A DNA stretch of 64,000 nt from Chondrosia reniformis (Eukaryota > Porifera > Demospongiae > Chondrillida > Chondrillidae): NCBI GenBank assembly GCA_947172415.1, contig OX359189.1, positions 8,880,501 through 8,944,500 on the forward strand, given 5' to 3'. The notes beneath the pieces are model-generated. The model searched no databases, had not been told where the DNA came from, and was given only the letters and a program-made list of their open reading frames with translations. Each line of letters opens with the position of its first letter. Position 1 is the first letter of the stretch. This document shows, piece after piece, positions 1 through 64,000 of this stretch. Both the position numbers and the translations under genes were made by a program.

Positions 1-68
1 CTCTGGGACACAACCATATGGTATATATCAGGTAGATCAATCTTCTCTCCATCCTTCATCCACACTAT
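1..68 (-). pseudogene. Truncated fragment of a receptor Ig2 exon
   Basis: The left edge matches, on the minus strand, the middle of the second Ig-domain exon of R1 (near 12463-12528), R3 (18531-18596) and R5 (42133-42198), with only a few substitutions. Homology stops abruptly at about base 68, where the other copies continue and this one turns into unrelated AT-rich DNA. The rest of any copy lies outside the window. It is read as a broken exon of the receptor family and marks that the cluster extends to the left. Confidence 0.7.
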
Positions 69-437
69 TATGTCTACTTATACAATTCTATATCTAGATA
101 CTATTAAAGATGACAAAAAAGGAATCCTGTGAATATTGGGTATAAAATTTGCAATCACTGATCACTTTTGTTTTTAGTTAGCATGTAGTAGTTGGATACG
201 CTTTTTGTGTAATTATAAGTACATACAATATGTTGCATAAAGACTTGAAATAACTCCAAAATAAGACTGATCTTTTCAATTAACTTGACAAATTGATCTT
301 GTAAGAATGTGATTAATTTCCTAATTGTAAATATGTACATTATACAAAACACATAATAAAATTTACTGGACAATATGTCTTTAATACATGTTACCCACAA
401 TAGAGTGGAATATAGTTTGAATATTATGAGATTACAG

Positions 438-900
438 TCTTCGTTAGCTACTCTGTGTCCCTGTTTAATTGTGGTGAGGAAGATGAAAAGGACAATCTGG
501 ACTGGCCCCCAGTGGCTCCTGAGGTGGACGACCCCGAGGAGCCAGGATGGGGGCAGCTTGAGGCGAGTACTGAACTACTAAACTCACTGCAACCTTTCTA
601 AATTGTGAATCTCACTGTAAAGACCGTTTGATCTCTAACAAGGTTCTTAGTAATGGAAGCATGCAGGAGGTCTATTAAATCTACAAATAGACTTCTTCAT
701 GCTTCCAATACCAAGAAATAGATATGTTTGTCAGTAATTCAATTTTGATAAAAATTAAAAATCATGTGTGAGATGATATATTACATATACCATTTCTATA
801 GGAACTCAAGATGGCACTGGTACTAGCACAGTCAACACTCATAGATAATGCACAAGGAGAGATCAAAATGAATCTTGTGGTTCTTGAAGAACTACTCTAG
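438..900 (+). CDS. 3' exons of an unidentified plus-strand gene
   Basis: Two open segments look like the last exons of a gene starting left of the window. The first (438-562) follows an ATTACAG acceptor and encodes an acidic, proline-rich stretch containing DWPPVAPEVDDPEEPGWG. The second (802-900) follows a TATAG acceptor, encodes 32 residues rich in L, A and E, and ends in TAG. They join in phase 0 only through a GC-type donor (GAG|GCGAGT at 563), which is rare but legal; without it the first exon would run to a stop at about 600. AATAAA signals at 1085 and 1183 fit a 3' end. I do not recognise the family. Confidence 0.45.
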
Positions 901-2070
901 AAGGATGATCAAGAGTATCTCAATCAGAAGATGGTATTAGGTCTCCTTTGACAATCATAACTCTGTAACAATGACAATTTACAGTGAGCTAATGTTTAGA
1001 AACAGTCCTGTATTGCTGTTACCATGGCAATATGTACTTGGTTGTTATGGTCCAAGGAAATTGTTATTGAATTGTTGCCATGGTAATAAATATCATTCCC
1101 TGTCAAAAGAATTGCTATTCAGTTGTTTACAACTTTACCCTGCTATTGATCTCTTTGTTATTACCTGCTCCTCATAACACCAAATAAAAGATTGTAATAC
1201 AATTGCAATTACAACTGACTAGAACATTCTAACAAACCTCTCTAATTAAGCACTTTAGCAAACACATGACATATTAAAATAAACTCTGAAATTGTTAGTG
1301 ATAATACAAACTGACATGCAATACTTTAAAACTAACAATAAACATTTTAAAGGCATAATGAGAAGGCATGAAACAGTTGATACACTTGGCACTTGGACAA
1401 ATTGAGAGAATTGACCTATTAAATGCTCTACAGTTGAGTAATGCTACCTTTCTGGTTTGGCTGAAGAATTTTAACTGATCATGAGAGCTACAGACTAAAG
1501 GCAAGGAAAAAATAGAAGTTTAGTTAACCTATACCAAAACCTTCCTTTAAAGATACAAAACTTCATATCTATTGCTATATAGTTACAGATTAGAAAATAA
1601 AAGCCGAAACTTGTAAAAGGAGACTGCAAAATACACACTTTTCATTGACCTGTATTACTGTGTTAGACAATTCCAAAAACAATTCAAATGATTCCAATTT
1701 GAAGGAAAATTGTCCATAAGAACAATAATCAATACTGCTTATATCAAACATAAATTACCATGGCAACACCCAAATAACTTCAGCTGAACAATTAGAACAC
1801 CCAGCAGGTCATGTACACACATAAATAATTCATCAAATATATCTACTAGCTGGTCTGCATGGAGGCACTTGCACTTGAAAATACAAATAACATTAGACTT
1901 TAGCTATATATGTACAACTACTTACAGTACGTATAGTTTCTTATGTACATAAAGTTGTCTATAGTAACTTGCAAGTGCTAACTGGGTTTACAAACATTTG
2001 CTGCCATTTTTAATTTACGTACCAAAACTTACTGCAGTCTCACAGTGCATGTAACATCTCCCATCAACTT
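901..2070. other. 3' UTR and intergenic DNA
   Basis: The left part is probably the 3' UTR of the preceding plus-strand gene, up to AATAAA at 1183. The rest is AT-rich with no supported exon. Near-palindromic CCATGG-centred motifs with flanking TTA or GTTG recur at 1018, 1074 and 1757. Confidence 0.5.
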
Positions 2071-2935
2071 CTAGGTAGCTGTTTGTATTTCTCTGTCAAA
2101 CTTGTCATCTGAGATAATGTCCAGTGCATTCTGACAAGTGTTCTGAGTTCAAAAGGAAAAACAACAAAGTTGTAAACATTAGGCAAGACAAACAAGCACG
2201 TACAAAGCTGAGAGTGTTCTACACATACCAAGATGGGAGTGTGGTACACATACCTTAAAGTCAACAAGAAGGGAACTAAATAACTTTATTTCCAATTGAA
2301 TGGTTGCCAGGGAACAGCACCTGGTTGCTATGGAGACTTCCCTATATATAACAATTAAGGTATAGGTAGAGAAGTAAACAAGATGTACAATGTAAGCACA
2401 TTTAGACAATTGCTTATTTACACCTCTAATGGCCAGCTCTGTAACCACTCCTCCAAATGAGTCTAGCCATAGCTACTAGGAGCAGGAATGGACCCTAAAT
2501 CAGGTATACCAGTTGGACAAATTTAATGAATTGTTCCTCTATCTAGTTCCCATGGATACTCAAGAAGAGTAAAAACAAATAGATAATCTAAGTAGCTACA
2601 GAAACAAGAAAGACTTTGAACAGTTTCACAATTTACCACTTTGCCTTGCCATTTGGCTATAAAACTGTACAATCCTTTTGAGCAAGTTTATTGGATTTGA
2701 TATTACATAGTTAGTAGGTATATAGGATACAGAGAACCTGGTAAACCTGTGTTACACGCCTCCCCCAACTGAACTATGGTAGGTAGGAGTTACTAGTTAC
2801 TTAGGGACTGGTAGAGATGCTAAATCTGGTGGTCCCATTGTACAAATGTAACCCAGGTCCTGTACAGTAGTTATACTCACTGCTGATTCCATGCAATTTT
2901 TCCCACCTGAATGGGTTAATAATCCCCTACCACTA
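2071..2935 (-). CDS. Unidentified multi-exon gene, minus strand (3' end)
   Basis: Several short exon-like segments lie in order on the minus strand. The terminal exon 2142-2071 follows an ACTCAG acceptor and encodes 23 residues (including ALDIISDDKFDREIQ) then TAG. Upstream candidates are a segment ending at 2254 (LFSSLLVDFK, donor GTATGT, phase 0), 2462-2424 (HLEEWLQSWPLE, GTGTAA donor), about 2700-2638 (LLKRIVQFYSQMARQSG), about 2870-2800 and about 2910-2880 (GKIAWNQQ, donor GTGAGT). A possible start region with a YY1-like AAAATGGCCG lies near 3296. Exon borders between 2254 and 2420 do not all agree in phase, so the model is incomplete. The family is not recognised. Confidence 0.4.
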
Positions 2936-4870
2936 AGTCTTTCTTGTTACTCAATTGGACATGTTGCTAGGTAACTGACATTTGATTCCCATGACCATTC
3001 TTCTGCAAATATAGCAAATAAAGTCTAAACTGCACAATAAGCCATATACGTGTGTAATCAAATGTTGGCTGCATAAATTGTACCTACAGTGACAAATTAC
3101 ATTTTGAGCAGTCTCACAAGTTAGTATTATTACATGAGGTAAAGATGCTGATTAATATGCTAATCATGTAACTTAAGAGAAAGACAAACAGAAGCTATAA
3201 TTTGTCTTATTCTCTAAACAAGATAACCTACCAATCAGTGAAGTTTAGGGCATGTACAACGCCAAAGTTCCCCAAATAAGTTATGTAGCAACGGCCATTT
3301 TGGATTCACAAATTGATTGAGCAATAGCACAAGGATTTAGCTACGTAATGTAAAGATATGCACTTTCTTCATTACCTTTTTTTTCAATTATAGATATCAT
3401 TAATTAATGTGATTCTGTTTAACAAATACATCTGATTCTCAATGTCCTGTGTTGTGCATGAAACATGCCGCATGACAATGTATGCGCTCGCAATGAGTCG
3501 CATGAGCTTGTATATGTTCAAAATTAATGATTTCTGCTGAACAATGGAGGTTTATTGAAATATTAATTGTTTGTGTACGCACTTCCATTCATGGGGTCTC
3601 TGCAATTGTTATAAGATTCAATTATAGCTTCGCTGATAGCCATGCATGCATGTTTTTGAGTTTGAACTCAATAGAAATAACAACTGGCTGAATAGGTCGG
3701 TGCATGTACTACATGTTGTCTATTGTTCTCGAACATGACATCGAAAACAATAAACAAAATTTTGCTTCCACGATTTCCGCCAAGTTTACGATGTTTCCCG
3801 CCGACAATTTTTAATAAATAGGCAAGGAAAATTTCAGTCTTTGGCCTCCGGGCTATCAACTCTGGAGGTCTACTTTGGTGTGGATCGATGCGAAAACCAT
3901 TCTTGGAGTACGAGCAATGGTACATGCCTATCCGAAGGGTCATAGGTGTTCGTATAGTGGGGTGGTCTCTCTATCATGGGTTAGTGCCTGGAGATGTATC
4001 TCACTATTAATCCTGCTTGTGTGTTAAATTGGCACTTGCGGGATTCTTGCTATACGACCCGTACCTGGAGGTTGGTGTGGTCCAGTGCCACTACGTAGTC
4101 GGTCAGGAACCCCTGTTGTAGGCTGCAGCTTCAGGTTGGTTTGGAAGGAATTGCATTTAATTTGTATTCAAAGCAGTATTTCTTTGTATTTTATATTATG
4201 TATTTTCAATTCTTTTCTTGCAGTTCAGTGAACTGATGGGTCCCTACTCTAAAGCGCCTGGCCGATCCCAATGAGCTAAAGTCTGTGTACAGTGCTCCCA
4301 AGCTGCGTTGTGTGCACATGATGATTCTCATTGGTGGGAGTTTGTGGTCCGCCAGGGTCGGGCTTGTTCTGTCCGTAGCGTGAGGCAGAGCAGGACTAGT
4401 AACTGGTCACAGGTCGGTCAGGTACGCCGGACCGTTCCCGAGCAGCTTCTCTTACGACGCAAGTAGTGGAAGTGTCAAACAGAGTTGAGAAACCGGAGGC
4501 CTTTTGGGGCACAAAGTACTTCTACCTCCACGTGGTGTGCCCTGGGATCACTTTTACTCAGTAAAGTGATGCAAAACGAAGTACTACAGCAAACCAATCA
4601 AAGCCACTCAAAAGAAGAAGAAACACTATGAAGAACTTGTTTAAGAGCTACATTCTTTTGAACAATTTTTTTAATTTTAAACCATGTATCATGTATATTT
4701 CAAAATTGTCAAACAGAAATGATCATTGTGCAGTGGTTTTATAAATACATGCAATCGATAATGATAATGATTATGAGATTGGTATAATAAGATATATAAT
4801 ATAACCCAGCTAATCGCATACATCTATGTAAGCATTCAGTATACTCTTGTAAATTATTGCATAACAAATA
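2936..4870. other. Intergenic; includes a GC-richer block at 3.7-4.6 kb
   Basis: No gene is supported. From about 3700 to 4600 base composition rises well above the surroundings, with words such as GCGCCTGGCCGATCCC. It holds two short open runs on the plus strand: about 4240-4385 (ELKSVYSAPKLRCVHMM) and about 4395-4565 (EAFWGTKYFYLHVV), the first preceded by a good acceptor (TTTCTTGCAG, about 4224). Neither has a matching start or partner. It may be an old repeat or a gene fragment. Confidence 0.35.
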
Positions 4871-4927
4871 AAATCCAAAGGTCGGCCCATGTCCATTGCA
4901 GGACACAGACATGCATCATGAATGTTT

Positions 4928-5142
4928 TAACGAAAAAGAAAAAGGAAAAAAGAAAAAAAAGGAGAAAGGAAAAACGAAAAAGAAAAAAAGAAATAAGGAG
5001 AAAAGGAATACGAAAACGAAAAAGAAAAAAAAGAAAAAAGGAGAAAGGAAAACGAAAAATAAAAAAGGAAAAAAGGAGAAAGGAAAACGAAGGAGAAAAA
5101 AGGAAAAGGAAAAGGAAAAAGGAAAAAGGAAAGATGTACATT
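4928..5142. repeat. Polypurine (GAAAAA/GGAAAA) low-complexity tract
   Basis: About 210 bases of almost pure A and G on the plus strand, built from irregular GAAAAA, GGAAAA and GGAGAAAGG words. Open frames on both strands here encode only Lys/Arg/Glu or Phe/Ser runs and are composition artefacts. Mirror-symmetric polypurine DNA of this kind can form triplexes. Confidence 0.9.
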
Positions 5143-5229
5143 CTGTATAATGCGTATATACTTCAGAGAATAAGAAGAGAGGAGTTAGTGTACCAGTCCC
5201 TTACAAGGATTGTAACAGGACCTATACAG

Positions 5230-6057
5230 GTGAGATGAAGAGGACTCTTAAGGTGGGATAAAGAGGACTCTTAAAGTGAGACGAAGAGGACTCTTATGGT
5301 GAGATGAAGAGGACTCTTAAGGTGAGACGAAGAGGACTCTTAAGGTGAGATGAAGAGGACTCTTAAGGTGAGATGAAGAGGACTCTTAGGGTGAGATGAA
5401 GAGGACTCTTAAGGTGAGATGAAGAGGACTCTTAAGGTGAGACGAAGAGGACTCTTAGGGTGAGATGAAGAGGACTCTTAGGGTGAGATGGAGAGGACTC
5501 TTACGGTGAGATGAAGAGGACTCTTAGGGTGAGATGAAGAGGACTCTTAAGGTGTAATGAAGAGGACTCTTAAGGTGAGATGAAGAGGACTCTTAAGGTG
5601 AGATGAAGAGGACTCTTAGGGTGAGATGAAGAGGACTCTTAGGGTGAGATGAAGAGGACTCTTAAGGTGAGACGAAGAGGACTCTTAGGGTGAGATGAAG
5701 AGGACTCTTAGGGTGAGATGAAGAGGACTCTTACGGTGAGATGAAGAGGACTCTTAGGGTGAGATGAAGAGGACTCTTAAGGTGTAATGAAGAGGACTCT
5801 TAAGGTGAGATGAAGAGGACTCTTAAGGTGAGATGAAGAGGACTCTTACAGTGAGATGAAGAGGACTCTTAAGGTGAGATGAAGAGGACTCTTAAGGTGA
5901 GATGAAGAGGACTCTTAAGGTGAGATGAAGAGGACTCTTAAGGTGAGATGAAGAGGAATCTTATGGTGAGATGAAGAGGACTCTTAAGGTGAGATGAAGA
6001 GGACTCTTAAGGTGAGATGAAGAGGACCCTTAAGGTGAGATGAAGAGGACTCTTAAG
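5230..6057. repeat. 36-copy, 23-bp minisatellite
   Basis: The unit GTGAGATGAAGAGGACTC plus TTAAG repeats with a 23-bp period from 5230 to 6057, which is exactly 36 units. Single-base variants (CGAAG, GTAATG, TTAGG, TTACG) mark subtypes. The rare GTGTAATG unit occurs at 5552 and again at 5782, 230 bp or 10 units apart, within a repeated order of variants, so a block of about ten units was duplicated. Each junction reads AAG|GTGAGA, a full 5' splice-site consensus on the plus strand. Confidence 0.95.
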
Positions 6058-6630
6058 GTGAGACTTGGGGAACACAAACAGGATCTGAGGAGAGGTGATC
6101 CTAACAATGGTAATGGTCTTGTAAAATCTTGCATAACAAGCATAGTTAGATATACATACAAAGAACGTTAACTTTAACTTTATTTATGTTCACATATGAA
6201 CTCCAAATATAACTTGTGCACCGTTCATCTGCTCAATTTAAAACAGCGTTTGTAATCCACATGGAGGGCCTTAAAAATAAACTGCAGCTGGTGCATATAC
6301 AGTACAATTGCAAGTTACAATATATATACTTAGGTAATCTAATCTAATATAATTAATTATTATACATATATAACCATGCACATGTACGTGAGTCTGTCTC
6401 TACTTATATCTGCATGCATGCAGTTTGATATGATTGAAAATGAATATTTATAAGGAAATATACTTTTTTGCATCAGTTCAGTTGAATTTACATGTTTCAG
6501 AAATTAAACTGTGAATTGAATGACATTTTGATTTTAATTTGGAAATGCATTCAAACAGCATAGCATCTTCAATTTCTGCACCTAAAAGATTGTAGAGAAA
6601 CAGAATTAAGTGAAACTTAATGTGTAACTC
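6058..6630. other. Intergenic AT-rich DNA
   Basis: No exon is supported. It carries TATA/CATG-rich simple sequence and probably the 3' UTR of the minus-strand gene that ends at 6631. Confidence 0.5.
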
Positions 6631-8110
6631 CTACTGAGCCACATAGAGCAAGAAGTATAAAACATTCAAAGTCTGTTTGTGTAAAGATGAATCTAACATT
6701 AGCCTCTTAGAAGTGGTGATGGTGTAGAGAGGTCTGGCTGTACACTCTTCACCTTTCTTATAAAGACCACAAATATCCCCTTTTGTGTTTGCCAACACTG
6801 TGGAATGACACAATGTCAACTCATTAGAGAGGGATCCATGAGGATATTCCTGTAATTAAATGTGATGGTTAAAAATGTATACATTCCTTCTTGTTATATA
6901 AAAATACTAACTCTTCAAGAACACCGACACTTGCACAAGCCACAGGAGTGGTAGAGGAGACCATTTTGCGGGATCCATTTTAGGGGGAGTCCCTTCTTCA
7001 ACAACCACTTTTGGCAGCTGCACTAAATAGTAAGTAAGCAGTACATAATGAGTTCCATAGCTGTGAGAAGGGTTTCCATAGCAACAGTATGGAGGTGAAT
7101 ATTAATGGTGTGCTGGAATGATGGATCACATAGAGCTCACATTTCTGTAATGCTACAACAGCGACCAGTACTACAGCATCCAATAAACATCCATCATTGC
7201 TCAGGCAAAGGACATCAACATATATACAACCACAAACACAACTGGAGGAGGGCAGAGAGATAGATTTACAGTTATTACAGCTAAATGTAGTACTTCTCTT
7301 TGTACAGCGTTTAATGTGTAACTAAGCGATTACAGTATGCACTTGTGATAGTTTTCTAGACAGTACCTGTTCACTGACTATAATTAGGACTGTAGCCTTG
7401 ACAACTGGTACCTACATTGCACAATATATGTACATAGTTACACATTGCATAACACCTGGTCTATATTGCACAACCCATTGTCTCATGATATATTGCAACT
7501 TACATTGAGGCAATTTCTTTCATATATTATGTCCTTGGGCCTGTGTTGAAGGTGGTCCAGGTTGAACTGTCCTGTCACACATTGGATATACTTTTACATT
7601 GGGTATAATATAACCTTAGTTCGGCCTCTCTGCTTGAGGAGAAGACAGTTCCTATGGCAACAGGATAGATACAAATAAAATATTTTAGGATGGCATCCCA
7701 GTATCTATTACCATGGTTATTAGTAGAGTCATGGTACCTTGCCACTGAGGTAGGGAATGGTAAATAAAAATCAAAAAAGAGAATAACACTTGTCCTAAGA
7801 CACTGGTATATGGAACAGGTGACTTGCTTGGCAGGTACTTACTGGTAGGACCAGTCCAACTACTTGGGGTGATTGCACAATAAGATGGTCCTATTTCATC
7901 ACACTACCTATAACAGACTTACAGCTCTGATGTCGCATGCCATCATTGTGTTCCCCACTCTCACTACAACCGGAGGAGAGGGTTCAGTTAGAATGTCACT
8001 GCAGACATCAGTTTCTCATTATGTAGAAAGTGGACTAAAGCCGGATGAGGACGTGTTCCAAGTGGCTGCAGACCCATTGTCATAAGTGCTGAAAAGTGGT
8101 TGGCTGCCAT
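6631..8110 (-). CDS. EXOSC8: EXOSC8/Rrp43-like exosome ring subunit, apparently frameshifted
   Basis: The RNase PH-fold subunit Rrp43/EXOSC8 is part of the hexameric ring of the RNA exosome. Exons fit 8110-7923, 7903-7843, 7614-7504, 7241-7141, 7022-6908 and 6849-6631. Recognisable blocks, in family order, are PPVVVRVGNT, YIIPNVKVYP followed by QPGPPSTQAQ, DVLCLSNDGCLLDAVVL, LQLPKVVVEE, TPVACASVGVLEE and a C-terminal GDICGLYKKGE. In EXOSC8 the same places read LVKLGNTT, YVVPNVDLPP, SGPPGEEAQ, DLICLNYDGNVLDA, VQLPEV, HPVATSFAVFDD and GKLCCLHKPGG. The reading frame must change near 8015, 7530 and 6945, at points that look like single-base losses. It is therefore either a decayed copy or hit by sequence errors. 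The start ATG lies only 9 bases from the end of a broken Ig exon. Confidence 0.65.
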
Positions 8111-8118
8111 GCTCTCAC

Positions 8119-8634
8119 CAACTGCATCAACCACTACTTCATTACTGTATTCTCTAACTGATGTATCAATATGTAGAGTGTAACATCTGTACATCCACAC
8201 TTTATTATTAAAGGTATCTCTGGTTACATGAACATTAGCAATTTTAAAGGTTTGTTCAAGTTTCCCTTGAATAACAGTTCTTGTTCTATTTCTCTCCCAT
8301 ACCACAGCTGGAGATCCATCATTAAAAGGATGTACTTGACCCAGACAAGGTGCCGTATAGGACCTTGAAGATGGACAGCTACGTATACAGTAACTATAGG
8401 TAATTGGAAGGGGATTCGTAGAATGAAATACGTAGATACAATGCATATATACTAATATAAAATTATTACACCTGAATAATAAAAGGATAGATTCTACACA
8501 CACTGACTGTCATTAGATAATCTTCCACTTCTACTTAAAATAGAAAAATGATGAACCTATATAAACCAATGTGAATAGACCCTTGAGAGTAACAAAAGGA
8601 GTTTTCATACACACCAACTGTTCTGGATACCATC
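8119..8634 (-). pseudogene. R0: broken receptor copy (signal exons and first Ig exon)
   Basis: The exon 8378-8119 is homologous to the first Ig exon of R1, R2 and R3, sharing WERNRTR, KVWMYRCYT and REYSNEVV. It has a one-base loss near 8360 and an 18-bp loss near 8330. The second removes the B-strand segment containing the first Ig cysteine (QLNCS in the intact copies). Upstream, two partial signal-peptide exons start at ATG 8514 and ATG 8634, similar to those of R1-R3. No FN3, second Ig or transmembrane exon follows; the EXOSC8-like gene begins directly instead. Confidence 0.7.
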
Positions 8635-9466
8635 ACTAGACAGGCTGTTACTAGTTGTTGCATTAGATGTTTTGGTATATACATGTCATCATCATTTTAA
8701 AAAATTACTGAAGGCTGTATAATTTTTAGAATTTAAGACTTTCAAAATTAAAAATTCATTATCATTTGTATCTGTGATGCATTACTTGTTAACAGAAAAT
8801 GTTTTAATTTATAATTTGTAATTGATGTGCTATCTCATGTAGCTACACTATAATTCTAACACTTACATATGCATACATTATGCACCCAACAATACAATAT
8901 ACATTACCACACTACACTACTGCTACTAATACAAGTATACTAACATTTGTTGCTTGAACTACGTAATTGGACCAGACTGACTGAAGGAATGCTACATTAT
9001 CCTTCCTCCTAGCAGAAGCTGGATAGTTCTTCTCTTATTATTAGTAACAGTCTGTTACATGTTGTAATGTGCACAGTTTCTCTGAGACATTAGAGTGCTT
9101 GGCCCAAATCTGAAGGTTTATTATATAATATTCTCCAGGTATCTTTCTAATCGGCTGCCATTTTGAATTAAAATACAGCAGTAGCAGAATATTCAAATTC
9201 TGTGATAATATATACACACGTTAGTGATCTAACTTTGGCTGGGGAATCCTATTAACCAGTGATCGCATCCTAGTCATCCATGCAGTGCATTTGTGCAAAG
9301 CTTAATGCCATAGCTACACTTTATAGAATCTATTGTGCAATTTGCAGACATTCTGAATTGCTTGGCTATGTGGTGTTTATCGCCTCAAGGTTACTGTATC
9401 ATAATACATGATACAAATGATTGATCCCAAATATACGAAATAATTAAAAAACTAAAAAATGGTAAT
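8635..9466. other. Intergenic AT-rich DNA
   Basis: No coding segment is supported. It separates the broken receptor copy R0 from the GPI-type Ig gene S1. Confidence 0.5.
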
Positions 9467-10898
9467 TTATAAAAAGGTTACAACTGTTAATGTTAGTATT
9501 GTAGTAACTGTAACTGTAGCAGGAGTGGCTAAAGTGATGGAACCAAAGCCAGTACTAGCTGTGGTGTTACCAGAGGTTGTAGTATCATTTGAAAGCGATT
9601 CTGTTAAATAAAAGGAATATTCATTGACAAATATTAATTTTTAAATTATTATTTTTGTGAGGTACGTACGTAGGGTAAAGCGGGGAAAAACGGAACACAA
9701 TTCACGATTGCAATTTTGACACCGCACCGCAAACAAATCATGATAAACCAGGGGTTTGAATTTCTGTACAATACTAGAGGTATATAGTATTACTCTATCT
9801 ACTTACAGTAAAATCAATCTTGTCCGTTCGCTGCTACGAGTACCAGGCTTCATCTCGTATACACGATGTTATTTCCGGTCAAAATGGGGGTGGGGTAAAA
9901 CGGAACACAAGGGAACAGTTGGATTTAGAGTACATCTCAGCATGAATTAAGGGTCTTCACAGATCAAACAGTCTTCGCATAACCTAATGATCTTTAGTTC
10001 CTGGCGTGGCTTCCAAGATATAATGGAATGTCTCGTGTTGGTTGTGGCAAAATTTTAGCATGTGCTACAAGTTATTCAGTAATGATTATTGCGCTGTATT
10101 TTTGTAATGGTGCGCAGTTAACCCAAGAGTTTTACATGCATGTATTCGCTGAAAGTTATACCTAAGTGTCCTGCGATATGAAGTTGTTCGATTTATTCCT
10201 TGTGTCCTACGATATGAAGTTGTTCGATTTATTCCTTGCTTCGTAAGTTGGTTGAATGCAAGTGTACCGTTTTACCCCGCGTTCCGTTTCCCCCGCTTTA
10301 CCCTATGTACAACTTACTAAATTGTAACCATACAAGGTGTTATATATATACACTATTATTAGTATCGACTTACCACAAACACTCGTTATTAATTCATTTG
10401 ATTTATTCCCTGTTTCCACAGGAAGACATTGGCAGATAACTGAGTAGTTGGCATTGTTAGTTGTTACATTAGTGAAAGTTACATTAAAGAGTTCCTCTCC
10501 GGAATTTCTCCCACTCATCCTGGAGTTATTATAGTCATTGGTCAATACTACATCATAGCAGAGCTGTGGATCCGGATCATACTGGCAGAAAAACTGTATA
10601 ACCTGGCCAGGGGTATAGCAAGGTTGTGAACTGTTTAAATATACTTTGATACTTTCACTCAATTGTGTACCTGTAGATATTTAAAAGGTAAATTGTATAA
10701 ATATATATAATTTCTAAACCTTAATATATACATATGCACTTAGTCTCAGTAGCCTAAATAGGGCAAACAACAAAGAAATTAAAGTTTTACTACCTACGTA
10801 TACGTATATACCCATCACGTACCCAGTAAAATGATCAAGATTACCACAATCATTTGAAATCTAGATCTATAAAATATATAGAACTGCCTCTCAACCAT
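9467..10898 (-). CDS. S1: single Ig-like domain protein with GPI-type tail
   Basis: Three exons join in phase 1: 10898-10823, 10670-10374 and 9600-9467, giving about 168 residues. Exon 1 has ATG and a long hydrophobic stretch (MIVVILIILLG), a signal sequence. Exon 2 is one Ig-like domain with cysteines in QPCYTPGQVIQFFCQYD and YSVICQC and several N-glycosylation sites; the usual core tryptophan is not obvious. Exon 3 is a Ser/Thr-rich stalk (NDTTTSGNTTASTG) followed by a hydrophobic C-terminus (TVTTILTLTVVTFL) and TAA. That ending fits GPI attachment. The intron 10373-9601 contains a transposable element. It may act as a tailless partner or decoy of the neighbouring receptors, which is inference. 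Confidence 0.75.
9665..10310. mobile_element. Non-autonomous DNA element with about 35-bp terminal inverted repeats
   Basis: The left end reads TAGGGTAAAGCGGGGAAAAA then CGGAACAC; the right end is its inverted complement (TTCCGTTTCCCCCGCTTTAC then CCTA). The total is about 645 bp, with no transposase. GTAC flanks both ends (GTACG on the left, TGTAC on the right), possibly a target duplication or part of the terminus. An inner copy of the GGGTAAAACGGAACAC motif lies near 9892. A direct duplication of about 36 bp (CGATATGAAGTTGTTCGATT) occupies about 10166-10240. The element sits inside the second intron of S1. Confidence 0.8.
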
Positions 10899-11472
10899 CC
10901 TTGCATAGAACTTTATATACCAAAGGAGGTTCTGCTCAGTTGCTTTATTATATTAGTAGTTAGGGACTCTTCAAGGGTTTTATATCATAATAAGCCAAAT
11001 ATATAGAATCTTAGTAACCTCACATGACCTATATATATTATATATAAGGTTATTCATGACTTTAAGTACATACATATATACAGGTACGCCCACAACTAGG
11101 TGGGGCTAGACCTGAAGGAGCCTCCAGGAGATGTGATATCATTATATTAAATAATAGATGTGTACATCATTTTTGTGTTATTAGGTGTGTGTATATATAC
11201 AGTATATATATGTACTGTATACGTATATACTTGTGACTTCCCTTTAATATAAATAGCTGGCCAATGAAAGGAAAGCTGTTGAATATCGAAAATAATTCAA
11301 TAAGGACCCTTCCTGTAAGGTATACTGCTTAAATTAACATACATATACACATTAGACAAGATTATGAATTTATACTATATAGTTTTGTAATTGATGGTGA
11401 TGTATACAGTACTAGTAATACCTATATATAGGTACATTCATAAAATACATCATGATAGTAATCACACATGGA
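10899..11472. other. Intergenic; duplicated near 24.2-24.5 kb
   Basis: This is the 3' flank of R1, AT-rich with TATACGTA runs. From about 11038 to the end of the R1 tail exon it is similar to 24190-24640 (shared words such as GGTTATTCATGACT and GACCTGAAGGAGCC), which shows a segmental duplication of the 3' end of this receptor. Confidence 0.6.
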
Positions 11473-14313
11473 TTATAGGTTAGCATAAGTTTGCAAGTTC
11501 TCATTCTTATTCCTCTCAATACACACATAAGCAGGATTTTTCTCCATGTTAATGTCTACAGATCCACTGACAGTCTTTTCTTCTTGAGAAGCTAAAACAA
11601 GTTATCATAATGTAATTCAATAATGGTCTATACAGATTACATGCATGCATTCCTATTCTTATATGTTATATTTACCCTTGGAATTTGAAGAGTTCCCTAG
11701 ATCTGTTTTTCTTTTCTTCTTCACACAGAGACATCTAATGCATGTAACTGTTGAGATGCTCACACTTACTATCAACAATAAAGTTACAACACCAAAAGCT
11801 ATAATCCATTCCTTAGAATAACCTGTATGTTGAAAACTATACTCATTTACAACTTTAACTCTATCACTGCAATATTATATGAATGGATAAAGGATGTGTT
11901 ATAAATTCATCTCACATGAATGAAGTGATGATTCCTCCTTTGTGACTACAATTACATGTCTATGAGTAACTATATTCGGAGTCTCGTCACAAAAAGCTAA
12001 AATTCCAATCTCATAAGATGTACCAGGAGTAAGACCTTCAATAGTGTAGGATGTTTCAGTAGTGGTTGTATTCCTCAAACTAGATCCATCTCCACTCTGT
12101 TGCCATGTTACCTCATACATGAAGGTACAGTTCTCAAAACACTCATCACTGTGGGACCACATCAGGGAGATACTTGTATCAGAAGGGATGGATGTGAGTG
12201 AGGTTGGAGGAAGGGGAGACTCTGAAGGAATATTACCTATAAAGGAATATTAGTATACATACAGTGTGTTAGTTGATAAAATACATAAAATGTTAATAAT
12301 CTCGGCAAAAACACACTCACCTCTAACTCTCAAGGTCACAGATTCACTCTCCTCCATACTACCATCAGCATACACAACAGCACAAGAGTAGTTAGCCTCT
12401 CCATTGAAGAAGACACTCTTTCTTGTTGTCACGCTCACAACTGTCTCAGTATTACTCTGGGATACAACCATATGGTATGTATCAGGTAGATCAATCCTCT
12501 CTCCATCCTTCATCCACACTACAGGACTGGTCTGACTGAAGATGGGTCCACTTGATGTAGTATCAGTTATATCATGATGGTGACAGGTGAGTTGGACTTG
12601 TCTGTCGTAATTATAACAGACTGGGCCAGCAGTAACTGCTAGTTTGATCATAACTACATACAGTATATTATTATTTATTATAAACATATTATTACTGTGC
12701 CCAAGGCAAATCAAAAGAAATAGCCCACCACTATTAGGTTAAGGGGCTGCACTAGGCATGTATAAACCATCGCTTCTTGCAAGGCTACCAAGCCGTCCAC
12801 CCAGGTGCACAGTCTAATTAACTGACTGGGAGCAGGCCATCGCCGATGCTACCACGCCTAACTACCCACCCAACTAACAACAGAACAGTAAATTAAAAAA
12901 GGATCCAGTTCTGAGTTTAGTCTGAGGTTAAACAATTAACCAATTAGTGTATGCAATACACACACATACATGGAGAATTAATAATAAATATATTTAGATG
13001 ATTATGAACATAGTACTGAGGAAATGATGTAAATATGCAAGGGAGGAAGCCGTGGGGGAAGGTGCCAGAACATTATAACTTTCTCATTCTTTCTGCAATT
13101 TTTATCCGATTTTAGTATTACAGCAAGCTTCTCGTAATATAATAAATAAAATATACAATAAGAGATTTTTGGTTTCTAAAGTTCGAGTTAGTATATGAAT
13201 AAGCTTAAAAAGAAAGTTGATGAATAGCTAATTTAGGAAAGTCTACATTTGGAATTGAAACTTGTTTGTACAAAACCTGTCAAGGCATTTCTGTATGAAT
13301 GTAAAAAACAATAACTTCGATATACGTACATGTTAAATTTTATTTAACATGTAAAATAACTAGTACATAACTTATAACATGCTATATCTATACGTTCCTA
13401 AATTTCTGACTTACTCAATGTAGTGATGTCCATCCACAGTGGATCACTAAACACTTCAGTGTTGTTAATGGAGTGTGCACTTATACCTACTCTGTAGGTA
13501 CTATTTGATTTCAAATCTCTAATTGCTATCTCAGTAGAGTTGAAGATGTACAGTTTCTGAGGTACCAGTAGTGATTTATTGACTATCTGATACAAGTTGA
13601 CTTGGAAAACAAATACATGATGTCTATAGCACTCTTGATCTGGTTTATGTTCAACCTCTAAATGAATCTGATTTGATTTTGGCTGTTGTGAAATAACTTT
13701 TGGAAGTTGTACTTCTGCATGTTTCAAGAATTTAACAATTGAGACAAATGTATATATATATATATATATATATATACGTACATTGCGTTAAATTAATCAA
13801 GACACTAACCGACTGTATCAACCACTACTTCATTGCTGTAGTCTCTAACTGATGTATCAATAATTAGAGTGTAACATTTGAAGATCCACACTTTATTCAT
13901 AAAAGTAACACTGGTCAAGTTAATATCAACAATTTCATAAGTTCTTTCATAGCGACTATACTCATCATTCGTAGTAAATCTTGTTCTATTTCTCTCCCAA
14001 ACCACAGTTAGAGATCCAGCATTAAAAGGATGAGAACAATTTAATTGGAATACTTGACCCAGACAGAGTAATTTAGAGGGACCCTTAAGAGTGACAGCTA
14101 CAACACCTATATACGTACATTATAGGAAGCATTACGACACAGACCAAATTATGTTTTATCATATATCAAGAATTGAATGCGTGTGTCAAAAGAATGTGAA
14201 TTGCGAGTTTATCCCAATATACGGTATATATATACAAACAAAACCTTTAATTTACCTGTCAGTGAATAATATAAATACAGAATTCCACAAACAGTACTGA
14301 CTGTTCTTGACAT
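11473..14313 (-). CDS. R1: Ig-FN3-Ig-FN3 transmembrane receptor with ITAM-like tail
   Basis: Exons 14313-14256, 14097-13810, 13714-13415, 12653-12321, 12236-11916, 11822-11676 and 11591-11473 all join in phase 1 and give 521 residues. In order they encode a signal peptide, Ig1 (QLNCSHPF, VVWERN, FKCYT), FN3 (LKSNSTYRVGISA), Ig2 (QLTCHHHD, VVWMKDGE, NYSCAVVY), FN3 (LMWSHSDE, LTPGTSYEIG), a transmembrane helix (WIIAFGVVTLLLIVSVSIS) with basic stop-transfer, and a 39-residue tail. The tail ends NPAYVCI, ten residues, then YANL and the stop: two YxxI/L boxes spaced like an ITAM, the first inside NPxY. The predicted role is ligand-binding receptor coupled to tyrosine-kinase signalling; ligand unknown. 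Ig2 and the second FN3 are nearly identical at DNA level to those of R3 and R5. Confidence 0.88.
12720..13414. other. Intron of R1 with a GC-richer insertion
   Basis: This intron between the first FN3 and second Ig exons is the longest in R1. At 12725-12885 it holds a compact GC-richer stretch (AGGCTACCAAGCCGTCC, GCCATCGCCGATGCTACCACG) unlike the flanks, probably an old repeat insertion. No exon is seen. Confidence 0.4.
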
Positions 14314-15489
14314 TATCAGATAAAGTTCCACTTCTAAATATTAACTTTTAGTAGAGAAAAGGAAAGCAGCAGATAGAATGAAATGAATAGAACTACAATT
14401 AAACACTGTTTTCAATTGTCATTATTAGTAACTTTTTACATTTGGAAAATGAAATGTATATGTATATACGTATATAATATATATAAAGACTGTATATTTT
14501 GCATGGAACCTTTTTAATTATATACATGCAGGCAGAGAGAGAGGAAGAGAGAAGAGAGAAAAATCACATACAAATAAAGTATGCGTACATATCAAGACGA
14601 GAAGTATATATGTATACCATATCTGAAATGTTTTAAGTCATTACACCCATTGGCTTTTATTATTTAAATTAATATATTATATTCAGTGTGTAGCCTTTCC
14701 CATTAATTCCATCCCCCATCAACAATAACAAGCATATAGTCCATGCATACATAATTTGTAAATGTAATTATCAAGAAAATGATCATGAAAACCCTTCTAC
14801 TCACCTAATCAAAATCAGACTACCTTGTCAATGATGCAAATTTGAAATGACGCAAATATAAATGGAATAACGTATACCTATTTAAGATGTAAAAGAACTA
14901 TTACTAGCAATGAAAAACCTTTGAAAATGCTGTGAATTTCAACAGCCTGCGGAATTTAACCGTTAATTTTTACATCCCTGTAAAACCATGTTACACCCTG
15001 TGAATTGTTAAATTTCATGTCAATTTCACATGGCAAAAAGCACAGGGTCCCCCAGTTTCACAGGATGTCAAATATATTTTAACAGGGTTGATATCAATTT
15101 TTCACAGGGTAGGACAAAATTAACAGGGTTTTATATAACAGGATGTGAAATGTAACTTTTCACTGGTTAATCACAGGGTTTTCACGGATTACCATTTGCT
15201 AGTGTAGGTATACGTATGTTTATATAGTTCAAAACTGAAAAAATAACTAAGGTTAAATGATCTATAAAGCCTTGTGAATGAAAGCAAAAAATACAGCAGT
15301 TTTTCACTTGTCTCCTCAGCAAACTACACAGAAAGAAAAACAGATCAGCCTGCATGTATACAGCATGATAGTTAATACATACTATGGGAAAGTGACTCTG
15401 GATATTTAAAGGTTATAAATGTTTCTACAAATGCACTAGTTGTGTAAAAATACGTAAATAAAGCTTATCCTAAATTAATTTAAACATGC
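14314..15489. other. Intergenic between R1 and R2; CAGGGT-rich foldback repeat
   Basis: Mostly AT-rich. From about 14975 to 15190 the words ACAGGGT, CACAGGGT and ACAGGATG recur about eight times, preceded by their complements ACCCTGT at about 14995. It behaves like a small degenerate foldback repeat. The R1 promoter must lie here, but no clear site is visible. Confidence 0.45.
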
Positions 15490-16263
15490 CTAGCTCTGTG
15501 TCTGTACTGTTGTGATGTGTGAATGGAACTTGTCCGTCCACAGTGGATCACTGAATACTTCAGTGCTGTTAATGGATTTTGCACTTATGCCTACTTTGTA
15601 GGTACTATTGGATTTCAAATCTCTAATTGCTATCTCAGTAGAGTTGAAGATGTACATTTGTTGAGGTACCAGTAGTGATTTATTGACTATCTGATACAAG
15701 TTGACTTGGAAATTGAATATCTGATGTCTGTAACACTCCTGATCTGATTTATGTTCAACCTCTAAATGAATGACTCTTGGAATCTGCACTTGTTCAACAA
15801 CTACAATAATGTAAATATATTGTTAATGTTGTTATAATGAAAATACGCTCACCAACTGTATCAATCACTACTTCATTGCTGTATTCTCTAACTGTTGTGT
15901 CAATATGTAGAGTGTAACACCTGTACATCCACACTTTATCATTAAAGGTATCTCTGGTTACATGAACATTAGCAATAATATAGGAATGTTCAAGTTTCCC
16001 CTGAATAACAATTCTTGTTCTGTTTCTCTCCCAACCCACAGTTAGAGATCCATCATTAAAAGGATGAGAACAATTTAATTGGATTACTTGCCTAAGACAA
16101 GGTGCTGTATGAGGATCTTGAAGATGGACAGCTATAACTGTTTTAATTGAAAACAGGAAAAATGGCCATGGATACAGAGCTGAGGCTTTTACAGTCATAT
16201 AAAACTCTTACCTGTGTAACAAAAGGACAGAATTTCACAAACACCAACTATTCTGGATACCAT
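15490..16263 (-). CDS. R2: short secreted Ig-FN3 relative of R1
   Basis: Exons 16263-16212 (signal peptide), 16131-15853 (Ig: QLNCSHPF, WERNRTR, YRCYT) and 15800-15490 (FN3: LEVEHKSDQECYRH, LKSNSTYKVGIS) join in phase 1 and close with TAG after 213 residues. In R1 the equivalent FN3 exon ends with a GTAAGT donor. Here a small insertion and substitutions remove the donor, and the frame runs to a stop. No second Ig, second FN3, transmembrane or tail exon is found before R1. The predicted product is therefore soluble. It could be a decoy or simply a 3'-truncated copy. Confidence 0.75.
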
Positions 16264-17304
16264 CGATCGCCAGAGAAGTTTCAACTGGTATATACTGTAT
16301 GCTATTCATATATATAACACATGCATGTTGAATAGTATATACGTATATATATATATATAATTAATACAGTACAGTATATTAGTACATAAGTATATAATCA
16401 TTAAAATACATGTAATTTTTGAAACTGCATACAAGTTAGGGCTGAAATTGAATTATTGAATATGTATATATATATCTATCAGAAAGTGAAATATTTTGAA
16501 ACAATATATCAACTAAGTGTTTACTTCTTTTCTGTATACTGTACGTACATAAGTGTGTGAAAGAAGAAAACTACGTATATACATACACCATGTACTCTGA
16601 TAATACTACATATTATCAGAGAAATCATAAATCTTTCCACTATATACGTACGTACATATACATAGGTACGAATGTACGTACATGTAGGCATACAGTATGT
16701 GTATTATCATATACTTGGGTGAAAAGCTGGAGTTAACATAATCAATTACAAACCAATTTCTAAACATGTATACATATATATATATAATATAAGTATGTTC
16801 ATATCTATCAGTTAAAGAAATGGTTTGCGGTTAAGGAGATATAACTTGAAACGTCCAAATATAGATATTAGCATGCAACCTCAGAAAACTACACAACAAC
16901 AAGGAAATTGGTGAGAATACAATACTTTAAGATGTACATATTAAGTAAGGATGCATTAATATGTAGCTTCAGGCACACAATTGTGTCATTCTAATATACT
17001 GCATTTACAGTAGCCCGATTTAGGTGGAAAAATTTGTGGTTTACCAAGTTCCTGCTTGTAAACAAATTGATCGAGTTAATGAAGAAAAGGATCATTCAAG
17101 TGTATTTACACTACCCAATCACATCTAAAGGCCCAGTCCACTTGCAGATGGTCCAGTCCGTGTCAGATTATGCGTCTTCATCTGGGCTGGCTGGCTAATA
17201 ACACTATAACTATACTAGCCCACATAAACTAGGCTAGTATAAATGGGGGTAATAGACACTATAATGGAGTGTGAAAAACAAATATGGTCTATCCTAAATG
17301 AGTT
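16264..17304. other. Intergenic between R2 and R3
   Basis: AT-rich with dense TATATA and ACGTACGTA microsatellite-like words. No exon is supported. It should hold the R2 promoter. Confidence 0.5.
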
Positions 17305-19801
17305 TCAACTAACAGCTCTCTGTGACTTGTTTGTATCTTGTTTAATTTCTGCATAGTTTACAAGTAACAACTCATTTTTCTGGTGACGAGGTTGTTTCTT
17401 CTTAAAAGCTAAAGCAGCATACTGAACTGCATTCTGTATTGAAATAATATCATACGTATGTACTTGTATATACGTATATCTCATTAAAACAACTGTACAC
17501 ACTGTATATATATATATTAAATAATGTTTATATCAGAAAGATCCAACATTACTTCATGATCTCCTAATGTACATTCTCCAGCACTTCTTGTAGGGTCATC
17601 TGTCTCATCTGTCTCATGAGGAGTAGTCTCCCTCTCTGGTGACACATGTCCTGTTTCAGGTGACTCAGTTTTGGGTTGTGGGCTCTTGACTCCATTTTCT
17701 TTCAAGTTGTATACACCCTTTTTTGTTGAACAGAACTTTGTCTTGACAATTATACCAATGACTACTAATAACACAAGTATCAGCAATAAAGAAATGGAAA
17801 CAGACAAAGCAACTGCTAGGACACCAGATCCTGTGATAGAGATATAGTATCAGATCACAAAGTAAAGTATTATAGTTGCACAACAATATGTACTTTGTAC
17901 ATGTACATTACATGCTCTTTATTACTTTTGTACAACTGCATGTAGTCACTCCTATTGTAATCAATTTATTAACCTAACCTGGTAAATGTATTGTAATCAT
18001 TATGACTTTGAATTCACTCCTAATGTTCAAGTTTTCTTTACAATAAGCTCCAACTCCAATCTCATAAGATGTACCAGGAGTAAGACCTTCAATAGTGTAG
18101 GATGTTTCAGTAGTGGTTGTATTCCTCAAACTAGATCCATCTCCTGCACTCTGTTGCCATGTTACCTCATACATGAAGGTACAGTTCTCAAAACACTCAT
18201 CACTGTGGGACCACATCAGGGAGATACTTGTATCAGAAATGATGGATGTGAGTAAGGTTGGAAGAAGGGGAGACTCTGAAGGAATATTAGCTGTAAACAG
18301 TACAAGATATTACACAAGATAAAAGATATTATAGAAGCTAGACAAAATAGGATGATGTGTTATATGTGTACTGTACATGTAAAAGTATGTACTCACCTCT
18401 AACTCTAACAGTCACAGGTTCACTCTCCTCCATACTACCATCAGCATACACAACAGCACAAGAGTAGTTAGCCTCTCCATTGAGGAAGACACTCTTTCTT
18501 GCTGTCACACTCACAACTGTCTCAGTATTACTCTGGGATACAACCATATGGTATGTATCAGGTAGATCAATCCTCTCTCCATCCTTCTTCCACACTACAG
18601 GACTGGTCTGACTGAAGATGGGTCCACTTGATGTAGTATCAGTTATATCATGATGGTGACAGGTGAGTTGGACTTGTCTGTCATAACAGACTGGACCAGC
18701 AATTGAGAGAGAAGTGAGAGGTATTCCTGCAGTATAATAAACATGGTACTCCCGTTGAGCCCCACAATACAAGAGACATTGCTTTAGTATTCAACCAACA
18801 CATGCATACTCATAAAACAACACAACTGTATAGTAATGAAAGTGTACATGAAAGGACAGTAATAATTCACATCAAATTAAAATACTCTTCACTTTCATGT
18901 TTATACTACATATAGTGCACAAGTGACTATAATACAGTTTACAAATACTCACGCATCATCATTATAATACATGACAGTTTGCATATACTCACCAACAGTA
19001 GTGAATTCCAATGACAGTGGTTCACTAACAACATCTTCATTTCCAACACATTCAGCAGTTATGTTAACTTTATATTCCGTATCACTCATCAACCCATCTA
19101 TTACTACAGTATCACTGGAGGGGAAGGTATCATTCTGTAGTTGTGTCACATCAGGTACTCCACTGATCACAGGATACCAGACAACATGATATTGGAAAGT
19201 GTGATGAGAATAACATTCCATATTTGGAGTGTGTTCCATATTATACACAATAGTATTAGATTTAGGTTGTATTGCAGTTACATTCGGAAGAGAGACCTCT
19301 ACATGGAGTTGAAAGATATGCATCATAGAAGTGTGAATATCATTTGAAAATATTATGATATAAATGTATGTTTTACCCCATTACTGAATTTAACTCACCA
19401 ACTGCATCAATCACCACTTCATTGCTGTATTCTCTAACTGCTGTGTCAAGATTTAGAGTGTAACATCTGTAGATCCACACCTTATCATTAAAGGTATCTC
19501 TGGTCACAGGAATATTAGCAATTATATAGGTTTGTTCAAGTTTTCCCTGAATAACAGTTCTTGTTCTGTTTCTCTCCCAAACCACAGTTAGAGATCCATC
19601 ATTAAAAGGATGAGAACAATTTAATTGGATTACTTGACTCAGACAAGGTGCTTTATGAGGACCTTGAAGATGGACAGCTACAGCAACTATTTAATTAAGA
19701 GAATGAATTGGACACAGATCACAAATATTATTTTAAAAATGTTTACCTGAATTATAATAAAAGGACAGAATTACACATATGCCAACTGTCCCTAGCGACA
19801 T
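17305..19801 (-). CDS. R3: Ig-FN3-Ig-FN3 receptor with two alternative tails, one ITIM-like
   Basis: Exons 19801-19747, 19677-19399, 19298-18993, 18726-18397, 18290-17979 and 17830-17517 join in phase 1 (531 residues): signal peptide, Ig1, FN3, Ig2, FN3, then transmembrane helix (ISLLLILVLLVVIGIIV) and an acidic Ser/Thr/Glu-rich tail in one exon. A further 3' exon at 17426-17305 has acceptor GAATGCAG, an open frame in the matching phase and a stop. It can join to an internal donor, AAG G|GTGTAT after base 17717, giving 505 residues. That alternative tail contains VQYAAL and, 22 residues later, VNYAEI, both fitting the ITIM consensus (V/I/L)xYxx(L/I/V). The main model is firm; use of the alternative exon is inferred from splice sites and phase. 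Confidence 0.85.
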
Positions 19802-20250
19802 TAGACAATCTTCTACTTTACAGAAAGAGAAAGTGAAACCTATATATAGAACCGCAGAAAATACATAGTTAAATTTTAAATGTATATAAATTATTATAAT
19901 ACCGTTAATCTTCTAAAAATTCGAAATTCTAATTTTTGCAAATATTTCGCGACCTTGCACTGAAACGCTCTAAAAATTCGAATTCGCGAACTCTAAAGTT
20001 CATGAATGCCCTCTAATTTCGGCACGCACATGTAACGGGCATTGCATAATACCTATATAAGGTAAGTCAGGGTAATTCCGGAAACGAGCAACATATATGC
20101 TTGTAGGCTGAAGACTACAGGATTAAGTTAAATTTTGTTTTAATATTCGGGCTTACCTTGACTCGCTCTCAAGTTCGAGACCTAAAACTGCGCAAAACGA
20201 ACTACACAAAAGTTGACGCGATGCCATTTAGAAGCTGAGTATGTACGCCA
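19802..20250. other. Intergenic, upstream of R3
   Basis: Contains words such as AAAAATTCGAATTCGCGAAC and CGCGACC, unusual in CpG content. No exon is seen. The R3 promoter should lie in the first few hundred bases. Confidence 0.4.
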
Positions 20251-20254
20251 TTGC

Positions 20255-21571
20255 GATCCTGCCCCTGATCCTGGAACTAGAGAATCTATCTAAACAAATA
20301 TGGTTTGCTAATGATGCTGCTGCTGCTGAAAGACTGCAAGCAATGAAGCACATGGGACAGGATTGTTGAAAGAGGACCAAAATATGACTACTTTGTGAAT
20401 CCATTAAAAACCTGGATGGTGGTCAAGGAAAGTCATCTGGAGTTCGCCAGGACTACTTTCAGTGACAGTGGAGTTCATATCACAATTGATGGAAGGACAT
20501 ATCTGGGATCCTTTATTGGATCAGATGATATGAAAGATTCATTTGTGCAAACCAAAGTCAAGAGCTGGATAGCAGAGCTTGAGAAACTTACCTCGTTTGC
20601 CAACACTCAACCTCATGCTGCATTCTGTGCCTTCACTCATGGAATTGTGAACAAGTGGAGGTACCTGCTCAGGACTACTGGACAGATCGAAGATAGCATA
20701 CAACCTTTGGAAGATGCTATCAGACACAAGTTTATCCCTGCAGTAACAGGACGCTCGGGATTTAGCGAGAATGAACGACAGGTAGTCTCACTTCCAGCAA
20801 GGATAGGGGGCCTCAACATTTGTATACCAAAAGAATTGGCCAAGGATGAGTATGTGAACTCACACACTGCAACGGAACCCTAGTCCGTGCTGTCTCTGAG
20901 CAGAGGAGAGTGAAAATGGATGGCATCTGCCCAATATGCCGAAAATATGTGTGTGTGGTAAGAATCTGACAGTTGAGCATGCCTCACCTGCCCCACTGGA
21001 GGAATGCCAACGTTGCAACACAATAAAATAAGAGACCTTACCGCGGATCTCATGACTGAAGTATGTCACAATGTGTGCACAGAGCCTGAACTGCAACCCC
21101 CGTTAGGGGAAGTGTTGCATGGACGATCGGCCAACTGTCAAGATTCTGGAGGGATTCTGGGAGAGATCCCGGGATGCATTTTATGACGTGAGGGTGTTTA
21201 ACCCATTCGCAACTCAGAACTGCTCCCAAAGCCTCTCTGCCACATACCAATGCCATGAAAGAGAAAAACGAAGAAGCTATGAGCAACGCATCCGTGAAAT
21301 TGAACATGGTTCCTTCACTCCACATGTTTTTGCAGCTACAGGTGGAATGGGAAAGGCAGCTCACATGACATACAAGAGATGGGTGTCATTGCTGGCAACG
21401 AAGCGTGATCAGCTGTACAGTCAAATGATGAACACTATTAGAAGCATGATCAACTTCTCATTACTAAAATCACAAATCAGATGTATCAGAGGATCCAGAT
21501 CATCAACTGGTCATGCTATCAAGACCCCAATCAATGTGATCGCCAGTGAGGGGCGTGTCCCCTCTATCTAA
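20255..21571 (+). mobile_element. Dead non-LTR-type retrotransposon, RT end plus C-terminal domain
   Basis: Conceptual translation in several frames matches the C-terminal half of an invertebrate reverse-transcriptase polyprotein. It has a palm block where the usual YADD reads FANDA (about 20306-20320), then a thumb-like region (GPKYDYFVNPLKTWMVVKES, LPARIGGLNI) at 20370-20882. After stops and a frame change comes a second domain, 21119-21571 (ILEGFWERSRDAFYDVRVFN, CIRGSRSSTG), of the kind that carries a restriction-like endonuclease in such elements. The catalytic Asp pair is altered and frames are broken, so it cannot be active. The 5' part is missing. Confidence 0.75.
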
Positions 21572-21671
21572 TTTTTAGAATGAATATGACAATGTATATC
21601 CATCCTGTATTAATAATTTCCTGTAATATAATCTTTATAATTATCAATTATACTTATTTGAAAAAAAAAAA

Positions 21672-21731
21672 CAAATAGTTCGAGTTTAAAAACTCGTGGG
21701 GCTGCCGCCCCCGAATTAACTCGAACTACTT
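21672..21731. repeat. Short foldback element (AGTTCGAGTTT family)
   Basis: AGTTCGAGTTT at 21677 and its complement near 21717-21730 flank a GC-rich hairpin (GGGGCTGCCGCCCCC). A related copy lies at 43288-43352, with ACTCGTGGGGCGCTTGGCGC in the centre. The two share arm and loop architecture while the stem sequence differs compensatorily. Confidence 0.7.
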
Positions 21732-22320
21732 GGCCGCATTGTTGGGCTTAATATATATATTCTTAATCCTAACGATTGAGGACGCTTAAGTGTCCTGAAC
21801 ATTATAAATAGCGACAGAAAAGCTTCGTTAACTAAAGCTTCCTGAACGCCGCCATTTGCAAAACGATGTATTGACGTATAAATTAAGAGTTGCGTATCAA
21901 CCCGTATTATATATATATATCTTTCTGTAACATGAAGCCTAAAAATTTGAAACTAACGTCCTGCGTATTTGCGGTTTTTACCGGAAACTTCGTTGTTCGG
22001 TTGGCGGGAACGTTTGAATTCCTCAGCGAGTATATTATTATTTTTTATTATTATTTTACTCAGGAATGTCCCTTCAGCTCACAGCTGGTCTATCAGGGAG
22101 TCCTGTAATTATAAACATCATGCAAACATCATACATATAATTGTAAATCAGTTAGTAATCAGTCAGTAATCAGTTTGGGCAGGTGTTGATGGTAGGGGGT
22201 GCCACTTTTTCTTTCTTTTTCTTTACTGCCCTGGAGGTGAGCCCTGACCATCCCATTGCTTTGTAATCTGTAATCTTCAAACATAGCTTCCAGGCCACCA
22301 GCACCCCCAACTGCACGGTA
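21732..22320. other. Intergenic
   Basis: No exon is supported. Shares a few words with the flank of the second foldback copy at 43.3-43.6 kb, so both may belong to one longer repeat. Confidence 0.35.
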
Positions 22321-22329
22321 ATTTGATTA

Positions 22330-22845
22330 TCACCTCTGGGACATGCCTAAATGATCAGCTAGATGCTGCATTGAAGGAGGTAGCAAGGTTGAAGGGGAAG
22401 GCATCCATAAATGCCATATCAAAGAAATATGGCATTCCAGTGTCCACACTACATGATCACGTAAGGGGTAAAGTTAAGAAGGTAGGGGCAGGAAAACCAA
22501 CAGTGCTGACCTACGTATGCAGAAGAGGAAGAAATAGTGTATTGCTGCCAGGTCTTGCAGGAAATAGAGTTTGGACTGACAAAAGAAATTGTATCCTCCA
22601 TCGTTATCGACTACCTGCACGCACAAGAGAGATCATCCTTTCGCCAGTGGCCGACCCGGATGGGACTGGTGGAGTGGGTTTCTGAAGAGGTGGCCAAATC
22701 TTGTTTCCAGGAAAGCGCAGCACCTCTCCACCAAAAGATCCAGTTCAGTCAACCCCACTACCATCTCTGGCTTCTTCCAGAACATCAAGAGCTTGTACAA
22801 GAAGCTGAAACTCACCAGCTCGTCGGCGATGCGCAGGCGGTAGCC
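22330..22845 (+). mobile_element. pogo/Tigger-like transposase N-terminal relic
   Basis: Three frames together give a pogo-type DNA-binding region. First is a Pipsqueak-type helix-turn-helix (ALKEVARLKGKASINAISKK followed by YGIPVSTLHDHV). Then GAGKPTVLT, a frame change near 22515, and a CENP-B-type region (EEEEIVYCCQVLQEIEFGLT). After a second frame change near 22635 come PFASGRPGWDWWSGFLKRWP and FFQNIKSLY. The catalytic DDE part is absent. The order and motifs are those of Tigger/pogo transposases; two frameshifts make it a fossil. Confidence 0.75.
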
Positions 22846-24518
22846 ATTTTATACCTTCCTAAAAATGGCGTCAGAAACGCCTCTAATTTCGCAAGACGCG
22901 GTATTGGGTATACATATACAGTAATTTTGCCTTAGATAGTATTCGAAATTGAAACAAAATTTAAGAATGGTAAGAGTAAATGGTCTACAACTCCTATGGC
23001 GCTCCCTCTACTGTACACACATCTGTGTATCAATCTATTATTACCTCTCACCAAATTCATATAATTTGGCCATTCTTTATAAGCCATTGGCACAATAAAA
23101 AGATGTTAGACCAATGACGAAGCAGCCGTCATTTGTTACATGCAAGCAAATATAGTCAACATAAGTGAATCACCCTTGCAGATGTGCAAGAGAACACTAC
23201 CAATGTTTCATGTAATATAGTATGCAATTGCTCACATAACTTCTGCATTAATTTGGCGCGCATTTATTCCAATCCCAATGTGAAACGCGAATTCACCGCA
23301 TTTCGAAAACAACTTTTTTTGAAAGGACCGAGAAAACAACTTTTTTGAAAGGACCGAGGAAACGACTTTGCAATCGAATTCTTCAAATCAAATCAAGAGG
23401 TCGCCCTAGGCCTATCAAATGGGGGTCATTACAAAAGGAAAGGTCTCAAGGTGATGAATAGAAACTAAATGATTGTAATGAGTAAAGAATTCAGGGCAGA
23501 AGTAGCTGCTTATAAGACTAAGCCTAAATGCTACATATAGAGAGTGGTTAAACAGAATTCGTATATTCATGTACCTTTTAAGAATATTGTAACAAACAAT
23601 AGAGAGAGACTGCTATATATTAATACACCTACGTATATAGACTGTACATAGCTATGTACCTGAAAGGATGGCCTGCATGGTAACCTTGCAAATAATGATG
23701 GCTTACACATGGCACAGGGCTATATACAATATACGTACCTTGCAAATTTGCAATTGGATCCTCAAGGATTCTACAGAAGAATAAGCTGTATATATCTTGG
23801 TAGGTCCAATGTAAGTCTTGACTTATTTTATAATTGGTTATATAGATATATATACATACATATATCATGTAGCAGACACATGCATATCATGTAACCTGTA
23901 AAACAGACAGCCCTATATTTATAGGTCAGATAAATATCCTAACTGATGTAATGCTTGGGACCAGATGTTGCAATTGGTAACTCATGACATGATAAACTAA
24001 CCTCTTGAAAGGTTAGAAAAACCTTCCCAAAATAAAAAATGACATCACAATGTATGCAGGGATTACATGTCTGCACTGTTGTCTTAATAGATACGTATGC
24101 ATTATACCATACAATAGGCCTACATCAATTTGCAAAAGGCATTCATACAGTTAGGGAGACTTCAAGCCAATAGCAATGTCATTGACCTAGGTATGAGGTT
24201 ATTCATGACTCTTAAGTATATATAGGTACACCCACAATTAGGTAGACCTGAAGGAGCCAAGTATTGTGTGTGAAAACCCCAGAATCCATATACACACACA
24301 CACACACACACGTATATACTTGGGATTTCCCTTTAATAAACAATTGCAATCAGCTAATGGGTAAAGGAAAATTACAGAATATTCAATAAGGACCCTTATA
24401 CTGATACACATTTGACAAATATGAAACAAATCTATATATAATACTATGTAGTTTTGCAATTGAATAGTATACTAGTAGTACTTACGTATATATTAGGTAC
24501 ATTCATTACATACATACA
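22846..24518. other. Intergenic; short repeats
   Basis: No exon is supported. A direct duplication of CTTTTTTGAAAGGACCGA lies at about 23310-23360, a (CA)n microsatellite at 24293-24312, and the segment from about 24190 is a copy of the 3' flank of R1. Confidence 0.5.
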
Positions 24519-24640
24519 TGGATTACAGGCTAGCATAAGTTTGTTCTTTTTCTTCTCAATACACACATAAGCAGGATTTCTCTCCATTTTGATATTTACA
24601 GATCCACTGACAGTCCTGTGTTCTGAAGAAACTGTTATAT
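24519..24640 (-). pseudogene. Orphan copy of the R1 cytoplasmic-tail exon
   Basis: Reading the minus strand gives TVSGSVNIKMERNPAYVCIE, nearly the R1 tail (TVSGSVDINMEKNPAYVCIE). A deletion of about ten bases afterwards shifts the frame, so the second YANL box and the stop are lost. The flank up to 24190 is also copied from R1. No receptor exons lie nearby. It is a relic of a duplicated receptor 3' end. Confidence 0.75.
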
Positions 24641-26000
24641 TGGATATATCCATGCAATATAACTTGTATACTAAGAGATCAATGGAAGCATTCATACATT
24701 TTGGATATCTTTTGCTTTTTATGTGGTGGTATAAGTATCATTGTTGTAGAATTCGAAGTTCAAAATGTACTTGAGGGTTGCAGAGGTTTAGAAGGTGTAA
24801 AACTTGCAGTGGGAGTGATCACAAGAATTCTTAGTTGCATTAGTGACTCTACCTTGCTGGAGATAATGTTGAACTAGATGGATAATCATTATGGTAGGAT
24901 TTTGTTGTCTGAAAGAGAAAAAGGAGGATCAATCATCAGGGGATCCTTGGTATTATCTTGTATTGCACAACGCTTTCTGTTTTCCTTACTTTTTTATTTA
25001 ATTGCTTGCGCGTGCATTGCTACAAATAACATGTGCACTACTTTAGAGCTCGCTTGGCATTCCAAGTCATTTCTACAGTATTGGTGGTAATGCATACTAT
25101 TTTCAATTTATTATTAAACATATAATTTTTATTTATTTTATTTCATTATTATTAAAGGTACAGCCCCATCAGCACAATACTGGTATGACTAGGGGACCTT
25201 ATATACAAAGAAATAAATGAGTAAATATATTTCTAACATTTTAAATAAATATAAAAATTCAGAATAGGAATTAATTTAACTAAAAAAGAATTCCATTCCT
25301 GTCCAGCTTTGTAGAAGTAGGACTTAGCTAGCCAATTAGACTTTGGAGTTGGCAAGTAAATGTCACTTGCTCTCCTAGTAGATCGCAAACCTAATTAATA
25401 TAATACGAGAGAGACATTAGAGGAACAATTAGTGTATGCTGAAAGCCATTTCAACAACATGTTACATATTTATCACATGTGTGGCTAGTTATATGTAGGT
25501 AATTTTATGAACAAGAAGACTTTTGTGATAGAACATTAATTACATTGCCATATACAGTACACCATATAAAAGCCAATTGGATGTAGCAAATGTAGAAGCA
25601 ATATTAATACCATTAATATTGCTTTACATTTTGAATAACTGTAGATGGTTACCGTGGCTACAGTAGACAAACAGATCATATTAACGTTAAAAAACGTTGA
25701 CACATTAAACAAGGCCTCGCGATTGGATTCTACAGCTACAAATCCTTATATTGCGAGACATTCATTTTCCTCAGCTGCGCAGCCATCTGAACTGGATAAT
25801 TAACATATGCAAATTTAGTAGTATACGAGCTACGTAAGTGTAAAAAGAATCACGTGTTTACTTGCAAGGCGAGTGACTTCGATCTTATTCAAGAGGTCCA
25901 TTTCGAAATTTAAATCCGGAGGAGAAGGTGCTGTCTGAACACTTGGGTGGATTCTAATTGATTAATCTGCTGACTTATATGACTTTGTTAACTTATTTAG
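24641..26000. other. Intergenic, upstream of the nuclease-like gene
   Basis: No exon is supported. AT-rich apart from 25690-25930, where CpG words and a candidate promoter for the gene starting at 26001 occur. The base before the ATG is preceded by TTATTTAG, so a 5' untranslated exon is possible. Confidence 0.4.
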
Positions 26001-27832
26001 ATGGCCAAACAAATTCAGTGTTATTGTAGAGGTGGCGCTGGTATCTGTGTTGGCTGTATGTGTGTACAAAACGATGAATGGTGCGACCTGTCGTGTGGCT
26101 GCAAAGGTAAATGTACAAACAAGGTCAGTTCTTCTTGGCATTTGGTTTGCTATATCGATCAATCAATCAATCATTATTAAAGTGCACCGCACCCTAAGGC
26201 GCTAGGAAAAGGGATCCAATGTAGCACTAGTATGTCATAAAAGTAAAGAAAATGTTAAACCATAATGCATAATAAGTTTAGAACAAAGCTAGCAGCATAT
26301 GTCACACATCAGATCTGTCACACCACATTGAACTAAGAGTTAGTTAGGGTTAGATATATAACATCTTTTATGTACATACAGAATACCTGGGTACAGTTTA
26401 ATTTGCTCATTTCTTTGCAACTAGTGTTTGTTCTATATATGGTTCTGTGATTCAATGAGCTATCAGTAGTACGTATATATGTCATTACCATGACAACTAC
26501 TTTGGCTCTAAATCTAGTTTTCCTGAGAGATTATAAAGACAAAGAAACTACATCATACTTATAGAGATTATATAGAGGCTGTCATATATGACTATCACTA
26601 TTTAAGAAGCCTCTACTGCTAACATATGTTGATAAACATTTGCCTTGTGTATGAGTACATAATTGTATAGGTGAATGTATCAGTGACATTTTCGGTACTT
26701 AAAACTTTTAAATTAGTGAACAAGTGATAAATAAGTTCAAACTGTCACTCAGTTCCAATGAGCCACTGTTAAAGGAAAACTGGGAACTGGGAGGCCAACA
26801 GTTGCATGTAAAGTATAACTTGTTGAAGCTTTGGTCACAGTGTTTACAGTATCTTAAGGTCACAGTGTTTACAGTATCTTAAGGTCACAGTGTTTACAGT
26901 ATCTTAAGGTCACAGTGTTTACAGTATCTTAAGGTCACAGTGTTTACAGTATCTTAAGGTCACAGTATTTACAGTATCTTAAGGTCACAGTGTTTACAGT
27001 ATCTTAAGGTCACAGTGTTTACAGTATCTTAAGGTCACAGTATTTACAGTATCTTAAGGTCACAGTGTTTACAGTATCTTAAGGTCACAGTATTTACAGT
27101 ATCTTAAGGTCACAGTGTTTACAGTATCTTAAGGTCACAGTATTTACAGTATCTTAAGGTCACAGTGTTTACAGTATCTTAAGGTCACAGTATTTACAGT
27201 ATCTTAAGGTCACAGTGTTTACAGTATCTTAAGGTCACAGTATTTACAGTATCTTAAGGTCACAGTGTTTACAGTATCTTAAGGTCACAGTATTTACAGT
27301 ATCTTAAGGTCACAGTGTTTACAGTATCTTAAGGTCACAGTATTTATAGTATCTTAAGGTCACAGTGTTTACAGTATCTTAAGGTCACAGTGTTTACAGT
27401 ATCTTGTTTTCATGGCAGGCAACAGGGAATTACTTTGAAGTAGCAATTGTCAATAAAATGGAGAGTGATAAAGAAATTACAGTTCGTAGTCGTGGTACCT
27501 GTATGAAGTGCGGTACTAAAGGTAGTGACTGCGGTCTCCGTTCTTGTCCCGACATATCTGGACTATACAAAGGCGTACCTTTTGTTGTCGATTGCAAGAA
27601 TTATGCCTCCTACGCCTACATCAAGGACAGTGATGTAGCCAAGATTATCAGTGATAAGGAACAGGGAAAGTACTCTATAGGATTTATTATTACCACTGAA
27701 GGACCAATATTAGAGAAGCAAAGAGATGAACTGAAAAAACAGAATTGTCACTTCATTCAGTTGGGTAAGGTTTATTCCAAGGACTTGAAGGGCACTGGTG
27801 TACTGGAAAAATTCAAAGACTGCTTTTCATAA
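26001..27832 (+). CDS. Cys-rich module plus PD-(D/E)XK nuclease-like protein
   Basis: Two exons, 26001-26123 and 27419-27832, join in phase 0 (AAG|GTCAGT donor, CATGGCAG acceptor) and give 178 residues. Exon 1 encodes 41 residues with ten cysteines in CxC and CxxC spacing (CYCRGGAGICVGCMC, CGCKGKCTN), a zinc-binding type module like CXC domains. Exon 2 has a second cysteine group (CMKCGTKGSDCGLRSC) and then PDISG, nine residues, VVDCKNY. That spacing fits the P-D...(D/E)-x-K core of restriction-like nucleases. An alternating strand-helix region follows (IGFIITTEGP, CHFIQLGKV), also family-like. Substrate is unknown. The 1.3-kb intron is largely a minisatellite. A degraded paralog lies at 39.6-40.0 kb. 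Origin from a mobile element is possible. Confidence 0.7.
26833..27402. repeat. 23-copy, 25-bp intronic minisatellite
   Basis: The unit GGTCACAGTGTTTACAGTAT plus CTTAA repeats every 25 bp from 26833, 23 times, up to 17 bases before the acceptor of the downstream exon. Almost the only variation is G or A in CAGT(G/A)TTTAC. From 27033 to 27357 the two forms alternate strictly, so the working unit there is 50 bp. Each unit contains TRTTTAC (forkhead-type) and AAGGTCA (nuclear-receptor half-site). The paralogous locus at 39590-39615 has a single unit. Confidence 0.95.
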
Positions 27833-28380
27833 TGGCAGACCAAATGATCTCATTTGAAACTGTAGTTCTTACACCTTAAACTGAACATTTTTATGTATTC
27901 ATAGGTGCATATGTTAGTGAACGTTTTTGTATGACATTATATATTAGGTTTGTAACTGTCATATATATGTAAATGATAGAGATATACCTAGGCCTGTCCT
28001 AGTATTTACACTTCCGTTTACTATATTATACGTACATCCTGTAAATGGGAATAAGACAATTATGTACAGTTAAAGTGTACATATATCAGATGTATCTGTC
28101 CTCTCAGCAGTGACATTGAATAATTAGTACCTGTCCTAGAAGTCACTGTAAGTATATGTACGAGTCCAATGATGTATCCACTTGTGGCTATGCATATACG
28201 TATATGACAAACTAGATAATGAACTTCCCTAGTATAGCGAAACAATTGAGGTCGGTACGTAGACATTCTTCAGTTGACATAACACTAATGAGTTAAACCT
28301 CAAATATAAACAAACAGAGGCTGTATATGCATATGACATTGTATGACTATCAGTGCATACATAGAGAAAGTAATATAGTG
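27833..28380. other. Convergent intergenic region
   Basis: Lies between the 3' ends of the nuclease-like gene (plus) and R4 (minus). No exon is supported; AT-rich. Confidence 0.5.
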
Positions 28381-30296
28381 TTAAGTGGTGTTGGCATATT
28401 GACATTCCTTTGGCTGATTTCCAATAACTTCTAAAGGAATGTAACAAGGGTTTTGTTGTTCTGTCATGACTTCTTCCACTACATCATCACTGTCATTTGC
28501 AGACTCTTTAAATTTAGAATCTAATCACAAGCAGTATATAGCAGAACATTAACAAGCAACTGCTACACATGATTATAAATTATAGCTGCTACATACAGAT
28601 GGAAAGGCTATAGGTATTGATATGCAGATGTGCAGATGTGCAGTTGCACTTGGCACCATTACAACCTACATATAAGTCATACAAACATCCACGCATGCAC
28701 GCACACATAAAGACTAGAGATATATATATTTATTGATCATGACATACATATATACGTATATATAGACATGAGATGCTATACTGGAAAGTGGGTGTACGTA
28801 TATACATATATACACATGCATGTATGACCTTTATTTCTCAATTTTCTTCTGAAGAGCAACATGATGAGAACTGCGGAAGATATCACTAACAAGACAATGA
28901 GTATACCCTCTACTCCAATGATAATATACAAATGGTTGACAACCTGTGTTAGAGGATTGCCTGAAGACACTGAATCGAATAACATTTCATATAATAAAAA
29001 CAAACTCTTAACAATACCAAACATTATACATGTATCATAATACACATGTACTCACGTAAGTACGTAAAGTATATATATATATATATAGTTTGGTTTACAG
29101 GTGTATAATCGATACACCGCAAATTGACATTGTATATAACTGTTATAGACTCCACCCCTGGCTAAAGTGCCTCGTATTATAGTTATACGTGTACACCAGT
29201 TGTGGAATATAGTTTGCCTTGGTTGCTCCAGCAACGGAGTGTATACGTACTATAATGGTTCCAGTAGATTGTTAAATTATATATGTACATGGTCAAAAAT
29301 TAAAATGCAAATATGCAGCTGTGCACAGTGTATACAAATGCACAAACACACTGTATATCCACATATATGTATGTACGTATACGTACATATGCTGTTTTTA
29401 TATACAGACGTATATACACAAATCTATAGATGCATACAAAATACATAATATGTACAGTACATTTGTACACATACTATTAGTGTACATACCAGGCAGAATA
29501 TCGTCTACCAATCTAGTGATCTTCACTGAATAACTCTCTTCTATCCAACCAGTAATCAAAACAACTCCACAACTGTAATTTACAATATCTTGGTTAGCAC
29601 TTGATTTGTTAACAGTAACTTTAATGCTAGATGCATATGGGCTATGCAGCAGTGTATAGTAGCTGTTGTTTGTGATGACTTGACCACTTTCCCACCACAA
29701 TGGGTTCACAGAGCTCATATCAAATAATGCCCTACCGTTACTAAGTTTCATATTCAAATCATCATAAGTGCAGAGCAGTGTAACTGTATCTCCGTGGTAT
29801 GCATTAGTATGACTGCTAAACAGTTGAGTAGATCCTAGAGTATATTCATAAGTAAAAGTTACTGATAATGGCAATTCAATCTAACCATATACAATATATA
29901 TACATATTGCTTATACTTGATTCTAACTAGAGGCTGTCGGGATAGGAAGGTTTTAAAGGTTGATTTTAGCTTAAAGTATAAGCCTACTGCATAACTGCAA
30001 ACCATATACAATATACATACTTAATGTAGTCACTTCATTCATTTCAACTTCACTTAGGATCTCCCCAGACTTCCCAAACAAAAACACTTGGTACTCAGTT
30101 CCTGAACACAGTCCATCAATGACAGCCTCTGTCTCATTAGTAATGACAGTCTTACTACATTCTGGTGTAGGAGCCAGTGCTGTGAGATTGTAGGTGAAGG
30201 AGAGGTCTTCAAAACAGATCTTGTTATGAGTCCATTGGATAGGGATTGATCTGCTTCTGTTCAATACAGAATTAAATTCAGGCTTCAAGGATTTCA
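28381..30296 (-). CDS. R4 alternative 3' module: FN3-Ig-transmembrane-tail
   Basis: Exons 30296-30021 (FN3), 29861-29490 (Ig: TVTLLCTYDD, PLWWESG, NYSCGVV), 28969-28829 (transmembrane, IVLLVISSAVLIMLLF) and 28520-28381 (tail) join in phase 1 and end in TAA. There is no signal-peptide exon of its own; only about 200 bp separate it from the last exon of the other R4 module. The first exon accepts phase 1, so it can be spliced from the R4 signal and Ig exons (36272-36200, 36010-35684), giving 442 residues in frame. The tail contains NPCYIPL and, further on, QYANTT, aligned with NPAYVCI and TYANL of R1. Confidence 0.75.
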
Positions 30297-30503
30297 CTAA
30301 TACATATACAATATTAACAAATATCATTACATGTCACACTCTAAAACTACTTCATTACGTACATACATATATGTATATAAGAGCTTAAGTGCACATAAGT
30401 GGGTTGGTTAAAATAAATACACTGAAAAAGTTAAGTACTGTAGCTTGACTCTGAAAATAAGAGTAATATATAGTTTTCTGACAATTAAAATTGCAACATT
30501 CCA

Positions 30504-33500
30504 TTATTGCGTTTCTGGAACAGGATTTGTAGGCACATCATCCTATTGAACAGAATAATTAGTAAATAATAAGCAGATTATAAGAACACACATTATGATA
30601 AACTAACCACAACTTTTTCAGGACTGCGGCCACAAACCCTTTCATCCTTATTTTGAGAATTTGATTGACACTCTAACGAAATAGGATCATTACTGTGTCC
30701 TGGGCCTTCATTTGGCTTCAGAGGATTACCACTGGAATGAAGGGTACTTGATTTACCATCAGCTGAAGGTTTAGCTATTTCTATAGCCTCAGGCTGGGGG
30801 CTAACTGCTGTGGTACAGTAATTTGCATTGCTTCTGCCTGAAGTCTCCTCATAAGGCGTCTGTACTTGACCTTGATCTTGCATCATGGATCTCTGTACAT
30901 CAGGTTTCAGGTAATCAGGAAGACATTTATCACTGGCAATCAGTTTTGAATCTGGAGAACTTGATTGAGTTTCTTTGGAGCCATATGGGGCTTTCGTAAC
31001 TGGATTAGATAGTGTATCTGCGTCTTTGTTTACTTCGATGGCTGGATTAGATAGTGTATCTGCGTCTTTGTTTACTTCGATGGCTGGATTAGATAGTGAA
31101 TCTGCGTCTTTGTTTACTTCGATGGCTGGATTAGATAGTGAATCTGCATCTTTGTTTACTTCGATGGCTGGATTAGATAGTGAATCTGCGTCTTTGTTTA
31201 CTTCGATGGCTGGATTAGATAGTGAATCTGCGTCTTTGTTTACTTCGATGGCTGGATTAGATAGTGTTCCTGCGTCTTTGTTTACTTCGATGGCTGGATT
31301 AGATAGTGAATCTGCATCTTTGTTTACTTCGATGGCTGGATTAGATAGTGAATCTGCGTCTTTGTTTACTTCGATGGCTGGATTAGATAGTGAATCTGCA
31401 TCTTTGTTTACTTCGATGGCTGGATTAGATAGTGAATCTGCGTCTTTGTTTACTTCGATGGCTGGATTAGATAGTGAATCTGCGTCTTTGTTTACTTCGA
31501 TGGCTGGATTAGATAGTGAATCTGCGTCTTTGTTTACTTCGATGGCTGGATTAGATAGTGAATCTGCGTCTTTGTTTACTTCGATGGCTGGATTAGATAG
31601 TGAATCTGCATCTTTGTTTACTTCGATGGCTGGATTAGATAGTGAATCTGCGTCTTTGTTTACTTCGATGGCTGGATTAGATAGTGAATCTGCGTCTTTG
31701 TTTACTTCGATGGCTGGATTAGATAGTGAATCTGCGTCTTTGTTTACTTCGATGGCTGGATTAGATAGTGAATCTGCGTCTTTGTTTACTTCGATGGCTG
31801 GATTAGATAGTGAATCTGCGTCTTTGTTTACTTTGATGGCTGGATTAGATAGTGAATCTGCATCTTTGTTTACTTCGATGGCTGGATTAGATAGTGTATC
31901 TGCATCTTTGTTTACTTCGATGGCTGGATTAGATAGTGAATCTGCGTCTTTGTTTACTTCGATGGCTGGATTAGATAGTGTATCTGCATCTTTATTTACT
32001 TCGATGGCTGGATCTTTGCTAACTTGGGCGGCTGGATTAGATAGTGTATCAACTGTAACACCTCCACAGTGAGAAGGTTTCATTTTTCTTCTATGCTTCT
32101 TAATTAGCATACCAATTAAGAGGATGAAAAGGCAAATCACAAAAAGTATTGCACCTACAACAATACCACCAATATAGCCTGTACAATAAAAGACAAAGTA
32201 TTGAATTTTATGTACACAAGCTCACATCAATAATTCATACCATTCTCCCCAACTGACTGACTGTTATCATCACCAAGTGCTAAATCTGCAGCCATACAGG
32301 TTTCTGAATCTTTGAGTTCTATAAAATATGAAGCATATAAAGTAATAAACATAAACAATTTACACAATAAATAACACAAGAATTACGTAATACTAACTTT
32401 ATGTAATTTTATCACTATACATACTGAAATACTACATTATTGCTACATTATTAAAAGGTTGTATGATCTAATACTGTGTATATTACACACAGTAATTTTG
32501 AAATCTATAAAACAGACATAATATATTAATAGAGTAGAGGTTCATTGCCATGCAAAGTACTAACCATTATTGTATAAATATTTAGTCTTGGTTGCATTCC
32601 AATTTACAGGATACATGCAATAGGCGATGACTACAATCAGATAGTTTAAATAAGTTTGGTTCCAAATAAAATAGCTGTTGCTTGATTCTTCAGAGAGATA
32701 AGTTTCTTCACTAGCTGTGCCATTGGCCAAACATGTCTTGAGATTGATGTGAAATGATAAGTTTTTACAGCATCTTTCGGGGTCCAAAGTCATGGATAAA
32801 TTGCACTTTGATAGATTGCAGTGGTTTGTAAAGTTTAAGTAAAACACTGTACACACAAGAGAAGTTCAATAATTATTAGGTAATAACATACTTGACAAAT
32901 GGTCATTGATATAACATGGTGATGTATAGTAATTGATAATTATTGTATTACAGAAGGTCAAATTTCATTTTTATAGATAGCATAGAGGTAAAAGGAATTA
33001 AACAAAACAGATTGCATTAGACAGCAAATTTTGAGGATGAGATACGTAAACAATTTTCTTTTCTAGGAGAGACAAAATTTTTGGGGAAATAAATTCTAAT
33101 ACTGATAGATGGCTCCAATTATTTATGGATCTATTTTTCTTTGATCAGAACTACGTGTACTATACTCAACTGGTAAAATAAAATGGTGACATATATGTGT
33201 AGATTTTATATCGTACATCATGCTCTCCGCATGTCAATAAGGTTGGTGATTCAAAAATTCAACTGATGGTTGAAATTTAACATACGTATAGAAAATGCTC
33301 TAAATATTACATAATATTGTTAGTAACACCACCACAATCAACCACCAAAAACATGAAAATATAAACAGCATATCTCAATTGATCAAATGTAAGTACATGC
33401 AGCCGTGAAGAGAGGGAAAGGTAGGTAGCCGTGAAGAGAGGGAAAGGTAGGTAGCCGTGAAGAGAGGGAAAGGTAGGTAGCCATTAAGAGAGGGAATGGA

Positions 33501-36272
33501 AGGCAGCAGTGAAGAGAGGGAAAGGTAGGTAGCCGTGAAGAGAGGGAAAGGTAGGTAGCCATTAAGAGAGGGAATGGAAGGCAGCAGTGAAGAGAGGGAA
33601 AGGTAGGTAGCCGTGAAGAGAGGGAAAGGTAGGTAGCCATTAAGAGAGGGAATGGAAGGCAGCAGTGAAGAGAGGGAAAGGTAGGTAGCCGTGAAGAGAG
33701 GGAATGGAAGGCAGCAGTGAAGAGAGGGAAAGGTAGGTAGCCGTGAAGAGAGGGAAAGGTAGGTAGCCGTGAAGAGAGGGAAAGGTAGGTAGCCATTAAG
33801 AGAGGGAAAGGTAGGTAGCCATTAAGAGAGGGAAAGGTAGGTAGCCGTGAAGAGAGGGAAAGGTAGGTAGCCATTAAGAGAGGGAAAGGTAGGTAGCCAT
33901 TAAGAGAGGGAAAGGTAGGTAGCTGTGAAGAGAGGGAAAGGTAGGTAGCCGTGAAGAGAGGGAATGGAAGGCAGCAGTGAAGAGAGGGAAAGGTAGGTAG
34001 CCGTGAAGAGAGGGAAAGGTAGGTAGCCATTAAGAGAGGGAAAGGAAGGCAGCTGTGAAGAGAGGGAAAGGAAGGCAGCTGTGAAGAGAGGGAAAGGAAG
34101 GCAGCCGTGAAGCCTGTAAACACAGTTTTTCCTTTCCCTCTCTTCATGACTGTGTTTACAGGCCATGTATCATGCAGTTTTAAACACGTGTGTGCTGTAA
34201 TCCATACAAGTTTCCTTTGTAGAATACAGTGTTACATGGGGCAGGTAAAATATATAGCCCTATATATAGCCAGGGTCAGATGTGTTGCATTCTGGTTTAA
34301 AGTGTTGTCAAGTCCATTGTATGAAGGGATGATTCTGAGGGTAGCTGTATTGGAAGCAATGGAGTGTGGAGGGTCATGGATTATGAAACTGTGGAAGTGT
34401 CTCAAGTCCTTTGGGTGGTGTGGTATTGGAGCTGAGGAGGTACGTGGTCTATCTAGTGGAGAAATCAGGGCAATGTTAGAGACTTGTGCGAGGAGGATGA
34501 TTGAAGAGGAATGGTCAGGTGAGCTTAGCACCAAACCAAAGTTGGCAATTTTGCGGCTTCTTAAGGAGAATGGTGGTGAATCACGGTGCTTGGACGTGGC
34601 CAGCAAGAGTCACAGATGAGTGATGATGATGTTGAGAGGTGGGACAGCCCCCCTCCTGATTGAGAGTGGATGGTGGCGGGGGCTTCAGAGAGAGGAGAGG
34701 ACATGTCAGAAGTGTCAGGCAGGGAAGGTGGAGGATGTTACCCATTGGCTACTTGAGTGTAATGCGTGGTGCACCAAACGCCAGCCTCTCTTACAGGCAA
34801 TGAGGCACATAACCAACGATTTTGACAATCTGTACGAGGATGAGAAGTTAGTTCTAGTTCTAGACAAGGGATGCCAGCATTTATCAGTTCAGCAACAACA
34901 AAAAAGGAGGCAATTGCTTTGTTACTAAAACTGAACAGTCCGCATCTTCATAATACTCTTCAGTATTGAATCGGCTCAGCAAAGGCTGGGTCAATAGGAG
35001 GCTTCAATACTCATGCTGCTAACATAGTCACAGCTGTATACATTGCTACGGAACTTCTTGGAATGTAAGGGGTATACGTGTTGGCTGAGCACCCCTTGGT
35101 AGTGTGAGCCCCACTAATTAACTATCTGTCTGACTCCTCCCCCTAGACTTTTGGGAACCCCCTAAACTGCTTCAACATCCTTATACCATTGTCCCCCTAA
35201 ATTTTGAAAAATTTTATTCTGCCCCCTCTGGCCCCAAGTTTTGCATACAGCCCTGATATAATTAGTAATAATAACCATCACTCACTGGACAAAGGGTCTC
35301 ATACTTATATCTGGGATCCTATATGTATTGCTACGTTTTATGTGGAAGAGGCAGTCAAGGATGCAGGCTCAGTGGCTGCCCTTGCTGAAACCAGGAAAAA
35401 AAAGAAATTTGAAGAACCCTCAACCCTGTATGAATTTACCTCAGTGTCAATTGCGACGACTGATGTACGTACTTGGGCAAGAAGCCATGAATTTTCTTCA
35501 TTAACTGTCTTCCCAAGTCAGAGCCATCACAAGGGAAGACATGGCCCATTGTCATCTTATCCAGCAGCTAGCTGTTACCGCCCAGAAGGGCAATGTAATT
35601 GTCCATTATGTCAAAAATGAACTACGCAGCTTAATATTTCCATTTATGGTAATTAAAATAAAAATAATAAAAATATCACTCACCAGGTGGATCTACAGTA
35701 ACTCCATTGCTGATGACTCTATTTGGATCAGATGTACCACGAGTGACATCAAATGTGAAACATCTGTAAGTGTATACTTTATTCTCAAACTCTTCTCTGG
35801 TCACAGTGATAGTCAGAGTAGTAGTAGTTGGAGTATTACCACCTTCATCATCATGATTAGGAGTAGACTGAGGATTAAATCTAGTTCCATTTCTCTCCCA
35901 CTCAAGACGAATATCTCCATCAAGTACAGGATGTGTACATGTTAACTTGTAGGTTTGACCAAAACAAGGAGAACTACTCTCCTGTCCAGTCAGGTTGACC
36001 ATGGTGGCGCCTAAGGACCAAAGTTTAATGTGAGATAAAGGATTATAATAAACAATTATCTTTTGAAAGGATCGTCTGAAGTCTAAAGAAGACCCTCAGG
36101 GTCGAAACGTCTGACAGTCAAGAAGAAACAACAAAACTGCGTCTTTAGAGGCTCTAAAAATTGAAGCCTAAGGCACTATAAATTAAGCCACAAGCTTACA
36201 TCCTGTTTCTGACAAGTAAAGCGTAAGAGCAATTGCCACTGAAGCGAAAAACTTTGACCCAGTAGTAGCCAT
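30504..36272 (-). CDS. R4: Ig receptor with long 14-residue-repeat cytoplasmic tail
   Basis: Exons 36272-36200 (signal peptide after YY1-like AAGATGGC), 36010-35684 (Ig: [21 protein letters not shown]), 32846-32565 (a Cys-rich, Asn-glycosylated module, ASEETY near its middle), 32318-32241, 32178-30608 and 30542-30504 close in frame at 789 residues. The large exon starts with a transmembrane helix ([19 protein letters not shown]) and a basic KKHRRK stop-transfer. The cytoplasmic part is dominated by about 24 copies of [14 protein letters not shown], then a Ser/Pro-rich end. The 2.8-kb intron 35683-32847 carries a LINE relic and a minisatellite. The join across that intron rests on phase only. 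Confidence 0.75.
31000..32010 (-). repeat. Coding 42-bp tandem array in the R4 tail
   Basis: About 24 near-identical 42-bp units encode (D/S/T)[13 protein letters not shown] on the minus strand. Variation is mainly S/T at one position, a single K for E near 31830, and GCA/GCG synonymous changes. Because the unit is a multiple of three, the opposite strand is also open for 365 codons ([14 protein letters not shown]), which is a by-product. Confidence 0.95.
33400..34108. repeat. 26-bp minisatellite in the R4 intron
   Basis: About 27 units of GGTAGGTAGCCGTGAAGAGA plus GGGAAA, with subtypes CCATTAAG and GGAAGGCAGCAGTG, which recur in blocks. The array ends in a hairpin: GCCTGTAAACACAG at 34114 pairs with CTGTGTTTACAGGC at about 34151, and the loop holds an inverted unit. 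The long minus-strand open frame through it (26-residue period) is an artefact of three 26-bp units per frame cycle. Confidence 0.95.
34190..34930 (+). mobile_element. LINE ORF2 C-terminal relic
   Basis: The translation [17 protein letters not shown], then LKSFGW, EEEW, then [20 protein letters not shown] followed by [20 protein letters not shown] matches the tail of invertebrate non-LTR ORF2 proteins, including the terminal CxxC...HxxxxC zinc motif. An in-frame TGA at 34617-34619 interrupts it, and the RT part is missing. It lies in an R4 intron, antisense to that gene. Confidence 0.75.
35240..35620 (+). mobile_element. Second retrotransposon coding fragment
   Basis: An open segment includes [13 protein letters not shown] and [20 protein letters not shown], then [11 protein letters not shown]. 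The pattern of a small A-rich helix, a K-rich stretch and an F-P-x-hydrophobic strand is seen in the C-terminal domains of non-LTR polyproteins. The assignment is less firm than for 34190-34930. It ends against the R4 Ig exon at 35684. Confidence 0.45.
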
Positions 36273-36556
36273 CTTGGAGGATATCTCTAGATTGACCACG
36301 TGACTACATACACACGTATTGAAATAACGTACAATAACGTAATTGTAATATGCACAATTATCAGCTACAGTAATCAGTTACATTATAATGCTAAATAAGG
36401 CCTAAGAGTTCAAACACACACTTAGCAGCAGCAATGTCAAATACAATTCAGTCCAGATTTCGAACTACAATGAGAAAGTATAAGATCTTTAAAATGACTC
36501 AAAATAATCCATTCTTTACATGTACTTACAAATTTAGAGGAATTGGTTATTGGTTA

Positions 36557-37075
36557 TTTGGACTTTAAACAGTTAGTGTTTCTACAATTTAAACCAACTA
36601 TATTGTCTGTTTGATTAGTACTGGTGTTAAGTAGTGATGTTATAACAAGTAAAACAGCAACTATAATAGCAGCAACCCACCCTGTGAATAAGTTAAGCAT
36701 GCAGTGTACATGAGTTCAAATTAAGTTTTGTATTTTAAGTTAATTTATCATAATATCTAAAATTTAATAACAAAATTCATACCATAACTGGAAAAGAGCT
36801 TTGTTTTCGTTTCATTCCAAATTTGTGTGCCAAATGTTATGATGATTATTACTTGAATTAGGTAGTCTGTAGTAACAGACTGATACACTTCCTCACTAGC
36901 TGTGCTTCTCTGCACCATTTGTCTGGTTAGGCTTGTGCTGGTGCTATCACGCCTCAGCAATGCTTAACAATGATACATCTACATATCCAATGTACTCTTT
37001 AGGATTCAAAGTTACATTCACAGTATAGTTGATTACATTGCAATAGTTGTTGACATCAAATGTAAAAACAAAAAC
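36557..37075 (-). pseudogene. 3' remnant of a receptor gene with the R4-type glycosylated module
   Basis: The segment 37075-36785 resembles the R4 exon 32846-32565 (VNNYCNVINYTVNVTLNPKE versus [27 protein letters not shown] versus TASEETY; WNETKTK versus WNATKTK). It has a one-base frameshift near 36962 and no acceptor. It joins in phase 1 to a transmembrane exon, about 36684-36557 (WVAAIIVAVLLVITSLL), with a short tail and stop. No 5' exons exist; a Penelope-like element lies just upstream. Confidence 0.65.
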
Positions 37076-37345
37076 AAAACTAAAAAATGAGGAATATGGT
37101 TGCTTGGCATTTGAATATTACAGTACAAGTAAATGTAGATTTTCCATGTACCTATACATATACTTAATATAGAGTTACTAGTCTTACAGGTATATATATA
37201 TAGGCTTTAGGCTATAGGCTTATTAATTAGGCATAGCATGTAAGAAAATGGTGTACTAGATTATTCATACATACATATAGGTACATACACGTACGTATGT
37301 ACATACATAATATGGTAATACAATACACAAATACACACTCACTAT

Positions 37346-38790
37346 GCCTTTTGGATAGTAGAAACTCACTAGAAGTCTTAGATAGTCTTAGGTCTATACC
37401 CACTAGAAAAGCCCAGCTAGCTAGTTTTGATTTTTCTACATTATATACAGCGATCCCCCATAACCTACTTAAAGATAAGATTACTAACCTAATTTATAGT
37501 GCCTATACCTGTAGAAAGTCCCAATATATAGAAGTCTGTCAGGATAAAGCCTTTTAGTCTAACAATGTCTCCAATAAAGCAGTCACAGCTGTTCATTTAG
37601 TAGAGCTCTTTAATTACCTTATTGACAACATTTAATTATGTATGTGTAGACGGTTCTGTATTTAAGCAATGTGTAGGTATCCCTATGGGTACTGACTGTG
37701 CCCCTGTAGTTGCTAATCTTTTTCTGTTTGCCTATGAGTATGAGTTTATGAATGGACTACTTAAGGATAACATCACCCTAGCTATTAAATTTTCCAATAC
37801 TTATAGGTATATTGATGACCTTTTATGTATTAACAACAAGGATTTTGAACTGTCAATTAGTGATATTTACCCCAAAGAACTTATTCTTAAAAAGACAAAT
37901 ACCAGCCCTAAAAAATCCCCCTTTTTAGACTTAGATATAACCATTACTAACAATCAATTTATTGCTAAAGTATATGATAAGCGAGAGGACTTTAACTTTG
38001 ATATAGTAAATTTCCCCCATTTAGATAGTAATATTCCTAATACCCCAGCCTATGGTGTCTTTATTTCACAACTAATTAGGTATTCTAGAATATGTAGTGA
38101 CTTCTCCAGTTTTCAGGCTAAAAGTTTGCAGTTATGCAGTAGGCTTATTAAGCAGGGTTACAAATACTTTAAGCTAAAATCAACCTTTAAAACCTTCCTA
38201 TCCCGGCAGCCTCTAGTTAGAATCAAGTATAAGCAAAAAGTAGCTAGTATGCTTAAGGACTGTCTTGTGTTACCCCATATTGTGTACCCCACCTCCAAAG
38301 AAATGTTACTACTAGAAGACCTAAGGGTAGACTTACGTAATATGTCCTACTTGTGTCTATAGTTATGCTGAGTCTGTTTTACCTGTACAAGCAAGATTAC
38401 TAATAGATTTATAATTAATTCATAAAAGTTAATTGGACCTACATTCCTTTCATAAAATTAAATTTCATCATGTGTCTTAGTTAACACCTTATTTAACTTT
38501 TGGCGCCAAAATAGTGTATATAAGGCCCCTAGATTTAGCATAGTGAGCCAAGGATTCACAGAAGATCAAGATAAAGAAAAAGACAAAGACTCCCAGGATC
38601 ACTGATGAAGGGTGGAATTCCCAGAAACGGCTGTCTGACCCAGTGGAGAAGAAGATGAAAGAAGGGAAAAGAAGGAAGAAAAGACTACTGTATCTTCATC
38701 TAAAGCTCTCTTTAGGTTTAGTTCCCCTATAGGCTCTTTTTACAGAATAGGCATATAGCATGTAGGAAAATGGTATCTTAGATTTTTCAT
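37346..38790 (+). mobile_element. Penelope-like retroelement, 5'-truncated and mutated
   Basis: The reverse transcriptase is recognisable from FSTLYTAIPHNLL, GIPMGTDCAPVVANLFL, RYIDDLL, SPFLDLDI and DFNFDIVNFPHLDSNIP, which are characteristic of Penelope-like elements. The catalytic IDD is present, but an in-frame TAG at 37555-37557 and a frameshift near 37630 inactivate it. The 3' UTR at 38560-38790 contains CTGATGAAGGGTGGAATTCC CAGAAACGG, a hammerhead-like core, and ends GCATGTAGGAAAATGG. The flanks match an uninterrupted copy at 59.87-60.3 kb. The GIY-YIG endonuclease part is not seen. Confidence 0.85.
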
Positions 38791-38873
38791 GTGTCACCAA
38801 TCTCATCGATGCATAGTTGAGTATTCTGATCTTCTACTGAATGCACAGCTTTAAGAGCTGCATATCCCGTTTA

Positions 38874-39170
38874 TTATAGCATTCTAATTAATATAAGGTG
38901 TGAGTGCTGTGAAGAGATCAGGAGGCTTTCTTTCAGGTCTCCCAGGAGGTTTAGCTTTACTGGGCATGATTGGAAGTGACTCCATTTTATTGACACTTGA
39001 CCAAGAGATGTAGTACCATTAGTTCTGTGTACAAAGAGGTACACAGAGCCACTTGGTCCGTTGTTAGACTGCCAGGGGTTGTCCATTTGGATCCACTTCA
39101 AAGAGTCCAAGCCACCATTTAATATGTGTATGTTTTCTTTTCTCGTCAGATTCTTTAAAGCCTGCTTAGA
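38874..39170 (-). pseudogene. Degraded copy of the terminal exon of the 60-64 kb gene
   Basis: About 300 bp match the terminal exon at 60305-60036 (shared SLYTELMVLH-coding DNA and MPSKAKPPGRPERKPPD-coding DNA), but small insertions and deletions shift the frame in the middle. The flank matches too. It is a segmental duplicate, split from its left part by the Penelope-like insertion. Confidence 0.7.
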
Positions 39171-39540
39171 TGACAAGAAAAGAAAACACATACACATATT
39201 AAAACTCTTAACTAATCGCATAGAAGTTCTATCTAGTTAATCATCCATAAAAATATAACTTTGAAAAAGGGTTCCCTATATATTGAAATCATTTAAAGCA
39301 GGAATTAACTGACCTTACACATTGAGTTACACAAAACATACATTTGTATAGTGAATGATATCATTGCCAAGGTTTGGACAGCAGTGAATTCTCTATAACC
39401 TCAATGTGTAAGGTCAGTTAATTCTTACTTTCCCAGTGGAAAGGAAAAACTCTTGTATATATCCTCATCGGAAGCTCTCAATAAGTTTAGTTTAGTATAG
39501 GCCTTTACTCTAAGATAAACATAGTATAGCCATTGAGCCA
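39171..39540. other. Duplicated intergenic segment with a foldback
   Basis: AATTAACTGACCTTACACAT at 39303 and its complement near 39402-39423 form a hairpin with a loop of about 75 bp. The segment is related to 60340-60680, including another Penelope-type 3' tail at about 39435-39510. Confidence 0.5.
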
Positions 39541-39544
39541 CTGT

Positions 39545-40048
39545 TGAAGGAAAACTGGGTAGTGCATCAATTGCATGAGAAGTGAAGCTTAAGGTCAGAG
39601 TGTTTACAGTATCTTTGTTTTCATGGCAGGCAACAGGGAATTACTTTGAAGTAGCAATTGTCAATAAAATGGAGAGTGATAAAGAAATTACAGTTCGTAG
39701 TCGAGGAACCTGTATGAAGTGCGGTACTAAAGGAAGTGACTGCGGTCTCCGTTCTTGTCCCGACATATCTGGACTATACAAAGGTGTACCTTTTGTTGTT
39801 GATTGCAAGAATTATGCCTCCTATGCCTACATCAAGGACAGTGATGTAGCCAAGATTATCAGTGATAAGGAACAGGGAAAGAACTCTATATATAGGATTT
39901 ATTATTACCACTGAAGGACCAATATTAGAGAAGCAAAGAGATGAACTGAAAAAAACAGAATTGTCACTTCATTCAGTTGGGTAAGGTTTATTCCAAGGAC
40001 TTGAAGGGCACTGGTTTACTGGAAAAATTCAAAGACTGCTTTTCATAA
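39545..40048 (+). pseudogene. Decayed copy of the PD-(D/E)XK gene (intron end and exon 2)
   Basis: From 39630 to 40048 the sequence is nearly identical to 27419-27832, including acceptor, both cysteine groups and the VVDCKNY core. A 4-bp TATA insertion near 39890 and one extra A near 39953 break the frame. The intron end is copied too, but with one 25-bp unit instead of 23. Exon 1 is absent. The duplication was DNA-mediated, since intron sequence is included. Confidence 0.85.
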
Positions 40049-40309
40049 CGTAAAACCAAAAATAATCTCATTTTTGTTGGTACGGTTGTTGTATCAGTTA
40101 TTTTCATAAAAGAGGACCATCTGTTATATACTTAACTGAAACTGTAGTTTAATAATTTGTACTTTTTAAAATAAATAATTACATGGCATTAAAATTACAG
40201 TATACTTTACTTTGTATCAGTTAATTGTTTGTTTTGTATCTAATCCAGTTTACTACTATCTTCACCTGTCTGAGTCTTGTGGTCACCACCATCATCTGTA
40301 CTCTTGTTA

Positions 40310-43300
40310 CTACCTCTTTTGATCAGGCCTGTTAGGTTCATTGACCAGCTCCTGACCAGTCTAAAATGCATGTTCAATTTCTTGTATTAGGTATTATGTA
40401 ATGTTTGCATGATATGTAGAATGTAAAAATACTATTGTAAATGATCCCTTATTATTAGCTTTCCGCTAAATATAGCAATAATAGGACATATTAATTTTAA
40501 TCATTAAAGCAGGTTGCTCACTTGGTGGTTGCTAAGGGTATTGAAGGGTGAGCAGTGGTTGTGTCAAGGAAACTGAAAGAGCAGTCTCGAGCAGTGTACC
40601 ATATTAACACAACTTTAAAGTCACTAATATTTAAGGCCATTAGGATGGGGATAAAATTTGGTTTTGCTAAACTTTAGTAAGGCAATAATAAGGAATCCGG
40701 ATTTAACAGTATAATATACGTATATACATATACATACATACAAATTATATACCTTAATGGGAGATGAAGATTCCAAAGTATAAGGAATTCACATAACTTG
40801 ATAACTATACTTAATAAAGTTCATTTTTCTGCTACTTAGCGAGAGTACTATATAAGTGCATGTGTGAATGTGTAAGGTACAGTACGTACGTATGTAGTAA
40901 ACCTCTTTCACATTTAAAATTGCAAAAATTTATACTATACATGCACATGGATGAATAAGGAAGAAAGTTATTGAATCCAAGAAAATAATAGTAACTACGT
41001 ACGTACTCACTTGTGCAGACCCATGGTTATCCCTTTTCCTACACTTAAAGACTATAATAATTACTATTACAACACCTGCAGCTGCTAAGACCAGAATGAT
41101 GATGACTGCTGCTACACTTCCAACAATAGCACCAGTGTTACTAGTGTTGCTGTCTATAGGTGTAGATGAAATATAACAACACTTTAAATATGTCATAGGT
41201 ACAATGTCATACTATACTGTAGATAAAATTTATATAATGGTGATGTACTAATTTCAACAGTACAAAGTTGTATATCTACAGTATTATATGATTTTGCATA
41301 TTAATACACATGATTAAACCATATACGTATTACGTATATTACTGCTATTCTGGTAGTAATATTAAATACCTCTTGTTGTCACATTTTTAAAAGTAAATAC
41401 ACTACTGACAGATTGATTTTCTCTACAATAAGCTCCAACTCCAATCTCATAAGATGCACCAGGAGTAAGACCTTCAATAGTGTAGGATGTTTCAGTAGTG
41501 GTTGTATTACTCAAACTAGATCCATCTCCACTCTGTTGCCATGTTACCTCATACATGAAGGTACAGTTCTCAAAACACTCATCACTGTGGGACCACATCA
41601 GGGAGATAGTTGTATCAGAAGGGATGGATGTGAGTGAGGTTGGAGGAAGGGGAGACTCTGAAGGAATATTAGCTGGAGAACAGTAAGCATTAATTATGTA
41701 CATATTATAATGACATAAACCAATAAATTAGGTCAATTATTAAGACTTTATAATAACACATGTTGTGATCAATTCACCTCAAAATTCACTCCAATACAAT
41801 GTTTCACCCTTCTCAGGCTTCGTCAACAACCAATCAACATCCCATACAGTATTTATGTCCATTGTTGGCTAATTTTTGTATACCTGACGAATTAAGCCCG
41901 AGAAGGGTAAAATATTGTATTGAAATGAATTTTGAGGTAAATCATAATTGACCAAATTTAATAGCAAACTAGTCTAATAATTTCCACTACTATTCACTCA
42001 CCTCTAACTCTCACAGTCACAGGTTCACTCTCCTCCATACTACCATCAGCATACACAACAGCACAAGAGTAGTTAGCCTCTCCATTGAGGAAGACACTCT
42101 TTCTTGTTGTCACACTCACAACTGTCTCAGTATTACTCTGGGATACAACCATATGGTATGTATCAGGTAGATCAATCCTCTCTCCATCCTTCATCCACAC
42201 TACAGGACTGGTCTGATTGAAGATGGGTCCACTTGATGTAGTATCAGTTATATCATGATGGTGACAGGTGAGTTGGACTTTTCTGTCATAACAGACAGGA
42301 TCTTGGGTAGAAGTTAAACCCATGGGGTCTACATAAATAGGATTGATTTTATTACAACAATACCTCAGTATAACTAAACTTAATAAGCCACATTGACCAT
42401 ATATGTGTTGTTCTAACGAACCACTAAAATTGTTCCACAATTACTCAAAAGGCATCTGGATAATTTGTTATGTAATTTATGTTTCTGACCGGTGAATTCG
42501 AAGTACTGACTAAAAGCAATATATTGCACCAACATAGATAACACTGTGTAGAACTCATGCCTGTAGAAACCTTCCTCCCTATGCCTATGAATGTAGTACT
42601 CCCGTAATGTGGATCCCGTATAATCAGGACACTTTTCTTCTTCTGAAGGGTGTCCACATTATAAGGGCGCTGGCCCCACTGTAATAGTATTTCTATACCG
42701 CAACCAATACCTAGACCCTTATATATACAAATACACATTAGACAAATTTTTGAAAGCAAGAATTCGAGGGTTAATCATATATATTACCACTCCTAAAATA
42801 TTATATTATTATAAAATATTACACTATAGCACTGTATATTGGATATGGATTGGCTTATAATACCAATATAGTTTCAATAAAACAATTAAAGGATATTTCT
42901 CACCCAAAGTAGTTGAATCCATCTCCACTGTATCACTTCTGATAGTGCTATTCTCCACACTCTGTGCTGTAATGTTAACTTGATATGTAGTACTAGGAAC
43001 CAGGTTAGATAGTGTAATGTCAGTAGTGGATGTAGTAGTTGAGTTACATGTTGATACATCAGGTACTCCATTCTCAACAGTACACCATGAGATGGTGAAG
43101 GAGAAGGTGTAGTCTTCAAAACACACTGAGGGATCATGCTCCCAAGTGAGGGAGATGGAGGACATTCGAGTTTGAACTGTCTTTATAGTAGGTATTAGTG
43201 GCTTTTCTAATAAAAAAGATGTAATTTTAGCTCTAGCTCAACAACTTCAATTTATGATTTACAATGATAACTCTAGATCACTGAATTAAACAAGTATTTC

Positions 43301-45095
43301 GAGTTTAGAAAACTCGTGGGGCGCTTGGCGCCCCCTCAAAACTAAAACTACTTGCTGGTTCTTAGATATCCGGTTAACCGATTCCGGTCGTTGCTTGATT
43401 GCCGTCAATTTCAAGACTATATCTTGCAAAAAACGTTTTTGCGCAAGCTTTACGTTAGTAAGGTTGGTTTTAAAATCCTTTTCAATGTTCTACGCTAAGG
43501 AAGAGAAAGCTAATTTTAAGCTAGAAAACGAAAGCCAACCGAACGTCCGCCATTTTTTGACAGATATTATAAACAAGGTTACGAACAGGAAGCCATACGT
43601 TAACATATTTTCTGAAAACAATATAGGGTCCATTAGACTAATTCTAGATCTAACTACATATGTATGGAAACTATGTGTATATTTGCCATGTGTGTGGTAG
43701 ATAAGTTTAGGTCTTCATCAGCAAGATGCATTGCTGATGAAGACCTACGGGTCAAAACATTCAATCTAGCTCAATTTTGTTGCAGATAGCTCCAATAAAC
43801 TTATCTACCATAATGAACGTAACTAAAATTATCCCCTAACGTAAATATGTATATATTCTATACATATCAACTTGCAAATATAAACCTGTATAATTATATG
43901 AATATGTAAACATGTGTATTAACTTGCAAATATATGAATATAAACATACCAATCACTGCTACCTCCTTACTGAAAATTTCCCTAGAATTCATGTCCAAGT
44001 AGGAACATCTATAAATCTGTGATGGTAATAGACAACTTGTTTGGATTTCTAGCCTATTATACTGGCTGGATGAAGTAATAGGTAAATAATTTTCTCCATT
44101 TTTTTCCCATGCAATATCGGTTGAAGTATTTGTCATGCAGATTAAAACTATTGAATCCATACAACAAGGAGTAGTTCCATTTGCAATTGTTAAATGAGCA
44201 TATCCAGTTTGCCCTATACAAGCGGAAGAATAATGCTATCAATAAAATTAATCAATATATAGTTGATATCCTATATATGAAAAATCTAAGATACCATTTT
44301 CCTACATGCTATATGCCTATTCTGTAAAAAGAGCCTATAGGGGAACTAAACCTAAAGAGAGCTTTAGATGAAGATACAGTAGTCTTTTCTTCCTTCTTTT
44401 CCCTTCTTTCATCTTCTTCTCCACTGGGTCAGACAGCCGTTTCTGGGAATTCCACCCTTCATCAGTGATCCTGGGAGTCTTTGTCTTTTTCTTTATCTTG
44501 ATCTTCTGTGAATCCTTGGCATTACATATTAAAAACTTGCTAAAATTAGCCATTTCAGCTTGAGTCTCAAAATTTACACATCTGTTATTTGATAAGCTGG
44601 TCACTAATGCAGCCACATAAAAGATTAAATAAATCCCAAAGATGAACGGATTATGTTAACCAGTTTACTTAGCTAATATGATTTATAAAGAGATCGTAAG
44701 AGATTTAAACTGATTCATAAATGTAAATTAGAGACCAGTTAGTACTTAATTGCCACAGCAAACACAGCCTAAACAACCAACCAAGGTAGGTTCGCGTCTG
44801 GCAATTTGGTACCTTGAGCCCCCCGTCAGAGACAGTAGAGTTCTTAAAAGACCAAGGTGCCAAGGTTACGCATTATCAGTGGTGCTATGTGGTCTGCAGA
44901 ATGAAATATTGCCACCTAAAAACTATATGACACAAAGTTCACAAATAAGCAGTTTCGCTGATAAATTTTTAACCTAAAAACGAATAAACTGTAGTTTGAG
45001 GGATACTTATAGAACTCAATGATTAATAAAATAACAGATTCACCTTTCAAAACGTTCACATAATTGAAAATCAAAACCAGAAAAAAACCTCTCAT
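40310..45095 (-). CDS. R5: Ig-FN3-Ig-FN3 transmembrane receptor
   Basis: Exons 45095-45044 (signal peptide MRGFFLVLIFNYVNVL), 44213-43950 (Ig: VLICMTN, IAWEKNG, YRCSYL), 43206-42904 (FN3: LVPSTTYQVNITA), 42328-42002 (Ig2: QLTCHHHD, VVWMKDGE, NYSCAVVY), 41672-41370 (FN3), 41153-41011 (transmembrane, Ala/Ile/Val-rich, then KCRKRD) and probably 40360-40310 close in frame at 480 residues. The last join is phase 0, unlike the rest. The same last exon read in another frame would give a longer tail ending at 40240 (GLIKRGSNKSTDDGGD), so the tail is uncertain. Ig2 and the second FN3 are almost identical to R1 and R3. The first intron holds an inverted Penelope 3' fragment, other introns foldback elements. 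Confidence 0.83.
41768..41952. mobile_element. MITE-like foldback with about 50-bp inverted arms
   Basis: ACCTCAAAATTCACTCCAAT at 41777 and its imperfect complement ending near 41940 enclose about 80 bp. Each arm includes TGACGAAGCCTGAGAAGGGT GAAAC (or the variant CTGACGAATTAAGCCCGAGA AGGGTAAAA), similar to a hammerhead core. It lies in an R5 intron. Confidence 0.75.
43288..43352. repeat. Foldback element, second copy (AGTTCGAGTTT family)
   Basis: AAGTATTTCGAGTTTAGAAA and a complementary AACTAAAACTACTTG flank the hairpin GGGGCGCTTGGCGCCCC. Related to the copy at 21672-21731. Confidence 0.7.
43695..43812. mobile_element. Small foldback with hammerhead-like core
   Basis: GGTAGATAAGTTTA at 43696 and TAAACTTATCTACC at 43798 form terminal inverted arms. 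Inside, AGGTCTTCATCAGCA and TGCTGATGAAGACCT form a perfect 15-bp hairpin, and CTGATGAAGACCTACGGGTC AAAAC reads like a hammerhead core with one substitution. It lies in the intron between the first Ig and first FN3 exons of R5. Confidence 0.7.
44278..44518 (-). mobile_element. Inverted 3' fragment of the Penelope-like element
   Basis: About 240 bp are the near-identical reverse complement of 38570-38790, the 3' end of the element at 37.3-38.8 kb. It lies in the first intron of R5. High identity indicates recent retroposition of the same subfamily. Confidence 0.9.
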
Positions 45096-45174
45096 TTTCT
45101 ACTTGGCTAGCTATTCCTGGCCGTATACCGGTCGTATGGCAAGCGAAATGGTTCAAAAAGTTACTTACCTCCGC

Positions 45175-45275
45175 CTAGACGTACGTGGTAACATTTAAGA
45201 CGTACGTGAATGCGTTTAGACGTACGTGCGAACCCATTGAAACGTACGTGTTATCGCATTGAAACGTATGTCTCA
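45175..45275. promoter_or_regulatory. Tandem ACGTACGTG sites upstream of R5
   Basis: TACGTG occurs at 45182, 45203, 45223 and 45245, with a weaker ACGTATG near 45264, spaced 20-22 bp, about two helical turns. The cluster begins about 85 bp upstream of the R5 start codon, followed by a CpG-rich stretch to 45400. ACGTG is the core of bHLH/PAS-type sites. Function is inferred from position and spacing only. Confidence 0.5.
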
Positions 45276-47547
45276 GTCGCGTTTGCGGTTTGCGTTTTTG
45301 GTGGGTTGTAGCAAACATTCCCGCGTCCGGGCGTCCCGGGTTTTCCTATGTTCATGCATCGAGCACCGTGGATCTCGCGGGCGCTGTAACATAGGGTGAG
45401 ACAGAAAATAGCGATGGATGTTGAAGAGTTGCATGCTTAGATGTACGAACTGTTAATCGCTTCTTAGTATTTAGAAGCTGTATCAGCATGAGATACAGTC
45501 TAGTTTGCCTAAGTGCAAACTTTAGGAAATCCCTATCCTTGCTAAAGGTATAAAAATAATTTTATATAGCTAGCAAAAGGGACAATTAAAATACATAAAG
45601 TGTACATATAAACTAATGAAATAATATTGATCATCGGTAGTAGCTATATACCCCCATATAAATAAGTAGCTCTACCTTAGCTATGTAATTTATATGCAAT
45701 GAAAAATTTAGGGATATAACGTATAACCCTGTAGGAATATTAATTGGTACCTATAAGGAAACAGCCAGTATATATATATATATACATATCATTTCATGTC
45801 TTAGAGGTTCAGTTGAGATTACAATTTTTATTCATTTAAAATAATATGAAATTATAGATTGGTCTTATAAACTGTATGTACTTTAGGTTTAGTATATTAT
45901 AATGCATACCTCCTAAAGAGTGGATTGCAATTGATATTAATCATTTGATCCTACATGAACCCTCCTTATTATAGATCAGGATGTGGAAGTCGAAGGTGAA
46001 TTAGTCCCTTAATTAACATGCATGTATTGCAGAAAAAGAGCTTTATATGGACAGTCAGTATGTATGTATGTAGAGTGGAACCTGAGTAAGCGGTCACCTT
46101 ATTAAAGCGGTCACCTCCCTTTTCCGGTCGCCGTCGTGTATTGTCATAATTAAAGGAACACATGCCAGAAGGCCACTAAGCCATGCAACCTGCACGGGCC
46201 ATGCATAAGTCACAAATATTACAGAATACATGCAGAGTACGTAGTTGCAGTAAATATATTATATCAGTAGAAGCTATACCACATTATTAACATATTTGGT
46301 TGAGTTGTAATAGTTCTCCAATTAAGTCTTCAATGTCAGGTTGGGCTTTCATGTTTGCAGTGTTAGCATGTTATTTATATATACAAGCATTAAAAATGAA
46401 GTTAGAAGTATAGGGATGACCAGTGTTGCATTTTGCTTTGCTTTTATATATACATTCATTGATCATTGTATGCATGGACACTCTAATAATATTATACAGT
46501 CATGGCAAGTTACAATATACTAACTTATAATTAAAGGTAATCTCTAATATTAATAATTCAAATACAAATTACAAGGCTATGAACAGGAAGCTAATATGCT
46601 AACATAAGAAATTTCTGAAAACAATATAGCCATATATAGGTGCCCCAAAAAGTATATATTGAAACAAGACAGACATCTTGAGAGATCGATACAGTTGTAC
46701 AGAAAGTGGTAGACTAAAATTTATTATCCATATATACAGTACAAGTTACAATATACTAAGGTAATCTAATCTAATATAATATAATATAATATAATGTAAT
46801 TAAATAATTCATATGGCTCCAAGAAAGGACCTAGAAACAAAATGGGCACATCATCATAAAGTTTAGGATATAAAACTCATTTTAAATTGAAGGGATTTTT
46901 TATTTAGGTCTCGGTTTGGTAGAAAACGGAGGACAAAGTCTGCATATAAAATGCCATAGGACTATAGAAAACCTATATGAAATTTATATTGAAACCAAGT
47001 GTTATATTAATAAAAATTATCAATGGGTCAGATCACTGTGAAACCGACATATATCATGGTACATGTGTATGACAAACGTCTGGCGAAGTTTTGCTTAATT
47101 AAAATTGCAAAACAATCAAGATATAATGAAGAATGCAAGTTTACGATTGCGCAATCTGGTGATGTATTATGATGTTTCCCTAGTGCGTCACCAGCACCTC
47201 GTATGTCGCTCGGTACATATTTAATGAATTATCATGTGACGTTGGGAAAACGTCAGGGCTCGTTGCAAAAGAAGATCATCCTTTCGAGAACGGCTATGAC
47301 AAGTCGACGCTCTCCTACGAGAAGGAGCTACGGAATAAACGAGTTGTAGCGAAGGTTAGATAAAGCGTATTTGTGTACGTTTCCGTTAAGTTTGAGGCAG
47401 AATTGTCCCTATATTGATGCAAAAGAAATTCGTTTAGTCGACCTTAATAAAACTTAGGTAATTGAAGCTCTGTCTTCTCTTCTTACGCTTTTTGTTCATA
47501 TTTTACTTGTCCATGTGTAGGAATTAGGAGTGTTTGTTGCGATCATT
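45276..47547. other. Intergenic, no gene seen
   Basis: A CpG-rich stretch continues to about 45400. The rest is AT-rich, with a small repeat GCGGTCACCTTATTAAAGCG GTCACC at 46090 and TATAATATAATATAAT runs near 46770. No exon is supported. Confidence 0.5.
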
Positions 47548-47701
47548 ATAAGAATAAAGCCTTGTTGAGCTTCAGGAACAAGAATTTACTAATTTCCTAC
47601 TTGATATTCCCATTCCTGTATTACTGATGAAGACTTCCAGGTTGAAACGTCCAGAATTAGTAAATTTATGTTACTGATGTTCAACAAGGCTTTATTCTTA
47701 T
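47548..47701. mobile_element. Foldback with hammerhead-like core
   Basis: ATAAGAATAAAGCCTTGTTG and its perfect complement near 47680-47701 are terminal arms; AATTTACTAAT and ATTAGTAAATT are inner arms. Between the inner arms is CTGATGAAGACTTCCAGGTT GAAACGTC, resembling the hammerhead signature CUGANGA...GAAAC. Same layout as 43695-43812. Confidence 0.75.
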
Positions 47702-47842
47702 CCATGTGTGTACGTTTTCCATGTGTACAGTAGAATCTCATAACGAAATTGCTCATAGTCAATGTCTTAAGTATTAGTGAGGCTAATTACACTCAAGTAC
47801 ACTACACAGTGAAAGTTACTGGCAATATTAAAATTACAATCA

Positions 47843-48826
47843 AGTACTACACAGTACAAGTTACAAATTTATGAGGGCCAAGTGACTGTACAATATTAAA
47901 ATTACAATCAAGTACTAGCTACACATGCAGTGCAAGTTACAAATTTAAAGAGATCCAAGTGACCCCGAGGATAATCAGTATTTTAAACAGTACAAGACTT
48001 TAGTCATGCACACTAGTACTGTCGCAGGCTTTGAAATCCTCAACTACTGCATAGAGAGTAGTAGTTGATACAGATCATCCAATTGCAAGGTAGAACACAT
48101 GGCCTACCAATTACCTTTTCACACCTTAGTATAGACTGAAGATGATGCATCTGCATGCCATATATCAACAAAGGTTCCAGTATTAAAGGGGTCTCAGCTA
48201 ATAACCACAGCAGATTTGATTTTCCTTGTGAGGGAGCTAAGAACACCGACGGTTGGTTGCATGCATTCGCATAATCAACAGGGTTAGAGACCATTTTGTA
48301 ACTTGTACACAAGGGACATAAAAGGCCAAGGCCTTTATAAACGTATGTGATGTTCCTTGTGTACAAGTTACAAAATGGTCTCTAACCCTGTTGATTATGC
48401 GAATGCATGCAACCAACCGTCGGTGTTCTTAGCTCCCTCACAAGGAAAATCAAATCTGCTGTGGTTATTAGCTGAGACCCCTTTAATACTGGAACCTTTG
48501 TTGATATATGGCATGCAGATGCATCATCTTCAGTCTATACTAAGGTGTGAAAAGGTAATTGGTAGGCCATGTGTTCTACCTTGCAATTGGATGATCTGTA
48601 TCAACTACTACTCTCTATGCAGTAGTTGAGGATTTCAAAGCCTGCGACAGTACTAGTGTGCATGACTAAAGTCTTGTACTGTTTAAAATACTGATTATCC
48701 TCGGGGTCACTTGGATCTCTTTAAATTTGTAACTTGCACTGCATGTGTAGCTAGTACTTGATTGTAATTTTAATATTGTACAGTCACTTGGCCCTCATAA
48801 ATTTGTAACTTGTACTGTGTAGTACT
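47843..48826. repeat. 984-bp palindrome, 472-bp arms
   Basis: The left arm 47843-48314 and right arm 48355-48826 are inverted copies without net length difference, separated by a 40-bp spacer; every stretch compared was identical. The arms themselves contain direct repeats (AATATTAAAATTACAATCAA GTACTA at 47825 and 47908). Identical open frames of 90 codons occur on both strands and are mirror images, not evidence of a gene. It is either a recent inverted duplication or an assembly foldback. Confidence 0.9.
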
Positions 48827-49176
48827 ATATATATATATATATATGTATATGAATTTACTTCTGCATGTGTTTGGATGCACCATATGGATAATATATATAG
48901 CAGGGATGATGCACTCAAGTCTATTGCCCTCTAGATCTCCAGTTTAGATTTATTCATAATTCGTTCAGACATGCAAGTCAGTTGTTTTGTAGAGCTAGAT
49001 TTATGACTCTAATCTCATATATATAGGAGGAATATGTATCATGCAACAAAGTCTGTCAATCACTTATACATATATATTCATGTATATAGAACATATATAC
49101 GTATATAATTATGATATATTAGAATATATTGTACAACGTTAACCCTTACATGATTGCAATTGAAAATTAAGTTAAT

Positions 49177-51741
49177 TCAAGTATCATTGTGTACCTTAAA
49201 TGGACGTGTTAGTTGTTCTAGTGGTACATACGATGGATTATTGCTTAATGGTGGAATATCACTTAGAGTTTCTGTTGGATCAACATAATCTTTGTTCAGT
49301 TTGCTTGGATCTAAAAATCATATATATAGGTGTATATATAAAAATAATTATAATTTTGGTTTCTATAGTGCAGCCCTATAATGCAACCCTTTAATTATAT
49401 TGAAGCATGTTTATGCAGTTGTACCTCCAGATCTGGTGTTGAATTTTCTTTTGCACAAGCATGAAATTACAAGGGTTGTCAACAAAATGGATACCACTAT
49501 ACAAATGATTAAAGCCAATGCTGTTATTGCAAAAGCTATCCAAGGAACCCCTATATTTGTGAATATATAGACAATAATTTATATATATATAAAAATATAA
49601 ATTGATGTTTGACCTTCACTTTAAAACAAAACATTTATTGAAATCAGAGACATTTTGGGTCATATGACCCTTCAAAGAGAGATATAATTATTAATATATA
49701 TATCAACATTTTGACTTTATTGCATTATATAATATGTCCTGGTATACATATACTTTGCCTGCTAATAATTTTAAATATACCAAAATCTGAATTATAAGTT
49801 TTGAATGAAAAACTATTGCCTTCCACACTCCTAATATTTGGATCCTTTTTACAATAAACTCCAACTCCAATCTCATAAGATGTACCAGGAGTAAGATCTT
49901 CAATAGTGTAGGATGTTTCAGTAGTGGTTATATTCCTCAAACTAGATCCATCTCCACTCTGTTGCCATGTTACCTCATACATGAAGGTACAGTTCTCAAA
50001 ACAGTCATCACTGTGGGACCAGGTCAAAAGAAGTCTCACATTTGATAAAAAGTTAAAATGGTTCAAATGTGGAGAAAGTAATATTCCAAAATCTGTGAAA
50101 TAAATTAACAAATTAAATATATATATATATATATATAATTTTAAAACTGTGAAAGACATTATATATGTACAGGAATATAAATCTGTCAAACCTTTTAATC
50201 CAGTCCTTTTTAACTCATAATAATCAGACACATATAGAGTTTCAGGATTGCTCTCTTCTGTCTCTCCATCAGCATATGTAACAATACAACATAAATTGAT
50301 CATGGTCCTACCATTAGTAGACAACTTGCTAGCAATAAACGTGAAATATGATGCCAATGAATTTTGACTTAAAAGAGTTAGGGCATCATCAGCTGAAGGA
50401 GTACTTGGTTCTACCTGTGGCTCATGACAAAGAAGAGCCATAACTGGGTTAATTGAAAAAATTGATTCATTTAAGACTTTTGCATTTAAATCATGATGTT
50501 CACATTTCAGTGTTGCTGCGCGATCAAAACAAACAGTATCCAGGTCAGAAAGAAGTACAATATTATCTAAATAAAGATAGAATATACATAGTCATGAATG
50601 AATTTTAACTTTTTATGCTATTTTACACAGCATACCTAATGTTGAAATTGTTATTTTTAGTTCTTCACTGTAGATGCTGAGATTCTGTTCTGAAACTGCT
50701 AAAATAGTGATTGTATAGGTCTTATTAGGTTGTACATTTTCAATAGTATAGTTGGCTGTTTGTTGTTTAATAACAATAGATGAACAGCCCTTTTCTGTTT
50801 TATCTTCTGAATACCATGACATATTGAAAAAGAAGACGTGCTCTTCAAAACATGTATTATAGTGCTTCCAAGAAATTGGAATAGAAAAACTTCTGTTTTT
50901 AATCTCTTGTTGTATTGGTCTTAAAGGTATCCCTATATATATAGACCGACAAGAGCTTAAATCTAAAAGCAAGTATATATATGTATGTCTAGATCTCATA
51001 GATTTTTTAACCTTATATATATATGCAATTGTATTGTGCATGTATATGCCATCATGATGATAATTTTACGTCAAGAAGTATAAATTAATTTGTTTCCAAA
51101 ATTTAGCATTTAATATATAGGCAAAACCAATAGAGCTTTGGATGAGGATGCAGTTTCCTATTTTAGTCTGTATAGAATTCCTTAACATTTCTATGGATTG
51201 ATAATAATGTAACCATTTACTTACGTAATGGTTCCACAATAAAAATGTTACTTTTCTCATATGTCATCATTATTCTATTATATAGTAAACATGTATAATT
51301 TACTCCCTTTTCTGCAAAGAGCTCAGAGGTGATGTTAACATACAAAATAGTCAATACAGGGTTGATGTAAGTTCTTGTTTTATGTAATTCTTTAGCTGGA
51401 ATATTCAGCCCATTTGCCTTCCAATAAACCACGGGTATGTAGTCATTATTTTCCAAGCTAGGATGGCTACATCTAAGTTGGATTTGTTGTCCAAAGCAAA
51501 AAGGCTGCAAGTTTTCTTGAGTGAGAATAATTCTTCCATTTACCAACTGAAAGACTATTATAAAATGTAGTAGAAATATACACTCTTAGTTATTTAAAGA
51601 TGTATTTGCTTCTGGTATATAATAATTCTAATCATGTAACTTATTAGCTAGATAGAAATTCATAAAATACATTTAATGAAGCAAACCTGATAAAGTGGTT
51701 CCTAACTTTAACAATATTTCACAGCATATGAACAGCTTCAT
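49177..51741 (-). CDS. R6: Ig-FN3-Ig-FN3 transmembrane receptor with NPSYVPL tail
   Basis: Exons 51741-51687 (signal peptide), 51554-51225 (Ig: IQLRCSHP, VVYWKANG, NYTCLLY), 50932-50636 (FN3: VQPNKTYTITILA), 50566-50192 (Ig: ATLKCEHHD, INLCCIVTYADG), 50092-49781 (FN3: LTWSHSDDCFENC, LTPGTSYEIG), 49550-49425 (transmembrane, WIAFAITALALIICIVVSIL) and 49310-49177 (tail) join in phase 1 and close at 542 residues. The tail has KDYVDP and NPSYVPL, the latter combining NPxY and YxxL. The second FN3 core is nearly identical to R1/R3/R5 while the other domains are divergent. Lies head-to-head with R7, 520 bp between start codons. Confidence 0.88.
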
Positions 51742-52261
51742 AGCTTCGAACACACAAGCTACATATATAGTGTATGCTATGCATTATAGGTTAATATATA
51801 TATATATTCTCTGTTGCTGGGGCAACAATGTAGTATATAAAATGGATGGCCCAAACATGGCCACCCTATTCTATGTATTATCGCGATGATGTAGTGAGAG
51901 ATCAATAACGATATTTTGGTTTATTCACCAAGCAAACAGGCAAAAAGACAATCTTACTGCACCGCAGAGAAATGAAAGATGGGTTGGGAAAAATTAGCTA
52001 GACTTAGCTTGACACAATTTAATACGGTGCCGAAAAAATTGTTCTGTACTCCACCTGCGTGGGCAACCGGAAACAATTAACCTCGCTAATGTTGCATTCT
52101 TTTAACCACAATGTTTACTTATAACCCCCATACACAATTTTTTACTCCTCGCATTCATATCCCGATATACTGTATTTTGGTAATCCATTCGGTTTATTTT
52201 GCGATCTTGGACGTTTCTCTTCTATGAAGTAGCTTGCAATTTTAGAAGTATTGTATCATCG
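51742..52261. promoter_or_regulatory. Shared 520-bp region between divergent R6 and R7
   Basis: The start codons of R6 (minus, 51741) and R7 (plus, 52262) face away from each other across this region. It contains GATGGCCCAAACATGGCCAC, a YY1-like cluster, near 51843 and a CpG-containing stretch at 52020-52060. A bidirectional promoter is inferred from layout. Confidence 0.45.
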
Positions 52262-53919
52262 ATGGGGCGTATGCTGCTTTTCTGGCTGGTGTATACAAAA
52301 TCAATAATTTTGGCCACTACTATTAGTTTAGTAACTGATTTTGATACTGCAGTCACTCTTTGCTACGGACAATAAATACTATTCAAATGTTACCATCCAA
52401 ACCTCGAGGACGGTCAGTATTTTCCGGTTGTGCTGTGGAAGCAAAACGGAAATAGGATTGTACCTGAAAGTAATGTTTATTTTCGTCACCCTATGAACAG
52501 CACTTATACGGCTTTTATTGTCCGTTTGTTGCCTGGTCATGTTAATTCTAATTCTACATTTGAATGTGCAATTTTTAATCGTGACTCTCAGACTACGGAA
52601 GTTAGTAACAGCTACGTTGTCTATGTAACAAGTTAGTCGAGATTCGGTATGGCATGCATTAACTGTTCTTAAATGGATAAAATGTGTACTAATAATTCTT
52701 AACCATACATGCATATTGTAACTTGTAGATATGACTGCTCCATATCAGGTGAGAAATTACACAGCCAGTAGCAAATTTCATCTTACTTGGGAGCATAATC
52801 TACCAGAATGCTACAGTGGGAAGGTTTTCTTTAATATTTCTGCAAACATGTACAGTGAATCGTCAAAGGAAAATTTTGCAATGACTGAAGAAAATGCTAT
52901 CACTTTTGAAGGGTTGAATCCTGCAACTACTTATATGGTTGAAATTTTAGCATTCTTAGGTAACTATGAAGAAGTGAAGGCATCTCTTAGTTTAGTGTTT
53001 AGAACAGCAGGTATGCATGTATACACCTATAATAAAATATTACTCTTTATTCTATTATCACACTCACATTAGATGCCATAACTCTTAATGCCTCAAGTAA
53101 AGAGGTTTGCTTTGGTGAATCTATCAAGTTGGATTGCAATTTTCAATTTAATATACCTGTTGTGAATGTGACACTTACAGTTCTCTCATTGCAGAAAGAG
53201 TTACCACCTTTTTCACAGAACACCATCTCATTTTCCGAATCTAGACTAAGTGGTACTGTTGAGTTTAGTTTCAACATGACTGGTTCAACTGATGTAGCAG
53301 ACTATGGAAGCATGTATAATTTTTCATGTTCTGTATCTTTTGATGATAAAAATATGTTGAATCCAGCTGCAGAGAACAGTGAATTCACCACTATCAAGGC
53401 TCTAGGTATAGCACTCATAGTCACAAATGTATATAAAATACAAGACCATTATTCTTTTAAATAGAAATATTTCCTCCCACGGATTTGGAATATACTATTG
53501 GGATAAAAGAGTTATATTTAACATGGAGGCATATAACTGACTGCCCACCTAGCAACTGCAATTTTTCCTATGAAGTTACATGGCAAACACATATGGGTAT
53601 CATGATCAATGGAGGTCAAACTACATCTGTCACATTCTACAATTATAATTTGGATAAAATTAACTTTACAGAAATTCCTCTTACATTGTCAATTAAAGTA
53701 ATAGCTTTTTGTATGGAAAGACCTAATGTTAGAAGTGATGAAGATAATATTATGGTTCAGTTGCCTTCAGAAAGCAGTCAAGGTACATTAATTACAACAC
53801 ATTGTTATTTTATATATAATTGATTTGTCTATTTTTCCACAGGCAGTTTTGCTGTACAAAAGCTATTACTTGCAACAGCTATACTGTTACAGCAACTATT
53901 TTATTTAATTTGTCAATGA
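52262..53919 (+). pseudogene. R7: inverted Ig-FN3-Ig-FN3 receptor copy with early in-frame stop
   Basis: Exons 52262-52631, 52729-53010, 53073-53405, 53465-53782 and 53843-53919 join in phase 1. They encode signal plus Ig1 (KCYHPN, VLWKQNG, FECAIF), FN3 (FHLTWEHN, LNPATTYMVEILA), Ig2 (IKLDCNFQ, NFSCSVSF), FN3 (LYLTWRHI) and a short hydrophobic end (KLLLATAILLQQLFYLIC) with a stop. A TAA at 52373-52375, codon 38, interrupts Ig1 where R6 has Gln (CFGQQ versus CYGQ-stop). All splice sites and the remaining 420 codons are intact. It may be a young pseudogene, an allele, or a sequence error. Without the stop it would be membrane-anchored with essentially no cytoplasmic tail. Confidence 0.78.
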
Positions 53920-55730
53920 CTCTTTTGGCAAGCTATTATTTGTTTAATATCTTGAAAGAGTATATAAACAACACTAACGTTCTTGAAGGAGTTGTAACTT
54001 GTTCATACTAATATTGGGAAGAGAAAAATTAAAGGAGAAAGTTATGATCTTTATGCAGAAACAGAAATCAAAGAAAAAGTGGGGTCTGTAAGGTTATACT
54101 AGGGGTTGACATAGTCCAAACATTGGCGGGGGCTACTACAAATGCTTGGAAGAATGTCCAAATGTCCAATATTAGGATCCACGACTGAAACATTTTCATG
54201 ACGTCATTACTAAAACAGTAAAATGGTGCCCATTTGTAAGGTGATCTGAGTAGTGACCCCGGCAGTAATAATTTAGCTAATACGGATTTGAATGAATTCG
54301 AGTGCGGAAATTCGACGATCAACGTAGCCCAGTGCAGCATGTGAGCAAATATATAGACTGCACATGCCACCGTACGCACGAAAGAGAATCAAATACACCT
54401 AAGTTAAAACCACCACTTACATACTACAACTGCTTCCAGTGTAATTCCACATAAGCCAATTTATTTACTAGAAAATGCAATGCTCATACTATCCCCATCT
54501 TTATCTGTCCTCTTTCTGCATTTCTGCAGGAATAGGCAGACCCCTCAAATCACACGATTCTGTCGTGTGTCACACGATTTAAGGCAAATCCTCACTATCT
54601 CACGATGAAGTCTTCTTTTCACACACTCGATCTGCTACTCTACAACCTAAAGCTTAGCCAAATCACCTAAAACTAAAAATGTACTAGCTAGCTACTTTGC
54701 CAGAGGGTAATTTTCAAAGCACATAAAATAAATAATCACTTTCTGCATTACGCAGTGGCCATCTTACTATGACGCTTGCATATAATTATAATCTATTTAT
54801 AATCTGAAGCCATCAGTGACTTTAATAGATAGTGCTAAAAAGGCCACTAAGGCCTACAACGATCAGCACAGAAAGTAACAAAACAGCAGACTATTATACC
54901 TTTTATTTACATTGTTTTGTAAGTCAACGTGTATGCCCATGCAAATTTTGTGAGCACAGCGAGTAAAAAGTTTACCGAACTGATAGCTAATAGACCCAAT
55001 CTCACTACAGCCTTCATTGCCAAGTTGAGAGGTCTGAATAGGCGCTTTCCTTCTATACAGCTGTGAACATTTTAACAAGCATAAACATTCAGTGAAGGCT
55101 TGCCCCACAATGCATTTTATTTCCTTCATGCATATATGTTGGCATATATGGCAATGTTGGCCTAGCTCGCTCTGGCCCAATAACAAAATTCATAGCTCGC
55201 AGGAATTCGTGTAGGTGTTCAGGTAAATGATTACCAACTCCAATAAATAATGACATTCATAGTTCTTTGGAATCAATCAAAGCAGCAGTCATGCAGTAAT
55301 TATAATTTCCACTGGAATACCCTTATATGTTTCATACAAAAGTTAAGGTTCTCTTGATAAAATAGGTCATGCATATGACAGAAAAATTATGGCCCTCCCT
55401 TCCACTAATAGATCAGTCCCTGGATACATATTTATACAGTGGAGTAGGAAGATGTTTTTCTGTAGGAGTGCTCCAAATTCCAGTTGATCAGTGTGATCAA
55501 GCAAATAGATTTAACACTGTCTCCATCCTAGATTCACTCATTGATTACTTACAAAAACTGTCTAGTAGCTTTGTCCAAATGGTATATTAAATTCATAGTT
55601 TACACAATAAGTCTAGGTATGCTGACCTTGCCCTTCTTTAAATCCATAATAAAATTCATTGTTTGTTTTCCAGGGAACTAGCTTAGTATACCATCTGTTT
55701 AAATATAAACTGAAAATAATGGACTGAGTC
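53920..55730. other. Intergenic; unassigned open segments
   Basis: Two open segments have some protein-like character but no partner exons or recognised motif: a minus-strand Cys-rich run at 54863-55186 and a plus-strand run at 55372-55590 (LIDYLQKLSSSFVQMVY). A small palindrome CACACGATTCTGTCGTGTGT lies near 54556. Confidence 0.35.
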
Positions 55731-56035
55731 AGTTCCCAGGGCTCACACTAATGGACTGAGGAAGTTCCCAGGGCTCACACTAATGGGGATCCTGCTCTAT
55801 ATAAATAGACTCTAGATCTACCCAATCTGGCTAGAGGGACTCATTGAATGAGAACCTCCTTGGCGTATGGGACCTGGGTTGCACCCACCGTGTCCTTTGA
55901 CCCTTGTACTTAACCCCCTTGAGCCTAACAGTGTGAGTCAAACTATATACTAACATTGACTCACAGAAGAGGACACACCGGTCCTCTTCTGTGAGTCAGT
56001 CAGTTCCCAGGGCTCACACTAATGGGGATCCTGCT
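55731..56035. repeat. Local duplications with an 18-bp perfect hairpin
   Basis: CAGTTCCCAGGGCTCACACT AATGG occurs at about 55731, 55766 and 56001. TGACTCACAGAAGAGGAC (55957-55974) pairs perfectly with 55981-55998 across a 6-base loop. The segment from about 55797 to 55980 is repeated almost exactly at 56950-57137, but without the right hairpin arm. Confidence 0.85.
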
Positions 56036-57625
56036 TTAGCCTATATCATGTCAGTGGAATGTACCATTTCATAGCTGCTCTGTCCACCTTATGTTGATGA
56101 TAACAGGTTTAGATTATAATATAGAGTACTACTTAGAATCCTGTCTACATTTCATTCACTACTATGCCATGAGGTTTTGTATTCTTAGTAGAGATGGCCC
56201 CAAAAACATGGCCTCCTTAGTCAATGTTCAGTTCAAAAAAATCAAATTAACAATGAATAGAATTTTGGTTTTGTTCAACTATTTTCCTTTGTATATGTTT
56301 TTCAAAATGTCAATGTTTAAATTTGCTATTGGATAATTAGAATTCTTCAGAAATGACATTCCTGACATTAAGGTAACCAAGATCTTGTAGTTTTACTATT
56401 TGACGATAGTCACACAAGTCTCAATCAATTATCTCAACAATGACCTTACAATAAAAAACAAAAACTATTGTTTTCTCCGGAAGTTATGTCATTCTTATAG
56501 TTAACCATCACTAAGCAATAAACAGTTATTATAGCTAGCTATGTAGTTCTAGATCATGCCACAGTAGTTAGTTTTAACGTTGATAATTTTGTGTACGTAT
56601 ATGTATACATATACTACATACCAACTAGTCGTTGTGTATGTAGGGGGTGTATATATGTAAACTAGGTGGGGCATAGTGTTCACAAGTATGCATATTTAGA
56701 TGTAATAAGTAAACTAATTACTAGTTAAGGTTATCTGTGCTTGCACTGCAACTATTTGTAAATGTAAGGTGTTTTTAAAGCTACATTTAGTTGATTGCAG
56801 TACTAAGTTGCAGCTGCTGTAGATTATAAAAATATACCCTGTGGTTGAAACATCCTGTTTAATGACTCCTCACCTCTGGACTAGTTGGTTCTCCAGTGCC
56901 TACGAGTACATCTATAGTGCATGATACCCCAAGCCTATATAGAGTAATCCTCTATATAAATAGACTCTAGATCTACCCAATCTGGCTAGAGGGACTCATT
57001 GAATGAGAACCTCCTTGGCGTATGGGACCTGGGTTGCACCCACCGTGTCCTTTGACCCTTGTACTTAACCCCCTTGAGCCTAACAGTATGAGTCAAACTA
57101 TATACTAACATTGACTCACAGAAGAGGACACACCGGGGGGGGCACAGACCCAGGTTCCCAATCACACTCTCTACAAGAGTGGAGATCCTATGTTACAATA
57201 CAAAAGAAAAGGGAAAAAAAAAAATTGTCCTGCTGCTGTTGAGCACTACTTCACGAGGCAGTGACTGCGCATGCTCGATACAGCCCTCAATCAAGGTATA
57301 GCGGATGCGACCGGTTCAGTTCATTAACCCCCTTTAATCTTCGATTAAACTTCATATTATTTATTGATTCTGTCAAGTAATTTGTTCAATTAGTACTATG
57401 GAAATGTACTTGCAAAGTTATACATGGACATATATAAGTGTATACAGTAGGTAGGGTATAGTGTTCACAAGTATGCCTAGCTAGTTAAGACTACCTGTGC
57501 TTGCATTGGGAGAAAACGTATCCCAAACTCTCACTTGGTTTAGTTCCTTATAGTTCTTTACTCTAAAAAGCTGATGTAGCATGTAAGAAAAATGGTGTTA
57601 ATTATTCATATATCTCTGTGTTTAG
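56036..57625. other. Intergenic; second copy of the 190-bp repeat
   Basis: 56950-57137 is the second copy of the 190-bp repeat (ACCCAATCTGGCTAGAGGGA and following). A Penelope-type 3' tail ending GCATGTAAGAAAAATGG lies at about 57530-57600. An open run at 56091-56336 has no supporting signals. Confidence 0.5.
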
Positions 57626-58161
57626 GAGACAGTTTGAAGAACTCCAGTGACTCCTTTGCAGCTAGCACTAGAAAACTTTCCACCTCTGACATTGGATCAT
57701 GGAGTGATGGAGTGATGGAGTGAAAACGAAGTACCAGTCCAGCCGGCAGCATGGCAACACTGAGAGGTGGATCTGTAGAGCTTCAATCAATCAATCTCTG
57801 CTAATTCTGTAAACCACACTTTACCAAATTTGATCGCACCCCTTCACCTGATACAGCTAGACATGGGTCCTTTAGGCTGAGCCTTTCCCTCCGTTCCCCA
57901 TCACACCAGTGCACACCCATCCATCACCATCAACCAGCCAGAGTACCAATCTGCTGATATAGAAATTCTTAAAGACAGTGTAGTTCCTCCAAAGTCTAGC
58001 CATGCTCTTAATTCTGAAGATGCCACAGTCCAGTCAATCAGTAAAGTGAACTGCCTTAGCACATCTACAAGACTTGTATATAGTAACTTGAGCCATTTAA
58101 GTTTCAAGAATGTGAATCTACCTAATTATCATTTGGAAACTACTGGAAATGTTTCATTGTA
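57626..58161 (+). CDS. Orphan 3' exons with tyrosine motifs, gene unidentified
   Basis: The best segment, 57915-58161, follows an excellent polypyrimidine tract and CACCAG acceptor and stays open for 82 codons to TAA. It contains INQPEYQSADIEIL, LVYSNLSHL and NLPNYHLE; LVYSNL fits the ITIM consensus. An upstream segment at 57626-57722 follows a GTTTAG acceptor (LSTSDIGSWSDG) but ends in TGA, so the link between the two is unproven. AATAAA is at about 58372. It may be the tail of another receptor whose 5' exons are lost or not recognised. Confidence 0.45.
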
Positions 58162-60035
58162 AATCTGTACCTTTAATTACCTTTTGGCAAGAGTTTTAAA
58201 TAACTTGCAATTGCCTTAAATACTTGAGAGCAAAACACATGGTGTACTTAATACATACATAAGTATAAGTGCTCTGAAGAGAGATCAGCAGGAGCTCGAG
58301 GTTTGAAAGCTACAGAGCTAATTATATAAAATGCGAAAATTGAGAAATATTGTATTATAACTGATGCAGTAATAAAGGTGTGCTATATGCTAATCTTATT
58401 TTCGCTTGGCAATTCATGATCACTAGAAGATCTAAACTACATATATCACTCTTTCCACTTAACTAGTAATCTTCTTAAAATGAGATCAATCACAGGCTGA
58501 GTGATACTACATTATAGCTGTATGGTTTAATTAGTGCTTATTCAAACTAGAATCAACATGTATTTCTGCTGAGCTGTTGTCCTACATTAAAAAAGGAAAA
58601 AATGCTAAATGGTATATATTTGAAATGTGGTCTTAGCCAATGTCCTTCTCCGTCCAGTTCTTTTATATAAATGATTAATAAGGTTATTATACTAAAGACT
58701 AAATAACTGTAAGAAATGTACATGTCAAAGAATAATAGATTCTCTGGAATTTGTATGTATAAAATGATTGTATAATATACGTATAGGCAAATGAAAGTAA
58801 CCTCCCTCTCCTACAAATGTCTTCAAAGCAATACATTTTTTAGTGTTTTTTCGAAAGACTAGGTCTCAGTAGGTTTAATCATAATTCTCTGCATTTGAAG
58901 GACATGATGCAATAGCTATATATACAATATATAGCCAGTAATTATATCTCAATGCAGTCCATTGTATCATTATGTGTTATGTATATACATACATATTAAT
59001 GATCAAAGATTACAGAATTATGTATTACATTATCAGTATACGTTTGTGTAGTTTGACAAAAGCTACAGATACATATATTGGAACCAACTACAAAGCTATT
59101 ATTATATATACAGCACAAAATATTTGTGGAGTGGTTATAAATACCCCACGCATGTCCTTGAATGAATCACCATGAACTAAATTATCTTTAACTTGTATTG
59201 CATGGTTATTAGTAAATATGGAATCAGTACAATAAGCAGTATATAGTACTAATAATAACTATTAAAAAGTACAAATGTTAAAGCCTTAGAGTTCACACTA
59301 CACTCAGCAGTTGCAATGTCCTAACCAATACAGATTCCAACTATACAAAGAGAAGAACAAGTTCATTACAAATGAATCATAATGAATCCATTCATTTCAA
59401 ACTCACGAGAATCTGAGAATTAACTGGAGCTGAAGAATAAGATGAGATGCTCGCGACAACTGAAGCACTCAAAACTAGTTAATAGTATATACTAAAGAGA
59501 TGGGTCCAGAAAGTTCTGCATTTTTATTGGGCACCATCCAATGGTAGTAGCCATGTATCTTGCAACCAACCAACTTGTTGAAGCTATAAATGTTGAATTC
59601 CTTCTTCAACCCACTTGTATTCAGTATACAAATCTAGAAAACTGTCCTCTGACCAATAATTTAGTTGCATGAAGCCGGCGCCATTGTCTGTAGCCTTGCT
59701 TGCAGCCTATATATGTACAATATGTTTATTGAAGTATATAATATTGCTTGCCAAAGGTAAATGACTTACCAAGCACCTGCCCCAGACATGCCAATTAATG
59801 GATTGTTCCATCTTTGAATAGAAACAGCTAAATAATATGTGTAAGTGCTCTGAAGAGATTATTCATACATACATATAGGTATATACATATACGATGTACA
59901 TACATAACATGGCAATACAATACACATATACACACTCACTATGCATGTGTCACCAATCTCATCTTTGAACTCCAATGACGCATAGTTCTAATCTTCTACT
60001 GAATGCACAGCTTTAAGAGCTGCATATCCCGTTCA
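58162..60035. other. Intergenic
   Basis: No exon is supported. The end, 59870-60035, is the uninterrupted copy of the sequence into which the Penelope-like element inserted at 37.3 kb. Confidence 0.5.
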
Positions 60036-63000
60036 TTATAGCATTCTAATTAATATAAGATGTGTGAGCGCTCTGAAGAGATCAGGAGGCTTTCTTTCAG
60101 GTCTCCCAGGAGGTTTAGCTTTACTGGGCATGATCAGAAGTGACTCCATTTTATTGACACTTGACCAGAGGTGTAGTACCATTAGTTCTGTGTACAAAGA
60201 GGTACACAGAGCTACTTGATCCTGTTCTGTTGTTAGGCTGCCAGGAGGTTGTCCATTTGGATCCACTTCAAAGAGTCCAAACCACCATCCCAGATTCTTT
60301 AAAGCCTGCTTAGATGATGAGAAAAGAAAACACATAGTATATTAAACTAATAATGCAGAAGTTCTAATCATCCATAAAAATATAAAAGGGTTCCTATATA
60401 TGTGTTAACTGACCTTGCACATTGAGTTTGTAGAGTAAGAATTCACTGCTGTGCAAACCTTGGAAATGACATCACTCACTATACAAATGTATGTTATGTA
60501 TAAGTTTCTAAATGATACGTATCTATTTGTCCAATTATTATCAATATCTTTTCAAAATATAATACTTTTAGTTATATTGGGTTACTGCATGATGAAGGGT
60601 GATATTCCCAGACACAGCTACGTACATATCTGCCCAGTGGAAAGGGAAACTCTTGTATATATCCTCATCTGAAGTTCTCGCTAGGTCTAGTTTAGTTTAG
60701 TATAGGCTTTTTACATAGTATGTAGGAGAGTGGTGCTTTAATTTACCCCTACATATTAATCATCTGATTAAAACACATCTTCTAATGTCGTTTGTACGCA
60801 GTTTGAATGTACAACATTACCTGAAATATGAACTGAAGCAATCGGTCCCAGGGAATTATATGAGCCTAGATTTTGTAGACAAAGAAAGATACATGTAGGT
60901 ACCAGTTGGTATATACTGAGTACTTTTGTATATGTACAGTAAGGTGTACTAGGTAGTACTAGTACTGTAGCTCTAGTTGCATTCATGGATCTGGTTACCA
61001 GGAGCTATCAGCAACATGAAATTGTTAGCTGTTCATGGCAATGAGGAGAATTAAGTTTTGCCATTTAATTAGGAAAAGGGTTTTGAGACGACAAATATAA
61101 TTCCACTTCATTGTTCATGTATAAATTGAGTTGGATGTGCACTAGTGCTTCTTGCACTAGACATACGTACCATCAAACCTCATTTTCATCTTCAAATTCA
61201 CACTGCTACTGAAGATACCCTTCATAAAAAGCAATATTTGGACACGTTTAACTTGATATAATCTTAACAAATATTCAGAGTAGTAAAAGTAACTCTTGTA
61301 CTTACAAGAGCTAAATAAGCTACCTTCAACACAGTTTCCTTTGTTGGTGTTAAAATGGTGATTGCTTGATCATCTAGTTCAGTGTCATCTTCAGGGATAA
61401 CATCATCTTCCATATCAACCTTCCCTTCGCTTTCATCATCATCTAATTGGTCAACTAGACGTTCAGCAGTGTTGTTCTCCTGAGACACCAGATATACAGT
61501 ACATATATACATACATACACAATACATGTATTGCACTACCAGTGCAATACATGCACAAGCACACTTATGATAGAGTATCAGCAGAGCTACATAGTTTAAT
61601 AAATGGAGATGCAGCATACAGCTAGTTTAATAGAGCATGATCAGATGCAGATTACATACATGTTAAAGTAAGTAAGTTAGCATAATATACTGTATATACA
61701 GGTACCCACCTCCCTGACACCGTTGTATGTAAGTTGAAAGTTTGGTAATAGAGGTGTACTACCTAGTACTACTGCACTTTTGTCATCACCATGGAAACCA
61801 GACTCCTCCACAGGAAAAGGCGGCTGATTTATGATGATGATGCATATATTCAAAATAATTGCAACACTATGTTAATGATTAATTAATCACTCAATCACTT
61901 AATCTCACTTCATTTCCACCATTCATCTTCACAGGACTCACACTGTAGCTGCCAACAAACTAGGAGAATGCAAAAATATATAAAATTATATACTGATGCA
62001 GTTACAAAGGTGGAACAGCTGTGTTATATATGCTAATTAATACCTACCTCATCTTTGATTATCACTTCACTATGAGACTGTAAGGTATTGAAATAATTAC
62101 AAGAACATGACAATCAAATGAATGCACTGCATACATACGTATAAAACTACACATTGGTCAAATTATATAATACATGATGACAGAGCATGTACTCTACTAT
62201 GTACATTCATCTCAAAACATGGAAATTACTCAATAGTACAATCAGTGGGGTACACTGATAAATTACATTTCTCAATACTCATTCAAAAAAGGGCTAACTT
62301 ACTCCATTTCTGTTTTGAGCAGTGCATTGATTCAATGAGTTCTAAAAGTTAAAATGAAACAAAAGGAATTAGTCTGTATTGTCAATGGTAACCTTTGGAG
62401 ACAAACCTGAAAGCTTGAGTTTTGTGCCAATTTCACCATCTGTTTATGAAGAAATTCATTAGTAACAATACTCCCACTCGCACACTTATATAGTATTCAC
62501 AAATCACAACTCTTACAGCAGTTTTTTCTTCATTGTAGCTTGCTTCTTTCTTTGCAGAGATGCAAGGTTTTTCAGTAGCCTTGAGATTTAGTTGGCGCTT
62601 CATCTAACATACAAGAGATACAAAGACCAGTGGTTAACCATCATCCATCTTAGACACAAGTCAAAAAGAAGTAACAAATATACACAACATGTGACATCAT
62701 TGCCTACTTGTGCTTCGGTCAAATAGTTCTGAAAGTAGAATATTGGGATGGTCCTACCAGGTACCAGTTGATCTTTTGGACTGCTGGTTTCTTCAGTACA
62801 AGATTGTGACTATATGAAGTTACAGAAACAAGCTGTTATATACGTATATATAATAACAGCTACAATCATTTGACTCATAATCATAATCATTCAGAGCTCA
62901 GACTGAACGTGTGCCTCAGTCAAATAGTTCTGAGACTAGAAGGTCAAACCAGGTACCAGTTGACCTTTTGTATAGTTAGTGGCTATTGTATTTACAGAAC

Positions 63001-64000
63001 TAGTATATAAAGAGCTACATGTACAATCATTTGATTATTATATATCACAAAATTATTTACATGTACATATACGTATATTGGTTGGTTGGATATGATTTGA
63101 GCATCAGCAACACTTATTATTAATCAAAGAATTAGGACGTTTCGACCCGTAGGTTTCTCTACCCTATGATTAACACTTTAATTTATTTTTATCTAAATTC
63201 ATTTTATCTCCTAACCTATCCTTTACCACCCGGAATATTACATCATAACTCATCACACATCACCTTCTATTTAAACTGGTCTACGTATATAATCAAACTG
63301 TATACGTAGAACTCACAGAGTCTTTGTGTTTAGTGTAGCCCTTATCCATCGTAAGAACACTCTCAGTAATAGCTTTATCCAACTTAGTCTTGCCATCACC
63401 TTCATCCAACTCAGTCTTGACACCACCTTCATCCAACTCAGTCTTGTCACCACCTTCATCCAGCTCAGTCTTGTCACCACCTTCATCCAACTCAGTCTTG
63501 TCACCACCTTCATCCAACTTAGTCTTGCCATCACCTTCATCCAACTCAGTCTTGACACCACCTTCATCCAGCTCAGTCTTGCCATCACATTCATCCAGCT
63601 CAGTCTTGACACCACCTTCATCCAGCTCAGTCTTGTCACCACCTTCATCCAGCTCAGTCTTGCCACCACATTCATCCAGCTCAGTCTTGACACCACCTTC
63701 ATCCAGCTCAGTCTTGTCACCACCTTCATCCAACTCAGTCTTGCCACCACATTCATCCAGCTCAGTCTTGACACCACCTTCATCCAGCTCAGTCTTGCCA
63801 TCACCTTCATCCAGCTCAGTCTTGACACCACCTTCATCCAGCTCAGTCTTGCCATCACATTCATCCAGCTCAGTCTTGACACCACCTTCATCCAGCTCAG
63901 TCTTGTCACCACCTTCATCCAGCTCAGTCTTGCCACCACATTCATCCAGCTCAGTCTTGACACCACCTTCATCCAGCTCAGTCTTGTCACCACCTTCATC
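60036..64000 (-). CDS. Acidic repeat protein of unknown function (5' end beyond window)
   Basis: Exons, all phase 0, are: beyond 64000 to 63317, 62809-62708, 62603-62517, 62439-62407, 62341-62303, 62077-62048, 61959-61909, 61823-61710, 61479-61306, 61202-61179, 60865-60821 and 60305-60036 (TAA). The 5' exon is an array of ten-residue units such as TELDEGGDK. Later exons are small (8-58 codons), polar and acidic (DQLDDDESEGKVDMEDD). The last, 89 codons, contains NLGWWFGLFEVDPNGQPPG, MPSKAKPPGRPERKPPD and a Leu-rich end. No transmembrane helix or known domain is seen. Uniform phase 0 allows exon skipping without frameshift. Small-exon assignments rest on splice consensus and phase only. Confidence 0.6.
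60590..60735 (+). mobile_element. Orphan 3' tail of a Penelope-like element
   Basis: GATGAAGGGTGATATTCCCA GACAC, GCCCAGTGGAAAGGG and AGTATGTAGGAGAGTGG follow in the same order as in the 3' UTR of the element at 37.3-38.8 kb, at moderate identity. It lies between the last two exons of the 60-64 kb gene. Confidence 0.65.
62890..62975 (-). pseudogene. Decayed duplicate of the 62.7-62.8 kb exon
   Basis: GGTCAACTGGTACCTGG and TCAGAACTATTTGACTGAGG on the minus strand repeat the exon 62809-62708 (QLVPG, QNYLTEA), but an in-frame TAG sits between them and no acceptor or donor is evident. A failed local exon duplication. Confidence 0.6.
63370..64000 (-). repeat. Coding 30-bp tandem array
   Basis: At least 20 units of 30 bp encode (K)TELDEGG(D/V)K and variants with DECGGK or DEGDGK. 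Higher-order order (GGD, GGV, CGG, GGD, GGV, CDG, GGV, GDG) repeats at about 240 bp. The other long minus-strand frame here (RLSWMKVV) is a shadow. The array continues past the right edge. Confidence 0.93.

Follow-up and report, generated by a model that had tools for sequence, protein, structure and literature searches.

The window, which is the whole stretch of 64,000 nucleotides that was analyzed and corresponds to C1:8880501-8944500, carries the R3 gene, a predicted type I Ig/FN3 receptor gene on the reverse strand (19801-17305), whose exons were read from the sequence in frame. Exon 1 (19747..19801) contains the start codon and a segment that by eye resembles a signal peptide, MSLGTVGICVILSFYYNS, and ends in a phase-1 donor. 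Exon 2 (19399..19686) encodes Ig-like domain 1; its AlphaFold2 model has a pLDDT of 82, and the best structural matches in Foldseek/VIA are LILRB2, KIR2DS2 and LAIR1, the structural matches resting on this domain because the fold model of Ig-like domain 2 was too poor. Exon 3 (18993..19298) encodes an FN3-like domain in the gene model, exon 4 (18397..18726) Ig-like domain 2 (Pfam ig, E 0.004, below the curated cut-off), and exon 5 (17979..18290) an FN3 domain (Pfam fn3, E 7.9e-15), the better of two stretches of the R3 protein that match Pfam fn3. Exon 6 (17553..17830) encodes the transmembrane helix and an acidic juxtamembrane segment ending in ...CTLGDHE, with a proposed end at 17553 in phase 0. 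The proposed intron of 119 bases (17434..17552), drawn from the sequence only, reads GAA/GTAATG ... TTTCAATACAG/AAT, the slashes marking the splice sites. Exon 7 (17305..17433), found as an open reading frame and by alignment of homologous cassettes, consists of the tail cassette NAVQYAALAFKKKQPRHQKNELLLVNYAEIKQDTNKSQRAVS and the stop. All exons lie on the reverse strand. The ectodomain has the Ig fold of the immunoglobulin superfamily, and a hydrophobic stretch between FN3 and tail (Kyte-Doolittle 3.4), together with the signal-like N-terminus seen by eye, gives a type I single-pass topology with the tail motifs in the cytoplasm. R3 is thus predicted to encode a single-pass receptor of the order Ig-FN3-Ig-FN3-TM.

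An acceptor, an open frame and a stop had been proposed for 17426-17305, and all three were found: an AG lies just before 17426, and the frame, coding VQYAALAFKKKQPRHQKNELLLVNYAEIKQDTNKSQRAVS, is closed by the TGA at 17307-17305. The two tyrosine motifs read as claimed from that segment are VQYAAL (17410..17427, reverse strand) and, 22 residues further on, VNYAEI (17344..17361, reverse strand), both located by pattern match on the last open exon of R3. They are strict ITIMs, (S/I/V/L)xYxx(L/I/V), paired on the cytoplasmic side, and both agree with the SHP2 N-SH2 and C-SH2 consensus given in excerpts of PMC10231330. Of 100,000 shuffles of the 42-residue tail, 0.042% had two strict ITIMs at a distance of 15-35 residues. 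Such a strict pair is present in 10 of the 593 ORFs of at least 40 aa in the window, that of R3 among the 10. Single ITIM matches are frequent by chance (158 of the 593 ORFs) and were therefore left out as evidence. By itself the pair is weak evidence, and the weight lies with the homologous tail exons; it is because of this family that the motif pair of R3 is taken as real.

Homologous tail cassettes were collected by searching the sponge's own genome with the tail exons of paralogs. Y5, N20 and Y27 are invariant in all 16 aligned cassettes, which are 18 to 38% identical to R3; part of this invariance may be ascertainment, because the members were found by similarity. The alignment omits two copies on C10 with lost tyrosines, out of the 8 matches of one search, as well as the near-copies C4:2693538, 2560452 and 2578361, which keep both tyrosines and came from a second search with 18 places, 12 of them read. 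Cassettes L081 and L084 were counted apart from the 16-row alignment. The form YxxPhi is present at the first tyrosine in 16/16 and at the second in 14/16 aligned cassettes, the strict ITIM only in 9 and 5. The cassettes were divided by eye into R3-type and V-type. The R3-type set that was read consists of R3, C1:8816915, 8830083, 7726529, 7712012, 8946440, 8688029, 8970740 and 8505331, with C1:8706737 outside the set; strict ITIMs stand at both tyrosines in seven of these nine, 7712012 and 8688029 being without the second. In the V-type cassettes, 9 of the 16 in the alignment, the ITIM residue at -2 is mostly missing, with strict matches in 2/9 at the first and 0/9 at the second tyrosine, and for this reason the ancestral role of the cassette may not be ITIM signalling. 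Their second tyrosine has the form D-x-x-Y-x-x-I/V in 8 of the 9 aligned, which is hemITAM-like. The V-type genes L015, L035, L058, L059 and L031 have two consecutive cassette exons, so that a tail can have as many as four YxxPhi tyrosines. The two C10 copies left out of the alignment, at C10:5178425 and C10:5193336 (L051, L052), are decayed tandem-ITIM cassettes with identical translated tails, both tyrosines having been lost.

The cassettes of L011 and L050 (C1:8816915/8830083) differ with a pS of 0.293, a pN of 0.011 and a dN/dS of 0.031, and the exon is 93.5% identical, whereas ungapped comparison of 100 bases on either flank gives 35% on the upstream and 72% on the downstream side. These values point clearly to purifying selection on the pair. 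The dN/dS of the V-first cassette is 0.213. A variant of the R3 tail on a 533-base contig (P0012) has two residue changes, both between the motifs, which are kept. A search via shared 5-residue words gave 11 matches, none of them a cassette relative beyond apparently the same species.

R3 belongs to a large receptor family. Its FN3 exon (exon 5) recurs at 79-92% identity in at least 63 other places, most of them within C1 8.36-9.46 Mb and the rest in other parts of C1 and on C3, C4, C5 and C10. Among the 24 other copies listed of the Ig2 exon (exon 4; 30 places including R3), 23 are 85-98% identical to R3 and one is 34.5% identical; for the Ig1 exon (exon 2), the 7 other copies read have identities to R3 of 35 to 84%. 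The same FN3 exon adjoins different tails, namely tandem ITIM in L011, ITAM-like in L008 and V-type in L015 and L031. The FN3 exon of L008 is 87% identical to that of R3, and the ITAM-like tail follows about 450 bases downstream.

In the window, a neighbouring family member has a last tail exon (11476..11592, reverse strand, by sequence match) reading ...MEKNPAYVCIERNKNENLQTYANL and a stop, with an ITAM-like arrangement (Y-x-x-I-x10-Y-x-x-L). This ITAM-like or N-type tail, ME[KR]NPAYVPIEMNQIEDKPTYVNL followed by a stop, had 69 matches with an E value no higher than 1, and the counts for it rest on the 27 copies read. The loose form of the ITAM is Yxx(L/I)-x6-12-Yxx(L/I), and the strict form has an acidic residue at -3 and a spacer of 6-8. 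The loose pattern is present in 22 of the 27 tails, one of which also has an overlapping pair; among the other five, four are without the second motif and one stops before the last L. NPAY was found in all 27. The N-type tails do not have the strict form, having N at -3 (NPAY) and a spacer of 10. The dN/dS of the ITAM-like tails is 0.35 over 19 distinct copies. A decayed ITAM-like tail (MERNPAYVCIEKKKNKLMLACNP...) that has lost its second tyrosine motif lies upstream of R3 (24444-24737, reverse strand). At 16263-15490 (reverse strand) there is a short member with a signal-like exon, an Ig1 exon (16135-15854) and an FN3-like exon that stays open until the stop codon at 15490. Between this exon and the start of the next gene near 14300 no TM was seen, and this member may be a truncated copy or else a secreted decoy with two domains. 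In C1 9.30-9.46 Mb, ITAM-like tails on opposite strands come within a few hundred bases of one another, e.g., 9349787 (+) and 9350313 (-), as if the genes were arranged tail to tail.

Seven candidate R3-type TM exons were scored in the assembly itself, which contains at least one, and another contig, of 1,026,913 bases, has six (P0014-P0019). The same contig codes P0011, which is identical to the L067 cassette over its last stretch. Alternate-haplotype contigs have been deposited as GCA_947172445.1, according to excerpts of PMC12181767. We infer that the contig with the six exons belongs to this alternate haplotype, and the haplotypes likely differ in the gene content of the receptor family.

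Candidate SH2 readers are encoded in the same genome. Two SHP-like genes in tandem (C3:9105001-9117500; L075, L076) have SH2, SH2 and PTP exons, with Pfam SH2 or PTP in nine of the ten pieces scanned; the pair is a local duplication. Two N-SH2 pieces of the first gene have PTPN11 as best match (E 5.5e-33 and 3.8e-33). WPD was flagged in both genes, and by eye both have a piece of the SAGIGRTG type and the first alone has an HC piece, so that the arrangement is that of an SHP, two SH2 domains followed by a PTP with catalytic motifs. With these genes and the fit to the SHP2 consensus, the prediction that a sponge Ig-type receptor carries tandem ITIM-like motifs on a cytoplasmic exon is upheld. 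A Syk-like gene (C6:6835001-6842500; L077) contains SH2 sequence in two pieces, together with kinase pieces that show HRD and DFG; the first SH2 piece has SYK as best match (E 6.5e-22), and the short kinase piece matches several tyrosine kinases, with an EGFR entry on top. A Grb2-like gene (C4:8851801-8859000; L078) and a PLC-gamma-like gene (C12:958501-966500; L079) were named by eye only.

The manner in which the R3 tail is joined was assessed from the family. In the original prediction the segment was an alternative tail exon, joined in phase 1 to an internal donor of the transmembrane exon, AGG/GTGTAT after 17717 (17716..17717, reverse strand). A second AG stands 7 bases upstream of that acceptor, before 17433, in phase 0 with the GT after 17553 (GAA/GTAATG). 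The two junctions, 17553^17433 (model B, 565 aa) and 17717^17426 (model C, 508 aa), give the same ITIM tail, model B having 57 residues more. The sequence of R3 permits several acceptors, and because of these other AGs the choice was left to the family. In 20 homologous cassette exons, some of them near-copies of one another, a script listed all AGs from the last in-frame stop up to the first tyrosine: in 19 of the 20 the earliest of these AGs is in phase 0, and phase 0 is the only phase possible in 9, a nearer AG in another phase existing in L054, L055 and L084. The exception, L067, is shifted in frame relative to its near-copy L068. The R3 acceptor that matches the family phase is 17433 (tttcaatacag/AAT), and phase-0 donor candidates of the same form are found at the same place in L050 (AAG/GTAATT) and L055 (AAG/GTAATA). 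We infer the junction of 17553 to 17433 itself. R3 would then have one tail only, with the tandem-ITIM cassette as its regular last exon, and the plain acidic tail would result from reading the juxtamembrane part of the ITIM tail on into the intron, ending in VMLDLSDINII and a stop.

In the proposed switch the ITIM tail is made via 17717 to 17426 and the plain acidic tail arises when this intron is unspliced, the output being inhibitory or neutral. The junction is in frame, and the claim that the donor after 17717 has the matching phase stands; it has little value as evidence, because 10 of the 14 GTs within 17756-17548 keep the ITIM frame with one of the two acceptors. A splice-site matrix gave the 17553 and 17717 candidates similar scores (0.14 vs 0.29, not separated), and in this small and biased matrix the proposed GAA/GTAATG donor and its acceptor, like the sites first proposed, score below every family splice site. 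The matrix was built on 53 donors, with 38 of 54 candidates from one exon type, and also scored the accepted acceptor 17830 poorly; being biased and unable to separate 17553 from 17717, it was dropped as evidence. The N-type L018 has a GGT after AAA (AAA GGT AAA) close to the corresponding position of its TM exon, and a precedent exists in some Botryllus FcoR genes, oligomorphic loci that exchange one motif for another by splicing according to excerpts of PMC12065747. Against the switch, a phase-1 start is at odds with the 19 of 20 homologous exons, the AG at 17434 would be bypassed, and the most conserved segment of the tail would be skipped: in six relatives of the R3-type TM exon, which lie on another contig, the best-conserved stretch runs to GDHE, partly inside the segment that the 17717 donor leaves out. 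The alternative exon is therefore not retained, and a choice by splicing between an inhibitory and a plain acidic tail seems distinctly unlikely; the single tail from 17553 to 17433 would suffice, the acidic tail looks like a retained intron, and a switch appears unnecessary to account for the locus.

The same six relatives bear on a further reading, in which R3 is damaged in this haplotype, an ancestral downstream donor having been lost, so that read-through ends at VMLDLSDINII and the ITIM exon is stranded. Their similarity persists for about 10 residues past GDHE, with V-T-L-E/D-x-S-D/S-V after GDHE or GNHE/GDYE, and the position of the R3 isoleucine (GAT ATA AAC) is taken in all six by a valine, whose codon brings a GT. 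The true exon end of the relatives may lie at that valine, and splicing of the ITIM exon may be weakened or lost in this haplotype, where the remaining donor is weak. However, L050 and L055 have donor candidates resembling GAA/GTAATG at the corresponding position, the reading frame of the tail is intact, P0012 retains both motifs, and the donor of the relatives is a guess known from protein letters alone. Damage to R3 is judged unlikely, though it is a live rival because the relatives may use a donor that R3 lacks. A functional alternative would deny the tail inhibitory signalling, the paired YxxPhi being sorting or endocytosis signals or binding SH2 domains other than those of SHP. YxxPhi is an AP-2-type sorting/endocytosis signal, NPxY is the PTB-binding consensus and Y-x-N the Grb2-binding consensus. 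The excess of YxxPhi over strict ITIMs among the aligned cassettes fits this alternative, as do the NPxY of all 27 ITAM-like tails, which mostly end in Y-x-N-L and are compatible with PTB and Grb2 binding, and the presence in the genome of a gene that by eye encodes a Grb2-like SH2 domain. The R3-type cassettes, however, keep the +1 and -2 residues, more than YxxPhi requires, and their constant spacing fits a tandem SH2 reader; a purely non-inhibitory role is held to be improbable.

R3 is thus probably an Ig-FN3-Ig-FN3-TM receptor whose tandem-ITIM last exon is spliced from 17553 to 17433, within a paired-receptor-like family. Its neighbours would combine near-identical membrane-proximal ectodomain exons with an ITAM-like tail instead, and the family would act as paired activating and inhibitory receptors, like KIR, LILR, Hydractinia Alr and Botryllus FcoR. 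The best reading would make R3 an inhibitory-type member of a sponge paired-receptor family. More tentatively, and with somewhat less than even confidence, the loci may form a demosponge paired-receptor complex in which dozens of Ig-FN3 receptors have their membrane-proximal domains homogenised, differ in the outer Ig domain and exchange tail exons of the tandem-ITIM, ITAM-like and hemITAM-like kinds, with genes for SHP and Syk present to read the tails and a gene content that varies by haplotype.

To our knowledge, the ectodomains of KIR and LILR are without FN3 domains. The Ig fold is shared by R3 and the vertebrate LILR/KIR/Siglec paired receptors, but a common fold does not in itself demonstrate descent. 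The R3 motifs fit the consensus of ITIM pairs that recruit SHP-2 (PTPN11), and with two SHP-like genes in the sponge this phosphatase is the proposed reader, on sequence grounds. Excerpts of PMC12065747 describe the FcoR of the fuhc locus of Botryllus schlosseri as a multigene cluster of type I Ig receptors with ITIM, hemITAM or YxxPhi tails and a gene content that varies by haplotype. The FcoR ectodomain has V-Ig, sushi and two C2-Ig domains before the TM, and differs from the Ig-FN3-Ig-FN3 array of R3, for which no sushi domain was listed by Pfam at E up to 1 (HMMER filters lose most matches above about 0.1). The likeness to FcoR lies in the kinds of tail and the proposed mode of action, the R3 family being a candidate only in self/non-self recognition. 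Hydractinia Alr is a clustered Ig-superfamily family of 41 members with V-set and I-set domains in excerpts of PMC11999971, and its tails carry ITIM/ITAM-type motifs in those of PMC12065747. This cnidarian family has V-set/I-set domains, in contrast to the Ig-FN3 repeats of R3 with their two Pfam FN3 stretches. Because of the different domain order, R3 was filed in neither the FcoR nor the Alr family.

In the excerpted text of the Botryllus review (PMC12065747), ITIM/ITAM signalling is shared, from cnidarians to mammals, by allorecognition receptors that are not related to one another, and no conservation is seen among the proteins put forward as allorecognition candidates in sponges, cnidarians and ascidians. 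An older review, also in excerpt, reports Ig-type receptor kinases and adhesion molecules induced by sponge grafting (PMC2248247). In the literature searched, most subscription journals being outside its coverage, ITIMs were not found to have been reported for a sponge Ig receptor. A sponge tandem-ITIM family with ITAM-like sister tails and SHP and Syk genes would extend the shared signalling logic to sponges. If true, ITIM/ITAM logic would be carried to the base of the animals as part of a candidate self/non-self recognition system, and sponge graft rejection would gain concrete, testable candidate genes in addition to those receptor kinases and adhesion molecules. The logic is known; the host phylum would be new as far as the literature searched shows, and the ectodomain appears to be new.

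Between the receptor genes of the window lie two ORFs on the forward strand (20347-20883 and 22287-22935), which by eye have retrotransposon- and transposase-like parts. The GC skew is strong at 4001-6000 (+0.34), 32001-34000 (+0.30) and 62001-64000 (-0.30), unlike most of the window.
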